In this document: positions 1-64,000 of the stretch, piece after piece | Layout: every line of letters starts with the position of its first letter | Numbering within the stretch: position 1 is the first letter of the stretch | Source of the DNA: Streptomyces chrestomyceticus JCM 4735 | GTDB taxonomy: Bacteria; Actinomycetota; Actinomycetes; Streptomycetales; Streptomycetaceae | Length of the DNA stretch: 64,000 bases | Assembly: GCF_003865135.1 (NCBI RefSeq) | Contig: NZ_BHZC01000001.1 | Span: forward strand, 744,001 to 808,000 | Reading direction: 5' to 3' | Program-made: the position numbers and the translations under genes | The notes under the pieces: model-generated | Databases searched by the model: none | Told to the model about the DNA's origin: nothing | Seen by the model: the letters and a program-made list of their open reading frames with translations, nothing else

Positions 1-146
1 ATGGGGGTGCCCACTGCGGCTGTTGGGAACATTGAAGTGCCCTTCCCTATCCCTGCATTACCTTAATGCCCCTCCGCATCGACAAGGTATGACAGCGGAC
101 GTGCTGACCCTGCACCCTTCAGCCGCCCCAGCGCCTGAACCATCGG

Positions 147-1298
147 TCACTCGCAGAGGGCAGTGTGCAGCAACTGCGCGGCGTGGCGGCGCCCCTGCTC
201 GGCGGGGCCCGGCTGGGCGGTGACGGCGATGGTTGCGGCGCGGCCGTCGTCGGTGGTGGCCGAGTCGGTCGCGTAGCCGAGGTAGTCGCCTTCGTGGCCC
301 CACATCAGGCCGCCGCAGCTCAGCGGCTGGCTGGACAGGCCCAGCCCGAACCGCGTGCCTTCGGGGTATCCGGCGTCGGCCGGGATCGCCACGGTCGTAC
401 GCATCTGGGCGAGCTGCGCGGGCTTGAGCAGCCTGCCGCCGAGCAGGGCCCGGAAGAAACGGTTCAGGTCGCTCGGGGTGCTGATCAGAGCGCCGCCGGC
501 CCAGGCAGCCGACGGGTCCAGTTCGGTGACGTCCAGCAGCGCCACGCCGGGCTTCGGCGAGACGTAGCCGTGCGGGTGGGCGCCCCGGATGCCCTGCTCG
601 CCCACGGCCGGGACGTACGTGTGCCGCAGCCCGACGCGGTCGATCACCCGGCGAGTGATCTCCTCGCCCAGCGGGCGGCCGGTGACCTGCTCGATGAGCA
701 GTCCGGCCACCACGTAGTCGGTGTTGCAGTACCGCCAGCCCGTGCCGGGCGGGAACGCCGCCTTGTGCCGCAGTGCGAGGTCGAGCAGCGTGCGGGGCGC
801 GTAGTAGCGATGACGGTTGGCGAGCAGGTCGCCCAGGTACTGGGTGTAGTCGGGCAGCCCGCTGGTGTGCTGCAGCAACTGGCGCACCGTGATCCGACGG
901 CCGTCGATGCCGTCGCCGCGCAGCAGCCCCGGCAGGTAGGTCTCGACCGGCGCGTCCAGCGCGACCTTGCCCTCGCCGACGAGTTGCAGGACGACGGTGG
1001 CGGTGAAGGATTTGGCGACGCTCCCGGCCCGGACCTGCCCGTCGACCGGCGCCTTCGCCCCCGTATGCAGGTCCGCGACGCCTGCGGCGGCATCGCGGGT
1101 ACGCCCGTCACGGCCGGTGGCGGCGGCCAGCGCTGCCGGGTAGCCGTCCTCGTGCACCAGCCGGTCCAGCCCGCGCTGCACGGGGCCGGCGGCCCGGGGC
1201 TGCGCGGCGGAGGCGGGCAGGGGGCCTGCCAGGGGTACGGCGGTGGCGGCCAATACGGCCGCCACGATGATCCGACGACGGTGAGAACGCTTCGGCAT
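147..1298 (-). CDS. Secreted serine hydrolase (class C beta-lactamase / D-Ala-D-Ala carboxypeptidase family)
   Basis: The 383-residue product resembles the Streptomyces R61-type DD-peptidase group, which acts on peptidoglycan stem peptides outside the membrane. A Sec signal runs from residue 1 to about 33 (basic MPKRSHRRR, hydrophobic core, then ASAA). The catalytic SxxK is SVAK at 93-96, YxN is YCN at 190-192, and the third motif is HEG around 335 where R61 has HTG. I chose the ATG at 1298 because GAGGAAGG lies just upstream and the signal peptide begins there. The frame stays open for a further 127 codons, but that stretch is not protein-like. The gene is divergent from the 2-MIB operon. 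Hydrolysis of a small ester or beta-lactam instead of peptidoglycan cannot be excluded. Confidence 0.88.
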   Translation of the reverse strand: MPKRSHRRRIIVAAVLAATAVPLAGPLPASAAQPRAAGPVQRGLDRLVHEDGYPAALAAATGRDGRTRDAAAGVADLHTGAKAPVDGQVRAGSVAKSFTATVVLQLVGEGKVALDAPVETYLPGLLRGDGIDGRRITVRQLLQHTSGLPDYTQYLGDLLANRHRYYAPRTLLDLALRHKAAFPPGTGWRYCNTDYVVAGLLIEQVTGRPLGEEITRRVIDRVGLRHTYVPAVGEQGIRGAHPHGYVSPKPGVALLDVTELDPSAAWAGGALISTPSDLNRFFRALLGGRLLKPAQLAQMRTTVAIPADAGYPEGTRFGLGLSSQPLSCGGLMWGHEGDYLGYATDSATTDDGRAATIAVTAQPGPAEQGRRHAAQLLHTALCE

Positions 1299-1784
1299 GA
1301 TGAGCCTTCCTCGTGTACACGGCTGGGACAGCGGGGTCCAGCCTGCTGACGCGCGAGTCGGGGCACCATCCAGGCAGCCACAGGAGTTCAACTGGGGCTG
1401 GCCAGAGGGAAATCGGCTCACGAGCCGCGTCGCGCGCCCTCGCATGACATGCGGCCCGGCGAGACGTACGGTCTGCGTAAGATCCGCTCGGCATCCGCCT
1501 GGCCGACCTTTGACGGCCAGGCACACCGCGCTCGTGGAGTGGCGGGTGCGGTACGGGCCCCCACGGGTGCGCGGGGCCCGATCCGGGTCCGGGTGCGGCC
1601 CGTAAAGGATTACTCCGAGACGCCGACGCAGGTGTGCAGTCCGCGCCCATGTGCGGGCGCGCCTGCCGCGTCCGCACATGCGTATGCGTTACGAATGCGT
1701 ACGCAAAGTGATCACGCCTGCCCGGCGGTGAAGTCTGCCCTGTCGGCGTCAGGCGGGTTTCCCATGGATCGGGAGAGGTAGTCG
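1299..1784. other. Divergent intergenic region
   Basis: This 486-base gap lies between the minus-strand serine hydrolase and the plus-strand encapsulin operon, so promoters for both should be here. I see no convincing gene in it. The only clear structure is a cluster of ATGCGT hexamers about 90 bases before the encapsulin start. Confidence 0.6.
1678..1700. repeat. Three ATGCGT direct repeats upstream of the encapsulin gene
   Basis: ATGCGT occurs at 1678-1683, 1684-1689 and 1695-1700, the first two back to back. The cluster ends 84 bases before the encapsulin start codon, a plausible place for an activator or operator site. The binding protein is unknown; this is inference from position and repetition. 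Confidence 0.4.
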
Positions 1785-3206
1785 ATGACGGTCGAGACGA
1801 GCCCATCAGCAGGCGCCGGGGCGCAGGACCCGGAGCAGGAGCAGCTCAGCCTCAGTACAGCGGCGGCGCGGAATCTCGCGACCACCACCAAGACCGAACC
1901 CCAGATGCAGGGGATCAGTTCGCGGTGGCTGCTGCGGAAGCTGCCGTGGGTCAATGTTCCCGGCGGTGCCTACCGGGTGAACCGGCGGCTGTCGTTCACC
2001 GTCGGGGACGGGAAGGTGACGTTCGAGAAGAGCGGGTCCACGGTGCGTGTCATCCCGGAGGAGCTGGCCGAGCTGCCGCTGCTGCGGGGGTTCGACGACC
2101 CGACGGCGTTGGGCGCGCTGGCCGACAAGTTCGTCCAGAAGGAGTTCGAACCCGGTCAGATCATCGTGCAGCAGGGCCGGAAGGCCGATCATGTCTTCCT
2201 GATCGTGCACGGCAGGGTGGACAAGCTCAGGCCGGCGAAGTACGAGGGCGAGGCCGTCGTGGGCCGGCTGTCGGACGGCGACAGCTTCGGCGGCAACGCG
2301 CTGGCGACGGCCGACGGCGAGTGGGATTTCACGGTCCGCGCGGCGACCGCGGTGACGGTCCTGACGCTGCCGCACAGTGCGTACAAGACGATCGCCGGCC
2401 AGCACGAGGCGCTGCGGTCGCACGTCGACAAGCGCAGCACCGACGCGCAGAAGCCGTCGAACAAGTCCGGTGAGGCCGCGATCGAGTTCCTGTCCAGCCA
2501 CGAGGGTGAGCCGACGCTGCCGACCACGTTCGTGGACTACGAACTCTCGCCGCGTGAGTACGAGTTGAGCGTCGCGCAGACGGTGCTCAAGGTGCACAGC
2601 CGGATCGCCGACCTCTACAACCAGCCGATGAACCAGACGCAGCAGCAGTTGCGGCTCACCGTCGAGGCGCTGCGCGAGCGCCAGGAGAAGGAGCTGGTCA
2701 ACAACCGCGAGTTCGGGCTGCTCAACAACACCGACTTCGACCAGCGCATCCCGGCCCCCGTCGGCCCGCCGACCCCGGACGACCTCGACGACCTGCTGAG
2801 CATGCGCCGCGGGACCAGGTACTTCTTCGCCCACCCGCGCGCCATCGCCGCCTTCGGCAAGGAGTGCAACCGGCGCGGCCTCACCCTCGGCAGCGCCGAT
2901 GTCGACGGCCACCCCATTCCCGCGTGGCGCGGTGTGCCGATCCTGCCGTGCGGCAAGATCCCGATCTCGGAGCACCAGACGTCGTCGATCATCGCCATGC
3001 GGACCGGTGAGAACGACCAGGGCGTCGTCGGCCTCTACCAGACCGGCCTGCCCGACGAGATCGAGCCCGGCCTCAACGTCCGGTTCATGGGCATCGACGA
3101 GAAGGCGATCATCTCCTACCTCGTCAGCACCTACTACTCCGCCGCCGTTCTGGTGCCGGACGCGATCGGCATCCTCGAAAACGTCGAGGTGCGACCGCGT
3201 GACTGA
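1785..3206 (+). CDS. eshA: Family 2B encapsulin shell protein with cyclic-nucleotide-binding domain (EshA-like)
   Basis: The 473-residue protein has an N-terminal arm (1-70), a cyclic-nucleotide-binding beta-roll inserted at about 95-205 (signature around [11 protein letters not shown], then GDSFGGNAL), and an HK97-like shell fold to the end ([20 protein letters not shown] region and the [21 protein letters not shown] region). Family 2B encapsulins of this design form protein shells around terpene cyclases. EshA of Streptomyces, known as a large multimeric nucleotide-binding protein, is the same family. The gene is first in an operon with 2-MIB synthase (35 bases downstream), which supports cargo encapsulation. 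ATG at 1785 follows GGGAGAGG. Which nucleotide it binds cannot be read from the sequence. Confidence 0.93.
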
Positions 3207-3241
3207 GCACCTGGCCCGGCGAGTGGAGGAGGGCTGAGACG

Positions 3242-4501
3242 GTGTCGTCGCTGTCCCGGGTGTTCGCCGCGCCCACCGTCCAGGTGAGCGCCCCGAGCGT
3301 CCCGCTGCCCCAACCGGCGTGCCCCGGAGAACGGGTACCGGTCGCCCCGCCTCCCGAGTCGACGGCCTCGTGGTCCGCGCCCCCGGCGGAGCGGACGGGG
3401 CCGTGGCTGCCCGACGGCCCCACCGGCTTGGGCACTTCGGCGGCCAGGGCCCTCCTCCCCCTGCCCGAGGAACCCGCCCCGCCCGCGCCCGGCCCGGAGG
3501 CCGGCCCCGCTCCCGAGGGCGGGCCCCGCCCCGGTGACCCGATTCCGGGCCTGTACTGTCCGCCCGCCGTGCCCGCCGACCCGGCCAAGGTCGCCGAGGT
3601 GGACCGGCGCCTCGAAGCCTGGGCCCATGACCTCGACCTGTTTCCCCCTGAATGGGCGGGAGACTTCGCCGGCTTCCAGGTGGGCCGCGCCGTCGTCCTG
3701 CAACACCCGGCAGCGGCGAGCCTGGAGCGCCTCGTCGTCGCGGGCAAGCTGCTGGTGGCGGAGAACGTCGTCGACGACTGCTACTGCGAGGACTACGGCG
3801 GGTCGCCCATCGGCCTGGGCGGCCGGCTCATCATCGCGCAGAGCGCCCTGGACCCTCTGCACACCGCGGACGGCTACCAACAGCAGTGGCACGAGGGCCT
3901 GGGCGCGGACGCTCCGCTGCGCTCCTACGCCGACGCGATGCGGGCCTTCCGGGAGATCGCCAGTCCCAGTCAGGTCACCCGGTTCGTCCACGACATGGCG
4001 CGCCTGCACCTGGGCTATCTCGCCGAGGGCGCCTGGGCGCAGACCCGCACCACCCCGCCGGTGTGGAAGTACCTGGTGATGCGGCAGTTCAACAACTTCC
4101 GCCCCTGCCTGTCCCTCGTGGACGCGGTGGACGGCTACGAACTGTCCGAGCCGTTCTACTCCCGCCCCGAGGTCCAACGCGTCACCGCGCTGGCCTGCAA
4201 TGCCACCACACTCGTCAACGACCTGTACTCCTTCACCAAGGAGATGGCCGTCGACGAGCACCACCTGAACCTCCCGGTGGTGATCGCCGCCGAGGACCGC
4301 GGCGGCCTCAAGGAGGCGTACCTGAAGGCCGTCGGCATCCACAACGAGATCATGCACGCCTTCGAGGACGAGTCCGCGGTCCTGGCCGCCCGGAACCCGG
4401 TCCTGGCCCGCTACACCACCGGTCTCGCCGCCTGGGTCGCCGGCAATCACGAATGGCACCACACCAACACCTACCGCTACTCCCTGCCGAACTACTGGTG
4501 A
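3242..4501 (+). CDS. tpc: 2-Methylisoborneol synthase (terpene cyclase)
   Basis: The enzyme cyclises 2-methylgeranyl diphosphate to the earthy odorant 2-methylisoborneol. The 419 residues comprise a Pro/Ala-rich, probably disordered N-terminus (1 to about 115) ending near DPIPGLYCPP, then a class I terpene synthase fold. The Mg-binding acidic motif is DDCYCED at 178-184, and the NSE triad is NDLYSFTKE at 326-334 (N326, S330, E334). The C-terminus carries the usual NHEWHHTNTYRY. In family 2B systems the disordered N-terminus is the likely cargo-loading tag for the encapsulin encoded just upstream. Start is GTG at 3242 after GGAGGAGGG. It is followed 14 bases later by the methyltransferase that makes its substrate. 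Confidence 0.95.
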   Translation: MSSLSRVFAAPTVQVSAPSVPLPQPACPGERVPVAPPPESTASWSAPPAERTGPWLPDGPTGLGTSAARALLPLPEEPAPPAPGPEAGPAPEGGPRPGDPIPGLYCPPAVPADPAKVAEVDRRLEAWAHDLDLFPPEWAGDFAGFQVGRAVVLQHPAAASLERLVVAGKLLVAENVVDDCYCEDYGGSPIGLGGRLIIAQSALDPLHTADGYQQQWHEGLGADAPLRSYADAMRAFREIASPSQVTRFVHDMARLHLGYLAEGAWAQTRTTPPVWKYLVMRQFNNFRPCLSLVDAVDGYELSEPFYSRPEVQRVTALACNATTLVNDLYSFTKEMAVDEHHLNLPVVIAAEDRGGLKEAYLKAVGIHNEIMHAFEDESAVLAARNPVLARYTTGLAAWVAGNHEWHHTNTYRYSLPNYW

Positions 4502-4515
4502 GAGAAGACAACCGC

Positions 4516-5385
4516 ATGACCACCACAGCGCAGCGCGGCGGCGCGGCAGCAGCCCCGGCCGTCAGCCCCTACCAGCAGTCGGTGGCCGACTACTGGAACC
4601 ACGAGCGGAACGCCGTCAACCTCCGCCTGGGCGAGGTCGACGGCTTCTACCACCACCACTACGGCATCGGGAACGTCGACCGGTCCGTCCTGGCGGGCCC
4701 GGAGGACACCCGCGACGAGCGCACCATCGCCGAACTGCACCGTCTGGAGTGCGCCCAGGCCGACTTCCTCGCCGACCACCTCGGCCCCGTCACCCCCGAC
4801 GACCGGCTGCTGGACTCCGGCTGCGGCCGGGGCGGCGGCAGCCTGGTCGCCCACCAGCGGTTCGACTGTCACGTCGACGGGATCTCCATCTCCGAGACCC
4901 AGGTGGCCTTCGCCACCGCGCAGGCCGAGAAGCACGGTGTGGGCGACAAGGTGCGCTTCCACGTCAAGAACATGCTCGACACCGGCTTCGAGCGGGGCTC
5001 GTTCCGCGCCGTCTGGAACAACGAGTCCACGATGTACGTCGACCTGTCGGCCCTGTTCGCCGAGTACGCGCGCCTCCTCGTACGCGGCGGCCGGTACGTC
5101 ACCATCACCGGCTGCTACAACGACACCTACGGGCTGCCCTCCCGCGAGGTCTCCACGATCAACGCCCACTACATCTGCGACATCCACCCCCGCTCCGCCT
5201 ACTTCAGGGAGATGGCGAACCACCGGCTCGTGCCGAGCAGCGTGGTGGACCTGACCGCGGCGACCGTGCCGTACTGGGAGCTGCGCGCCGCGTCCTCGTT
5301 GGCCACGGGTATCGAGGAGACGTTTCTGACCGCCTACAAGAACGGCAGTTTCCAGTACCTGCTGATTGCCGCCGACCGGGTCTGA
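4516..5385 (+). CDS. mtf: Geranyl diphosphate 2-C-methyltransferase
   Basis: This 289-residue class I SAM methyltransferase converts geranyl diphosphate to 2-methylgeranyl diphosphate, the C11 substrate of the cyclase encoded immediately upstream. The SAM-binding loop is DSGCGRGGG at 100-108. N-terminal features typical of this enzyme are SVADYWNHE and GFYHHHYGIG. The C-terminal GSFQYLLIAADRV matches the family end. Gene order shell, cyclase, methyltransferase with short gaps indicates one transcript and fits the characterised Streptomyces 2-MIB operon. Confidence 0.95.
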   Translation: MTTTAQRGGAAAAPAVSPYQQSVADYWNHERNAVNLRLGEVDGFYHHHYGIGNVDRSVLAGPEDTRDERTIAELHRLECAQADFLADHLGPVTPDDRLLDSGCGRGGGSLVAHQRFDCHVDGISISETQVAFATAQAEKHGVGDKVRFHVKNMLDTGFERGSFRAVWNNESTMYVDLSALFAEYARLLVRGGRYVTITGCYNDTYGLPSREVSTINAHYICDIHPRSAYFREMANHRLVPSSVVDLTAATVPYWELRAASSLATGIEETFLTAYKNGSFQYLLIAADRV

Positions 5386-5436
5386 ACCCGGCGTTCCCGC
5401 GCGGGACCGGGCCGGCGGCAGCCGGCTCTCCGGTGC

Positions 5437-6054
5437 TCAGGCGCTGTCAGGAGTGCGGGGTTCGCGCCGCATGGCCCACAGCACCGGTCCGCCGCCCGGG
5501 AGTTCCATCTCTCCGCGTACGACGAAACCGAAGTGCTCGTAGACGGGGACGTTGGACGGCTTGGAGGACTCCAGGTAGACGGGCAGGCCCGCCGCGTCGG
5601 CCTGGGCCAGGCCCGAGCGCAGCAGCGCGGCGCCGTGTCCCTGTCCCTGGGCGGCGGGGTCGGCGCCGATCACCCCGAGGTACCAGTGCGGCTCCTGGGG
5701 CGCGTGCTCGGCCGCCGCCATGACGGTGTCGCGGAACAGCGGGGCCCGGTCGCCGAGGATGTCCTGGAGCTCCTGGACGGTCTCCGCGTCGGGCACGGCC
5801 TTCGCCTGCCCCTCCGGCGGTACCCAGAAGGCGGCCGCCGCGCCGGTGCGCTCGCACACGCCGTGGTGGGCGTACTGCCGGGTGAACAGCGTGGTGAAGT
5901 AACGCTTCAGCCCGGCCTCGCGGGACGGGCCGTCGGGGAAGAACCAGCGCATCATCGGGTCGTCGCCGAAGGCGCGGGCCAGGGTACTGCTGACCAGTCG
6001 GGCGTCGTCGACCGTCGCCCTCTGCGGGGTGTTCGTTATCGGCACACCGGTCAT
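5437..6054 (-). CDS. GNAT family N-acetyltransferase
   Basis: The 205-residue protein has the GNAT acetyl-CoA-binding segment near YLGVIGADPAAQGQGHGAALL (pyrophosphate loop Q-G-Q-G-H-G) and the beta5-alpha4 part LPVYLESSKPSNVPVYEHFGFVV. The substrate is unknown; this subfamily acetylates small amines, and some members give drug self-resistance. It converges on the methyltransferase gene with a 51-base gap. ATG at 6054 follows TAGGTGCAG. Confidence 0.85.
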   Translation of the reverse strand: MTGVPITNTPQRATVDDARLVSSTLARAFGDDPMMRWFFPDGPSREAGLKRYFTTLFTRQYAHHGVCERTGAAAAFWVPPEGQAKAVPDAETVQELQDILGDRAPLFRDTVMAAAEHAPQEPHWYLGVIGADPAAQGQGHGAALLRSGLAQADAAGLPVYLESSKPSNVPVYEHFGFVVRGEMELPGGGPVLWAMRREPRTPDSA

Positions 6055-6117
6055 TCTGCACCTATGGTGATCTTCGTCGACCGGTGGGTGGCCCGCTCGC
6101 CGACGCCCGGCCGGCCC

Positions 6118-6546
6118 TCACCCGGCGCTCAGGGTGGCCCGGATCGTCTTGCCGCCCGCCGGGCCGTCCAAGACGTCGAGGGTGTGCGCGAGGGCGTACA
6201 CGATCAGCAGCCCGCGGCCGCTCTCCTCCCCGTCACCGGCCGGGCGGAACCGGGGCCGTTCCGGGCAGTCGTCGCTCACCTCGACGGTCAGGGCGCCGTC
6301 CTGGAAGCACAGGCGCAGCCGGCAGTTGCTGCGGGTGTGGCGGGTGACGTTGGCGACCAGCTCGGTGACGACCAGGAAGGCGTCCGCCGGGTCGGCGGGG
6401 CAGGGCGCGGCGGTTCCGTCCCGGGCCAGGAAGGCGGCGGTCAGCCAACGGGCCCAGAAGACGGTTTCGTGGGCGTGGGGTAAGAGGTATTCGACCCGCG
6501 TCGTCCGGACGCGGGCACGACGACGGGTACGCAACGTTCGGCTCAC
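6118..6546 (-). CDS. RsbW-like anti-sigma factor / ATP-binding serine kinase
   Basis: The small HATPase_c_2-type protein (about 142 residues) has an N-box TELVANVTRHT, a D-box-like VSDDCPERPRF and a G-box GRGLLIVYALA. Such proteins hold SigB/SigF-type sigma factors inactive and phosphorylate STAS antagonists. Three STAS genes lie within 2 kb, and a sigma factor of that type is at 38.6 kb, though pairing is only inference. The start is uncertain. GTG at 6546 is used here with a G-rich tract directly before it; a TTG three codons upstream and later GTG codons are alternatives. Confidence 0.8.
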   Translation of the reverse strand: MSRTLRTRRRARVRTTRVEYLLPHAHETVFWARWLTAAFLARDGTAAPCPADPADAFLVVTELVANVTRHTRSNCRLRLCFQDGALTVEVSDDCPERPRFRPAGDGEESGRGLLIVYALAHTLDVLDGPAGGKTIRATLSAG

Positions 6547-7025
6547 TCCCCCCAAAGGCCAGTCGGCCCCCTTGAGTTACGCCTCGGTGGCCGGATCGCG
6601 GCGGCTGGTCTGTACCACCCATGCCCCGTTCGGGTGACAGCCACGCACGGTTCCGCCGTAGTACGCGTCATACGGTGGCGTGACCACCGTCTGCGGACGG
6701 CACCGCCCGGCCCGGTCCGCGGACGCCGGCCGTCCCGGCCGTGCGCACCGGCCGTCCGCCCGCGCCACGGGCGCCGCGGCACCGCCCGGCACCGGCTCGC
6801 ACAGTGACGGGGCGGCCGTTCAGGTGTCCGGGTGCCGGGTGCCTCCGGTGGGACGCTCCCCCGGCGCGTGCTTGTCCGTGCGGAATCGGGGGCATCAGAC
6901 CGGTTGAGGCCGACGGGCGGGTCGGCGCACGCCCCGCACCGCACCGGACCGCCCACGCGCTCGGCCACGACTGCCCGGCCGCCTCCCTGCGGGCCGGGAC
7001 TCGTCCACCGACGGAGGAGACGCCT
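6547..7025. other. Divergent intergenic region
   Basis: The 479 bases separate the anti-sigma gene (minus) from the first STAS gene (plus). Frames are open on both strands because of the GC content, but none has a believable start with a ribosome-binding site and a recognisable product. It probably holds the two promoters. No strong repeat was seen. Confidence 0.5.
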
Positions 7026-7589
7026 GTGTCTGGTCTCGCACGCTGCTTCCGTGGCCGCGTCGCTCCCCGCCGCCCCGGCCGTACCGGCGCCCGCTGGTGG
7101 CGGTACGAGGGCCGGCCGCGCCGGCGGCCCGCAGGTTCGTACGGGAAGAGCGACGGACCCTGCTGGCGCGCGCGGCGGGACGGGGAGACGCTGCTGCTGT
7201 CGGTCTGCGGCGACCTGGATCTGGAGCTCGCCCGGCGCCTGGGCCCGGCCCTGTCCCAGGTGTCCTCGCGGTCCGTCCGCACGGTGGTCCTGGACCTGAG
7301 CCAGGTCACCTTCTTCGACTGCAGCGGGCTGCAGTGGCTGTGCGAGGTGCGGTCCCGGGTGGCCGCGAACGGCGGGGAGACATACCTGCGCCAGCCGCCG
7401 CGCTGTGTCTACCGCGTGCTGCAACTCGTGCCGCTGCCCCGGCCGTTCGCCTTGCTGTCCGCCACTGGCACCGCCGCCCGCCCGGCGGGGACGACGGGAA
7501 GCAGCCGTTCGGCGGGCGGCGCTTCCGGCCGCCTCGCCGTGCGCCGCCGGCGGTCCGCGTACGGGTCCGCCCGGCCGCCCGGCAGCTAA
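7026..7589 (+). CDS. STAS-domain anti-sigma factor antagonist with extended tails
   Basis: The protein is 187 residues when started at GTG 7026, which follows GGAGGAG with good spacing. Residues 1-50 are Arg/Gly-rich. The STAS fold spans about 55-140 (GETLLLSVCGDLDLELARRL, then VVLDLSQVTFFDCSGLQWL). The Ser of DCSGLQ is at the usual phosphorylation site. The tail after 145 is low-complexity. In partner switching the unphosphorylated form binds the anti-sigma kinase and frees the sigma factor. The divergent anti-sigma gene is the obvious candidate partner. Confidence 0.82.
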   Translation: MSGLARCFRGRVAPRRPGRTGARWWRYEGRPRRRPAGSYGKSDGPCWRARRDGETLLLSVCGDLDLELARRLGPALSQVSSRSVRTVVLDLSQVTFFDCSGLQWLCEVRSRVAANGGETYLRQPPRCVYRVLQLVPLPRPFALLSATGTAARPAGTTGSSRSAGGASGRLAVRRRRSAYGSARPPGS

Positions 7590-7770
7590 AGGACGTGCCG
7601 CGGGTCCGTCCGCCGGGCGGCGTCCGGTATCGGGGCCGCGGGCCGTCCGCCCGGAGGTGGCGCAACTCGCCGCTACCGGGCCCGGCCCGCCTGGTACCGG
7701 TGCCTGCGTACGGATAGCGTGGTCGGCCCGGCCCCATGGGTGTTGGTGCGAACGCGCTCGGAGGTGCGAC

Positions 7771-8184
7771 ATGCCGCACGCTGACGGGTTGCTGGTCAAC
7801 ATGGTCGCCGACTGTTCCGCATGTGCGGTGATACGCGTCAGCGGAGCTCTCGACCACACCGGGGAACAGTACTTCCGTACGACGATGGGCGGCCACGTCG
7901 ACGCCGGTTACCGCTATGTGGTCCTGGACTGCGCGGCGCTGGTCTACTGCAACTCCCGCGGCCTGAACTGCCTGCTCGGGCTGCACTGGCTGCTCAGCCG
8001 GCGCCGCGGCCGCCTTCTGCTCGCGGGGGTGGGGCGCCGGGTGCTGTGGATGCTGGAGCAGACCGGCAGCAAGGAGGTGCTGGCCGTCTTCCCCACCGTG
8101 ACCCGGGCGCTGGCCAGCCTCCCCGTGCACCACCGTCCCACCTGGCCGCCCCCGCACCCGGTGAGCACGGGCCCCGGGGCGTGA
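7771..8184 (+). CDS. STAS-domain protein (anti-sigma antagonist)
   Basis: The 137-residue protein starts at ATG 7771 after GGAGGTGCGAC. The STAS fold runs from CAVIRVSGALDHTGEQYF through YVVLDCAALVYCNSRGLNCL. The candidate phosphorylation Ser is in CNSRGL, where the canonical sequence is DSSGL, so the surrounding residues are atypical. The C-terminus is a Pro/His-rich tail. It follows the previous STAS gene by 181 bases on the same strand. Confidence 0.82.
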   Translation: MPHADGLLVNMVADCSACAVIRVSGALDHTGEQYFRTTMGGHVDAGYRYVVLDCAALVYCNSRGLNCLLGLHWLLSRRRGRLLLAGVGRRVLWMLEQTGSKEVLAVFPTVTRALASLPVHHRPTWPPPHPVSTGPGA

Positions 8185-8232
8185 ATCCGGGCGGGGTCGC
8201 AGATCCGTCACCGACGCACCCGTCCCACCTGC

Positions 8233-8589
8233 TCACCCGTCGGCGGCCTCCGGCGCCCGGTCGCCCCTGGCGTCCTCGACACTGGCGTAGCGGGGGAACT
8301 GTTCGGCGTAGCCGGTGAGCCGGAACAGCAGGTCGACGGCCTCGTGCTCGTAGACGACCCGCACCCAGCCGCCGACCGCCTCGCAGCGCGTCTGGGCCTT
8401 CATCAGTTCCTGCAGTCCGCTGCTGTCGATGAAGTTGACCTGCCGCAGGTCGGCGATGACGAAGGCCGGGAGTGCAGCATCGTTCCCTCTGAGCTGCTCC
8501 CGGAACGCCGGCGCCGTGGCCAGGTCGATCTCGCCCACCGGGCAGACCACCCGGCAGCCCTCCCTCAGCTCGGGACACCGGGTGTTCAT
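8233..8589 (-). CDS. STAS-domain anti-sigma factor antagonist
   Basis: This 118-residue protein is the most canonical of the three STAS proteins: CRVVCPVGEIDLATAPAFREQL, then FVIADLRQVNFIDSSGLQEL with the standard DSSGL phosphorylation site. ATG at 8589 follows GAGGAG with nine bases spacing. It converges on the preceding STAS gene with a 48-base gap. Confidence 0.87.
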   Translation of the reverse strand: MNTRCPELREGCRVVCPVGEIDLATAPAFREQLRGNDAALPAFVIADLRQVNFIDSSGLQELMKAQTRCEAVGGWVRVVYEHEAVDLLFRLTGYAEQFPRYASVEDARGDRAPEAADG

Positions 8590-8939
8590 GGCGGCCAACT
8601 CCTCGGGGACTGCGTGGCGCGTTCCGCACGACCGGGTCTGCGGCGGACTGCTGGCAGCTTACGGACACCACAGGCGCAGACGAAGCCGAAGGTTCACTCA
8701 TCAATGAAACCTTCACGAAAGACTTCTACCGATCGTCCAGCGATCATTTTCGTCCGCTCGTAGTCGTAGTCCGATCAGTTCACGCGGCCCGATCATCCAA
8801 TAATCCGCGCACCGGTTCGAGAGGCGGTACGGGAGGGGCAATTGCGGCACGGAAGGCCCAGACAGCCCTCAGGAGCGGGCCCGTGGTGGCAGTGGGCCCG
8901 CTCCTGAGGTGGTGCGGGTGGTACGGGTAAGGCCTCAGG
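8590..8939. other. Intergenic region with STAS promoter and a terminator
   Basis: The part near 8700-8800 is markedly AT-richer than its surroundings, with repeated CGATCA-like words. It probably contains the promoter of the minus-strand STAS gene. The other end holds the strong hairpin annotated at 8867-8909. No gene is seen. Confidence 0.5.
8867..8909 (-). terminator. Perfect 16-bp hairpin after the SH3-like protein gene
   Basis: Arms 8867-8882 and 8894-8909 (CCTCAGGAGCGGGCCC and its exact complement) flank an 11-base loop. It lies 31 bases beyond the stop of the minus-strand gene at 8940. There is no T-run, as is usual for actinobacterial terminators. Confidence 0.8.
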
Positions 8940-9326
8940 TCAGCACTTGTTGTCCGGGTGGTCGGAGCCGCCGTCGTCGAGGTTCTTGTTGTAGACCCAG
9001 CCGTCGACGTTGAGGCCGTCGATCCGTACGTGCGTCCACCTGTTGCCCGCGGAGTTCTTCACCCAGCAGTGGTAGAACAGCACACGCGCGGTGCCGACCG
9101 TCGCGACCACACCGCACTCCTTGTTGGGGCCGGTGCGGACCTTGACGCTGTCGCCCTTCGCGGTGCCCTTGCCGGAGGACTTGTTCGACCAGCCGGGGTG
9201 GGTACACGCGTCCGCACCGGTGGGCGCGGCACTGGCGGACGGCGCCGTGACGGTGAGCGTGGCACCTGACAGGAGGAGCGGTACGGCGATGGCCGCGGCG
9301 AGTCTCGCGCGCTTCTTCAGTGTCAC
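8940..9326 (-). CDS. Small secreted SH3-like protein
   Basis: The 128-residue product has a Sec signal peptide (basic TLKKRAR, hydrophobic AIAVPLLLSG, cleavage near ASA-APT). An SH3b-like domain follows (SVKVRTGPNKECGVVATVG to WTHVRIDGLNVDGWVYNKNL). Three or four Cys in the mature part suggest disulfides. Bacterial SH3 proteins usually bind peptidoglycan or proteins in the wall. GTG at 9326 follows AAGGGGG. The frame is open far upstream, but the signal peptide fixes the start. Confidence 0.82.
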   Translation of the reverse strand: MTLKKRARLAAAIAVPLLLSGATLTVTAPSASAAPTGADACTHPGWSNKSSGKGTAKGDSVKVRTGPNKECGVVATVGTARVLFYHCWVKNSAGNRWTHVRIDGLNVDGWVYNKNLDDGGSDHPDNKC

Positions 9327-9517
9327 GGTTTTCCCCCTTGCTCGGCGGGCGCCCTTACGGCCGGCCCGGTTGCCCTGAGCATGGCGTGCCGGGAGGAGTT
9401 GCGCGGGACGCGAGAGACATCTGGCCAGAAGTCGCACTGGAGGGGCTAGTTCCTGAATGCTCCCCTTGTCCTTCTTCTGGTGCCCGTCGATCACCTCGCG
9501 TCCGCACGGACGTCCCG

Positions 9518-11239
9518 TTACGGCGCCATCTCGTAGGCCCCCGACAGCGCCTCGACGCGCTCCCAGACCCGCGCGGAGCGGGCCTCGTCGACGACGGGGC
9601 GGCGGACCGCGGACAGGGCCCAGGACTGCTGGGCGTCGGTCGCCGAGTCCTTGCCGTGCAGTTCGACGGCGTGCGCGGAGAAGTCGCGGACGAGGACGCC
9701 GAACAGCTCGTCCAGGACGTCCGCGTCGAGGTCCGTCAGGCGGGCCTGTTCGAGGATGAGCTGGCCGTGCACGACCAGCGCGAACAACTGGCCGACGGCG
9801 AGCAGCAGATCGAGGTCGCGGCTCTGCTCCTCGTCGGGGGCGGCGGTGGTGACGAACTCGCACAGCGCGTCCGCCTGCTCCCGGAAGCGGGCGACGTTGG
9901 GCACCTCGGCGTACGCGTCGTAGGCGGCGCGCCAGTCGTGGAACCGTACGGCGCCCAGGCCGCGGGCCGGGCCCTGGCGGAAGAGGAAGGTGTCGTCGGC
10001 CGCGTCGAGGCGGGTGGGTACGGGCGCGTACTCGGCCGGGTTCAGCAGGTGGTTGCCCATGAACTTGAGGATCAGCGCGAGGTTGACGTGGACGGTGCCC
10101 TCCAGCTTCGGCAGGCCGCGGATCTCGGTGGCGGCCTGCGCGAAGTAGGTGTCCTTCTCGAAGCCCTTGGCCGCGATGACGTCCCACATCAGGTCGATGA
10201 CCTTCTCGCCCTCGGTGGTCACCTTCATCTTCGTCATCGGGTTGAAGAGCAGGTAGCGGCGGTCGTCGGGGCCGGCGGAGCGGAAGTAGTCGACGGCGCG
10301 GTCGCTGAACAGCTTCATCCCGACGAGGCGTACGTAGGCGTCGGTCAGCTCGCGGCGCACGTGCGGGAAGGCGGTGACCGGGCGGCCGTACAGGATGCGG
10401 TTGCTGGCGTGGGTGACGGCCTCGTACATCGCGTGCTCGCAGATGCCGATCGAAGCGGTGCAGAGGTTGAACTTGCCGACGTTGACGGTGTTGAGCGCGG
10501 CGTCGAAGGCGGCGCGGCCGGTGTGCAGGACGTCGTCCGGCCCGACCGGGTAGTTCTCCAGGCGGAACTCGCTGACGTACTTCGAGGAGTCGACGACGTT
10601 CTTCACCAGGTGGTACGCCGGGTGGCGGCTGTCGGCGGCGAAGAAGACGTAGCCGTCGGGGCCCTCGATGTCGGTGCGGCGGCCGAAGACGGAGACGAGT
10701 CCGGCGGCGTTGCCGTTGCCGATGTAGTACTTGGCGCCGCTGGCGAGGAAGCCGCCGTCGCCATCGGGCTCCAGCAGCATGTCGGTGTTGTAAATGTCGG
10801 CGCCGTGCGTCTTCTCGGACAGGCCGAAGGCGAACACCTCACCCTGCGCGAGGAGTTCGGCCGCGCGGGCGCGGGCGGCGGCGTTGTCGCTCTGCCAGAC
10901 CGGGCCGAGGCCGAGGATGGTGACCTGCCAGGCGTACCAGTAGTCGAGGCCGTAGAAGCCGAAGATCTCGTTGAGGGCGGCGATGCGGGCGGTGTCCCAG
11001 CGCTTGTCCGGCTGCCCGCCGGCGGCGGCGGACGGGGTGAGGAAGGTGGCGAACAGCCCTTCCTTCGCCGAGAAGGCGAGGAAGTCGGCCAGCCAGGCGC
11101 GGGAGCGGTAGTCCTCGATCAGCCGGCGCTTGCCGCGGTCCTCGAACCAGTCGACGGTGGCGCGCAGCAGCCTGCGGGTCTCGGGGTCGAAGTGCGCCGG
11201 GTCGTAGGTGCGCGGGTTGAAGAGCAGCGGGTCGGCCAT
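9518..11239 (-). CDS. Acyl-CoA dehydrogenase / oxidase family flavoprotein
   Basis: The 573-residue protein has the acyl-CoA oxidase layout: an N-terminal helical domain, a beta-barrel around EVFAFGLSEKTHGADIYNTDMLL (the FAD-contact segment with L-S-E-K-T-H-G) and a C-terminal helical part. The length exceeds simple acyl-CoA dehydrogenases (about 380 residues) and fits the larger acyl-CoA oxidase/dehydrogenase group. It should oxidise an acyl-CoA at the alpha-beta bond using FAD. ATG at 11239 follows AAAGGCGGA. A PadR regulator gene lies directly upstream on the same strand (122-base gap), so regulation by it is likely. Confidence 0.85.
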   Translation of the reverse strand: MADPLLFNPRTYDPAHFDPETRRLLRATVDWFEDRGKRRLIEDYRSRAWLADFLAFSAKEGLFATFLTPSAAAGGQPDKRWDTARIAALNEIFGFYGLDYWYAWQVTILGLGPVWQSDNAAARARAAELLAQGEVFAFGLSEKTHGADIYNTDMLLEPDGDGGFLASGAKYYIGNGNAAGLVSVFGRRTDIEGPDGYVFFAADSRHPAYHLVKNVVDSSKYVSEFRLENYPVGPDDVLHTGRAAFDAALNTVNVGKFNLCTASIGICEHAMYEAVTHASNRILYGRPVTAFPHVRRELTDAYVRLVGMKLFSDRAVDYFRSAGPDDRRYLLFNPMTKMKVTTEGEKVIDLMWDVIAAKGFEKDTYFAQAATEIRGLPKLEGTVHVNLALILKFMGNHLLNPAEYAPVPTRLDAADDTFLFRQGPARGLGAVRFHDWRAAYDAYAEVPNVARFREQADALCEFVTTAAPDEEQSRDLDLLLAVGQLFALVVHGQLILEQARLTDLDADVLDELFGVLVRDFSAHAVELHGKDSATDAQQSWALSAVRRPVVDEARSARVWERVEALSGAYEMAP

Positions 11240-11361
11240 GGGGTCCGCCTTTCGGGTCGAGGGTGGGTGGGAAGAGTGGGGGGGCACGGGCCCGGACCGT
11301 CGGCAACGGGCAGGCGGCGGGCGCGGTGCTGTGGTGGGGCGCTGTGGTGCGGTGCTCCGGT

Positions 11362-11922
11362 TCAGGGCCGCTCGGGCTTCAGGGCGCGGAGCGTGCCGAG
11401 CACGTCCTCCAGCCAGGTGATCGTCATGCGCTCGTACGCGATGCCGCCGCGCAGCACCGCGTGCTGGAGCTGCTGCCCGGCGTCGAGGACGGCGGGCGCC
11501 TCGGGGCCGGTGAAGTCGCGCCGCTCCCCCGCCAGGTAGTGCGCGAGCCGGTCGGTGTGCACCTGGTGGTGCCGCTCGACCTCGTGGATCAGTGCGGCCG
11601 GGTCGTCGAACGCCGCGCCGCGGATCTTGACGGCGAGGTCGTGCCGTACGCTCTCGGGCTCGATCGGCTCGTGCAGCCAGGAGGAGAGGGCGGTCCGCCC
11701 GAGGGCGGCGACGGAGTACTCCTTCTTGTCCGGCCGCCCCTGCTGCGGCACCTCGCGGACCTCGACCCAGCCGTCGGCCTCCATGCGCTTGAGGACGCGG
11801 TAGATCTGCTGGTGGGTGGCGGTCCAGAAGTAGCCGATGGACCGCTCGAACCGGCGGGCCAGCTCATAGCCGGAGCCCGGTTTCTCCAGCAGGGAGACGA
11901 GGATCGCGTGGTCGAGCGCCAT
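11362..11922 (-). CDS. PadR family transcriptional regulator
   Basis: The 186-residue protein has an N-terminal winged helix-turn-helix (ALDHAILVSLLEKPGSGYELARRF, then THQQIYRVLKRMEADGWV) and a C-terminal helical dimerisation domain (Vir_C type). PadR proteins are usually repressors released by a phenolic or other ligand. A perfect inverted repeat lies 12 bases before its start codon, which suggests autoregulation. The acyl-CoA dehydrogenase gene follows on the same strand and is the probable second target. Confidence 0.9.
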   Translation of the reverse strand: MALDHAILVSLLEKPGSGYELARRFERSIGYFWTATHQQIYRVLKRMEADGWVEVREVPQQGRPDKKEYSVAALGRTALSSWLHEPIEPESVRHDLAVKIRGAAFDDPAALIHEVERHHQVHTDRLAHYLAGERRDFTGPEAPAVLDAGQQLQHAVLRGGIAYERMTITWLEDVLGTLRALKPERP

Positions 11923-11934
11923 GCCCCGATCCTG

Positions 11935-11954
11935 CTATGCAACGAGTTGCATAG
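11935..11954. promoter_or_regulatory. Palindromic operator, probable PadR site
   Basis: CTATGCAAC-GA-GTTGCATAG is a perfect 9+9 inverted repeat with a 2-base spacer. It sits between the padR-type start codon (11922) and the end of the SpoIIE-type gene (11985). Its position over the expected promoter or leader and its AT-rich sequence fit a PadR dimer site. The link to PadR is inference. Confidence 0.65.
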
Positions 11955-11984
11955 ACAAGCGGCACCGCGCAGGTGAGACGCGGG

Positions 11985-13073
11985 TCACCCGGCGCGCGTA
12001 CCGCACGCGCCCCGGAGGTCCGGTGCGGACACCGGCGGGCAGGACTCGACCAGGATGAACGCCACGTCGTCGGCGAGGACGCCGTCCGTGTGGCGGAGCA
12101 GGGCCTCCTGGAGCGCGTCGGCCGCGTCGTCGAGCACCGCCCGTGAGCAGGCGGACCGCAGACCGGCGAGATCGACCATGTCGCCCTCGGGGCTGCGGGC
12201 CTCGGCCAGGCCGTCGGTGTAGAACAGCAGGCGGTCGCCGGGGCCGAGGGTCACGTCCTGGACGACCGGCGCGGGGTGCAGTCCCAGCGGGGTGGTCGGT
12301 TCGGCCGGGGCGAGCAGGCGGGGCGGGGCGCCGGCGGGCAGGAGCAGCGGCGGGTGGTGGCCGCAGTTGGCCAGGCGCACCCGGGTGCCGGCGGACCGGC
12401 GGGTGGTGCGGAACTCGGCAGCCAGGGCGGTGACGAAGTCCTCCGCGCCGAGCAGGGTGGCCAGGCGCCGGTCGGTGGCGTCCAGCACGGCGGGCAGGTC
12501 GGGGCGGGTGTAGGCACTGTCGCGGAAGAAGCTGATCACAGCGGCCGACAGGCGTACGGCCGGCAGGCCGTTGCCGCGCACGTCGCCGATCAGCAGGCGC
12601 AGGCCGGCGGTGGTGTGCGCGAAGGCGTACAGGTCCCCGCCGAGCAGGGCCTGGGGCGAGGCGGAGTGGTAGCGGGCGCACACGGCCACTCCACCGAGCC
12701 GGAAGGTGGTGGGCTGGAGGATGGCGCGCTGGGCGACGGACGAGGTCTCGGTCAGCTCGCCTTCGTGCGCCACCCGTCGGGCGGCGCTCCAGGTGGCGTA
12801 CGCGCCGCCCAGCGCGAGCACGGCCAGGCGCACCAGCATGCCCTGTTCGCCGAGGTTGCCCTCCCACACCGCGACACCGGCGGCCAGCAGCACCACGTAC
12901 AGGGCGACGGAGCCGGTACAGGGGCCGTCGAGCCGGGTGGCGGCCAGCAGCGTACAGATCATCAGCAGCCCGGCCAGACTCTGCGCCGGGCCCAGCACGA
13001 GGTCTCCCACGGCTATGGGAATGCCCGGCAGCAGCGCGAACAGCAGCCATCTGCGGTCGCGGTCCAGGCGCAT
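11985..13073 (-). CDS. Membrane-anchored PP2C-type (SpoIIE/RsbU) serine phosphatase
   Basis: The 362-residue protein has three or four membrane segments in the first 95 residues (LLFALLPGIPIAVGDLVLG, AGLLMICTLLAA, VALYVVLLAAGVAVW, LAVLALGGAYA). A cytoplasmic PP2C-type phosphatase domain follows. Metal-site motifs are GGDLYAF, GDVRGNG (Asn where GDVxGHG usually has His), FYTDGL and ADDVAF. Such enzymes dephosphorylate STAS antagonists to activate SigB-type sigma factors. STAS genes at 7-8.6 kb and the sigma factor at 38.6 kb are possible partners. ATG at 13073 follows GGAGGAGGG. Confidence 0.87.
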   Translation of the reverse strand: MRLDRDRRWLLFALLPGIPIAVGDLVLGPAQSLAGLLMICTLLAATRLDGPCTGSVALYVVLLAAGVAVWEGNLGEQGMLVRLAVLALGGAYATWSAARRVAHEGELTETSSVAQRAILQPTTFRLGGVAVCARYHSASPQALLGGDLYAFAHTTAGLRLLIGDVRGNGLPAVRLSAAVISFFRDSAYTRPDLPAVLDATDRRLATLLGAEDFVTALAAEFRTTRRSAGTRVRLANCGHHPPLLLPAGAPPRLLAPAEPTTPLGLHPAPVVQDVTLGPGDRLLFYTDGLAEARSPEGDMVDLAGLRSACSRAVLDDAADALQEALLRHTDGVLADDVAFILVESCPPVSAPDLRGACGTRAG

Positions 13074-13841
13074 GGGCCCTCCTCCTGCCTCGCGGCGCGG
13101 AAGGTCACCGTGAGCAGCGGCGTCACCGTCCGGTTCACCCGGGCCGGATGCCGGCGACCGAGCGGAATCGACGGGCGCAGATCACGTAGGGGGCGTTGCC
13201 GACCGGCCTCGACCTCTCCTGCACCTTGCGCAGGAGATATGCCCGCTGGCCAGTCCGCTTGCACATGCCGTACGGAGGTACGTCCACGGGTCGACACGGT
13301 GGCGCGGCCGACGCGGGCGACGCGGGCGCGAGCTCCGGCCGGCGTTGTCCAACACGGGCAACCCACCGGTTGGACACGCCTCTTGTCCGACCGGTCGTCC
13401 AACTGATCGCGGTTGACCCGGTACTCCGCCGGCCAGCAGAGTGAGGGAAATCGATTCATCAATGTCGGGAATCCATCACCGGCCGGCCGTCGACGCGGAA
13501 TGCACGGGAATTCACGGGGATTCACCGAGCATGCCCAGCGCACGGAATGCAGGAAATTCGCACTTCGTGCGGAACGCGTCGCGCCCGGCCGCCCGTGGAA
13601 TTTCGTGGAGATGAGGAAGGGACCCGGCGCCGGCCACCGGCCACCCCTCTTCGGGGGCCGGCGCCGTTTCCGCGGTGAGCGGCCGCTTTCGCCGCGCTGC
13701 CGCAGGTGTTTCGCCGCGGCGGCGGTCCGCACCGCGTTCCGGCTCCCGCCCGGCGCATTCCGGGGTACGCCCCTGCCCGGCCACTGCGCCCGTAGGGACA
13801 CCTCCCGCCACCGCGGCCGACGACGGAGAAGGGATGTCACG
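13074..13841. other. Long intergenic region before the P450 gene
   Basis: The 768 bases lie between the divergent phosphatase (minus) and P450 (plus) genes. They contain a small stem-loop (CTCCTGC/GCAGGAG, 13216-13236) and an AT-richer stretch at about 13440-13560 with repeated GGAAT and ATTCAC words. A possible 50-codon frame starts at an ATG near 13461 and has only a weak ribosome-binding site. The strong hairpin at 13625-13666 follows that frame's stop. No gene is supported with confidence. Confidence 0.5.
13625..13666 (+). terminator. GC-rich hairpin upstream of the P450 gene
   Basis: Arms 13625-13635 (CGGCGCCGGCC) and 13656-13666 are exact complements, followed by TTT. Lying 176 bases before the P450 start, it could terminate a short upstream transcript or act as an attenuator in the P450 leader. 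Function is inference. Confidence 0.5.
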
Positions 13842-15026
13842 ATGACCCAGCCCCAGGAAATACCCGTACATCTGCGCCGGGACCGGTTCGACCCGGTCCC
13901 CGAACTCCGGCAGCAGACCCGGGAGGCGCCGCTGACGGCGGCCGACATCGACTTCGGGCCCCTCGGCCAGGTGAAATGGCTCGCCACCGGAGACGCCGAG
14001 ATACGGGAGGTGCTGGGCGATCCGACCCGGTTCAGCTCCGCGCTGCCCGACGGCGAGGACGGGACGGGCACCCGGGCCCTGCCGGGGAATCTGCTGACGT
14101 GCGACCCGCCCGACCACACCCGGCTGCGGAAGATGGTGGCGCCGGAATTCACCGCCCGGCGGACCCGCAGGCTGGAACCGCGTCTCCACGAGATCGTGGC
14201 GGAATGCCTGAACACCATGGAACGGGTCGGGCCACCGGCCGACTTCATGCGGCACTTCGCCTGGCCCATGGCGGGCCTGATCACCTGCGAGCTGCTGGGC
14301 ATTCCCCGGGACGACCGGGCGGAACTGGCCCGCTACCTGGACGTCTCGCAGAACGACGCCGGGTCGCCGGAGCAACAGACGGCCACCGGGAAGGCGTACT
14401 GGGCGTACATGGTCACCCTCGCCGGCCGGCAGCGCCGTAACCCCGGCGACGGCCTGTTCGGCTCGGTGGTGCGCGCGCACGGCGCGGACATCAGCGACGA
14501 GGAGCTGGCGGGCCTGGGCGCGACCTTCGTGTCCGACGGATTCCTGCAGGTCTCCAGCATGCTGGGACTGGGCACGCTGGCGCTGCTCGACCACCCCGAC
14601 CAGCTCGCGCTGCTCCGGGAGCGGCCGGAGCTGATCGACCGGGCCGTGGAGGAGCTGCTGCGGTACGTCACCGTCATCCACACCGTGGCGCCCCGGACCG
14701 CCCGGGAGGACGTGCCGGTCGGGGACCAGGTGATCAAGGCCGGTGAGCGGGTGGCCTGTTCCCTGTTCGCCGTCAACCGCGCACAGGACGAGGCGGAGAC
14801 CGACCGCTTCGACATCACCCGGGAGGCCGCGCCGCACATGGCCTTCGGGTACGGCATCCACCACTGCGTCGCCGCGCCGCTGGTCAAGAGGGAGATGGCC
14901 GCGGTGTATCCGGCGCTGCTGCGGAAGTTCCCCGGCCTGCGGCTCGCCGTGCCGCCGGAAGAGGTCCGCTTCCGGGGCTCGCAGACACGGCAGTTCAGCC
15001 TGGAGGCCCTGCCCGTCGCCTGGTGA
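13842..15026 (+). CDS. Cytochrome P450 with atypical I-helix
   Basis: The 394-residue product has the size of a bacterial class I P450 monooxygenase. ExxR is ELLR at 271-274. The heme loop is FGYGIHHCVAA with ligand Cys342; the residue two after Cys is Ala, not the usual Gly. In the I-helix (about 225-242) the expected AGxET(T) is replaced by DGFLQV, so the acid/alcohol pair for O2 protonation is missing. This suggests a specialised reaction or altered oxygen activation. ATG at 13842 follows GGAGAAGGG. No ferredoxin gene is adjacent, and the neighbours give no clear pathway. It lies 4.9 kb before the thiopeptide genes, so membership of that cluster is only possible. Confidence 0.9.
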   Translation: MTQPQEIPVHLRRDRFDPVPELRQQTREAPLTAADIDFGPLGQVKWLATGDAEIREVLGDPTRFSSALPDGEDGTGTRALPGNLLTCDPPDHTRLRKMVAPEFTARRTRRLEPRLHEIVAECLNTMERVGPPADFMRHFAWPMAGLITCELLGIPRDDRAELARYLDVSQNDAGSPEQQTATGKAYWAYMVTLAGRQRRNPGDGLFGSVVRAHGADISDEELAGLGATFVSDGFLQVSSMLGLGTLALLDHPDQLALLRERPELIDRAVEELLRYVTVIHTVAPRTAREDVPVGDQVIKAGERVACSLFAVNRAQDEAETDRFDITREAAPHMAFGYGIHHCVAAPLVKREMAAVYPALLRKFPGLRLAVPPEEVRFRGSQTRQFSLEALPVAW

Positions 15027-15105
15027 GGCGATGCCCGTCACCTTTTACGCGCCCGCCACGGACGGCCCGTACGCGGCGCTCCGGCGGTCCTGGAGCGGTG
15101 GGTGA

Positions 15106-16023
15106 TCAGCGCTGGACGGACGCGGTGAGACGGCGCATCGCGGCCTGCGCGGGCGGGCCCCAAGTGGCCTTGCCGCCGGGACGGCCGTGGAGACCGGCGT
15201 CTCCGACGAGCAGGCCGCCGAAGGCGCGCAGCACCGCCCAGCCACGGGCGCGGCGCAGGGTCGCGGCGTCCGGGTGCGGCCGGTAGGCGGCGTGGAAGCG
15301 ATCGGCGAAGCCGTCCGGCAGCAGGAGCCACGCGGCGGCGAGGTCGAAGGCGGGGTCGCCGGCGAACAGGTCGCCGAAGTCGATGACGCCGGAGAAAGTA
15401 CCGTCCATGGTGAGGATGTTGGCCGGATGCAGGTCGCCGTGGAGCCAGAGGCGCGGGCCCGCCCATTCGGGCGCGGCGGCGGCGTCCTCCCAGACCGCGC
15501 GGACCGCGTCCGGGTCGTGGACCAGGCCCAGTTCGACGACCGAGGCGAGCCCGTCGGCGAAGTACTGGGCGGTGTCGGCCAGCGGGCCGCCGCGGTCCCG
15601 GCCGTCGGGTGCCTCGTCGGGGGCGGGGCGGTGCAGGGCCGTCAGAAAGGCGGCCAGGGCCTCGGCGGCCTCCGCACCTCGCGTCGCGGGGGCGCGGTCG
15701 GCGGGCTCGCCCGGTACCCAGGTGGTGACGAGCCAGGGCCGCGGGAACCGTTCCGAGGGCTCGCCGAGGCGCTGCGGTACGGGCACTTGGAGCGGCAGGT
15801 GCGGGGCGAGGGCGGGGAGCCAGGCGTGTTCCTTGCGCAGCAGCGCGTCCGCGGTCTCCGTCGCCCAGGGCATCCGGACCGCGAGGTCGTCACCGAGCCG
15901 CCACACCTGGTTGTCCCAGCCGAGGGCTCCGAGTGTCACCGGGCGGTCCGCCAGGTCCGGGTGCTGTTCGCGCAGCAGGTCCCGGATCAGTTCCGCCGTG
16001 ATGTCTGTTTCGGTGACTGTCAT
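15106..16023 (-). CDS. Aminoglycoside phosphotransferase (APH) family protein
   Basis: The 305-residue kinase-fold protein has the catalytic loop LHGDLHPANIL (H195, D197, N202) and the metal-binding DFGD with D215. The N-lobe begins near ALGWDNQVWRLG. Members phosphorylate antibiotics or small metabolites such as macrolides, aminoglycosides and sugars. The substrate here is unknown. Its neighbour on the same strand is a UvrA-like ABC protein of a type also found in producers, so a resistance role is possible but unproven. ATG at 16023. The gene converges on the P450 gene. Confidence 0.87.
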   Translation of the reverse strand: MTVTETDITAELIRDLLREQHPDLADRPVTLGALGWDNQVWRLGDDLAVRMPWATETADALLRKEHAWLPALAPHLPLQVPVPQRLGEPSERFPRPWLVTTWVPGEPADRAPATRGAEAAEALAAFLTALHRPAPDEAPDGRDRGGPLADTAQYFADGLASVVELGLVHDPDAVRAVWEDAAAAPEWAGPRLWLHGDLHPANILTMDGTFSGVIDFGDLFAGDPAFDLAAAWLLLPDGFADRFHAAYRPHPDAATLRRARGWAVLRAFGGLLVGDAGLHGRPGGKATWGPPAQAAMRRLTASVQR

Positions 16024-16109
16024 GGGCAGCAACGATAACCGGGGGCGGCCGGGCCCGGACCGTACAGGGGCCGGGCAGCCGCACCGGACCCCGGCCCCGT
16101 CACCGGCGC

Positions 16110-18428
<2,319 letters not shown>

Positions 18429-18453
18429 GTCGCTCTCTTCTCCTCCGGGACGG

Positions 18454-18477
18454 TGGTACGGCGGTACGTCGGTACGT
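18454..18477. repeat. Three 8-bp-phased GGTACG repeats upstream of the UvrA-like gene
   Basis: GGTACG occurs at 18455, 18463 and 18471, exactly one every 8 bases, 26-50 bases upstream of the UvrA-like start codon. The position suits a regulatory site in the 297-base divergent region shared with the thiopeptide operon. The rest of that gap shows nothing clear. No binding protein is known. Confidence 0.35.
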
Positions 18478-18725
18478 CGGCCGGGCGGCGGTTGGCGCGC
18501 GGCCGGGCGCGGCGGAGGCGGGCAGCGGACCCGGACCCCCGTCGTGCCGGGGTACTCTCCCACACTTTCCGCGTACGGCGTACGGAGTTTTTCCGGGCAG
18601 ACCGCCACCGGACACCGCCCGGCCCCCGGCCGATCACTGTGGTCGGTCTACGGTCCGGCCGTAGAGACGTCTCGCGCGGGCGGTGGTGACACTCGGGGGC
18701 GATCCGCCGACCCCGAGGACAGACG

Positions 18726-20624
18726 ATGCGACCGAAACTCAAGCCCGACGTGCTGTACGTGCCCACCGCGGACGGGGTCCACCTGTTCGGCGCGGGCGCC
18801 AACCTGGAACTGCGGGGCGGCGCCATCTACCAGTGGGTGGACCGGCTGGCGCCGCACCTGAACGGCACCGTCACCCTGGACAACCTGCTGCGCGGCCTCC
18901 CCGACGACAAGCGGGCCGTGGTCGCGGCCCTGCTGAAGCGCCTGGAGGACGGCGGCTGCCTGACCGACGCGGAAGCGGACGAGCCGCACGGCCTGACGGA
19001 CCGCGAGCTGGCGACGTACGCGCCGGAGATCGCCTTCGTGGAGTACTACCGCGGTTCGGCGGCCCGGCGCTTCGAGACGTACCGCAACAGTTCGGTGGTG
19101 GTGCTGGGCGCCGGGCCCGCGTTCACCGCGCTGATCGCTTCGGCGCTGCACTCGGGCGTCCGGCGCCTGCGCGCCGTGTGCACCCCGGAGTTCCCCACCG
19201 ACGAGGACCGGCTGACCGAACTGACCGGCGGGTCCGAGCGGCGCGACCCGGACCAGGAGCTGATCCGGACGGTGCTGTCCGGCGACTCCGACGCGGAACT
19301 CGCGGCGGCGCTGGAGGGCGCCGACGCCGTCCTGCACGTGTCCTCGGCGCCGGTGACGGACCGGGCCGTACGGCTGCACCGGCTGTGCGAGCGGGCCGGT
19401 CAGTTGCTGGTCCAGGGCGTCGTGCTGGACGACGTGGCGTGGCTGGGGCCGTCCGGCGCGGCCTGGGCGTCGGCCTGGCAGCGCCTCGCGGCGCCGGAGC
19501 CGTCGCGGCCCAGCACCTTCCTCACCGGGCCGACCGCGGCGGTGGTCGCCGGTCATCTGGGCCTGGCCTGCTTCACCGCGCTGACGGGCGCCCGGGACGA
19601 CGGCCCGCCGACGGTGACCCGGATCGACCTGGAGACCCTGCGCACTTCGACCCACCCCTTCCTCCCCCACCCGTCGGCGATGGACGCGCCGCAGGAGAGC
19701 GCCGAGGAGTTCGGGGAGCGCGTCGAACGCCTCCGCTCGGCCGAGCCGCTGCTCCCGGCGGACTTCTCCGCGCGCGCCGCGGCCTGCTTCGACCGGTACA
19801 CGGGAGTGCTGCGGGCGCTGGAGGAGGGCGACTTCACGCAGTTGCCGCTGAACGTGACCGAGGCGGTACGGCCCGAGGGGCCCGCCGAGCGGGTCTTCGG
19901 CTGGGGCACCGGCTTCGCCGAGGCCCGGCAGCGGGCGGCGCTGCGCGGGCTGGCCCGGTACGCGGTGACGGCGCCCGATCCGCGGCGCTTCGCCGACGAC
20001 GGGTCGGTACGGGGCTGGGACCTCGTCGGCAAGGAGGTCACGACGGTACCGGCCGGGGACGTGTTCACGTCGGGCCCGGGCGTGGCCGCCGCACTCGACT
20101 GGACCGGTGCGGTCACCGAGGCGGTCGCGCAGCAGTGTGCGCGGCTGGCGGTGGAGGACGTACGGGCGGGCACGGCCGAGCCGGTCCTGCTGGACGTGGC
20201 GGGCGCCTCGGTGGACGAGGCGGGCCGCCGCCACCTGGACATGCTGCGTCCGGCGGGCGGCGAGGTCACGGCCGCCGACATCGGTACGGCGCTCGGCGTG
20301 CCGGTGCTGGCCTGGTGGCAGGGCGCCCGGCCGGTCGGGGTGACCTGCGGCCCCGGCGCGGTCACCGACGGTCTCGAACTGGTCCTGCTGGACCGGCAGT
20401 CCGAGCTGACCGGCGAGTCCGCGTACGCTCCGCCGCCGGTCCCCGGACTCGGCGCGCCGCCGCGCGGAACGGACGGCGCTGCCGTACCGGCGGACGCGGA
20501 CCTGCCCGCGCTGGTGGAGGCACTGGCCTCGCGGGACCGGTCCCCCGTCGTGGTGCCGCTCGACCACGACCCGGCCGTGCACGAGGTGCTGCCGAACGTC
20601 GTACGGGTGGTGCTCGCCGGATGA
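18726..20624 (+). CDS. TOMM/thiopeptide E1-like (ocin_ThiF-like) maturation protein
   Basis: At 632 residues it matches the size of ocin_ThiF-like proteins of thiopeptide clusters (TbtF type). These bind the precursor's leader peptide and present it to the YcaO enzyme for Cys/Ser cyclodehydration. The N-terminus (LKPDVLYVPTADGVHLFGAG) resembles the leader-recognition fold. A nucleotide-fold stretch, SSVVVLGAGPAFTALIASAL, is at about 122-142. The C-terminal half (VFGWGTGFAEARQRAALRGL) is distantly YcaO-like. It is first gene of the operon. ATG at 18726 follows GAGGA. Its stop overlaps the next start (ATGA). Confidence 0.85.
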   Translation: MRPKLKPDVLYVPTADGVHLFGAGANLELRGGAIYQWVDRLAPHLNGTVTLDNLLRGLPDDKRAVVAALLKRLEDGGCLTDAEADEPHGLTDRELATYAPEIAFVEYYRGSAARRFETYRNSSVVVLGAGPAFTALIASALHSGVRRLRAVCTPEFPTDEDRLTELTGGSERRDPDQELIRTVLSGDSDAELAAALEGADAVLHVSSAPVTDRAVRLHRLCERAGQLLVQGVVLDDVAWLGPSGAAWASAWQRLAAPEPSRPSTFLTGPTAAVVAGHLGLACFTALTGARDDGPPTVTRIDLETLRTSTHPFLPHPSAMDAPQESAEEFGERVERLRSAEPLLPADFSARAAACFDRYTGVLRALEEGDFTQLPLNVTEAVRPEGPAERVFGWGTGFAEARQRAALRGLARYAVTAPDPRRFADDGSVRGWDLVGKEVTTVPAGDVFTSGPGVAAALDWTGAVTEAVAQQCARLAVEDVRAGTAEPVLLDVAGASVDEAGRRHLDMLRPAGGEVTAADIGTALGVPVLAWWQGARPVGVTCGPGAVTDGLELVLLDRQSELTGESAYAPPPVPGLGAPPRGTDGAAVPADADLPALVEALASRDRSPVVVPLDHDPAVHEVLPNVVRVVLAG

Positions 20625-22204
20625 CCGGGGCCGCCACCGACGAGGCCGGAGCGCTGGGGCTGCGGTTCTGGTACGACACCTTCGAGGGCGTACGGGAGCT
20701 GTTCGCCGAGGGGCACGGTTCCGAGGGCGGGCCGGACGATCCGCTGCCGAGCAAGACCTACCGGGGGCTGCCCCGCCACGTACTGGCCGCCCCGCCCCGG
20801 CGCATCGGCGACGCGCGCTGGTCCTTCCCCGGCTTCCGGGACCGGCACCCCGAAGGCCCGCCGCGCAGGCCCTGGGACGGGAGCACACTGTCCGCGCTGC
20901 TGCACCACACCTACGGTCTCGGCCGGATGGAGCTGGGCCCGCAGGCCGCGTGGCCGTACCACCGGCTGGTGGCCTCGGCGCGCTGCTTCTACCCGGTGGA
21001 ACTGTACGTGTGGCTGGACGGCGACACCGGGGACGTACCGGCGGGGTGCTACCACTACGACCCGCTCCACCACGCGCTGACCGCGCTGCGGCCCGGCGGC
21101 ATCCCGGAGGAACTGCGGACGGCGGTGGCCTGCAAGGGCCGGGACACGGCCGCGCTGGTGCTGCTCTCCGCGTACTTCCGCAAGACCGCCTTCCGGTACC
21201 GCGACTACGCCTACCGGCTGTGCGCGCAGGAGTCCGGCATGGTCGCCGGCAACGCCCTGCTGGCGGCCGGTGCGCTCGGTCTGGACGCCCGGGTCCACCA
21301 CCGGTTCCTGGACGAGCCGGTGAACCGGGCGCTGGGCCTGGACGGCACGGAGGAGACCACGTTCGCCGTGCTGGAGATCGGGGCGCGGGACGGCGTGGCC
21401 GCGGCTCCGGCGCGGGACCTGACGCCCCTCGTGACGGAGCACGTCCGTACCAACCAGGAGGACGCGGCGCGCTGGTCCCGGCTGACCACCCTGGACGCCG
21501 GCAGCCGGCTGACCGGTGAGGCACACTTCCCACCGGTCGCCCCGGACCCGTTCCACCAGCCCGCTGACGGCCCCGCGGAGCCCTTCGCCGACGACGAGCG
21601 GCCGCCGGGGAGCGTCGAGTTGGGCGACGCGCTGCGGCGCCGGGACTCGGGCGGGCGGATGTTCCAGCCGGACCGTGCCGCGCTGCCGCAGCAGCAGCTC
21701 GCGGACCTCCTGCGGTACGCGCTGGACCCGGTGCCCTCCGACCACGGCGGCACACCGCTGCGGCCGCTGCTGGACTGCCACGTACTGGCCCTCAACACCA
21801 CAGGCCGGACCGCAGGTCTGTACCGGCTGGAACCGTCCCCCGCACTCGTCCCGGTACCCGGACGCGACGGGCGGCCTGCGGTGGCCATGCTGTGCGACCG
21901 CACGCCCTCGGTGAACACCGCGCGCGCCAACGCGGTCGTCTTCCTCACCGTGGACCGCTACGAGGGCGCCCGCCGGTTCGGGGACCGCGGCTACCGCGTC
22001 CTGCACCACGAGGGCGGCATCGTGGCCCAGCGGCTGAGCGTGCTGGCCGCCGCCGAGGGCCTCGCGGCCCGGATCACCAACGGGTACGACGACCGGGTCG
22101 TACGGGAGCTGCTGGGCGGCGGGGACGCACACGTACCGATCTTCGCGATCGTGCTGGGCCGGCGGCAGGCCACCTCCCAGTACGAACCCCCGCTGGACTG
22201 GTGA
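20621..22204 (+). CDS. SagB-type FMN dehydrogenase (azoline oxidase), two nitroreductase-like domains
   Basis: The 527-residue protein oxidises thiazolines to thiazoles in thiazole-containing peptides. Two nitroreductase-like halves are visible. The first is about 80-270 (STLSALLHHTYGLGRM to ESGMVAGNALLAAGALGLDA) and the second about 330-520 (ELGDALRRRDSGGRMF to HEGGIVAQRLSVLAAAEGLAARI). SagB proteins of thiopeptides are often of this double form. It is translationally coupled to the E1-like gene (ATGA overlap). Seven Cys in the precursor core are potential substrates. Confidence 0.87.
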   Translation: MTGAATDEAGALGLRFWYDTFEGVRELFAEGHGSEGGPDDPLPSKTYRGLPRHVLAAPPRRIGDARWSFPGFRDRHPEGPPRRPWDGSTLSALLHHTYGLGRMELGPQAAWPYHRLVASARCFYPVELYVWLDGDTGDVPAGCYHYDPLHHALTALRPGGIPEELRTAVACKGRDTAALVLLSAYFRKTAFRYRDYAYRLCAQESGMVAGNALLAAGALGLDARVHHRFLDEPVNRALGLDGTEETTFAVLEIGARDGVAAAPARDLTPLVTEHVRTNQEDAARWSRLTTLDAGSRLTGEAHFPPVAPDPFHQPADGPAEPFADDERPPGSVELGDALRRRDSGGRMFQPDRAALPQQQLADLLRYALDPVPSDHGGTPLRPLLDCHVLALNTTGRTAGLYRLEPSPALVPVPGRDGRPAVAMLCDRTPSVNTARANAVVFLTVDRYEGARRFGDRGYRVLHHEGGIVAQRLSVLAAAEGLAARITNGYDDRVVRELLGGGDAHVPIFAIVLGRRQATSQYEPPLDW

Positions 22205-22349
22205 CCACAGGCACCGTAGGCCACGGACCCACGGCAGACCCTACGGGTGCTCCGTAGAGACCCGGGGCCCCCGAGGATCACAGAATCAGCTCGGACAGCG
22301 GGCGACCGCCGCCCGCAGTCGTCACCCACAGAGGAAGGAGGGACACGAC

Positions 22350-22532
22350 ATGGACGCGAACCTGGTGCTGGACCTCGACGACCTGAGCGTGGACCAGCTC
22401 GACATTCTCCCGACCGCCCCCGGCTCCACCCTGGAGTCGATCAACGTCGGCCACGCCATGGTCGAGATCGGCGCTTCGAACTGCACCTCGAAGGGCTCGC
22501 CCGCGAGCTGCTGCTCTTGTTGCTGCTGCTGA
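22350..22532 (+). CDS. Thiopeptide precursor peptide, cyclothiazomycin-type
   Basis: The 60-residue peptide has an acidic leader (1-42, rich in Asp/Leu, ending MVEIGA). The C-terminal core is SNCTSKGSPASCCSCCCC (43-60). From memory, the cyclothiazomycin core is SNCTSTGTPASCCSCCCC, also from a 60-residue precursor. The two differ only at core positions 6 (Thr to Lys) and 8 (Thr to Ser). Seven Cys can become thiazoles/thiazolines or thioether donors, and five Ser and one Thr are dehydration sites. ATG at 22350 follows AAGGAGGG at ideal spacing. It sits between the dehydrogenase and YcaO genes. The 145-base gap before it probably carries an additional promoter. Confidence 0.95.
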   Translation: MDANLVLDLDDLSVDQLDILPTAPGSTLESINVGHAMVEIGASNCTSKGSPASCCSCCCC

Positions 22533-22547
22533 TCACGCTGCACAACA

Positions 22548-22586
22548 GGGCCGTGTCCGGCGCGTTCCGCGCGTCGGGCACGGCCC
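22548..22586 (+). terminator. 17-bp hairpin between precursor and YcaO genes (partial terminator)
   Basis: Arms 22548-22564 and 22570-22586 pair over 17 bp (two G-T wobbles) with a 5-base loop, starting 15 bases after the precursor stop. It is followed closely by the YcaO gene on the same strand. A read-through terminator or 3'-stabilising stem here would give more precursor mRNA than enzyme mRNA, a common RiPP arrangement. Confidence 0.75.
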
Positions 22587-22616
22587 GGTGCCACTGACGG
22601 GACGGAAAGACGGGAC

Positions 22617-24578
22617 GTGCGAAGGATGCAGCAGGGGAACGTGGCGGACCGGCCGGCCGGACTCGCGGTACGGGGCGACGGGCTGCTCGCCCAGGCGGTC
22701 CGCGCGGCGGTCTCCCGCCGACACCCGTCGGCCGCCGAGGACAGCGACCGGTGCGCCGCACTGCTCACCGTGGACGACGGCTGGCGGGACGCCGACCGGA
22801 CGAGCCGGCCGGACCTGCCGTGGCTGCCCGTCCGGGTGGAGCTGGGCAATGTCGTCATCGGGCCGCTCGAACTGCCGGGCCGGCCGGGATGCGCGCAGTG
22901 CGCCCGTACCCGCAGGCAGCGGGCCCTGGGACAGGACAGCCCCCGCGCCGAACTGCTGCGCCGGCACGGCGACCGGCTCGCCGAACGGCCGTCCCCGCTG
23001 CTGTCCGCCTGGGCGCGCGACACCGTAGCGGCCTTCGTGGAGGCGGAAGCCGCCGCCGTGCTCGACGACCCGGAGCGCGCCGGCACCCGCAACGCGATCA
23101 CCATCATCGGCCTGGCCGGTCTCACCGCCGACTCCCACCCGTTCCTGCCCGACCCCTGCTGCCCCCGCTGCGGCAGCCTCCCCGACGACGGGCCGCCGGT
23201 CCTGATGGACACCCCGCGGCCCAAGCTCGACCGGGACACCTACCGCGTCCGCAGCCTCGACACCGGCTGGGACGGTCTGCTGCGGACGTACGTGGACGGG
23301 CACACCGGCATCGTCCAGCAGCTCGACGTACGGACCGACTACGCCTACCCCATGGTCTCCGCGCCGCTGCGGCTGCCCGACGGCATCCAGGAGGCGGGCT
23401 TCGGCCGCGGCCTGGACTACACCGGCTGCGAACGCACCGCGCTGGCCGAGGCGTTGGAGCGGCTGGGCGGCGCCCGGCCCGGCGGCCGGCGCACGGCCGT
23501 CCGCGCCGGCTACGAGCAGGTCGCCGACCGTGCGGTCCGCCCCACCGACCTGGGCCTGTACCCGCCGGACCGGTACGCCGACCCGGAATTCCCCTATCCG
23601 GCGTTCACCCCCGACCTGGAGATCAACTGGGTGTGGGGGCACTCCTTCGGCCGCGGCGGCCCCGTGCTGGTGCCCGAGGACTACGCCTACTACCGCACCC
23701 GGCACGGGAACGACTCGGCCCGCCCGCTGGCGTACGAGGTCTCCAACGGCTGCGCCCTCGGCGGCTGCCTGGAGGAGGCCGCGCTGCACGGCATCCTGGA
23801 GCTGGCCGAGCGGGACGCCTTCCTGCTCACCTGGTACGCCCGGCTGCCGGTGCCGCGCGTGGACCTGGACACCGTGGCCGACCCGGCGGTCCGGCTGCTG
23901 GTGGAGCGCATCCGGCAGGACACCGGGCACCGGGTCGCCGCGTTCGCCACCACGCCCGAGCACGGCATCGCCACGTCCTGGGTGATGGCCGTACACCCCG
24001 GGGACGCGGTGGAGCCCGCCGCGATCTGTGCCGCCGGCGCCCATTTCGATCCCGAGAAGGCGCTGCTCAACGGCCTGCTGGAGCTGACCGCGAACCTGGG
24101 CTGGAACCGCGCCGCCTACCGCGAGGAACTGCGCCGGATCGAAGGCATGGTCGCCGACCCGCACCAGGTGCGGGAGATGCGCGACCACGCGCTGCTGTAC
24201 TGCCATCCGGACGCCTACGACCGGTTCGCCTTCCTGCCCGGTGAGGAGACGGCGCGGCCGGTGGCCGAGGCGTTCGCCCGCGCCACCTGCCGGCCGCGCC
24301 ACGCGGACCTGCGCGACGACCTCGCCGAGGTGGTCGAGCGCTTCACCGCCCGCGGCCTGGACGTGATCGTGGTCGACCAGACCACCGACGAGCACCGCGC
24401 CGCCGGCTTCGCCTGCGCGAAGGTGATCATCCCCGGACTGCTGCCGATGACCTTCGGGCACCGGATGAGCCGTACCCACGGCCTGCCCCGGCTGTACGAC
24501 CTGCCGGCCCGGCTCGGGTACCGGGACGGGCCGCTGGAGCCGGCCGACGTCAACCCGCATCCGCACCCGTTCCCGTGA
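22617..24578 (+). CDS. YcaO cyclodehydratase fused to leader-binding/zinc domain (SagD/TbtG type)
   Basis: The 653-residue enzyme uses ATP to turn precursor Cys (or Ser/Thr) into azolines. The N-terminal part (1-200) resembles the cyclodehydratase partner domain, with two CxxC pairs (CAQC, CPRC) that probably bind zinc. The YcaO domain follows, with the ATP-site helix GCALGGCLEEAALHGILELAERDAF. The C-terminus ends NPHPHPFP, the PxPxP tail typical of azoline-forming YcaO enzymes. Start is taken as GTG 22617; ATG 22626 is possible. It works with the E1-like protein at 18.7 kb and the SagB dehydrogenase. Confidence 0.92.
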   Translation: MRRMQQGNVADRPAGLAVRGDGLLAQAVRAAVSRRHPSAAEDSDRCAALLTVDDGWRDADRTSRPDLPWLPVRVELGNVVIGPLELPGRPGCAQCARTRRQRALGQDSPRAELLRRHGDRLAERPSPLLSAWARDTVAAFVEAEAAAVLDDPERAGTRNAITIIGLAGLTADSHPFLPDPCCPRCGSLPDDGPPVLMDTPRPKLDRDTYRVRSLDTGWDGLLRTYVDGHTGIVQQLDVRTDYAYPMVSAPLRLPDGIQEAGFGRGLDYTGCERTALAEALERLGGARPGGRRTAVRAGYEQVADRAVRPTDLGLYPPDRYADPEFPYPAFTPDLEINWVWGHSFGRGGPVLVPEDYAYYRTRHGNDSARPLAYEVSNGCALGGCLEEAALHGILELAERDAFLLTWYARLPVPRVDLDTVADPAVRLLVERIRQDTGHRVAAFATTPEHGIATSWVMAVHPGDAVEPAAICAAGAHFDPEKALLNGLLELTANLGWNRAAYREELRRIEGMVADPHQVREMRDHALLYCHPDAYDRFAFLPGEETARPVAEAFARATCRPRHADLRDDLAEVVERFTARGLDVIVVDQTTDEHRAAGFACAKVIIPGLLPMTFGHRMSRTHGLPRLYDLPARLGYRDGPLEPADVNPHPHPFP

Positions 24579-24663
24579 CGCCCCGGCCGTCCTCTTCCCC
24601 GTACGGCCGGGGCCGCTCCGCCGCACGACCAGAACCGACCCGCACGCGAAGGCAGGGACAACG

Positions 24664-27258
24664 ATGAGTGGCTTCCACGTCGCGGACACATTCGGCGTAC
24701 GCATCGGTGGTCTGCCGGTGTCGGTGCTGGACGGTTTGCGGTCGGACGAGGTGTGGCGGCGGACCGGCGCGCTGCTCGACGGCGCCCGGGAACTGGCCGA
24801 CCGGGGCGCGGAACTCTCCGACGCGCTCTACGCGTTGATCGGGCAGGAGACCGGCGCCAAGGCGGCCCTGGTCGCGCTGCGCCGGGCGGTGCACAACCAG
24901 CGGACGCCGGGCGAGCGCTGCTGGAACGACGAGGTGCGCGCCGCCCTGCCCGCCGAAGTGGTGGCGGACGTCGAACGGTGGGCGGAGCTGCTGGCGGCCC
25001 ACCGGGCCGACACCGCCGCCCTGGACGGCCTGCTCCCGCAGGACGCGGCCGACCGCCGCGCCGTCCTGCGCGAGGCGGCCGCCCAGCCGGTGTTCCGGCA
25101 CGGCCTGATCCAGGGCAGCCCGGTCCTCCACGAACAGTTGCGCAAGTGGCTGGCGCGTCCCGAAGGCGCCGTGCCGGACCGCAAGCTGGCGCTCCGGCTG
25201 GCCAAGTACCTCGCCCGGGTGACGGCCAAGACCAGCCCGTTCAGCACCTTCACCGTCAGCGGCCTCGGCCGGTGGGACGGTCCGCGCCCGGAGGCGGCCG
25301 GACCGGCGGTGCGCGACACCGTCGAGATCAACCTGTGGCTGGTCCAGCAACTTGTCCGGCGGCTGCGCGAGCACCCGGCCCTGGCGCCCGCCGTCCGGCT
25401 GCGGGTCAACCCGAGCGCCCATCAGACCGACGGGCACTGGGAGTTCCTGGGCCCCGGCGAGGAGGAGCCGCTGCGCACCCTGCCGGTGTCCCCGCCGGTC
25501 CAGGCTTGCCTGGACTTCCTCGCCGACGGTGCCCGTCCGCGCCACGAGGTGGCCGCCCACCTGACCGAGCGGAGCGGTGCCGCCCCGGAGCAGGCCGAGC
25601 GTTATGTCGCGCGGCTCACCGAACTCGGTGTGCTGGAGACCGTGCCCCCCTTCTCCGAGCAGGCGATGGACCCGCTCGCCGAACTGCGGGCGTGGGTGGA
25701 CACCGGCGGCCCGGAGCTGGCCGAGGTGTCGGCGCAGCTCAAGGAGGTGGCCGCGCTGCTGGACGGGTATCCGGAGCTGACCGACCCGGACGCCCGCCAA
25801 CGGCGCGCAGAGGAGATCCACCAGGCGCTGGGCCGGGTCGCCGAACGCGTCGGCCCCGAGCAGGTCGTCGTGCCGCCCAAGAACTACATCATCGAGAACG
25901 CCCTGCTCGTCGGGCCGCCGCCGGCCCAGAACCGGGCGGCGTGGGAACCGGTGCTGCGCGACCTGGACATCGTTCGCCGCTGCTACGCGGCGCTCGACCC
26001 GGCGCTGCCCGGACGGGTGGCGCTGGCCCGGCTGTTCACCACGCGCTTCGGGATCGGCGGGAGCGTGCCGTTCCTCGCGTTCCACCGTGCCGTGCAGGAA
26101 GAGATGCGTACGGACCCGCAGTTGCCCGGCCTGCTGTCCGTCTCGCAGCACGGCTACGCGCCGCTCGCCGACAGCCCGCTGCCCCGGATCAAGGAGCTGC
26201 TGCGGGTACGGGCCGGGCTCACCGGCGCGGCCCTGAACGCGCGGCCGGACGCCGACGGAGTGGTGCACGTCGACCCCGCGCGGCTCGCCGCGCTGGCCGA
26301 CACCTGGCCCGCGTGGATGCGGCCGCCCGGCTCGGTCGCGTTCTACGGCCAGTTGACCGGCGGGCCCGAGGACCCGGCCGGGTTCGTGGTGAACGCCGTC
26401 AACGCGGGCCACGGGCGGGGCCGCGACCGTATCCGCCGGCTGCTCGGCCAGGCCGGTGTCACGGTGGCGGGCGAACCGTCCGGCCCGCCCGGCGACGTCA
26501 TCCTGGCGGACACCTGCCGCCACTACGGCAGCAACGTGGGCCTGCGCGACCTGACCATGACCGACGAGATCGACTACCCCGGTTCGGCGAGCCCGCGCCC
26601 GGCGGAGCGGCGCATCCCGCTGCGCGACCTGGAGGTGCGCCACGACCCGGCGCTGGACCTCCTCGTGCTGTGGTCGCGCACCCGCGACCGCGAGGTGCGG
26701 CCGGTGCACCCCAGCCTGATCGCGGAGTTCTGGCTGCCGCCGGCGATGCGGCTGCTGATCCAGGCGTTCGGCGACACGCCGACGCTGCTGATCCCCGGAC
26801 GGCGGATGTTCGGCGACATCTCCCCCGCCACGGCACAGGGCCTGCTGCACGAGCCCAGGATCACGATCGGCACGGTCACCGTCAGCCGCCGCCAGTGGGT
26901 GTTCCGCACCGACGAGGCGCCGGTGCGCGCCAAGGGCGAGGCGGACCGCCCGTACCTGCTGCGGCTGGCCGCCTGGCTGCGCGAACACGGCATCCCCGAG
27001 CGCTGCTTCGTGCGCGCGCTGGACCCGTCCATGCTGACCGACGGCAACGTCTGGCAGCTCAAGTCCCGCAAACCGCTGTACATCGACTTCGCGAACCTGC
27101 TCCTGACGGGACTGTTCGAGCGGATGCTCGCCGAGCGGGGGAACCTGCTGTTCCTCCAGGAAGCCCTGCCCGACCCGTCCGCCGCGCCGCGCTACGGCGA
27201 CGCCGGAGCCCGCGTCACCGAACACCTCGTGGAGGTCGGTCACCATGGCCGTAGCTGA
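24664..27258 (+). CDS. LanB-type tRNA-Glu-dependent dehydratase, glutamylation domain (TbtB type)
   Basis: The 864-residue protein matches Lant_dehydr_N proteins. Recognisable segments are LAKYLARVTAKTSPFSTFT, ARLFTTRFGIGGSVPFLAF and LTMTDEIDYPG. In thiopeptides this protein transfers Glu from glutamyl-tRNA to Ser/Thr side chains. A separate SpaB_C-like protein then eliminates glutamate to give dehydroalanine. It lacks the C-terminal elimination domain of full-length LanB (about 1000 residues), as is usual for split thiopeptide systems. ATG at 24664. It overlaps the next gene by 14 bases. Confidence 0.92.
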   Translation: MSGFHVADTFGVRIGGLPVSVLDGLRSDEVWRRTGALLDGARELADRGAELSDALYALIGQETGAKAALVALRRAVHNQRTPGERCWNDEVRAALPAEVVADVERWAELLAAHRADTAALDGLLPQDAADRRAVLREAAAQPVFRHGLIQGSPVLHEQLRKWLARPEGAVPDRKLALRLAKYLARVTAKTSPFSTFTVSGLGRWDGPRPEAAGPAVRDTVEINLWLVQQLVRRLREHPALAPAVRLRVNPSAHQTDGHWEFLGPGEEEPLRTLPVSPPVQACLDFLADGARPRHEVAAHLTERSGAAPEQAERYVARLTELGVLETVPPFSEQAMDPLAELRAWVDTGGPELAEVSAQLKEVAALLDGYPELTDPDARQRRAEEIHQALGRVAERVGPEQVVVPPKNYIIENALLVGPPPAQNRAAWEPVLRDLDIVRRCYAALDPALPGRVALARLFTTRFGIGGSVPFLAFHRAVQEEMRTDPQLPGLLSVSQHGYAPLADSPLPRIKELLRVRAGLTGAALNARPDADGVVHVDPARLAALADTWPAWMRPPGSVAFYGQLTGGPEDPAGFVVNAVNAGHGRGRDRIRRLLGQAGVTVAGEPSGPPGDVILADTCRHYGSNVGLRDLTMTDEIDYPGSASPRPAERRIPLRDLEVRHDPALDLLVLWSRTRDREVRPVHPSLIAEFWLPPAMRLLIQAFGDTPTLLIPGRRMFGDISPATAQGLLHEPRITIGTVTVSRRQWVFRTDEAPVRAKGEADRPYLLRLAAWLREHGIPERCFVRALDPSMLTDGNVWQLKSRKPLYIDFANLLLTGLFERMLAERGNLLFLQEALPDPSAAPRYGDAGARVTEHLVEVGHHGRS

Positions 27259-28261
27259 CCGCCCCCTGGACCCCGCCACCGCCGACGCGTCCGACTGGGT
27301 GTGCGCCCACGTCTTCCAGGACACCTGCCACGACGCCCTGCTCACCGGCTGTCTGCGGCCGCTGGTCAAGGAGCTGTCCGCCGACGGGCTGCTGCACCGG
27401 TACTTCTTCCTGCGCTACTGGGAAGGCGGTCCGCACGTACGGATGCGCTTCCTGCCCACCGGTACGGCGGCCTCCCGCGAGGTACGGCAGCGGGTGGCCA
27501 CGGCGGTCGGCGCGTTCCTGCGGGACCACCCGGCCCCCGACACGGTGGACCGCACGCGGTACGCCGGGCTGGCCGGCGAACTGGCCGCCCTGGAGGACCT
27601 TTCCGAGCACGACCGGGAAGTGCGGCCCAACAACACGGTCGAGTTCCTGCCGTACCTGCGCGAGCACGCGGTGTACGGACACGGCCCGGCCATGGCCGCG
27701 ACCGAGCAGCACTTCCACGAGTCCAGCGAACTGGCCCTGGCGCTGATCGCAGCCGGTACGACCGGCCAGCAGCGGGCGGCGATCGCCCTCGACCTGATGC
27801 TGGCCGTACTGGCCCTCTGCGACAAGCTGCGCGCGCAGTGGGTGGACAGCGGGCAGCCGCTGATCCCCTTCGCCGAGGGCACCGAACCCGCCGCCACCGA
27901 GGAGCACTACCTGGCCCGGCGGGAACACCTGCGGGAACGCGCGCTACGGGTGTGGCAGCTCGCCCCGGACCCCACCGGGGCGACCCCGCAGGCGCACTGG
28001 CTGCGGTCGCTGCGCACGCTGCGGGACCGGCTCAGCGACTGGGAGGACGCCGGCGCATTCACCTCCGACTGGGCCCGCTCGCCGCTGAACCAGGGCGGCC
28101 CGGACCTGGCCGCGTTGCCGCACCCGGCCACCACGCTGATCCTGCTGCGCTGCGCGCACCTGGTGAACAACCGGCTCGGGCTGACCCTGAGCGAGGAGAA
28201 CCACCTGCGCTTCCTGGCCGGCCGGATCGTCACCGACCTGCCGTCGCTTCCGGTGCGCTGA
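27245..28261 (+). CDS. SpaB_C-type thiopeptide protein (glutamate elimination or [4+2] pyridine synthase)
   Basis: The 338-residue protein carries the family signature LLHRYFFLRYWEGGPHVRMRF near residues 49-69, followed by a helical region. The same fold serves two thiopeptide steps: elimination of glutamate from glutamylated Ser/Thr (TbtC type), and the formal [4+2] cycloaddition that forms the pyridine and releases the leader (TbtD type). Sequence alone does not settle which this is. The retained H-x-R-x-R segment leans towards elimination. No second copy is in the window. It overlaps the LanB gene by 14 bases, indicating coupled translation. Confidence 0.85.
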   Translation: MAVADRPLDPATADASDWVCAHVFQDTCHDALLTGCLRPLVKELSADGLLHRYFFLRYWEGGPHVRMRFLPTGTAASREVRQRVATAVGAFLRDHPAPDTVDRTRYAGLAGELAALEDLSEHDREVRPNNTVEFLPYLREHAVYGHGPAMAATEQHFHESSELALALIAAGTTGQQRAAIALDLMLAVLALCDKLRAQWVDSGQPLIPFAEGTEPAATEEHYLARREHLRERALRVWQLAPDPTGATPQAHWLRSLRTLRDRLSDWEDAGAFTSDWARSPLNQGGPDLAALPHPATTLILLRCAHLVNNRLGLTLSEENHLRFLAGRIVTDLPSLPVR

Positions 28262-28284
28262 CGCACCGTCCCGCAGTCCCTCCC

Positions 28285-28310
28285 GGCCCGCCGCCCCCGT
28301 ACGGCGGGCC
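28285..28310. terminator. Hairpin between convergent genes
   Basis: The 9-bp perfect stem GGCCCGCCG/CGGCGGGCC has an 8-base loop. It lies 24 bases after the thiopeptide operon's last stop and 26 bases before the end of the convergent LAL gene, so it can serve both strands. Confidence 0.65.
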
Positions 28311-28335
28311 CGCCCGTCACGTCGACGGGGCTCCG

Positions 28336-31245
28336 TCACCTCGACGGACTGGGCCGCAGCTCCGCGGACCGGGGACCGTCGTGCCACCGGGACGACCGGA
28401 CCAGGGTGTCGGCGCACGGCTGCCCGGGCGGCAGCGTCCGGGAGCAGGAGCACGGTGCGGGCCCGGTGGGGCGGGTGCGGCCGTCGGCCGGCTGGGCCGC
28501 CGGGCGTGCCTGGTCCTCCGGCGGCTCGGCGGACGGCTCCGCCGGGATCGCCGCGGCCAGTCCCTGCCGCCCCGTTATGCCCAGCTTGCGGTACACACCG
28601 GACAGGTGGAACTCCACCGTACGCATGGTCAGGAACAGCATCTGGGAGATCTGCCGGTTGGTGTGCCCGCTCCGGGCCAGCCCGGCGATCTTCAACTCCT
28701 GCGGGGTCAGCAGCGGATGGGTACGGACCGGCTTGTCGTGGGCCGGTACGGGCTCCGGCGCGGCACGCAGCCGCCGGGCCAGTGGCGTGGCACCGCACTC
28801 ACCGGCCAGGGCCAACGCCGCCGCGCACTCGCGGTCGGCCTCGGCCGTCCGCCCGGCGGCGCGCAGCGCGGCGCCCAGGTCGGCCCTGGCCACGGCGAGT
28901 TCCAGGCGGGCGGGTGACGCTTCGAGGTGGCGCACCGCCTCGGTCAGCAGCATCAGCCTGCGCTCCCCCGACCGGGTCATCGCCAGGGCGTGCCGGGCGA
29001 CGCCGATCGTGCGGGGTGTCCCCCAGCGGCGGGCGGCCTCCAGTTCCTCGCGCGCCAGGGTCTCGGCCCGGTCGGTGGCGCCGTCGGCGGCCAGGGCGAG
29101 CGCCGCGCGGGAGCGCCACGGCAGCACCGCCGGGCTGACGGCGCCCCGGCGCACCAACTGCCGCCCGGCGGCCAGGAGATCCCCGGCCGCGCGGCCCGGC
29201 TCGCCGCGCAGCCGCCACAGGGCCGCCCGGGCGGCGAGCAGGTACGGGCCCTCGTAGCGTCCGTGCAGGTCGTCGTCCGGGCCGTGGCCGGCGACGCCGT
29301 GCGCGGCCAGCAGTGCGGCGGCCTCGTCCTGGTCGCCGAGCTGCGCCAGCGCCTCCACCAGACCGGCCACCGCGAAGCCGGCCACGATCGGGAGCGCGGC
29401 GCTGCCGGGCCCGATCTCCTCGACCACCGGCCGCAGGATCGCCACCGCGCCGGGCAGGTCCCCGGCGACGCGGCAGATCCGGGCCCGGAAGATGTCCGCC
29501 GCCAGCCCGGCCCGCCGGCCCGACATGGCGCGGCTGAGCCTGCCGGTGCGCCAGCAGTGGGCCCGCGCCTCGACGAGTTCGTCGGCGCGGATCAGGGTCG
29601 CGCAGCTCTGCCAGAGGCGTCCGAGGTCGCCGCCTTCCGCGCCGGACAGCGCCTCGCGCGCCGGGGCGAGGGCCGCTTCCCGGTCCGTTCCCCGGTCGGC
29701 GGCGATCGCGGCGCGCAGGTTGGCCAGTTCCCGGCTCCGTCCGCCGCCGGCCCGCTCCGGTGCGTCCGCGTCCCCGTCCGGGCCCGCGTCCGCCAGGCGG
29801 CGGGCCTCGGCCGACGGGCCGGCCGCGTCGAGCAGGGAGACGCTCGCCTTCCGGAGAGTGAGCCTGCGCACCGCCGCCGGGTGGCCGGCGCCGATCCGTT
29901 CGGCCGTCTCGTCCAGTACGGAGGCGGCGTCCGCCGGTCTGGCCCGGTCGATGAGCATGCCGGCCACGTCCAGGGCCAGTTCGGCACAGACCTCGGGGTC
30001 CTCGGACTCGCGCAGCAGGGTGTCCAGTTCGCTCAGCGCGAGGTCCGGGTCGACGAAGGTCTCGGCCTCGGCCAGTTCGCGCCGGACGGCCGAGCGGACG
30101 TCCGCGGGCAGCCGGTCCCGCAGCACGCACCGCAGATAGCGACTCGCCTCCTCGGCCCGTCCCTCGTGCAGGAGTTTGCGTGCCGCGGCACGCAGCGGCT
30201 CGACCGCCCAGTCCAGCCCGGTCGGGCCCGCCGCGGCGAGCTGCTGGGCGATCCGTTCCGCGCCCCACTGCTCGTCCCGCAGGAACCGGGCCACCTTCAG
30301 GTGCGCGGCGATCCGGGAGCCGACGGGCATCCCGGCGAGCACCGCGGTGCCCAGCAGCGGGTGCCGGAACGCCGGCGGCACCCGGTTGGCGAGCACCTGC
30401 CGTGCCACGAGGGTGTCGATCGCGTGCAGGGCGTCGGGGACCGGCAGCTCGGCCAGCGCGGCGGCGTGGGCGACCTCCGCGCTGTCGCCCAGAACCGCGA
30501 CAGCCCTGGCCATGGCCAGGGCTGGTCGGGGCAGGTCGTCGAGCCACCGCCGGGTACATCGCAGCGCTTCGGGGCCGGCCGCGCCGCGCAGTTCCCGCGC
30601 GGTGACGGCCGGGCCGGGGCGGCCCGCGAGGTGGGCGAGCAGCAGGCCGGGGTTGCCGCCGGTCAGTTCGTGGCACACGGCGGCCGCCGCGGCGTCGAGG
30701 GTGAGGCCGCAGTGCCGCGCGGCGAACTCGGCGATCCCGGCCTCGGGCAGGCCGGTCAGCTCCAGGTGCTCGGCGCGGGCGAGGAGTTCGGCCGCACCGG
30801 CCGTCCGGCCGCTGCCGGGGTCCTCGCCGGCCGCCGCGACGATCAGCAGCGGTACGGGCCGGTCGAGCGAGGCCAGGGCCACCAGCCAGGTCGCGGACGA
30901 CGCGTCCACGTCCATGAGGTCGTCCACGCACAGCGCGAGGGGCGTGCGTGCCATGACGTCCCGGCCGCGGGCGACGTAACCGTCCAGGGTGTCCGTCCCG
31001 TCGTCCGGGCGGCCGAGGGCCTGACGGGCCGCGGCGAACAGGGAGTCCCTTACGGCCGGTCCCCCGGCGGCGGTCCCCACCCGGAAGCCCGCGTCCGCCG
31101 CGCGGTCCGCCACCGCTTCCAGCAGGGCGCTCTTGCCGACGCCCCGCTCCCCCCGCACCGCGACGATCACCGGTACGCCGCCGCCGGCCCGCCCGATCAG
31201 CCCGTCCAGCCGGGCCAGCTCCGCTTCACGACCGGTTAACGGCAT
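28336..31245 (-). CDS. LAL-type (large ATP-binding LuxR) transcriptional regulator with TTA codon
   Basis: The 969-residue regulator has an N-terminal ATPase with Walker A GERGVGKSA at 32-40 and Walker B near ALCVDDLMDVD. A long helical TPR-like middle follows, then a C-terminal LuxR helix-turn-helix (TPQELKIAGLARSGHTNRQI, then MRTVEFHLSGVYRKLGI, about 870-930). Such proteins are pathway-specific activators in Streptomyces clusters. The third codon is TTA (31237-31239), so translation should need the bldA tRNA and be tied to development. It converges on the thiopeptide operon and is its most likely regulator. ATG at 31245 follows GGGAGGG. Confidence 0.92.
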   Translation of the reverse strand: MPLTGREAELARLDGLIGRAGGGVPVIVAVRGERGVGKSALLEAVADRAADAGFRVGTAAGGPAVRDSLFAAARQALGRPDDGTDTLDGYVARGRDVMARTPLALCVDDLMDVDASSATWLVALASLDRPVPLLIVAAAGEDPGSGRTAGAAELLARAEHLELTGLPEAGIAEFAARHCGLTLDAAAAAVCHELTGGNPGLLLAHLAGRPGPAVTARELRGAAGPEALRCTRRWLDDLPRPALAMARAVAVLGDSAEVAHAAALAELPVPDALHAIDTLVARQVLANRVPPAFRHPLLGTAVLAGMPVGSRIAAHLKVARFLRDEQWGAERIAQQLAAAGPTGLDWAVEPLRAAARKLLHEGRAEEASRYLRCVLRDRLPADVRSAVRRELAEAETFVDPDLALSELDTLLRESEDPEVCAELALDVAGMLIDRARPADAASVLDETAERIGAGHPAAVRRLTLRKASVSLLDAAGPSAEARRLADAGPDGDADAPERAGGGRSRELANLRAAIAADRGTDREAALAPAREALSGAEGGDLGRLWQSCATLIRADELVEARAHCWRTGRLSRAMSGRRAGLAADIFRARICRVAGDLPGAVAILRPVVEEIGPGSAALPIVAGFAVAGLVEALAQLGDQDEAAALLAAHGVAGHGPDDDLHGRYEGPYLLAARAALWRLRGEPGRAAGDLLAAGRQLVRRGAVSPAVLPWRSRAALALAADGATDRAETLAREELEAARRWGTPRTIGVARHALAMTRSGERRLMLLTEAVRHLEASPARLELAVARADLGAALRAAGRTAEADRECAAALALAGECGATPLARRLRAAPEPVPAHDKPVRTHPLLTPQELKIAGLARSGHTNRQISQMLFLTMRTVEFHLSGVYRKLGITGRQGLAAAIPAEPSAEPPEDQARPAAQPADGRTRPTGPAPCSCSRTLPPGQPCADTLVRSSRWHDGPRSAELRPSPSR

Positions 31246-31546
31246 CGACAGCCCTCCCCATAGACATGAATATGTCGGGACGTCCTTACACCCGACAGGT
31301 TCGTCCATCTTTCATCCTGATACGTGCCTTGCCCGGACTGCGATCGCGGACCGGGCCAAGAACGGCTGGTTCGCTACCACCGGCGGCCGATTCCGCTCGG
31401 CCGGGGGTGCGGTTCCTGGCTGACCGGGTGAGCCCCGGCCACCGGTCCGGCCCCGGCCCCGGAGGCGTCCGGACCGTCGCCGCCGCACCGCGCCCGTACC
31501 GCCGCCCCGGAGATCGCCGGCGCCCGCCCCCGTCTAAGGTGCGGCA
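31246..31546. promoter_or_regulatory. Divergent region with GACAT-GAAT-ATGTC palindrome
   Basis: The 301-base gap lies between the LAL gene (minus) and the SDR gene (plus). A perfect 5+5 inverted repeat with a 4-base spacer is at 31263-31276, only 18 bases upstream of the LAL start codon. It sits in an AT-richer patch and could be an operator for autoregulation. Nothing else is clear. Confidence 0.4.
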
Positions 31547-32326
31547 ATGACTTCGCACACCTATCTCACCGAACTGTTCTCGCTGGACGGAACGGTCGCC
31601 GTGGTGACCGGCGGCAGTTCCGGGATCGGACGTGCCGTCACCGGGGCGCTCGCCCGCGCCGGCGCGAGCGTCGTGGTCGTGGCGCGCAAGGAGGCGGAAC
31701 TCCGGGCCACGGTCGACGAGCTGACGGCCGACGGCTGCCGGGCGGCGTGGGTGAGCGCCGACCTCGGTACGCGGCCGGCCGTGCGCGAGGCCGCCGACCG
31801 GGCGGCCGGCGTGTTCGGCGAGCCCGACATCCTCGTCAACTGCGCCGGGGTCAACCTGCGGCCGCCGATGGGCGAGCTGGACGACGAGGTGTGGGACACC
31901 ACGATGGCGGTGAACTTGGAGGCGCCCTACCTCCTGGGGCAGCGCTTCGGCCCCGGCATGGCCGAGCGTGGCTTCGGCAGGATCATCCACATCACGTCCC
32001 AGCAGGCGCACCGGGCGTTCGTCCAGAGCGGCGCGTACGGCGTGTCCAAGGGGGCGCTGGAGTCGCTGGCCCGCTCCCAGGCCGAGGCGTGGTCACCGTA
32101 CGGCGTCACGTGCAACACGCTCGTGCCGGGCTTCGTGATGACGCCGCTCAACGCCCGGCTGTCGTCCGACCCGGAGAAGGTGGCGGCGCTGGCCGCCCGC
32201 ACCATGACCGGGCGCAACGGCCTCGCCGAGGACTTCGCGGGCGCCGCGGTCTTCCTGGCGAGCCGCGCCTCGGCGTACGTCACCGGGCAGTCGCTCTTCG
32301 TGGACGGCGGCATGTCGGTGCACTGA
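31547..32326 (+). CDS. SDR family NAD(P)-dependent oxidoreductase
   Basis: The classical short-chain dehydrogenase has 259 residues. Motifs are TGGSSGIG at 21-28, NCAG at 98-101, catalytic Ser151, and YGVSK with Tyr164 and Lys168. The C-terminal TGQSLFVDGGMSVH is typical. It resembles gluconate 5-dehydrogenase/3-oxoacyl reductase-type enzymes, but the substrate is not evident. The upstream AAGGTG is a modest ribosome-binding site. Confidence 0.88.
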   Translation: MTSHTYLTELFSLDGTVAVVTGGSSGIGRAVTGALARAGASVVVVARKEAELRATVDELTADGCRAAWVSADLGTRPAVREAADRAAGVFGEPDILVNCAGVNLRPPMGELDDEVWDTTMAVNLEAPYLLGQRFGPGMAERGFGRIIHITSQQAHRAFVQSGAYGVSKGALESLARSQAEAWSPYGVTCNTLVPGFVMTPLNARLSSDPEKVAALAARTMTGRNGLAEDFAGAAVFLASRASAYVTGQSLFVDGGMSVH

Positions 32327-32514
32327 ACGGGCGCCGTACGGGCGGCCCGGCAGCGGCGACCCGTCGCCGGGCCGACCGTACCGGTCGGCCGGATGCCCCC
32401 TGACTACACTGCTCGCAGCGTCGGCACGGCAACACCGGCCGGCCGTCTCCGCGGCACACACCCGGAGTCGCACCGCACCTGGTCCGGACGGAACGAACGG
32501 CGAAGGAGGGGCAC

Positions 32515-32565
32515 ATGAACCGCTGCAGGCCCGAGAGGCCGGGACCGCCCCGGAGGACGCCATGA
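32515..32565 (+). CDS. Possible 16-residue leader ORF overlapping the DUF779 gene
   Basis: ATG at 32515 has a much stronger ribosome-binding site (GAAGGAGGGG) than the gene it precedes. It reads MNRCRPERPGPPRRTP and stops at TGA 32563-32565, which overlaps the DUF779 start (ATGA). This arrangement suggests a translated leader that couples or regulates the downstream gene. The Cys at position 4 recalls Cys-containing leader peptides of actinobacteria. It could also be a chance ORF. Confidence 0.4.
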   Translation: MNRCRPERPGPPRRTP

Positions 32566-32993
32566 GCACCGGGGCCGAACACGGCACCCAGGACCTCACC
32601 GAGCGCCGCGCCGGACACGGCACCGAGCGCATCGCCCTGACCCCGGCGGCCGGCGACCTGCTCCGGCGGCTCCGGGAGGCGCACGGGCCGCTGATGTTCC
32701 ACCAGTCCGGCGGGTGCTGCGACGGCAGCTCCCCGATGTGCTACCCGGCGGGCGAATTCCGTACGGGCGCGGCGGACGTGCTGCTGGGGCGGCTGACCGT
32801 GCCCGGGATCGCCGAGAGCGTGGACTTCTGGATGGCGGCGGACCAGTTCGCCCGCTGGCAGCACACCCATCTGACGGTGGACGTCGTACCGGGACGCGGC
32901 GGCGGCTTCTCGCTCGAAGCTCCCGAAGGGGTGCGCTTCCTGATCCGCTCGCGGCTGTTCAGCGAGGAGGAGCGGGCGCGGCTCGACGGCTGA
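32562..32993 (+). CDS. DUF779 family protein
   Basis: The 143-residue protein has the DUF779 pattern: a Cys-rich stretch HQSGGCCDGSSPMCYP at about 47-62, then VDFWMAADQFARWQHTHLTVDVVPGRGGGFSLEAPEG. The family is usually encoded beside aldehyde dehydrogenases, and its biochemical role is unsettled. The Cys cluster could bind metal. Here the neighbour is an SDR, and no aldehyde dehydrogenase is in the window. Translation is probably coupled to the leader ORF that overlaps its start. Confidence 0.85.
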   Translation: MSTGAEHGTQDLTERRAGHGTERIALTPAAGDLLRRLREAHGPLMFHQSGGCCDGSSPMCYPAGEFRTGAADVLLGRLTVPGIAESVDFWMAADQFARWQHTHLTVDVVPGRGGGFSLEAPEGVRFLIRSRLFSEEERARLDG

Positions 32994-33024
32994 GCACCGG
33001 CCGGGCCGCCGGCCACGGAGCTGG

Positions 33025-33060
33025 TGAGGCCCCGCGCACGGGGGATGACGCGGGGCCTCA
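33025..33060. terminator. 12-bp perfect hairpin between convergent genes
   Basis: Arms 33025-33036 (TGAGGCCCCGCG) and 33049-33060 are exact complements around a 12-base loop. It lies 31 bases after the DUF779 stop and faces the end of the convergent gene at 33156. Confidence 0.8.
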
Positions 33061-33155
33061 TCCAGTTGAACGACCGGACCGGGGAGGGGGTTCCCCCGCC
33101 GAAGCGGACTTTACGAAAAGTTTTCGTCACCCCGCGCACCGGCCGCCCGCCGCGC

Positions 33156-34103
33156 TCACGCCTCGTCCTGCACCAGCCGCTCCAGCATGTCTTGGAATTC
33201 GAGGTCCACGACCACCCGCAGCCCGTCCCCGTCCGGCTCGCTCAGCCGTGTCATCGCACCGCGCCGCCACCAGAACACATTGGGGCTGATCGCCCCCGCC
33301 GCGTCCTCGTGGCCCGCCGCGGCGAACTGCGCCATGGCCTGGAGCGCCGGGACGACCTGCGCGTCGTGGATGGGGTGGAAAGCCAGTTGGTGGCGGAAGG
33401 GCATCGCGACCAGCGCGCCGTCCCCGGTCAGCGGTGTCCCCATGATCCGCTCGACCAGGTCGTCCAGGACCAGCACCCGGCTGGCGGTGAAGAACGAGTC
33501 GCCCAGCACCACTTCGAAGGACGAGCCGTCCCCGCGCCGTACCGTCTCGTGCCCCTCCACCGGCAGCGCCCGCAGATTGTTCAGCGCCCTGATGCGCAGC
33601 TCGGCCACCTCGCCGAGGTCGGCCAGCGAGTCCTCGCTGAGCATCTGCACGGCCTCGGGCAGGTCCAGGGCGAGCACCTCGCGCAGCCCGGGGGCCGGCG
33701 CCCGCCCGTACCGGAAGGACTCCGCGGGCGGCAGCGTCTCCTCGGCGACGACCCGGGGGAACAGCCGGGCCCGGATCTCGTCCTCCGTCAGGGTCTCCAT
33801 CGGCTGCGGGCCGTCCATGGTGCGCAGCACCTTGCCCACGTGGTCGCGGATCATCGCGGGCCACACCCGTTCGCCGCGCCGGTCGCGGTGGCACACCGCG
33901 GCGAGGTTGCCCAGGCCGAACCGCCGCCCGCCGGAGTCGGCGACCACCCCCGCGTACACCGTGACCTCCAGGCCGCGCTCGGCGAACGCCTGCCGGACCT
34001 GGGAGCGGAAGACGCCGCCCTCCCGCTCCGAGAAGAACGAGAACTCCCCGTCACGCGGGGCTTCGCGCGGGTCCCGCTTCGGTCCACGGCGGAACAAGCC
34101 CAT
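33156..34103 (-). CDS. DUF1444-like hypothetical protein
   Basis: The 315-residue cytosolic protein has no signal or membrane segment. Features include FSFFSEREGGVFRSQVRQAFAERGLEVTVYAG near the start, DHVGKVLRTMDGPQPMETLTEDEIRARLFPRVV, and a C-terminal HQLAFHPIHDAQVVPALQAM. It resembles DUF1444 proteins, whose function is unknown. ATG at 34103 follows GGGAGGAAG. No operon partner. Confidence 0.7.
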   Translation of the reverse strand: MGLFRRGPKRDPREAPRDGEFSFFSEREGGVFRSQVRQAFAERGLEVTVYAGVVADSGGRRFGLGNLAAVCHRDRRGERVWPAMIRDHVGKVLRTMDGPQPMETLTEDEIRARLFPRVVAEETLPPAESFRYGRAPAPGLREVLALDLPEAVQMLSEDSLADLGEVAELRIRALNNLRALPVEGHETVRRGDGSSFEVVLGDSFFTASRVLVLDDLVERIMGTPLTGDGALVAMPFRHQLAFHPIHDAQVVPALQAMAQFAAAGHEDAAGAISPNVFWWRRGAMTRLSEPDGDGLRVVVDLEFQDMLERLVQDEA

Positions 34104-34581
34104 CTCTTCCTCCCGGCGACGGCCTCGATGCCGCCGATCGTAACGGGTGCGCCGGAGCCCCTCGACCGGTCCCCGCCCCGGCTCCCCCCACCTCACCGCC
34201 GCACGGCCCGCCGGGGTCCCCCATGGTCATCCTGCCCACGGAGCGGTCCGGTCATGGCGCCCGCGAGCAGCGGAAACGGAGGGCCGGGCGCGGACCCGGG
34301 CAGGTGCTGTCCGGGCCACGGGTCCGGGCAGCCACCGCCCGGGCCGCGATACGCTGCGGTGCCGCCCGGCGGCCGACCGGTCCCCGGCAGCACTCGTGCT
34401 TCCGCCGCGTTCCGGACGCGCCGTCCGCAGCCGGCTTCCGCCATCCCCGCCCCGCCCCACCGGCGGGAATGCGACGTCCGGATACCGCCAGCCGTCACCT
34501 GCCCGCGGCGGCACAGTGGGGTGTGACGGACGAGCCGGTGAACGGCTCACGTGCACGGAGAACAGAGAAAGGGGCCGGACG
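34104..34581. other. Divergent intergenic region
   Basis: The 478 bases lie between the DUF1444-like gene (minus) and the alkyltransferase gene (plus). Frames are open through much of it, but none combines a start, a ribosome-binding site and a recognisable product. It presumably holds two promoters. Confidence 0.5.
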
Positions 34582-35112
34582 ATGACGGCCACGACGGTCC
34601 ACACGACACTCGGCAGCCCGCTGGGCGACCTGCTGCTGGTGGGTGAGCCGTCCGCCACCGCGCCGGGCGGCACCGCGCTGGCCTCGCTGTCCGTACCGGA
34701 CCAGAAGGGCGGCGCCGTGGTCGACGGGACCTGGACCCACGCACCGGAGGCGTTCACGGAGATCGCCGCACAGCTCACCGCGTACTTCGAGGGCGCCCGC
34801 ACCCGTTTCGGCATCGCGTACGTGCCCGGCGGCACCCCCTTCCAGCAGCGCGTCTGGCAGGCCCTGGAAGACATTCCGTACGGCGAGACGTGCACCTACG
34901 GCGACATCGCCGCCCGCATCGGCGCCCCGCGCGCCGCGGTACGCGCGGTCGGTACGGCCATCGGCCGGAACCCGCTGCTGATCGTCCGCCCCTGCCACCG
35001 GGTCATCGGCGCCAACGGCACGCTCACCGGTTACGCGGGCGGCCTGGGCCGCAAGGAGCAACTGCTCCGCCTCGAAGGCGCGGCATGCATGGCGGGAACT
35101 CTTCCGGCCTGA
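34582..35112 (+). CDS. ogt: Methylated-DNA--[protein]-cysteine S-methyltransferase
   Basis: The 176-residue suicide DNA-repair enzyme transfers the alkyl group of O6-alkylguanine to its own Cys. The active-site motif is RPCHRV with Cys138. The DNA-binding helix region FQQRVWQALEDIPYGETCTYGDIA precedes it. Length and layout fit Ogt. ATG at 34582 follows GAAAGGGG. Monocistronic, with a hairpin after it. Confidence 0.94.
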   Translation: MTATTVHTTLGSPLGDLLLVGEPSATAPGGTALASLSVPDQKGGAVVDGTWTHAPEAFTEIAAQLTAYFEGARTRFGIAYVPGGTPFQQRVWQALEDIPYGETCTYGDIAARIGAPRAAVRAVGTAIGRNPLLIVRPCHRVIGANGTLTGYAGGLGRKEQLLRLEGAACMAGTLPA

Positions 35113-35535
35113 CCGGCCCCGCCCCCGTACGGGCATGGGGAACGGCGCCAAGTCCCCTGTCCCGGCGCCGTTCCGCCCGCCGCTCCTCCCTTCCCCCCAC
35201 CACCCGCTGACGCGGGCCGGGAGGAGCGGCCGGGCAGTGGCTGGACCCGAGTCGGGCGATCCCCCGCACCACCCAACCCAGGCAGCCTCGGCCGGAGCCC
35301 GCCCACGACGGGACCGGGCCTCCGAAGCCATGCCGAGTATATTGGCTCGGAGCCAGTCAACGCAGCGGCTGCACCATGACCATTTTCGAGCGGCCCCCTC
35401 GGCGGCCCCGACGATCATGATTCGACCGTCTCCGGTACGCCCTCCCGGCGCGGGAACCACGCCTGGCCCCACCCGTATTCGTACACTTGAGCGATATGGC
35501 GGCGACGGGCCGCGACAACGGGAAAAGGGGCGGAC
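35113..35535. other. Intergenic region
   Basis: The 423 bases between the alkyltransferase gene and the first ricin-type gene contain the terminator at 35139-35174. A less GC-rich stretch at 35330-35400 (TATATTGG) could include a promoter. No gene is seen. Confidence 0.5.
35139..35174 (+). terminator. 11-bp hairpin after the alkyltransferase gene
   Basis: GGAACGGCGCC at 35139-35149 is exactly complementary to 35164-35174, with a 14-base loop. It lies 26 bases after the stop codon. Confidence 0.75.
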
Positions 35536-36003
35536 GTGAGTGGTGCCGAGGGTCTTGCGGCGGTCGGCGAGGGGGCGTATGCGCTGCGCAATGTGGGCAG
35601 CGGCCTGCTGCTGGAGGTCGAGGACGGCCGCAAGGGCAGCGGGGCGAACGTGCGGCAGGGCACGGAGGACGGTTCACCGGCCCAGTTGTGGCGGGTCACC
35701 GAGGTCCACCCCGGCAGCGGACTGCGCCATCTGACCAACGTGGGCAGCGGCAAACGCCTGGACGTCACCGGCGCCTCCACCGAGAACGGCGCCAACGTCC
35801 AGCAGTGGAAGGCCAACAACTACGGTGCGCAGGAGTGGCTGCTGGAGCAGGACGTGGCCGAGCCCGGCACGTTCACGCTGACCAACTACGCCAGCGGGCT
35901 GCTGCTGGAGGTCGCCGACGACAGCACGGAGCCGGGGGCCAACGTCCAGCAGTGGGAGGACCGGGACCGCCCGGGCCAGTGGTGGAAGCTGGAGAGCCGC
36001 TGA
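35536..36003 (+). CDS. Ricin-type beta-trefoil lectin domain protein
   Basis: The 155-residue protein is essentially one beta-trefoil. Three homologous subdomains begin YALRNVGSGLLLEV, RHLTNVGSGKRLDV and FTLTNYASGLLLEV. The QxW-type closures are AQLWRV, AQEWLL and GQWWKL. Such domains bind galactose-type sugars, but no catalytic domain is attached. No signal peptide is visible from the GTG start at 35536, so it would be cytosolic, which is unusual for this fold in Streptomyces. Confidence 0.85.
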   Translation: MSGAEGLAAVGEGAYALRNVGSGLLLEVEDGRKGSGANVRQGTEDGSPAQLWRVTEVHPGSGLRHLTNVGSGKRLDVTGASTENGANVQQWKANNYGAQEWLLEQDVAEPGTFTLTNYASGLLLEVADDSTEPGANVQQWEDRDRPGQWWKLESR

Positions 36004-36037
36004 CGCGCGGCGGCCTCCGGCCCGGGCACCGCCCCCT

Positions 36038-37147
36038 TCAGAACCCGGCGGTGCGCTCGATGCGGTCGAGCAGGCGGTGGCGGCGTACGGCGTGGGCGAA
36101 GTCCGGGGCGTGGTGGGTGCCGTCCGTGAGGTCGCGGCGGATCTGCGCGTAGGCATGGGCGACGGTGTACGCGACTTCCGTGGTGCGCCCGGCGAGCGCG
36201 GGAAGCGCCGCGTCGTACGAACCGGGAACCGGCAGTTCCGCCAGTTCCGTGTCCTCTCCCCGCGCGCCGTACACGGTGACCTGGCCGAACTGCAGATGCC
36301 CCGAGTCCCCGGTGACCAGCAGGTCGCCGGCGGTCCCGTTGATCTCCCAGTGGAAGTTGGTGGCGCGGGACAGGCCGCCGCGGAAGTGGAGCGAGGCCAC
36401 CGCGCCGCCTTCGAGGACGCCGCTGACGGCGATCTGGTCCGGCACGTCCATCCGCGCCGGTTCACCGGTCACGTCGTTGTGCACCTTCGGGCGGCGGGTC
36501 GCCATGGCGGCGCCGAGGCCGGTGAACTCGCCGAGGGCCATGGTCACGGCGTCGACGGTGTGCCCGAAGGGGATGGTGAGCAGGGAGCCGCCGTTGGCAC
36601 GGTCGAGGAGATAGGCGCCGTCCGGCTCGAACCGCGGCCCCCAGCGGCGGCCCGAGGCGATGACGCTGGTGGACAGCACTTCTCCCACATACCCGTCGGC
36701 GACCAGCTCCCGTACGTACCGGACGGGCGGCGCGGAGCGGGCCTGGAGTCCGACGAAGGTGCGGACGCCCCTGGCCTCGGCGACGGCCGCCAGTTCCTCG
36801 GTCTCGGCGAGGCCGTTGCCCAGCGGCCATTCGCTGAGCACCGCCTTGCCGGCTTCGAGGGCGGCCAGCACCAGTTCGCGGTGGTGCGGGACCTTCACGG
36901 CGACGACCACGAGGTCGACCTCCTCGCGCCGCACGAGCTCCCGGGCACTGCCGAAGGCCAGCGGAACGCCATACTTCTCCCCCGCCGCGCGCGCGGATTC
37001 CGGGGTGGTGGCGGAGAGGGCGCGCAGCTCGAACCCCGGTACGGCGGCGAGTGCGGGCAGGTGGGCGCGGGCGGCCCAGCCGCCGGAGGCACTGAGGCCG
37101 ATGATGCCGACGCCGGTCGGGGCGGCGGAGGGAGAGTGCGCGGGCAT
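36038..37147 (-). CDS. Gfo/Idh/MocA family oxidoreductase (Gal80-like)
   Basis: The 369-residue protein has an N-terminal Rossmann domain (VGIIGLSASGGWAARAHLPAL at 12-32, a Gly-rich dinucleotide loop) and a C-terminal alpha/beta domain. The usual EKP is EWPLG near 108, as in Gal80-like members. These act on sugars or are NAD-binding regulators; the substrate is unknown. It is divergent from an ArsR-type regulator gene, and a perfect palindrome lies between the two. ATG at 37147 follows AAAGGAA. Confidence 0.87.
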   Translation of the reverse strand: MPAHSPSAAPTGVGIIGLSASGGWAARAHLPALAAVPGFELRALSATTPESARAAGEKYGVPLAFGSARELVRREEVDLVVVAVKVPHHRELVLAALEAGKAVLSEWPLGNGLAETEELAAVAEARGVRTFVGLQARSAPPVRYVRELVADGYVGEVLSTSVIASGRRWGPRFEPDGAYLLDRANGGSLLTIPFGHTVDAVTMALGEFTGLGAAMATRRPKVHNDVTGEPARMDVPDQIAVSGVLEGGAVASLHFRGGLSRATNFHWEINGTAGDLLVTGDSGHLQFGQVTVYGARGEDTELAELPVPGSYDAALPALAGRTTEVAYTVAHAYAQIRRDLTDGTHHAPDFAHAVRRHRLLDRIERTAGF

Positions 37148-37213
37148 GGCGGATTCCTTTCACCGGTCACGCGGTGGGGCGCTCGGTGTCGAGCGGGGAT
37201 CATGACCGTAACC

Positions 37214-37237
37214 CATGTTCGCGTTAAAGCGAACATG
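37214..37237. promoter_or_regulatory. Perfect palindromic operator between oxidoreductase and ArsR genes
   Basis: CATGTTCGC-GTTAAA-GCGAACATG is a 9+9 perfect inverted repeat with a 6-base spacer, 67 bases upstream of the oxidoreductase start. It is well placed to be bound by the divergent ArsR-type regulator and to control both genes. The binding itself is inference. Confidence 0.7.
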
Positions 37238-37357
37238 AATCCGGGAGCGGTCACGGGGGTCACGCAAGGGACCGGTGAGGGATACTGAAGCCATGGCCAG
37301 CCGTACGTCCTCCCCCTGCTCCACCCCGACGAACGGGACTTCGACCTGTTCGCCGTC

Positions 37358-37639
37358 ATGAGCGCGCTGACCGACCCGGTCCGGCTGAGCATCGTCCTGC
37401 GGCTCGCCACCGAGCCGGCGGTGCCCTGCGGCACCTTCGACCTGCCCATCGCCAAGTCCGCGCTCAGCCGGCATCTGCGGGTGCTGCGCGAGGCGGGCGT
37501 CATCAGCCAGCGGGACGAAGGCACCCGCCGGATCAACTCGCTGCGCGCGCGGGAACTGGACCGCCGCTTCCCCGGCCTGCTCACCCTCGTACTCAAGGAA
37601 GGCGCGGAGCGGGGCGCGCCGCAGCCGGCGGCCGGCTGA
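37358..37639 (+). CDS. ArsR/HTH_20 family winged-helix regulator (start uncertain)
   Basis: From ATG 37358 the product is 93 residues: ALTDPVRLSIVLRLA, then LPIAKSALSRHLRVLREAGVI (recognition helix) and a wing RRINSLRARELD. No metal-binding Cys pair of the ArsR type is obvious. Coding-like codons run upstream in frame to 37289 (reading PYVLPLLHPDERDFDLFAVM), but there is no start codon in that stretch. The only nearby ATG, 37293, is in another frame. A start at 37358 would clip the first helix region, so a frameshift, sequencing slip or rare start codon is possible. Confidence 0.75.
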   Translation: MSALTDPVRLSIVLRLATEPAVPCGTFDLPIAKSALSRHLRVLREAGVISQRDEGTRRINSLRARELDRRFPGLLTLVLKEGAERGAPQPAAG

Positions 37640-37740
37640 GACGGACACACGCCGCGCGCACGGCCCACCGCAGCTCACTTTCCGGGAGACGGTCGAGGAG
37701 GGGGCCGGCCGGGCGGTGGAGCCGTCTACTGGCTCGGCGT

Positions 37741-38154
37741 GTGCTCGGCGGCAGGGCCTTGGACGACGGCGCCGCCGACCCCGCCGGCTTCATCGAATTC
37801 ATCGAGCAGACGCAGTTGGGTGGCCGCTTCGAGCTGGCGGGGGCGGTTCAGCCGGACGAGGCCCTCGTGGGCGGCTCAAGGTGGCGCGGGCCTCTTCGGT
37901 ACGGCGCCATCCAGCTTCAGAACAGGGTGTCCGGTAAGTGCCTCGCCGCCACCAGCACCGAAACGGTCTACGCAAAAAACTGCGACAACGGCGACAGCGC
38001 TCAGTGGTGGACCGAGGAATATGTCAGCGGCGGCGTAGTCATGCTGATCAACCAGAGGAACCGGATGGCGCTGGACTCGGACGCCAGGGGCAACGCCTAT
38101 CTGAAATCCCCCGGGGCGGGGAACACTTACCAGGAGTGGAAGGTGCTTCAGTAG
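37741..38154 (+). CDS. Degenerate ricin-type lectin-like protein, possibly a remnant
   Basis: The 137-residue frame starts at GTG 37741 without a clear ribosome-binding site. Residues 55-137 look like a partial beta-trefoil (IQLQNRVSGKCLAATST, then AQWWTEEYV and QEWKV closures). The first 55 residues match nothing I recognise. About two subdomains are present instead of three, so the gene may be truncated. A full ricin-type gene lies 1.7 kb upstream on the same strand. No signal peptide is seen. Confidence 0.5.
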   Translation: MLGGRALDDGAADPAGFIEFIEQTQLGGRFELAGAVQPDEALVGGSRWRGPLRYGAIQLQNRVSGKCLAATSTETVYAKNCDNGDSAQWWTEEYVSGGVVMLINQRNRMALDSDARGNAYLKSPGAGNTYQEWKVLQ

Positions 38155-38186
38155 GAGCCCGATGCCCGTGACGCCTGCGGCCGACA

Positions 38187-38229
38187 GCCAGAGCCCCCTC
38201 CCCGCCCACAGCGGAAAGGGGGCTCTGGC
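38187..38229. terminator. 13-bp hairpin between convergent genes
   Basis: GCCAGAGCCCCCT at 38187-38199 is exactly complementary to 38217-38229, with a 17-base loop. It lies between the lectin-like gene (plus) and the DUF5133 gene (minus), so it probably works in both directions. Confidence 0.8.
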
Positions 38230-38247
38230 GCGCTCACGCCACCGCGC

Positions 38248-38520
38248 TCAAGCGGTCAGCCGCACGTCCGTACCGGCAGCCGGAGCCGCGTCCTCGATCC
38301 GGTGCGAGGCGTCCGTCACGCGGGGTGCGGCGGCGAGCTGCCGACGGGCGACGGCGAGGGCTTCCTCGACCCTCCGGGTCCCTGTCGAGACGCACAAGGT
38401 GTACGAGACGTCCTCCAGCCGCTGCCGGGACGCGGGCGTGCCCTCCTCCGCATGGAGAATCCGCAGCGTCTCGTACTGCTCGACAAGATCCCGCAGAATC
38501 GCGGGGTGGGCCGTCAACAC
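38248..38520 (-). CDS. DUF5133 family protein
   Basis: The 90-residue protein from GTG 38520 (after GGAGGGAAAG) shows the Streptomyces DUF5133 pattern: LTAHPAILRDLVEQYETLRILHAEEGTP, then RLEDVSYTLCVSTGTRRVEEAL. Function is unknown; family members commonly sit near stress or secondary-metabolism genes. The sigma-factor gene ends 67 bases upstream on the same strand. Confidence 0.85.
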   Translation of the reverse strand: MLTAHPAILRDLVEQYETLRILHAEEGTPASRQRLEDVSYTLCVSTGTRRVEEALAVARRQLAAAPRVTDASHRIEDAAPAAGTDVRLTA

Positions 38521-38586
38521 GGTCTCTTTCCCTCCATGGCCGTAGGGTTTTTCACGGGGTGTCACACAATCCGCGGAGCGGTCGCG

Positions 38587-39492
38587 TCAGGCTTCGGCGC
38601 ACAAGCCCGTGCGGAGCTTGCCGAGGGTGCGGGCCAGGAGCCGGGACACATGCATCTGGGAGATGCCGAGCGCCTCGCCTATCTTGGACTGCGTCATCTC
38701 CTGGCCGAACCGCATCTCGATGATCTGGCGTTCCCGGTCGTCCAGCTCCTGGATCAGCGGGGCGAGGGCGTGCAGGTTCTCGACGGTCTCGATGGCGGGA
38801 TCGGTATCGCCCATGGTGTCGGCCACCGTACGGGCCTTGCCGCTCGCCGGGCCGTCCTCGGACTGCTCGTTGGGCGAGTCCAGGGAGCCGGCGGCGTAAC
38901 CGTTGGCGGCGATCAGGCCGTCCAGGACCTCTTCCTCGGTGATCTTCAGATGGGTGGCCAGGTCCTTGACCGTGGGGTCGCGGTCGAGGGCGCCGGCCAG
39001 TTGCTCCTTGGCCTTGGCTATCTCCACCCGCAGCTCCTGGAGCCGGCGCGGGACGTGCACCGCCCAGCTCGTGTCGCGGAAGAAGCGCTTGATCTCGCCG
39101 ACGATGTACGGCACCGCGAAGGAGGTGAACTCCACCTCGCGGGACAGGTCGAACCGGTCGATCGCCTTGATCAGGCCGATCGTGCCGACCTGGATGATGT
39201 CTTCCATCTCGCCGCTGCCGCGGTTGCGGAACCTGCTGGCGGCGAACCGCACCAGGGACAGGTTCATCTCGATGAGCGTGTTGCGGGCGTACTGGTACTC
39301 GTGCGTGCCTTCTTCAAGGCGGCAGAGCTGCTCGAAGAACAGCTTGGACAGCTCGCGCGCGTCCTTGGGAGCGACCTTCCCCGCGTCCTCGACCCACGGC
39401 AGTCCCTCGGCAACGCCCCGCGACTCGCTCGCCGGCCGGTCCGTACCGGCCGTCTTCCCGAGTTCCACAGTCCGCACTGCTGCCGTTGTCAT
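38587..39492 (-). CDS. SigB/SigF/SigG-type RNA polymerase sigma factor
   Basis: The 301-residue group 3 sigma factor has region 2 (NLSLVRFAASRFRNRGSGEMEDIIQVGTIGLIKAIDRFD, with EFTSFAVPYIVGEIKRFFRD), region 3 (VPRRLQELRVEIAKAKEQLA) and region 4 (IQELDDRERQIIEMRFGQEMTQSKIGEALGISQMHVSRLL). This class is controlled by RsbW-type anti-sigma kinases and STAS antagonists, and such proteins are encoded at 6-13 kb. No anti-sigma gene is adjacent, so the partner is not settled. ATG at 39492 follows GGAAGGG. Confidence 0.93.
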   Translation of the reverse strand: MTTAAVRTVELGKTAGTDRPASESRGVAEGLPWVEDAGKVAPKDARELSKLFFEQLCRLEEGTHEYQYARNTLIEMNLSLVRFAASRFRNRGSGEMEDIIQVGTIGLIKAIDRFDLSREVEFTSFAVPYIVGEIKRFFRDTSWAVHVPRRLQELRVEIAKAKEQLAGALDRDPTVKDLATHLKITEEEVLDGLIAANGYAAGSLDSPNEQSEDGPASGKARTVADTMGDTDPAIETVENLHALAPLIQELDDRERQIIEMRFGQEMTQSKIGEALGISQMHVSRLLARTLGKLRTGLCAEA

Positions 39493-39684
39493 GACTCGCC
39501 CTTCCTGCGTCGACGACGATGTGAGGGAGCGGGTTCCCAGATCCACACCACTCATTCCTCACAGATCAAAAACAGTCGGCGCAGGTCGGGCCATCAATGG
39601 CGCAATACAGACCAACAGAGGGGGGTAAATGGGGAAATTGGCGACAAAAGGTGCGCCTCGACCCGGGGTGGTGTGGGGTACGTC

Positions 39685-40116
39685 TCACGGGGAGGACGCT
39701 GTCGTGCGGGGCGCTTCCGGGGGCGTTTCGCTGAACGCGTCCGCCGGTATGTTGGGCATGGCCTGGCTGGTGATGCGGTAGCGCCCGTCGAGGGGTTCCT
39801 CGGCGCCGGTCACGTGGACGGTGAGCGGGCCGGCCCACTCGTAGTCGTGCTCGGCGGCGTGCCGGGCCAGGACGTCGGTCAGTTCCTGGCCGATCTGCCC
39901 GTCACGCTCGCCGAGCTGCTCGTGGACGTCGGGGGTCAGTTCCACCTTGTAGGCGTTGGGGACGAGGACGCGGCGCCTTCCGCACACCACGGCGTGGCGG
40001 TCGCATTCGCGTCGCAGGTCGTCGCAGAGCTCGACCGGATCGTTGCCGAGCACCTTGTCGACCAGCGCGCTCTCCCAGTGCTCCACCGTCTTTTCCATGC
40101 GCGTGAGCAATCCCAT
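39685..40116 (-). CDS. DUF3662 (FhaA N-terminal domain) protein without an FHA domain
   Basis: The 143-residue protein begins MGLLTRMEKTVEHWESALVDKVLG and continues VELCDDLRRECDRHAVVCGRRRVLVPNAYKVELTPDVHEQL. This matches the N-terminal domain of FhaA-type proteins, which normally carry a C-terminal phosphothreonine-binding FHA domain. Here the chain ends after the N-terminal domain and a short Pro-rich tail. The function of the lone domain is unknown. An ATG 11 codons upstream is an alternative start. Same strand as the sigma gene, 192 bases before it. Confidence 0.78.
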   Translation of the reverse strand: MGLLTRMEKTVEHWESALVDKVLGNDPVELCDDLRRECDRHAVVCGRRRVLVPNAYKVELTPDVHEQLGERDGQIGQELTDVLARHAAEHDYEWAGPLTVHVTGAEEPLDGRYRITSQAMPNIPADAFSETPPEAPRTTASSP

Positions 40117-40203
40117 GCCCCGCCGGGTGCCCGGTTCGGGATATCCCATTCGGCGCGCCGGACATCGGCGGCCGCGACGGTGGACGCGCGTTCCCCTGAC
40201 CGG

Positions 40204-40422
40204 TTACGGGTGCCGGATCTCCGGCGGAACCGGCGGCTCGGGAGCCGTGGGAGCCGCCGGGGCCTCGAACGGCGGCGGTTCCTCCGCCGCCGACTTCGGG
40301 CGGGCCGGCCGCGGTACGGCCGGGGCCGAAGGCGGGGCGGGGGCGACGGGCTCGGGTGCGGGCGGGCGGGGCGGAGCCGGGATCCGGAGGCCGGATTCCG
40401 CGTTCTCGGGCGTTGTGGACAT
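40204..40422 (-). CDS. Small Pro/Ala-rich hypothetical protein
   Basis: The 72-residue protein is about one third Pro and rich in Ala and Glu, starting MSTTPENAESGLRIP and ending PPVPPEIRHP, with no predicted fold. GAAGGGAAA precedes ATG 40422 at good spacing. It follows the ABC permease gene by 51 bases on the same strand, so it is probably the last gene of the NRPS/export operon. No function can be assigned. Confidence 0.55.
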   Translation of the reverse strand: MSTTPENAESGLRIPAPPRPPAPEPVAPAPPSAPAVPRPARPKSAAEEPPPFEAPAAPTAPEPPVPPEIRHP

Positions 40423-40473
40423 GGTGTTTCCCTTCGGAGAGTGCGACTGGAACGGACGGCAGGTGACGGGAGG

Positions 40474-41303
40474 TCACCGCAGGACGCGGCGGGCGAACGA
40501 GCGCATGGCGAGCCGGCCGAATCCCACCGCGCCCACCAGGAGGGCCGTCAGGAAGGCCCAGGCGGGCATGGAGTCGATCTGCGGCGTGAGGACGGCGCGC
40601 AGGCCCTCGTTCATGTAGACCATCGGGTTGAGGAGTACGGCGTACTGGAGCCAGGGTGTGCTCTCCAGCGCCGTCCAGGGGAAGTACACGCAGCCGAGCA
40701 TCATCGCGGGGAACATCACCAGGGTGAACAGGACCTGGATCTGGCGCGGGTCGATGCGGGTGGCCAGATACATGCCGATCGACGCGGCCAGTACCGCGCC
40801 GGCCAGCAGGACGAGGACCAGCAGCGGCCAGTCGGCGACCTCCACGGCGGGCGCGTGGCCCTGGGCGTGCACCAGCAGGACGACGGGGAAGACCAGCAGG
40901 CCGGCGACCAGGCCCTCGACCACGGCGGAGAGGATCTTCTGCAGGCCGAGCACCCGGACGGACACCGGGGCGAGCGCCCGGTCCTCGATGGCGCCGGGCC
41001 CGGACAACTCCATGACCAGGGGGAACGTCACGGCCGCCATCGCCTGCAGGACCATGGAGGAGCCCACCAGCCCCGGCACCATGACCGTCGAGAACGCCGC
41101 TCCCCCGGGCCCGGCGCCGCCGGCCCCGACCTTCGGCAGCACGTACGCGAAGACGAAGACGAACAGCAGCGGCTGGACGACGATACGGACGGCGCTCATC
41201 ACGAAGTTGCGCCGCAGCACTCTGGCGTCGCGCGCCATCATGGCCGCGAAGGTGTGCAGCGCGCGGCTTCCGGCGGCCGGTGCCCGGGTGGGCACGGTGG
41301 TGG

Positions 41304-41307
<4 letters not shown>
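40474..41307 (-). CDS. ABC-2 type transporter permease (DrrB-like)
   Basis: The 277-residue membrane protein has about six hydrophobic segments, for example VVQPLLFVFVFAYVLP, VVEGLVAGLLVFPVVLLV, LVLVLLAGAVLAASIGMYLA and FLTALLVGAVGFG. It has the ABC-2 signature region ILNP-like LLNPMVYMNEGLRAVL. It pairs with the ATPase encoded just upstream, with start and stop overlapping (ATGA), to export the product, most likely the NRPS peptide of the same operon. Confidence 0.9.
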
Positions 41308-42260
<953 letters not shown>

Positions 42261-42313
42261 CGGGGCACCTTCCTGTTGTCGCCGCCCCGTCGCCGAGGCC
42301 GTTGTCGCGAGGG

Positions 42314-45300
42314 TCATGTGCGGTCGCCCGCCTTCCGACGGCGGGCGCCGTCCGCCGGTGCGGCGTCAGGGAAGTCCGTCAGTGCCGGAGCGTCCGACAG
42401 CTCCGGCAGCTCCGTCCGGAGCCGGCCGATCCTGGCCGCGGGTTCCGCCGCGACCTGCCGCAGTACGGCGGTCAACTGGGCCGCGAACGCCTCGGCGGTC
42501 CGGCGCTCGTACAGGTCGGCGCTGTACCAGACGACGCCTTCCACGCCGGCCGGGCCGCTCCCGGGAGTCCGCACCTCCCGCAGGGTGACGGCCAGTTCGC
42601 TGCGGGCCGCACCCCGGTTGCGGTGGGCGGGGTGCAACGGCCGAGCCGTCAGTCCCGGCAGGTCCCAGGGCGGGTCGGGCAGGTTCTCCATGCCGGTGAT
42701 CATCTGGAACGGGCGCCGCCCCAGGCGTTCCTCGACGAGCTGGGACGGCAGGTCCTGGTGGGCGTAGGCGGCGAGGTCGGCCGCGCGGACCCGGCGCACG
42801 AGTTCGGCGAACGTCGGGTCGCCGCCCGCGTCCGCGCGGAGCACCAGGTGGTCGGCGAACAGGCCCACGACGTCGCTCGTCGCGTGGTCGGCCCGGCCCG
42901 CGGAGACGGTGCCCATCGGTACGTTCACCGCGCCCCGCCGCGCCCACAGGGCGGCGATGGCCGCCCGCAGCACCATGAACAGGGTCGCCCGTTCGCGCCG
43001 GGCGGTCTCCAGCAGGGCCCGGTGCGCGGCCTCGTCGATCGCGAAGGGGACGCTGCCGCCCAGGCCGGTGGGTTCGGCCGGCGGTGTCCGGTCCGGGCGG
43101 AGCAGGGGCGCTTCCGGCAGGTCGGCGAGTACGCCGGTCCAGTACGCGAGGCGCTGTCCGAACGGGCTGTCCGGCTCGTCCAGCCGTGCCGCCTGCTCGT
43201 TCAGGTGTACGGCGAAGTCGGCGTGCTGGACGGGCAGCGGCGCCCACCGGGGCGCGCCGCCGGCCGCCCGCGCGGTGTACGCGGTGGACAGGTCGCGGGC
43301 GATCAGCCCGGTCGACCAGCCGTCCGCGGCGATGTGGTGCACCACGATCTGGAGCACGTGGTCGTCGGGCGCGAGGGCGAAGAGGTCCGCCCTGCCCGGT
43401 GGTCCGGCGGCCAGGTCGAAGGGCCGGGCGCGGGCCGCGTCCAGCGCCCCGGGCAGGTCGTCCTCGGTAACGGGGACGGCGGTCAGCGGTGTCCGGCCGG
43501 GTGCGGTGACCTGCTGCCCGCCGGTCTCCGGGTAGCGGGTGCGCAGGGCTTCGTGCCGGGCCGTCACGTCGTGCCAGGCCGCTTCTAGCGCGTCGGTGCG
43601 CAGCGGACCGCCGAGGCGGACCGTCAGCGGGATGTTGTACCGGCTCTCGGCGGAGAGCATGGACCGCTGGCCGGGGGTCAGCGGTATGACGTCGGGGCGC
43701 GGCCCGGCGGCGAGTCCGTGCCGGTCGCCGGTGTCCGCCAGCCGGGCGGCCAGGGCGGCCGGGGACGGTGCCTCGAAGAGCATCCGCACTTCGAGGTCCT
43801 TGCCGAGGACGGCCTGGACGCGGCCGGCCAGGCGGGTCGCCAGCAGCGAGTCGCCGCCGAGGTCGAAGAACCCGTCTTCGGCGCCGGCCCGTGGCACGCC
43901 CAGGACTTCGGCGAACAGGGCGCACAGGATTTCTTCGACGGGCGAGCCGGGACCGCGTCCGCTGTAGCCGGACGGGTGGTCGGGGGCGGGCAGGGCGGCC
44001 CGGTCGACCTTGCCGTTGACGGTCAGCGGCAGCGCGTCCAGGACGACCGTCGCCGACGGCACCATGTAGTCCGGCAGCCGCTCGGCCACGAAGTCCCGCG
44101 TCCCGGAGGCGTCCCCGACGACGTACGCGATCAGCCGCTTGTCCCCGGGCCGGTCCTCGCGCACGATCACCGCCGCCTGCCGCACCCCCGGGCACTGCCC
44201 GAGGGCCGCTTCGACCTCGGCCGGCTCGATCCGGAAGCCCCGCACCTTCACCTGGTCGTCGGCCCGGCCGAGGAAGATCAGGTTCCCGTCGTGGTCCCAG
44301 CGCACCAGGTCACCGGTCCGGTACATCCGCCCGCCGCCGTACGGGCAGGCCACGAACCGCTCGGCGGTCGGCACCGCCCGGCCGAGGTATCCCCGCGCGA
44401 CGCCCTCCCCGGCGATGTACAGCTCCCCGGTGACCTCGGGCGGCACCGGCCGCAGCGCCGCGTCCAGCACGTACACCCGTACCGCGGCGCGCGGCCCGCC
44501 GATCGGCAGGACGGCCGGGGCGGGCGCGCCGGGCCCGACGGCGAAGGCCGTGGCGCACAGGGTGGTCTCGGTCGGCCCGTACAGATGGCTGACGGTGACG
44601 TCGGGGCAGGCGTCCCGGACACCGGCGACGGCTTCGGCCGGTACCGCGTCGCCGCCCGTCAGGACGTGCCGGAGACCGGTGAAGCACTCGGGGGTCTCCT
44701 GCGCGAGGACGCGGAACAGCCCGGCCGTGAGGTGCACGGCCGTCAGCCCGTGGTCGGCGACCAGTCGGGCCAGGGTCTTCGCGGTGAGGTCGGCCCGGGG
44801 CGCGATCACCACCCGGCCGCCGTTGAGGAGCGGCACCCACAGTTCGAGGGTGGCGGCGTCGAAGGTGTGCGGGGCGTGGAAGAGGACGCGGCCCGCGGCG
44901 ATGCCGTCCCAGCAGGTGTCCTGGGCGAGGGCGGCGACGTTGCCGTGGGTGGTGACGACGCCCTTGGGCGTCCCGGTGGATCCGGAGGTGTACATCACGT
45001 ACAGGCCGGAGTCCGGTGTCACCCGGGCCGCGAGCGGAGCGTCGGAGTGGTGGCGCAGCGCTTCCTCGACGTCGGACTCCGTCAGGACGACGGCGGACGC
45101 GGCGTCGTCGAACAGTGTGCGTACCCGCCGGGCCGGCTGTGCGGTGTCCACCGGCACGGCCACCGCCCCCGCCTTGGCGACGCCCAGCAGGGCCACGACC
45201 AGCTCGGGCGAGCGGGCGAGCGTGACGACCACCCGGTCCCCCGGCCGGGCGCCCGACGCGTGCAGGTGCCGGGCGACCTGGTTGGCCCGGGCGTCCAGAC

Positions 45301-46765
45301 GCCCGTACGTCAGGGCCGTCTCCCCGGACACCACCGCGATGTCGTCCCGGTGCTGCCCTACGGTCCGTTCGAAGAGGCCGGTGACGGTCGTCGGCGCGGG
45401 CCCCGGCAGACCGGTGTTCACGCCGTGCAGCAGCCGGTCCCGTTCGCCGTCGACGAGGATGTCGAGGTCACCGGCGCGGATGTCCGGGTCGGCGACCAAC
45501 TGGTGCAGGATGCGGAGGCACCGGGCGGCGAGGAGCCGTGCGTTCCGGGCGCTGATCAGCTCCGGGCGGTGGGTCAGGAGGAACAGCAGCTCGGGCCCCG
45601 GGAAGGCGGCCAGGCTGACCGGGTAGTGGCTGACGTTGTGCCCGCGTACGGGGGTGAGCTTCAGCGGAGGCCCGTTCTTCTCCTCCTCCGGTGCGCCGCG
45701 CGGGTAACTCTCGTAGACCAGCAGGCTGTCGAACTCGGCGCCGGGGCCGCCGGCCTTCTGGATCTCGCTGAGCCCCAGGTACTGGTGGGACATCAGCGCG
45801 CCCTGCCGGGTCTGCACCTCGGTGAGCAGGTCGGACACCGGCCGGGAGGCCGTCAGCGGGACGCGTACCGGAACGGTGTTGATGAAGAGCCCGAGCATGG
45901 ACTCGACGCCGCGCAGCTCGGCGGGCCGGGCGGCCACGGTCGCGCCGAACACCACGTCGTCCCGGCCCAGCAGGCGGCCGAGGAGCAGCGCCCAGGCTCC
46001 CTGGACGAAGGTGTTGGGGGTCAGGCCGTGGCGGCGGGCGAGTTCGGTGAGCGCCGCGGTGGTTGGCCGGTCCAGCTTCGTGTGGACCTGGCCGTGCCCG
46101 GCGGTGGACGGCTGGCGGCCGGTCGCCGGCGCCAGCAGCGTCGGCTCGCGGAGCCCGGCGAGGTCGGCCCGCCAGGCAGCGCGGGCCGAGTCCTTGTCCT
46201 GGGCGTTCAGCCAGCCGAGGTAGTCGCGGTAGGGCGTCACGGGCCGCAGGCCGGAGGGGTCGCCGCCCGCCTCGTAGAGGGTCCACAGTTCGTGCTGGAG
46301 GGTCGGCAGCGACCAGCCGTCCATCAGGATGTGGTGATTGGTGAGGACGAGGCGGTGTGCGGCCGGGCCGAGCCGGAGCAGGACGAGCCGGAGCAGCGGC
46401 GGTACGGCCAGGTCGAAGCGCCGGGCGCGTTCCTCGTCCGCGATGCGTTCCGCCTCGGCGCGGGCGTCCTCGGGCGGCCTGCCGGTCAGGTCGACGTTCC
46501 GCCAGGGCACCTGCACGCGGGCCGGGATGACCTGGACGGGGTGTTCGAGGCCCGGCGGCTGGCGGAAACAGGCGCGCAGGGTGGCGTGCCGGGCGACCAG
46601 GGCCTGCCAGGACGCCCGCAACGCGGCCGTGTCGAGGTCGCCTTCGATGTCCAGGACGTCCTGGACGACGTAGGTGTCCTCGGCCTGCCCGTCGTACAGG
46701 GAGTGGAACAGCAGCCCCTCCTGCAGCGGTGTCAGCGGCCACACGTCTTCTATGCGGCGGTCCAC
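42314..46765 (-). CDS. NRPS, module C-A-T plus terminal C domain (last subunit)
   Basis: The 1483-residue subunit starts at GTG 46765 after GGGAGGA, overlapping the previous gene by 16 bases. Domains: C of the D-accepting kind (5-440, HHILMDG near 145), matching the E domain at the end of the upstream subunit; A (455-925); T (935-1000, LGGDSL); and a second C domain (1015-1460, intact HHIAADG near 1145). The A-domain pocket residues read D-A-L-H-L-G-L-L-C (from [34 protein letters not shown]), the 4-hydroxyphenylglycine type. There is no thioesterase or reductase domain, so the last C domain probably releases the chain onto an amine, an alcohol or itself. The ABC exporter follows. Confidence 0.94.
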
Positions 46766-49700
46766 GGCATTCCTCCCTCACCGGGTAGGTCGTTGAAGTC
46801 GTCCTCCAGTGCCTCGAGCTGGCCCAGCGTCAGGTCGACCAGCGGCAGGTCGGAGGGGGTCAGGCCGCCCGCGTCCGGGGCCTCGGAGAGCGCGGCCAGA
46901 CCGGCCAGCAGAGCGGTCCAGCGGTCGGCCAGCCGGACGGCGCCGTCCTCGGTGTGGGCCCCCTCCAGCCACGACACCAGCAGCACCAGTTCGGGGCCGG
47001 TGTCGCCGTCGCGGACCAGGCCGCCGAACTCCAGCGCGTGCAGGGCGGGCAGCTCCGGGTCCGCGTCGGCGCCCATGGAGCGGGGACCGGCCGGCTGCCA
47101 GTCGTCCGCCTCCGGGCCCGCGACGGAGAACCGGCCGAGGTAGTTGAACCCGGCCACCGGCGCCGGCAGCCCGTCCCCGTAGGGCTGGGCGGCCTGTTCC
47201 TTGATCCGTTTGAGCAGCCGGCCGGCGGCCGGGCCGCCCGCGCAGACCTCGTCGAAGTCGGCGGCGCCCGCGTCCAGCCGCACCGGCCGCAGGGTGGTGA
47301 ACCAGCCCACCGTGCGGGACAGGTCCAGGTCGCCGTCGCGGCCGTGCCCCTCGATGTCCAGGTGGACCGGGCCCGGCCGGTCCTCGGTGAGGGCCGCGGT
47401 GAGCGCGGCGAGGAGGACGTCGCCGGTCGTGGCGTGGAAGGCCGCGGGGACGGTGGTCAGCACCGCGGACGCCGTGCGCGCGGGCACGGTGAACGTCCGC
47501 TGCCGCATCTGCCCCTCGGTGCCCCGCACCCGGCCGGCGGCCCGCGGCGGGCCGGCCGCCGCCTGCCGGGCGTAGGTGCGGAACGAGGCGGCGACCGGGG
47601 CCAGGTTCCCGTCGGGGTCCGTCCAGGCCGCGGCGAGATCGGGCAGCAGGATGCGCCAGGACACCGCGTCGAAGACCAGGTGGTGGACGACGACCGCGAG
47701 CCGGCCCGGCCGGCCGCTCCCCCGGTCGAACCAGACGGCCCGCAGGGTGGTGCCGGTCCGCGGGTCGAGGCGGCCGGACGCCGCCCGCGCCTCGGTGTCG
47801 ATCAGCTCCTCCAGCGCCTGTTCCGTCAGCCCCTCGGCGTCCACGCGCCGGACCCGGTCCGGTACGGGTGCCGCGTCACCGACTTCCAGGTACGGCTCGG
47901 CGTCGTCCGGAACGACCAGGCGGGCCCGCAGCATCGCGTGGTGGTCCACCACCTTCTCGACAGCCCGCGTCAGCCGGTCCGGTCCGGCGTCGGCGGGAAC
48001 GCGTACGACGGTCCACTGCGCGAACCTGGCGGCCAGTGTGGCCGGGCCGCCGCGTGCGGTCAGTTCGCGCATGACCGGGGTGAGGGGGACGGTTCCGTGG
48101 CCGTCGTCGTGCCGGCCGTCGTCCTCCGTGACGGGTTCGGCGACGCGGGCCAGGGCCTCGGGGGTCTTCTGCTGGAAGACGTCCGAGGCGCTGATGCGGT
48201 AGCCGGCCTTGGCGGCGCGGGCGACGAGCAGCAGGGAGACGATGCTGTCCCCGCCGAGGGCGAAGAAGCTCGCGTCCGCGGCGACCGGGAGGGCGTGCCC
48301 CTCGGGTTCCGCGTCCGGTGTCCCGAGGCCCAGGAGTTCCGCGAACAGCCGGCAGAAGAGCGTTTCGAGCGGGGTGCGGGGCGCGCGCCCGGCGGACGCC
48401 GCCGTGTAGTCGGGTGCGGGGAGTTCGGCCCGGTCCACCTTTCCGTTGACGGTCAGCGGCAGCGCGTCCAGGACGACCGTCGCCGACGGCACCATGTAGT
48501 CCGGCAGCCGCTCGGCCACGAACTCCCGTACGCGGCCGGCTTCTCCGACGACGTACGCGACCAGCCGCTTGTCCCCGGGCCGGTCCTCCCGTACGACGAC
48601 GGCGGCCTGCTCCACCCCCGGGCACTGCCCGAGCACGGCCTCGACCTCCGCCAACTCGATACGGAAACCCCGCACCTTCACCTGGTCGTCGGCCCGGCCC
48701 AGGAAGACGAGATTCCCGTCCCGGTCCCAGCGCACCAGGTCACCGGTCCGGTACATCCGCCCGCCCCCGTACGGGCACGCCACGAACCGCTCCGCCGTCA
48801 GCGCCGCCCGGCCGAGGTAGCCCCGCGCGACGCCCTCCCCGGCGATGTACAGCTCACCCGATACCCCCACCGGAACCGGCCGCAGGAACCGGTCCAGGGC
48901 GAAGACCGCGAAGCCGTCGCGCGGGCGGCCGATCGGCAGGACGGACGGAACCTGGGCGCCGGGTGCGACGGTGTGGGTGGTGGCGCACAGGGTGGTCTCC
49001 GTCGGCCCGTACAGGTGGTGCACCTCGGCGTGCGGGCAGGCGTCGGCCACCCGGGCGACCGCTTCGGCGGGCACCACGTCGCCGCCGGTGAGCACGTGCC
49101 GCAGCCCCGCGAAGCACTCGGGGGTCTCCTGCGCCAGCGCCCGGAACAGCCCGGCCGTCACGTGCACCGCCGTCACCGCGTGCTCCGCGACGAGCCCGGC
49201 GAGCGTCCCGCCGTCCATGTCCACGGCGGGCGCGACCACGACACAGCCGCCGTTCAGCAGCGGCACCCACAGCTCGAAGACGGACGCGTCGAAGGCGTGC
49301 GGCGCGTGGAACAGCACCCGGCCCGTGCCGATGCCGCCCCAGCACGTGTCCCGCGCGAGGGCCGCCGCGCCCCCGTGGGTCACCAGCACGCCCTTGGGTG
49401 TCCCGGTCGAGCCGGAGGTGTACATCACATACAGGCCGGACCCCGGTGCCACCGACGCGGGAGCCGGGGACGCGGGGAAGCCGTCGAGCGCTTCCCGCGT
49501 CGCGGTCTCGGTCACCACGAGCGCGGGGGCGGAGTCCTCCAGCAGGTGCCGTACCCGCTCGGCCGGGTAGCCGGTGTCGACGGGGACGGCCACGGCTCCC
49601 GCCTTCGCGATGCCGAGGAGGACGGTCACCAGCTCGGCGGTGCGCGGCAGCAGCACCGCCACCCGGTCCCCCGGGCCGACGCCCTGCGCGTGCAGGTGGT

Positions 49701-52700
49701 GCGCGTACTGGTTGGCGCGCGCGTCCAGTTCCCGGTAGGTCAGGGTCAGCGCGCCGGACACGACGGCCGGTGCGTCCGGGCGGCGGGCCGCGACCTCCGC
49801 GAACACGGCGGGCACCGTGCGGTCCGCTGCGCCGGTGCCCGGCTGCCCGATGTTCACCCCCGCGACGAGCCGCTCCCGCTCCCCGGCCAGCAGGATGTCC
49901 AGGTCCCCCACCCGGGCCCGGGCATCGGCCGCGAGCCGGCCGAACACCTCCACCAGCCGGGTGGCCAGGGCCTGAGCGGTGGCCGGGTCGAACAGATCGG
50001 TGGCGAACTCCAGCAGGCCGTCGAGACCGCCGCCGTCGGGACGCTCCCGCAGCACCACCGACAGGTCGAACTTCGAGGAGGCCAGCCCCACCGGGACGGC
50101 CTCCGCGCCGAGCCCGGGAGCCGCGAACGCCGTGTCCGGGGCGTTCTGGAGGGCGAAGGCGACCTGGAAGAGCGGGTGCCTGGCCAGCGAGCGGACCGGG
50201 TTCAGGACGTCTACCAGGTGCTCGAAGGGCAGGTCCTGGTGGGCGTAGGCCGCGAGGTCGGTCTCCCGTACGCGGCCGATCAGTTCGGTGAAGGAGGGGT
50301 TGCCGCTGAGGTCCGTCCGCAGCACCAGCGTGTTCAGGAAGTTGCCCACGAGACCGTCGAGGGACTCGTCGGTACGTCCGGCGACGGGTGTGCCGAGCGG
50401 TACGTCCTCGGCGCCGCCGAGCCGGGACAGCAGGACGGCGACGGCGGCCTGCGCGACCATGAACAGCGTCGCGTCGCACTGCTTGGCGATCTCCAGGAAC
50501 CGCCGGTGCACGGCGGCGTCCACGGTGAACGGGAGCATCGCGCCCCGGTGACTGGCCGTGGCCGGGCGGGGCCGGTCGAAGGGCAGCTCCAGTTGTTCGG
50601 GGAGGTCGGCGAGGGCGCGGGTCCAGAAGTCGAGTTGCTTGCCGAAGAGGCCGTCCTCGGTGTCCCGGTCGAGCAGTTCGCGTTGCCAGAGGGTGAAGTC
50701 GGCGTACTGGACGGGCAGCGGCGACCAGCCGGGCGCGCGGCCCTCGGACCGTGCCGCGTACGCCGTCGACAGGTCCCGCATCAGGACGCCCATGGACCAG
50801 CCGTCGGCGGCGATGTGGTGCACCACGACCAGCAGGACGTGCTCGGCGGGCGCCACCTCGAACAGCGTGACCCGCCACGGCAGGCCCGTGTCCAGCCGGA
50901 ACCCGCGGGCGGCCTCCGCGGCCAGCGCCGTGTCCACCGTCTCCTCGGTGACGGCGGTCACGGGTATGTGTGCCGGTACGGCCGCCAGGACTTCCTGGCG
51001 GGCGCTGCCGCCGTCCTCGGGGTAGCGGGTGCGCAGCGTCTCGTGCCGGGCCACGACATCGGCCCAGGCCGCTTCCAGCGCCGCGACGTCCAGCTCTCCC
51101 GTCAGCCGGACGGCGAGCGGAATGTTGTTGGTGGCGCTCGGTCCTTCGAGGCTGTGCAGGAACCACATCCGCTGCTGACCGAACGACAGCGGCAGCGGGT
51201 CGGGGCGTTCGGCCGGGACCAGCGCCGGGCGTACGGCCTCGAACTCGTCCAGCCGCGCGGCGAGCCCCGCGACGGTGGGCGCCTCGAACAGCGCCCGTAC
51301 GGAAATCTCCGCACCGAGCGCGCCCTTGACCCGGCTCGCCAGCCGCGTCGCCAGCAGCGAGTCCCCGCCGAGATCGAAGAACCCGTCGTCGATGCCGACC
51401 CGGGCCACGTCCAGTCCCAAAATCTCGGCGAACAGCCGGCACAGGATCTGCTCCTGCGGCGTGCGGGGCGCGCGGTCCGAGGCGGCTGCCGCTGCCGCGT
51501 AGTCGGGGGCCGGGAGCGCGGCCCGGTCGACCTTGCCGTTGACGGTGAGCGGCAGCGCGTCCAGGACGACCGTCGCCGACGGCACCATGTAGTCCGGCAG
51601 CCGCTCGGCCGCGAACTCCCGTACGCGGCCGGCTTCTCCGACGACGTACGCGACCAGGCGCTTGTCGCCCGGCTGGTCCTCCCGCGCCAGCACCGCGACC
51701 TGCGCCACACCCGGGCACTGCCCGAGGACGGTCTCGATCTCGGCCGGTTCGACCCGGAAGCCACGGATCTTCACCTGGTCGTCGGCCCGGCCCAGGAAGA
51801 GGAGATGGCCGTCCCGGTCCCAGCGCACCAGGTCACCGGTCCGGTACATCCGTCCCCCGCCGTACGGGCACGCCACGAATCGCTCCGCCGTCAGCGCCGC
51901 ACGGCCGAGATACCCCCGCGCAACCCCGCCACCGGCCACATACAGCTCCCCGGCGACACCCACCGGAACAGGCCGCAGGAAACTGTCCAGAACGAACACC
52001 TGTACGCCGTCCCGAGGTCTGCCGACGGGAAGGGCGGAGGGCACCTTCGCGCCGGGGCCGACGGTGAGGGCGGTCGCGCACAGGGTGGTCTCCGTGGGGC
52101 CGTAGAGGTGCCGTAACGTCACTTCGGGGCAGGCGTCCAGGACGCTCGCCACGGCTTCGGCGGGTACCACGTCACCGCCGGTCAGGACGTGCCGGAGACC
52201 GGCGAAGCACTCGGGCGTCTCCTGGGCCAGCACCCGGAACAGCCCAGCCGTCATGTGAACGGCCGTCAGCTCGTACTCACCGACCAGACGGGCCAGCGTG
52301 CCGCCGTCCAGGTCGACCTCCGGTGCCACCACCACACACCCGCCGTTCAGCAACGGCACCCACAGCTCGAACGTCGAAGCGTCGAAGGCGTACGGAGCGT
52401 GGAAGAGGACACGGCCGGTCGTGCCGATGTCGCCCCAGCAGGAGTCCAGCGCCAGCCCCGCCACACTCCCGTGCGTCGCGACCACGCCCTTGGGCGTCCC
52501 TGTCGATCCGGACGTGTACATCACGTACAGCGCCGACTCCGGCTCCGGCGCCACCTCCACCGGCGGCGGAGCGGCCGCGAAGGCCCCGCGAGCGGCCTCA
52601 CGCACCTCCGCGTCGCCCACCACCAGCACCGGAGCCGCATCCGCCAGCAGCCACCGCACCCGCTCCGCCGGATACGAGAGATCCACCGGCACGAACACGG

Positions 52701-54300
52701 CCCCCGCCTTCGCTACACCCAGCAGGACCACGATCAGCTCCGCCGACCGGGAAAGCGCCACACCCACCCGGTCACCAGGGGCCACCCCCCTGGCGAGCAG
52801 GTACCGGGCGAATCGATTCGCCCGGGTGTCCAGCTCCTCGTAGGTCAGGGTCTCCGCCGCGGACACCACCGCCGTTTCCCGCGCGTACCGCCGGGCGGTC
52901 CGCTCGAAGAGGGCGGGGACGGTCGTCGGCGCGGGCCCCGGGGCGCCGGTGTTCACGCCGTGCAGCAGCCGGTCCCGTTCGCCGTCGACAAGGACATCGA
53001 GGTCGGCGATCCGGGTGGCCGGGCCGGCGGCCAGTTGGCCGAGGACGCGCACCAGGCGGCTTGCGAGGAGCTGGGCGTCGGCCCGGGTGAACAGGTCGGG
53101 GCGGTAGGTCAGCCGGAAGCGTTCGGACATCGCGGTGAACGTCAGCGGGTAGTGCGCGGCGTCCCGGCCGCCGACGCTCGCCAGGTCGAGGTCCCCGGAC
53201 ACCGCCCGTGCGGTGGTCCCGGTCAGGTCGAGGAGGTCGACGGGGTAGTTCTGGAAGACGGTCAGGGTGTCGAACAGGGTGCGGGTCCCGGCGACGCCCT
53301 GGACCTCGGCCAGGCTCAGGTGTTCGTGCGGCAGCAGTTCCGCCTGCGCCTCCTGGAGGCAGGTGAGCAACTGGGCGACGGTGTCGGTGGCCGACCAGCG
53401 GGCCCGGACCGGCAGGGTGTTGATGAACAGGCCGACGGTGGTGTCGATGCCCGGGATCTCCGGCGGGCGCCCGGCCGTGGTCCCGCCGAAGACCACGTCG
53501 TCGCGCCCGGTCAGCGTGCCGAGCAGCACGGCCCACGCGCCGCGCATCACGGTGCTCATGGTCACCCCGGTGCGGCGGGCCAGCGCCGCGAGGTCCGTCA
53601 CCAGCGGGCCGGGCAGTTCGATCCGTACCTCGTCGGGGTCGACCGGCGCGCGGTGGCCCGTCTCCGGCGCGACGAGGGTGGGCCGCGCCCCGCGCAGCGC
53701 CTGCCGCCACGCCTCGGCGGCGGCCGCGCCGTCGCGGCGGGCCAGCCAGGCGAGGTAGCTGCGGTACGGGGTGACCGGCGGGAGGGCGTGTTCGTCGCCG
53801 CCGTTGCGGTACAGCTCGACCAGTTCGTCGGCGATGATCGAGGTCGACCAGCCGTCGCAGAGGATGTGGTGGACGGTCAGCACGACGCGGGTACGGGTGT
53901 CGCCGACGCGGATGGCGGTCAGGCGCAGCAGGGGCGGTGCCGCGAGGTCGAAGCGTCGGGTCCACTCGGCGCGTACCGCCTCGTCCAGGGCGTCCTCGCG
54001 CCGGTCGGCCGGGACGGGGCGCAGGTCCAGTTCCTGCCACGGGAGGTCCGCGCGCTGCGGGACGATCTGCACCGTGTCACCGGACTTCAGGGTGCGGAAC
54101 CCGGCCCTGAGGGTCGGGTGCCGGCGTAACAGCGCGTGTCCCGCCGACCTGAGGGCGTCCGTGTCGAGAGGGCCGTCCAGGTCCAGGACCACCTGGCCCC
54201 GGTAGATGTCCGTGGCCTCGGCGTCGTACAGGGCGTGGAACAACATGCCCTTCTGCATCGGCGCGAGCGGCCATATGTCGGCCAGTCCGGGCTTGCTCAC
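46750..54300 (-). CDS. NRPS, two modules C-A-T-C-A-T-E (middle subunit)
   Basis: The 2516-residue subunit starts at GTG 54300 after GGGGAAAG; ATG 54315 is possible. Domains: C (D-accepting, HHILCDG), A (455-925), T (LGGDSL near 980), C (1035-1470, HHIAADG), A (1495-1955), T of the epimerase-associated kind (LGGDSI near 2015) and E (2070-2510, [28 protein letters not shown]). Both A domains read D-A-F-H-L-G-L-L-C, the hydroxyphenylglycine type. The E domain makes the second residue D, consistent with the C type that opens the next subunit. It lies 2 bases after the stop of the upstream subunit, and its 3' end overlaps the next gene by 16 bases. Confidence 0.94.
51522..51666. repeat. 145-bp tract identical to 59336-59480 in another NRPS module
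   Basis: Read by eye, 51522-51666 and 59336-59480 are identical (offset 7814) at the end of two A domains. The flanks, out to the start of the following C domain (near 51104 and 58921), are nearly identical, with one codon of length difference. Shorter near-identical tracts occur at 43.99-44.09 kb and 48.42-48.54 kb. This indicates recent module duplication or gene conversion. Confidence 0.8.
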
Positions 54301-54302
54301 GG

Positions 54303-57300
54303 CTACTTTCCCCATTCCGTTTCGAGCTGGTCGATGTCGTCCTGCGTCAGGGCGACGAGGTCGAGGTCCGACGGGGTACGCCCGCCCGCGTCCGTCTGCG
54401 CGGCGCACGCCACCAGGTCCTCGGCGGCCCGGAACCACGCGTGGGCGAGGCGCCGCACGGCGGCCTCGGAGACCTGCGCGGGGTCCCAGGCCCAGTGCGC
54501 GGTCAGCCGGGGTCCGTCGTCGGTGTCCACGGTGCGGGCGTCGAGGTCGACCGGGTGGGTGCGTACGCCTTCGGGCGGGTGGGCGTCGCCGGTGGCGGTC
54601 CACGCGGTGGCGGCCGTCCGGCGCTCGTCCGCGGCGGGGACGCGGCCGAGGTAGTTGAACAGGAGGGGCGGGGTGGCGAGTCCGGCCAGGGCCGGGGCCG
54701 TCCGCGCGTTCAGGTGGCGCAGCAGTCCGTGGCCGATGCCGTGCGCGGGCAGTTCCCTGAGCTGCTCCTTGGCGCGTTTGAGTACGGTCCCCGGGTCGGG
54801 GGCGCCGGTGCGGGCGCCGGGTTCCGCGCCGCCCGGGTCGAGCCGGACCGGGTGGACGCTGGTGAACCAGCCGACCGTACGGGACAGGTCGGTGCCGGGC
54901 GCGAGGCCGCTCTCTCGGCCATGCCGTTCGAGGTCCACCAGGACGGCGCCGGGGCGGCCGTGCCAGTCGGCGACCGCGAGCACGAGGGCGGCGAGGAGCA
55001 CTTCGGTGACCTCGGCGTGGAAGGCCGCCGGGACGGTGGTGAGCAGGGCCGCCGACGTGTCGGGGGCCAGGGTCATGCGCAGCGTCCCGGGCCCGCCCGG
55101 CCCGGTGGGCGCGGCCGGCAGCAGCGGGGCGATGGGCGCGCCGACCCGCTGCCAGAGCGGGAGTTCGGCGGTACGGGCCGGGTCGTGGGCGGCCTGCCGC
55201 AGCAGTTCGGCCCAGCGGCGGAAGGACGTACGGACCGGTGGCAGGGCCGGGGTGGTGCCCGCCTGGACCGCCTCGCAGGCGAGCGCCAGGTCGTCGAGGA
55301 GGATGCGCCAGGACGCGCTGTCCACGCACAGGTGGTGGGCGGCGAGGAAGAGCCGGCCCGGCCGGTGCGCGCCCGCGTCGAACCGGACGGCTTGCAGGAC
55401 GGCGCCGGAGCGCGGGTCGAGGCGGCCGGACGCGGCGGCGCACTGCTCACGGACGATCGCCGCCGTGATCTGCTCGGCCGGTCCGGGCACCCGTACGGTA
55501 CGCAGCAGGTCCGCCGCCTGTACGGAGCCCGGCGGCCGGATGTGCAGGGTGCCGGTGTCGTCGGGACCGAGGCGGAGGCGCAGGGCGCCGTGGTGGTCCA
55601 GGACGGCTTGCAGGGCGGTGGTGAGGTCGGCGGCGGTCAGGCCGGTGGGGGTCCAGACCATGACGCTCTGGTGCAGCGGTCCGGCCAGGGCCTGCCGGTC
55701 GGCGAGCTGCCGCATGACCGGGGTGAGGGGTACGGGGCCGTCGCTGTCGTCGTGCCGGGTCTCCTCCTCCGTGACGGGCCGGGCGGCGAGGGCCAGGGCC
55801 TCCGGGGTCTTGTGCTGGAAGACGTCCGTCGCGCTGATCCGGTAGCCGGCCCGCGCGGCGCGGGCGACGAGTTGCAAGGAGATGATGCTGTCGCCGCCGA
55901 GTTCGAAGAAGTTGGCGTCCGCGCCGATGACGGAGGCCGGTGCCGGGGCCTGGGGGACGGCCGGGGGTGTGGGGGCCGCCGGGGGCCTCGGGGCATCGGA
56001 GTTCGGGCCGTTCGGACGGTCCGGGAGGTCCGGGCGCGGTACGAGCGGTTCCGGGACGTCCGGACGCGGCACGTCCGGACGCGGCACGTCCGGACGCGGC
56101 ACGTCCGGGGGCCGGACATCCGGCACCACCAGCCCGAGAACCTCCGCGAACAGACCGCAGAAGAGCGTTTCGAGCGGGGTGCGCGGCGCGCGTCCCCCGG
56201 ACGCCGCCGCGTAGTCGGGTGCGGGCAGCGCGGCCCGGTCGACCTTGCCGTTGTCCGTGACGGGCAGCGCGTCGAGGGTGACGACGGCGCCGGGGAGCAT
56301 GTAGTCCGGCAGCCGCTCGGCCGCGAAGTCCCGTACGCCGTCCGCCTCCCCGACGACGTAGGCGACCAGACGCTTGTCGCCGGGCCGGTCCTCCCGTACG
56401 ACGACGGCGGCCTGGTCCACGCCGGGGCACTGCCCGAGGACCGCTTCGATCTCGGCCGGTTCGATCCGGAAGCCGCGGATCTTCACCTGGTCGTCGGCCC
56501 GGCCCAGGAAGACGAGGTTGCCGTCCCGGTCCCAGCGCACCAGGTCGCCCGTCCGGTACATCCGTCCCCCGCCGTACGGGCACGCCACGAACCGTCCGGC
56601 GGTCAGCGCCGCACGGCCGAGGTACCCCCGGGCGACGCCCTCCCCGGCGACGTACAGCTCGCCTGCCACGTCCGTGGGCACCGGGCGCAGCAGCGGGTCC
56701 AGGACGAAGACGCGTACGCCGTCGCGCGGGCGGCCGATCGGCAGGACGGACGGTGCTTCCGTGCCGGGTGCGAGGGTGTGGGTGGTGGCGCACAGGGTGG
56801 TCTCGGTCGGGCCGTACAGGTGGTGGACGGCGACGCCGGGGCAGGCTTCGGTGACCCGGGCGACGGCTTCGGCGGGGACCACGTCGCCGCCGGTCAGGAC
56901 GTGCTGAAGGCCCTTGAAGCAATCGGGAGTCTCCTGGGCCAGCACCCGGAACAACCCGGCGGTGACATGGACGGCCGTCAGCGCGTGCGCGTCGGCCAGC
57001 CGGGCCACCGTCTCCCCGTCCAGGTCCAGCGGCGGCGCGACGACCACGCACCCGCCGTTGAGCAGCGGCACCCACAACTCCAGGGTGGACGCGTCGAAGG
57101 TGTGCGGGGCGTGGAAGAGCGTCCGGCCGGTGCTGACGCCCTGCCAGCAGGGGTCGAGGGCGAGCGCCGTGACGTTCGCGTGCGTCGCGAGGACGCCTTT
57201 GGGCGTCCCGGTCGAGCCGGAGGTGTACATCACGTAGAGCCCGGAGTCCGGCGCGACCCGCGCGGGCGGCGGGACGGCCGGGAAGTACCGCAGCGCCTCG

Positions 57301-60300
57301 GCCACCTCGGAGCGCGTCATGACCAGTACGGGCTCGGCGTCCTCCAGCAGGAACCGCACCCGTTCGACCGGGTACGCCGTGTCGATGGGCACGGCCGCCG
57401 CGCCTGCCTTGGCGATGCCGAGCAGTACGGCGACCAGCTCCGCCGAGCGGTCGAACAGCACCGCGACCCGGTCGCCGGCGGTGACGCCCTTCGCGTGCAG
57501 GTACTGGGCGCAGCGGTCGGCCCGCGCGTCCAGTTCGCGGTAGGTCAGGGTGCCGTCCGCGGTCTCCACCGCCACCGCGTCGCCGTGCCGGGCGACGACC
57601 TGGGCGAAGCGCTGCGGCACGGTCGTGTCCCGGGTGTCCGCCCGGCGCGGTGCCACCGCCTCCGTGACGCGGGTCCGTTCGTCCGCACCGAGCACGTCCA
57701 CCGCCCCGGCCCGTACGGCGGGGTCCGCGGTGACCTGGTCGAGCACCCGCAGCAGCCGGGCGACCAGCCGCTCCGCCGTGGCGGGGTCGAAGAGGTCGGT
57801 GGCGAACTCCAGGTAGCAGTCCAGGCCGGCGGCGGCACCGTCAGGGTCCCGGCGTTCCCACATCAGGACCGACAGGTCGAACTTCGAGGTGGACATTTCC
57901 ACCGGCACCGGACGGGACTCCAGCCCCGGGGCGTCGAAGTGCGTCTCGGGTGCGTTCTGGAGGGCGAAGGCGACCTGGAAGAGCGGGTGCCTGGCCAGCG
58001 AGCGGACCGGGTTCAGCACTTCCACCAGGTGCTCGAACGGCAGATCCTGGTGGGCGTACGCGGCGAGGTCGGTCTCCCGTACGCGGCCGACCAGTTCGGT
58101 GAAGGAGGGGTCGCCGCTGACGTCCGTCCGCAGCACCAGCGTGTTCAGGAAGTTGCCGACCAGGTGGTCCACGGCCTCGTCGGTACGGCCCGCGACGGGC
58201 GTGCCGAGCGGAATGTCCTCCCCGGCGCCGAGCCGGGACAGCAGCACGGCGACGGCGGCCTGCGCGACCATGAACAGCGTCGCGTCGCACTCGCGCGCGA
58301 TCTCCGCCAGGCGCCGGTGCGCCGTGGCGTCCACCGTGAAGGGCAGGAACGCTCCCCGGTGGGTCGCCACCGGCGGGCGGGGCCGGTCGAACGGCAGCTT
58401 CAGGTGCTCCGGCAGGTCCGCCAGGGTCTCGGACCAGAAGGCGGCCTGCCTGCCGAACAGGCCGTCCGGGGTGTCCTGGGTGAGCAGGTCGCGCTGCCAG
58501 ACGGTGAAGTCGGCGTACTGGACGGGCAGTGGCGTCCAGCCGGGCGCGCGGTCCTCGGACCGTGCGGCGTAGGCGGTCGCCAGGTCGTCGGCCAGGACGC
58601 CCATGGACCAGCCGTCGGCGGCGATGTGGTGCACCACGATCAGCAGGACGTGCTCGGCGGGCGTCACCTCGAACAGCGTGACCCGCCACGGCAGTTCCCG
58701 CTCGATCCGGAAGCCCTGCGCGACACCGTCGGCCAGCGCCTGTTCCACGTCGTCCGCACCGATCCGGACGACGGCCAGATGTACGGGCGCCTCGGCGGCG
58801 TCCACGATGTCCTGGCGGGCGCTGTCACCGTGCTCGGGGTAGCGGGTACGCAGCGTCTCGTGCCGGGCCACGACATCGGCCCAGGCGGCTTCCAGCGCCG
58901 TGACGTCCAGCTCTCCCGTCAGCCGGACGGCGAGCGGAATGTTGTTGGTGGCGCTCGGCCCTTCGAGGCTGTGCAGGAACCACATCCGCTGCTGACCGAA
59001 CGACAGCGGCAGCGGATCGGGCCGGTCCACCGGTACGAGCACGGGCCGTACGGCCTCGAACTCGTCCAGCCGCCCGGCCAGCCCTGCGACGGTGGGCACC
59101 TCGAACAATGCCCGCACCGGAATTTCCGCACCCAGCGCGCCCTTGACCCGGCTCGCCAGCCGCGTCGCCAGCAGCGAGTCCCCGCCAAGATCGAAGAAGC
59201 CGTCATCGATACCGACCCGGGCCACGTCCAGCCCCAGCACCTCCGCGAACAGCCGGCACAGGATCTGCTCCTGCGGCGTGCGGGGCGCGCGGGCGGACGA
59301 CTCGGGCGCTGCGTAGTCGGGGGCGGGCAGCAGCGCCCGGTCGACCTTGCCGTTGACGGTGAGCGGCAGCGCGTCCAGGACGACCGTCGCCGACGGCACC
59401 ATGTAGTCCGGCAGCCGCTCGGCCGCGAACTCCCGTACGCGGCCGGCTTCTCCGACGACGTACGCGACCAGGCGCTTGTCACCGGGCCGGTCCTCACGGA
59501 CGACGACGGCGGCCTGGCCCACCCCCGGGCACTGCCCGAGAACGGCTTCCACCTCGGCCGGTTCGACACGGAAGCCGCGGATCTTCACCTGGTCGTCGGC
59601 CCGCCCGAGGAAGACGAGGTTGCCGTCCCGGTCCCAGCGCACCAGGTCGCCCGTCCGGTACATCCGTCCGCCCCCGTACGGACACGCCACAAACCGTTCG
59701 GCAGTCAGCGCCGCGCGTCCGAGGTACCCCCGGGCGACCCCGCCACCGGCCACATACAGCTCTCCCGCGACCCCTACCGGAACAGGCCGCAGGAAGCCGT
59801 CCAGAACGAACACCCGCTGGCCGTCCCGGGGCGCGCCGATCGGCAGTACCGACGGCACCTCCGCTCCCGGGTCGATGACGTACGCGGTGGCGCACAGGGT
59901 GGTCTCGGTCGGCCCGTACAGGTGGTGCAGCGTGGCGTCGGGGCACGCCTCGGCGACCCGGGCGAGGGCTTCGGCGGGCACCACATCGCCGCCGGTCAGC
60001 ACGTGCCGGAGACCGGAGAAGCACTCGGGCGTCTCCTGCGCCAGCACCCGGAACAGCCCAGCCGTCACGTGGACGGCCGTCAGCTCGTACTCACCGACCA
60101 GACGGGCCAGGGTGACGCCGTCCAGATCCACCTCCGGTGCCACCACCACACACCCGCCGTTCAGCAACGGCACCCACACCTCAAGAGTCGAGGCGTCGAA
60201 GGCGTGCGGCGCGTGGAACAGGACCCGGCCCGAGCCGATGTCGCCCCAGCAGGAGTCCAGGGCCAGCCCCGCGACGCCCCCGTGCGTAGCCACGACGCCC

Positions 60301-63300
60301 TTCGGCTCACCCGTGGAACCGGACGTGTACATCACGTACAGCGCCGACTCCGGCGTCACCTCCACCGGCAACGAAGCAGCCGGGAATCCCCCGGCGGCGG
60401 CTTCGCGCAGCTCCTCCTCGCCCACCACCAGCACCGGAGCGGAGTCCGCCAGCAGGAACCGCACCCGCTCCGCCGGATAGGACGTGTCCACGGGTACGAA
60501 GACGGCCCCCGCCTTCGCGATGCCCAGGAAGGCGACGACGAGTTCCGCCGACCGGGGCAGCGTGACGGCCACCCGGTCGCCGGGGCCCACGCCCTTGGAG
60601 CGCAGGTACCAGGCGAACCGGTTGGCCCGCGCGTCCAGTTGGCCGTACGTCAGCGAGGTGGCGCCCGCCGTCACGGCGGTGTCGGCGCGCGACCGCAGTA
60701 CGGTGGCGTCGAACTGGCCGAGGACCGTACGGCCGCCGGGGCCCGCCGCTCCGACGTTGACGCCGGTGACGAGCCGCCGCCGCTCCTCGGGAGCCAGCAG
60801 TTCGACCTCGCCGACCCGCAGCCCGGGGTCGGCGGCGACCTGGTCGAGCACCGCGAGCAGCCGGGTGACCAGGCTCTGCGCGCCGTCCGGGTCGAAGAGG
60901 TCGGTGGCGAACTCCAGGTAGCCGTCGATGCCGGTGCCGCCGGGGCGCTCCCCCAGGCCGAAGACCAGGTCGAACTCGACCGTGGCCGGGGCGACCGGGA
61001 CCGGTGCCGCGGCGAGGCCGGGCAGGTCCCACGCGGGGTGCAGCTCGTCCTCCAGCACCAGCAGCACCTGGAACAGCGGGTGCCGGGCGGTCGAACGGGC
61101 GGGCTTCAGCGCCTCCACGACATGCTCGAACGGGAGGTCCTGGTGGGCGTACGCGGCGAGGTCGGCGTCCCGGGCGCGCGTCACCAGTTCGGTGAAGGAC
61201 GGGTCGCCCCCGGCATCGGTCCGCAGCACCAGGGTGTTGAGGAAGAACCCGACGACGCCGTCCAGGGACTCGTCGGTGCGGTCCGTGACGGGGGTGCCGA
61301 GCGGGATGTCCTCGCCCGCGCCGAGCCGGGACAGCAGCAGGACGACCGCGGCCTGCGCGACGGTGAACAGGGTGGTGTCGCACGCGCGGGCGATGGCGCC
61401 GAGCCGCTGGTGCGTCCGGGCGCCGACGGTGAACGGCAGCGTGGCGCCGCGGTGGCTCGCCGTGGCCGGGCGCGGCCGGTCGGTGGGCAGTTCGAGCTGG
61501 TCCGGCAGGCCGGCCAGGGCTTCGGTCCAGTGGGCGAGCTGGGTGTCGAGCAGGCCGTTGCCGCTGTCGAGGAGCGCGTGCTGCCAGAGGGTGAAGTCGG
61601 CGTACTGGACGGGCAGGGGCGCCCAGTCGGGCGCGCGCCCCGTGCTCCGCGCCGTGTACGCCGTCGACAGGTCGCGGGCCAGGACGCCCATCGACCAGCC
61701 GTCGGCGGCGATGTGGTGCACGACCACCAGGAGCACGTGGGCGGCGTCGTCGGCCAGGTTGAACAGGGTCGCCCGCCGGGGCGGTGCCGTGTCGAGGGCG
61801 AACCGGCGGCCGATGTGCTCGGCCAGTACGGCGTCGAGTGATGCCTCGTCGGCGGGGACGACCGGCAGGTCCGGGGTGCCGGGGGTGCCGCCCGGCGCCG
61901 GCCGGTCACCGTCCAGCACCAGTTGGTGCGGTACGCCGTCCCGCTCGGGGAAGACCGTGCGCAGCGGCTCGTGGCGCGCGATCACGTCCGCCCAGGCGGC
62001 GCGCAGCGCGGGCAGGTCCAGGCTGCCGGTCAGCCGCACGGCCATGGCCATGTTGTAGGCGCCGGTGTCCTCCAGCCGGTTCGCGAACCACATGCGCTGC
62101 TGCCCGAACGACAGCGGCAGGATCTCCGGCCGCCGCGCCGCGACCACGCGCGGGCGGCCGGTGCCCAGGTCGTTCAGCAGCCCGGCCAGTCCCGCGACCG
62201 TGGGCGTCTCGAACAGCACGGTGAGGGGGATCTCGACGCCCAGGGCGGTACGGACCCTGCTGATCAGCCGCATGGCCAGCAGGGAGTCGCCGCCCAGGTC
62301 GAAGAACCGGTCGTCGATGCCGGCCCGGTCCAGGCCCAGGACTTCGGCGAAGAGCCGGCACAGGGTCTGTTCCTGCGGGGTGCGGGGCGGGCGGCCCGAG
62401 GGGGCGGCCGTGTGGCCGGGGGCGGGCAGCGCGGCCCGGTCGACCTTGCCGTTGGGCGTCAGCGGCAAGGCGTCGAGGGGGACGACGGTGCCGGGGAGCA
62501 TGTGGTCGGGCAGGTGCTCGGCGGCGAAGTCCCGTAGGCCGTCCGCTGTTCCGACGACGTACGCGACCAGGCGTTTGTCGCCGGGCCGGTCCTCGCGGAC
62601 GACGACCGCGGCCTGGTCCACGCCCGGTGCCCGGCCGAGGACGGCCTCGACCTCCGCCGGCTCGATCCGGAAGCCCCGGACCTTCACCTGGTCGTCGGCG
62701 CGGCGCAGGAAGACCAGACGGCCGTGGCGGTCCCAGCGGACGAGGTCGCCGGTACGGTACATCCGCCCGCCGCCGTACGGGCAGGCGACGAAACGTTCCG
62801 CGGTGCGCGCGGGGCGGTTCAGGTACCCGGGGGCCACGCCCCGCCCCGCGACGTACAGCTCACCGGCGACGCCGGGCGGCACCGGGCGCAGGGCCCGGTC
62901 CAGGACGAAGACCCGTACGCCGTCGCGCGGTCCGCCGATCGGGAGCACCGCCGGTGCCTCCGCGCCCGGGGGGACGGTGTACGTGGTGGCGCACAGGGTG
63001 ATCTCCGTCGGCCCGTAGAGGTGGTGCAGCGTGGCGTCCGGGCAGGCTTCGGTGACGCGGGCGACGGCTTCGGCGGGGACCACGTCGCCGCCGGTCAGGA
63101 CGTGCCGGAGGCCCTTGAAGCAGTCGGGGGTCTCCTGGGCCAGCACCCGGAACAGCCCGGCGGTGACGTGGACGGCCGTCAGCGCATGGGCGGCGGTCAG
63201 CCGGGCCACGGCGCTCCCGGTCAGCTCCGCCTCCGGTGCCACCACGACACACCCGCCGTTGAGCAGCGGCACCCACAGTTCGAACGTGGCGGCGTCGAAG

Positions 63301-64000
63301 GCGTGCGGGGCGTGGAAGAGGACGCGCCCGGTGCCGATGCCGTCCCAGCACGTGTCCAGGGCGAGCGCCGCGACATTGTCGTGGGTGGCCGTGACGCCCT
63401 TGGGCGTGCCCGTCGATCCGGAGGTGTACATCACGTACAGGCCCGACTCCGGCGGCACCCGAACCGGGAGCGGCGCGGCCGAGAAGTCCCGCAGGAAGGC
63501 TTCCCGCAGCGCCTCCTCGCCGCTCACGACCAGCGTGGGGGCGGAGTCCTCCAGCAGGTACCGCACTCGCTCGGCCGGGTAGGACGGGTCCACCGGTACG
63601 GCCAGCGCTCCGGCCTTGGCGATGCCCAGCAGGGCGACGACCAGTCCGGCGGAGCGGGGCAGCACGACACCGACGCGGTGGCCCGGCGCCACTCCCCCGG
63701 CGTGCAGGTACCGGGCGAACCGGTTCGCCCGTGCGTCGAGCTCCGCGTACGTGAGGGTGTCCGCGCCCGAGACGACCGCGGCCGCGTCCGGGAAGCGGGC
63801 GGCGATCTCCGCGAACCGTGCGGGGACGGTCGTGCCCGGCGCGGCCTCCCGGCCGGTGTTCACCTCGGTGAGCAGCCGGGTCTCCTCGCCGTCCAGCAGG
63901 ACGCCGGTCTCGCTCACCCGCAGCGCCGGGTCCGCGGTGAGCCGGGCGAGGACCGCGGTGAGCCGGGCGGCCAGCAGGGCGGCCGTCTCCCGGTCGAAGA
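54303..64000 (-). CDS. NRPS, at least three modules ...C-A-T-C-A-T-C-A-T-E (partial, 5' end beyond window)
   Basis: The frame is open to the window edge, where the end of a C domain is visible, so the protein exceeds 3230 residues. By position: A1 63.86-62.44 kb, T1 (LGGDSL) near 62.29, C 62.1-60.8, A2 60.76-59.34, T2 near 59.18, C 59.0-57.7, A3 57.65-56.23, T3 (LGGDSI) near 55.89, E 55.74-54.33 ([24 protein letters not shown]). Pocket signatures are DAFHLGLLC (A1) and DALHLGLLC (A2, A3), all hydroxyphenylglycine-like. Both internal C domains have HHIAADG and are of the L-accepting kind, fitting no E in modules 1 and 2. The third residue should be D. T3 carries a repeat-rich insertion. Confidence 0.94.
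56056..56108 (-). repeat. 15-bp tandem repeats encoding PDVPR units inside carrier domain T3
   Basis: ACGTCCGGACGCGGC is repeated exactly at 56056-56070, 56071-56085 and 56086-56100, with a partial fourth copy. On the coding strand this gives consecutive PDVPR pentapeptides. They lie between helix 1 of the third carrier domain (LFAEVLGL) and the phosphopantetheine Ser motif (LGGDSI), inside a Pro-rich insertion of roughly 60 residues. Confidence 0.85.

What the first reader, a model, noticed from the sequence alone, without database searches (positions are those of the whole stretch)
42314..64000. NRPS line with six consecutive modules of the same hydroxyphenylglycine-type specificity
Seen: all six A domains share pocket residues D-A-(F/L)-H-L-G-L-L-C, taken from FDA(A/S)(T/V)(F/L)E(L/V)W, V(H)(L/V/M)TAGLF, LTGGD and HLYGPTE(T/I)TLC. 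Known: HLGLLC with D at 235 is the 4-hydroxyphenylglycine signature of glycopeptide-, CDA- and ramoplanin-type synthetases. Inferred: the product contains at least six consecutive Hpg-like residues with stereochemistry L-L-D-L-D-L from the E-domain positions. I know of no described peptide with such an uninterrupted run; feglymycin alternates with other residues. No Hpg biosynthesis genes (HmaS, Hmo, HpgT) or MbtH gene are in the window.
Basis: partly seen in the sequence, partly recalled or inferred. Interest (0 to 1): 0.88.

Follow-up and report, generated by a model that had tools for sequence, protein, structure and literature searches.

The report
Six-module hydroxyphenylglycine peptide synthetase line
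A Streptomyces chromosome carries an enzyme assembly line whose six building stations all appear to pick the same rare amino acid, hydroxyphenylglycine, which it probably borrows from a separate glycopeptide-type antibiotic cluster elsewhere in the genome, so it may make an unusual short peptide.

Summary
Three minus-strand NRPS genes (window 42314 to 64000, running about 1.3 kb past the edge) form six C-A-T modules with two E domains. All six A domains read DA(F/L)HLGLLC plus the A10 lysine. The line was found in 4 of 392 genomes of the genus; its code is kept in 24 of 24 A domains.

New here: (1) Hpg is probably supplied in trans: all 4 carriers also hold a complestatin-like cluster with HmaS-, Hmo- and HpgT-like genes and MbtH. 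(2) The line ends in a diverged, conserved C domain (C7) without a thioesterase; 7 of 7 N3 orthologue clusters listed stop there. (3) It starts with a C domain without a loading module. (4) A two-component pair beside it is missing next to the same PBP gene in 5 of 5 non-carriers fetched.

Most likely product: an L-L-D-L-D-L hexa-Hpg core, released by C7 in a way not shown. Feglymycin, the nearest known peptide, has a longest arylglycine run of five (derived). No product, assay or MIBiG comparison was possible. Verdict: a real, conserved new variant of a known kind; release, capping and cross-linking are open.

The parts
54303..64000 (-). N1, NRPS C1-A1-T1-C2-A2-T2-C3-A3-T3-E; continues outside the window to about 65285 or 65393
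63879..64000 (-). edge of C1, an LCL-like C domain with no loading module before it (the rest lies outside the window, to about 65240)
62466..63749 (-). A1, code DAFHLGLLC-K
59367..60647 (-). A2, code DALHLGLLC-K
56265..57542 (-). A3, code DALHLGLLC-K
54378..55733 (-). E1, epimerisation domain (HHLCVDSAS)
46750..54315 (-). N2, NRPS C4-A4-T4-C5-A5-T5-E; start ATG 54315 or GTG 54300
51553..52842 (-). A4, code DAFHLGLLC-K
48460..49737 (-). A5, code DAFHLGLLC-K
46864..48093 (-). E2, epimerisation domain (HHLVFDAVS)
42314..46765 (-). N3, NRPS C6-A6-T6-C7, no thioesterase
44030..45307 (-). A6, code DALHLGLLC-K
42401..43690 (-). C7, terminal C domain with intact HHIAADGWS but 16-19 of 74 otherwise near-invariant LCL positions changed in 4 of 4 genomes
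41304..42317 (-). ABC transporter ATP-binding protein (DrrA-like, just below that model's cut-off); start overlaps the N3 stop
40474..41304 (-). ABC-2 type permease (ABC2_membrane)

Best explanation
A dedicated, conserved six-module NRPS line N1-N2-N3 builds one peptide of six consecutive 4-hydroxyphenylglycine residues in the order L-L-D-L-D-L. It has no precursor genes or MbtH of its own: Hpg, and probably MbtH, come in trans from the complestatin-like cluster that all four examined carriers also hold. E domains at the ends of N1 and N2 set the two D residues and hand over to DCL-type C domains of N2 and N3. The chain is not released by a thioesterase but by C7, a specialised terminal C domain that most likely passes the hexapeptidyl thioester to a small nucleophile (an amine, or the chain's own N-terminus). 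The adjoining ABC pair exports the product and the two-component pair upstream regulates it. Shown: domain order, codes, conservation, co-residence, absence of a TE. Inferred: substrate identity, stereochemistry, trans supply, release mode, export, regulation.
For: Codes and domain order. Same line in three more genomes with shared flanks: (4 of 392 genomes at E<=1e-150 with the C7 region). N A domains sister to the four Hpg-type A domains F_1, F_2, F_3 and F_6 of the complestatin-like cluster: 54-62% identity, against 45-48% to that cluster's F_5 and 40-54% to the six of cluster X. Hpg genes at G000:C1:1566463-1576625: prephenate dehydrogenase, HpgT-like aminotransferase, HmaS-like, Hmo-like, one P450 gene, one reading frame with a halogenase and a P450 domain, MbtH. 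Of 15 query proteins of that cluster, 15 match in G337 and 15 in G036 at 80-96% identity, and 10 in G048 at 82-96% plus two likely cross-matches on a 36-kb contig. HmaS at 57% identity or more over 346 or more residues: 3 of 3 carriers but 9 of 98 non-carriers (cut chosen after seeing the list); present in the fourth carrier. C4 and C6 group with DCL/first-position domains; C1, C2, C3, C5, C7 with LCL. N3 orthologues: 7 of 7 clusters listed with 75-99% identity are 1461-1483 aa, so end after C7. dN/dS of all 21 domains, C7 included (0.32 and 0.37), below 0.5 in both species pairs. RR and HK lie beside the cluster in 4 of 4 carriers but not beside the same PBP gene, within about 16 kb, in 5 of 5 non-carriers fetched. 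PMC8698665 (passages): type V GPA and feglymycin clusters carry VanRS-like pairs.
Against: No product or assay. The co-occurrence rests on four related genomes, so the counts are not independent; at the looser cut (E<=1e-70) 27 of 98 non-carriers also match HmaS. G337 holds a second HmaS-like gene (47%) and another Hpg-coded NRPS, so the source of Hpg there is not unique. C7 has no shown acceptor and no amine-supply gene was recognised next to it. C1 at the start implies an unknown donor or an idle domain. Dpg-type genes were looked for only among the 16 proteins scanned around the complestatin-like cluster, not genome-wide. One A domain of that cluster reads DAFHLGLLS, so code changes occur in this clade. 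No A domain of proven Hpg specificity was compared; the code-to-Hpg link is recalled plus one table row (DIYHLGLLCK = Hpg, PMC9113097 passage). The kinase scores highest with a heavy-metal sensor model, VanS-O second, all far below cut-off.
Confidence: 0.65

Rival explanations
1. The line is only a middle part. C1 takes a donor from another carrier protein (acyl, or an amino acid from another NRPS) and C7 passes the chain to an A-T module elsewhere, or back to T1, so the peptide is longer, capped or even polymeric.
For: C1 and C7 are both LCL-like and lack, respectively, a cis donor and a cis acceptor. Both are under purifying selection and kept in the carriers (C1 in 4 of 4; C7 in 4 of 4).
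Against: The N3 C-terminus shows no E/COM-type donor end such as those of N1 and N2, and N1 begins directly with C1 (motif comparison by eye). No further A or T domain was found in the proteins scanned between the PBP gene and the SigF gene. C7 is strongly altered compared with ordinary elongating C domains (16-19 of 74 positions).
Confidence: 0.2
2. The A domains activate a relative of Hpg (3,5-dihydroxyphenylglycine, phenylglycine, chlorinated Hpg) at some or all positions.
For: A-domain codes cannot prove substrate. Two code variants (F or L at 239) exist. A halogenase domain sits in the co-resident cluster.
Against: HmaS-, Hmo- and HpgT-like genes, which make Hpg, are present in all four carriers, and no type III PKS-like Dpg gene was seen among the 16 proteins scanned around the complestatin-like cluster.
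Confidence: 0.12
3. C7 works like the X-domain of glycopeptide synthetases: it recruits P450 enzymes, here those of the co-resident complestatin-like cluster, which cross-link the hexa-Hpg chain on T6.
Against: C7 keeps HHIAADGWS, whereas the X-domain of the co-resident cluster reads HRIAADD and PMC6565677 reports HRxxxDE for kistamicin (passage). In sequence C7 is less like that X-domain (40%) than like the line's own LCL-type C domains (46-51%), and Foldseek puts the DhbF fragment 5u89 first. The model has mean pLDDT 77. No P450 among 17 proteins scanned in and around the cluster.
Confidence: 0.1
4. The cluster is a decaying remnant (module 7 and TE lost) and makes nothing.
For: No TE, and a terminal C domain with many changed positions. 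G048 shows A1 and A2 in different frames on a draft contig, which may be a sequencing error or a real lesion.
Against: All 21 domains of the line are present in three genomes with dN/dS below 0.5, and 7 of 7 listed orthologue clusters of N3 end at the same place.
Confidence: 0.05

Closest known systems
Feglymycin NRPS and peptide (Streptomyces sp. DSM 11171)
   Same: Arylglycine-rich, uncrosslinked peptide; VanRS-like two-component pair in the cluster (PMC8698665, passages)
   Different: 13 residues with Val, Phe, Asp and Dpg; arylglycine run at most five (derived from PMC12416467 passages); here six modules, Hpg-type only, no TE
Type V glycopeptide clusters (complestatin, rimomycin, kistamicin)
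   Same: A domains sister to those of the complestatin-like cluster in the same genome; Hpg supply probably shared; two-component pair
   Different: Six Hpg-type modules only, no X-domain motif, no TE, no P450 or halogenase found in this cluster
NRPS lines released by a terminal C domain (e.g. glidonin module 13, which adds putrescine; PMC10587159, abstract and passages)
   Same: A C domain after the last loaded T domain
   Different: Glidonin's C13 is followed by further domains; here C7 is the protein's end and its acceptor is unknown
Ramoplanin/enduracidin-type lipodepsipeptides (recalled)
   Same: Several Hpg modules
   Different: Recalled to have at most two neighbouring Hpg, a lipid start and TE cyclisation

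Membership tests
Hpg-activating A domains | Ten-residue code of the HLGLLCK type | tested here: met
   6 of 6 in the window, 24 of 24 over four genomes for the first nine positions; lysine seen in 6 of 6 of the window
Hpg-activating A domains | Measured preference for Hpg | not testable with these tools
   needs an ATP-PPi exchange assay
Hpg-activating A domains | Hpg biosynthesis genes in the genome | tested here: met
   HmaS-, Hmo-, HpgT-like genes and prephenate dehydrogenase at 1.566-1.572 Mb; in 4 of 4 carriers
Type V glycopeptide synthetase | X-domain (HRxxxDD/E) and TE in the last module | tested here: not met
   C7 has HHIAADGWS and no Thioesterase domain follows; positive control: F5 of the co-resident cluster has HRIAADD and a TE
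Type V glycopeptide synthetase | Seven or nine modules including Trp and Tyr | tested here: not met
   six modules, all Hpg-type; the module number and Trp/Tyr of the family are partly recalled, partly passages
Type V glycopeptide synthetase | Oxy P450 genes in the cluster | tested here: not met
   no P450 among 17 proteins scanned between window 36038 and the amylase gene at 823427; short ORFs there were not all scanned
Feglymycin-type NRPS | 13 modules with Hpg and Dpg plus Val, Phe, Asp | tested here: not met
   six modules; feglymycin composition passages
NRPS with terminal C-domain release | C domain after the last T, no TE, conserved | tested here: met
NRPS with terminal C-domain release | C domain shown to join an amine or close a ring | not testable with these tools
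   needs an in vitro assay

The most novel reading that the evidence does not exclude
A satellite assembly line: a TE-less NRPS that makes an uninterrupted hexa-Hpg peptide by living off a co-resident type V glycopeptide cluster, borrowing its Hpg, its MbtH and, through the X-like position of C7, its cross-linking P450s, to give a new cross-linked or C7-closed oligo-Hpg macrocycle.
Probability: 0.1. Interest if true: 0.85.

Novelty: new variant of a known kind. Interest (0 to 1): 0.58.

Why it matters
If true, it would be the longest predicted run of one arylglycine that I came across, made by a line that depends on another antibiotic cluster for its building block. It makes testable how a terminal C domain releases an arylglycine peptide, and whether one precursor pathway feeds two peptides. 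Arylglycine peptides racemise easily in synthesis (PMC5133696, first of three parts read), so an enzyme route could be of practical use.

Tried and rejected
C7 as an X-domain: favoured by the structural comparison but not by its intact HHxxxDG motif or by sequence identity; kept as a rival. C1 and C7 as sister domains: the tree joins them at support 0.964, but C1 is 57% identical to C2 and only 46% to C7, so I treat the grouping as a likely long-branch effect. C1 as a lipo-initiation (starter) domain: it groups with LCL domains, but no labelled starter set was used, so this is weak. Within the well-supported clade (0.995) that holds C1, C2, C3, C5 and C7, four of the five reference domains are CB02923's copies of the same line and the fifth is from another Hpg-coded NRPS of CB02923; the next, wider clade has support 0.659. 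The PBP gene beside the cluster as a self-resistance gene: it stays beside its neighbour in 5 of 5 non-carriers fetched, so it is ordinary flank. The left border of the cluster could not be fixed, because only the PBP side was fetched in non-carriers. The NRPS cluster at 859-889 kb as an upstream part of the line: its A codes differ and some 50 kb lie between. Literature: ten searches on feglymycin and Hpg, poly- or consecutive Hpg, CB02923, terminal C domains, type V names, S. rimosus with Hpg, feglymycin composition, the code HLGLLC, rimosus/chrestomyceticus/feglymycin and isocomplestatin/homopeptide gave no description of this line in the listings or in the passages I read; only openly licensed papers are held. 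The S. chrestomyceticus B5 paper (PMC13141997, passages) names a rimomycin cluster; the words feglymycin and hydroxyphenylglycine do not occur in it. The S. rimosus ATCC 10970 tables (PMC13098539 and PMC9045324, passages) list isocomplestatin at 1568818-1619165, close to the place of the co-resident cluster here, and no NRPS at 786-810 kb. Other papers seen: PMC11376024, PMC13372681, PMC11097637 (passages), which added nothing on this line.


Full report
WHAT IS THERE. The window is G000:C1:744001-808000 of a 9,377,418-base single-contig genome. Three minus-strand NRPS genes follow one another: N1 (798303-809393 at most), N2 (790750 to about 798315) and N3 (786314-790765). In order the domains are C1-A1-T1-C2-A2-T2-C3-A3-T3-E1 / C4-A4-T4-C5-A5-T5-E2 / C6-A6-T6-C7. 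N1/N2 and N2/N3 overlap or nearly touch, and the ABC ATPase start overlaps the N3 stop.

A-DOMAIN CODES. All six read D-A-(F/L)-H-L-G-L-L-C at the usual positions, with the A10 lysine in 6 of 6. The position numbering and the general code-to-Hpg link are recalled; one printed row (DIYHLGLLCK = Hpg) was seen in PMC9113097 (passage). In a tree of 33 of 35 A domains (the two under 400 residues left out) the line's A domains are sister to four Hpg-type domains of a second cluster in the same genome. A1, A3, A5 and A6 pair with their positional counterparts across species, while A2 and A4 pair with each other inside G000, G036 and G337. With the high dS of A2, A4, T2 and T4 (0.51-1.04, against 0.16-0.61 for the other 17 domains), this points to gene conversion between modules 2 and 4.

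CONSERVATION. A search with the C7 region found the line in 4 of 392 genomes of the genus at E<=1e-150: G000, G036, G048 and G337. G036 and G337 carry all 21 domains. In G048 the six A domains lie on three contigs, A1 and A2 in different frames. The nine code positions are kept in 24 of 24 A domains (23 by script; one by eye). All 21 domains show dN/dS below 0.5 between G000 and G337 and between G000 and G036, with C7 at 0.32 and 0.37. In a collection of 5.8 billion proteins, the 120 best of 2705 hits include 7 clusters of N3 orthologues (75-99% identity over the C7 region, 47 member sequences as listed), all 1461-1483 aa. Proteins longer than 1.75 times N3 could not have been seen in that search.

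PRECURSOR SUPPLY. The cluster has no MbtH (0 of 5 genomic matches lie in it) and no Hmo-like gene (0 of 11). A second cluster at 1.566-1.618 Mb has prephenate dehydrogenase, an aminotransferase, HmaS-like and Hmo-like genes, a P450 gene, a reading frame with a halogenase and a P450 domain, MbtH, five NRPS genes, an ABC transporter and DAHP synthase; its last NRPS ends in C-A-T-X-TE. The names HmaS, Hmo and HpgT, and 'complestatin-like', are inferred from Pfam families, context, the X-domain motif and the place given for isocomplestatin in the S. rimosus tables; no complestatin sequence was compared. Of 15 query proteins, 15 match together in G337 and in G036 (80-96%); on G048's 36-kb contig 10 match at 82-96%, F1 and F2 only as likely cross-matches at 59-65%, and three not at all. 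Across 101 genomes, HmaS at 57% identity or more over 346 or more residues occurs in 12: 3 of 3 carriers and 9 of 98 others (the cut was chosen after seeing the list, and two shorter matches at 58 and 73% were left out; at E<=1e-70 it is 30 of 101). PMC8698665 reports type V and feglymycin-like clusters in 44 assemblies of 1138 Streptomycetales (passage). The carriers are related, so this is support, not a statistic. G337 also has a second HmaS-like gene (47%) and another NRPS with an Hpg-type code.

NEIGHBOURS. Upstream of N1 are a histidine kinase and an OmpR-type response regulator. The regulator's best NCBIfam model is VanR-O; the kinase's best is a heavy-metal sensor model and its second VanS-O; all are far below their cut-offs. 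In 5 of 5 non-carrier genomes fetched, the PBP gene (64-77% identity) and its neighbour are kept together, but RR, HK and the 217-aa protein between them are absent from the roughly 16 kb examined on that side. In 4 of 4 carriers they are present. So the two-component pair most likely belongs to the cluster. An ABC ATPase and permease follow N3, in 4 of 4 carriers.

MECHANISM. The reading that fits best: Hpg from the second cluster, perhaps with its MbtH, charges T1-T6; E1 and E2 give D-Hpg at positions 3 and 5; C4 and C6 are DCL-like, consistent with L-L-D-L-D-L; C7 releases. A terminal-module C domain that joins an amine is known (glidonin; PMC10587159, abstract and passages). What C7 accepts and what C1 does are not known.

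COMPARISON. Feglymycin has nine arylglycines in 13 residues, with valines at C and I, so a longest run of five (derived from PMC12416467, passages). [quoted passage not shown] I found no printed peptide with six consecutive Hpg in the ten searches listed under Tried and rejected, which cover openly licensed papers only. I therefore call it a new variant of a known kind (NRPS lines for arylglycine peptides), not a new kind.

Noticed in passing
window 1785-3206 (+) with 3652-5385 (+): SrpI-like type 2 encapsulin shell protein with a cyclic-nucleotide-binding domain, followed by an ORF with a methyltransferase domain.
   Followed up: no
window 38587-39555 (-) and 39685-40149 (-): A SigB/SigF-family sigma factor next to a 154-aa protein in which only the FhaA N-terminal domain was found; both kept beside the line in all four carriers.
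   Followed up: partly
G000:C1:859070-889300 (L004, L005, L006): A second large NRPS cluster with an MbtH gene at 858785, A codes unlike Hpg.
   Followed up: partly
G000:C1:9068467 (L157), with an FMN-dehydrogenase at 9000737: A 2854-aa NRPS frame with an Hpg-like A domain in which the position read as His in the line is Gln (VQLTAGLF); possibly the counterpart of the 'Teicoplanin (28)' cluster listed for S. rimosus.
   Followed up: partly
L079 (Streptomyces sp. CB02923 scaffold3), ORF from 7012: A further NRPS with an Hpg-type code ([33 protein letters not shown]) whose C domain is 54-62% identical to C2, C3 and C5 of the line.
   Followed up: partly
N1/N2, modules 2 and 4 (window 59367-60647 and 51553-52842): A2 and A4 pair within each of three genomes and have raised dS with T2/T4: likely recurrent gene conversion inside the line.
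   Followed up: partly
G000:C1:811453-812106 (L002:3453-4106): A 217-aa protein without Pfam match that occurs beside the cluster in all four carriers and not beside the PBP gene in five non-carriers.
   Followed up: partly
window 147-1679 (-): A beta-lactamase-family (PF00144) protein.
   Followed up: no
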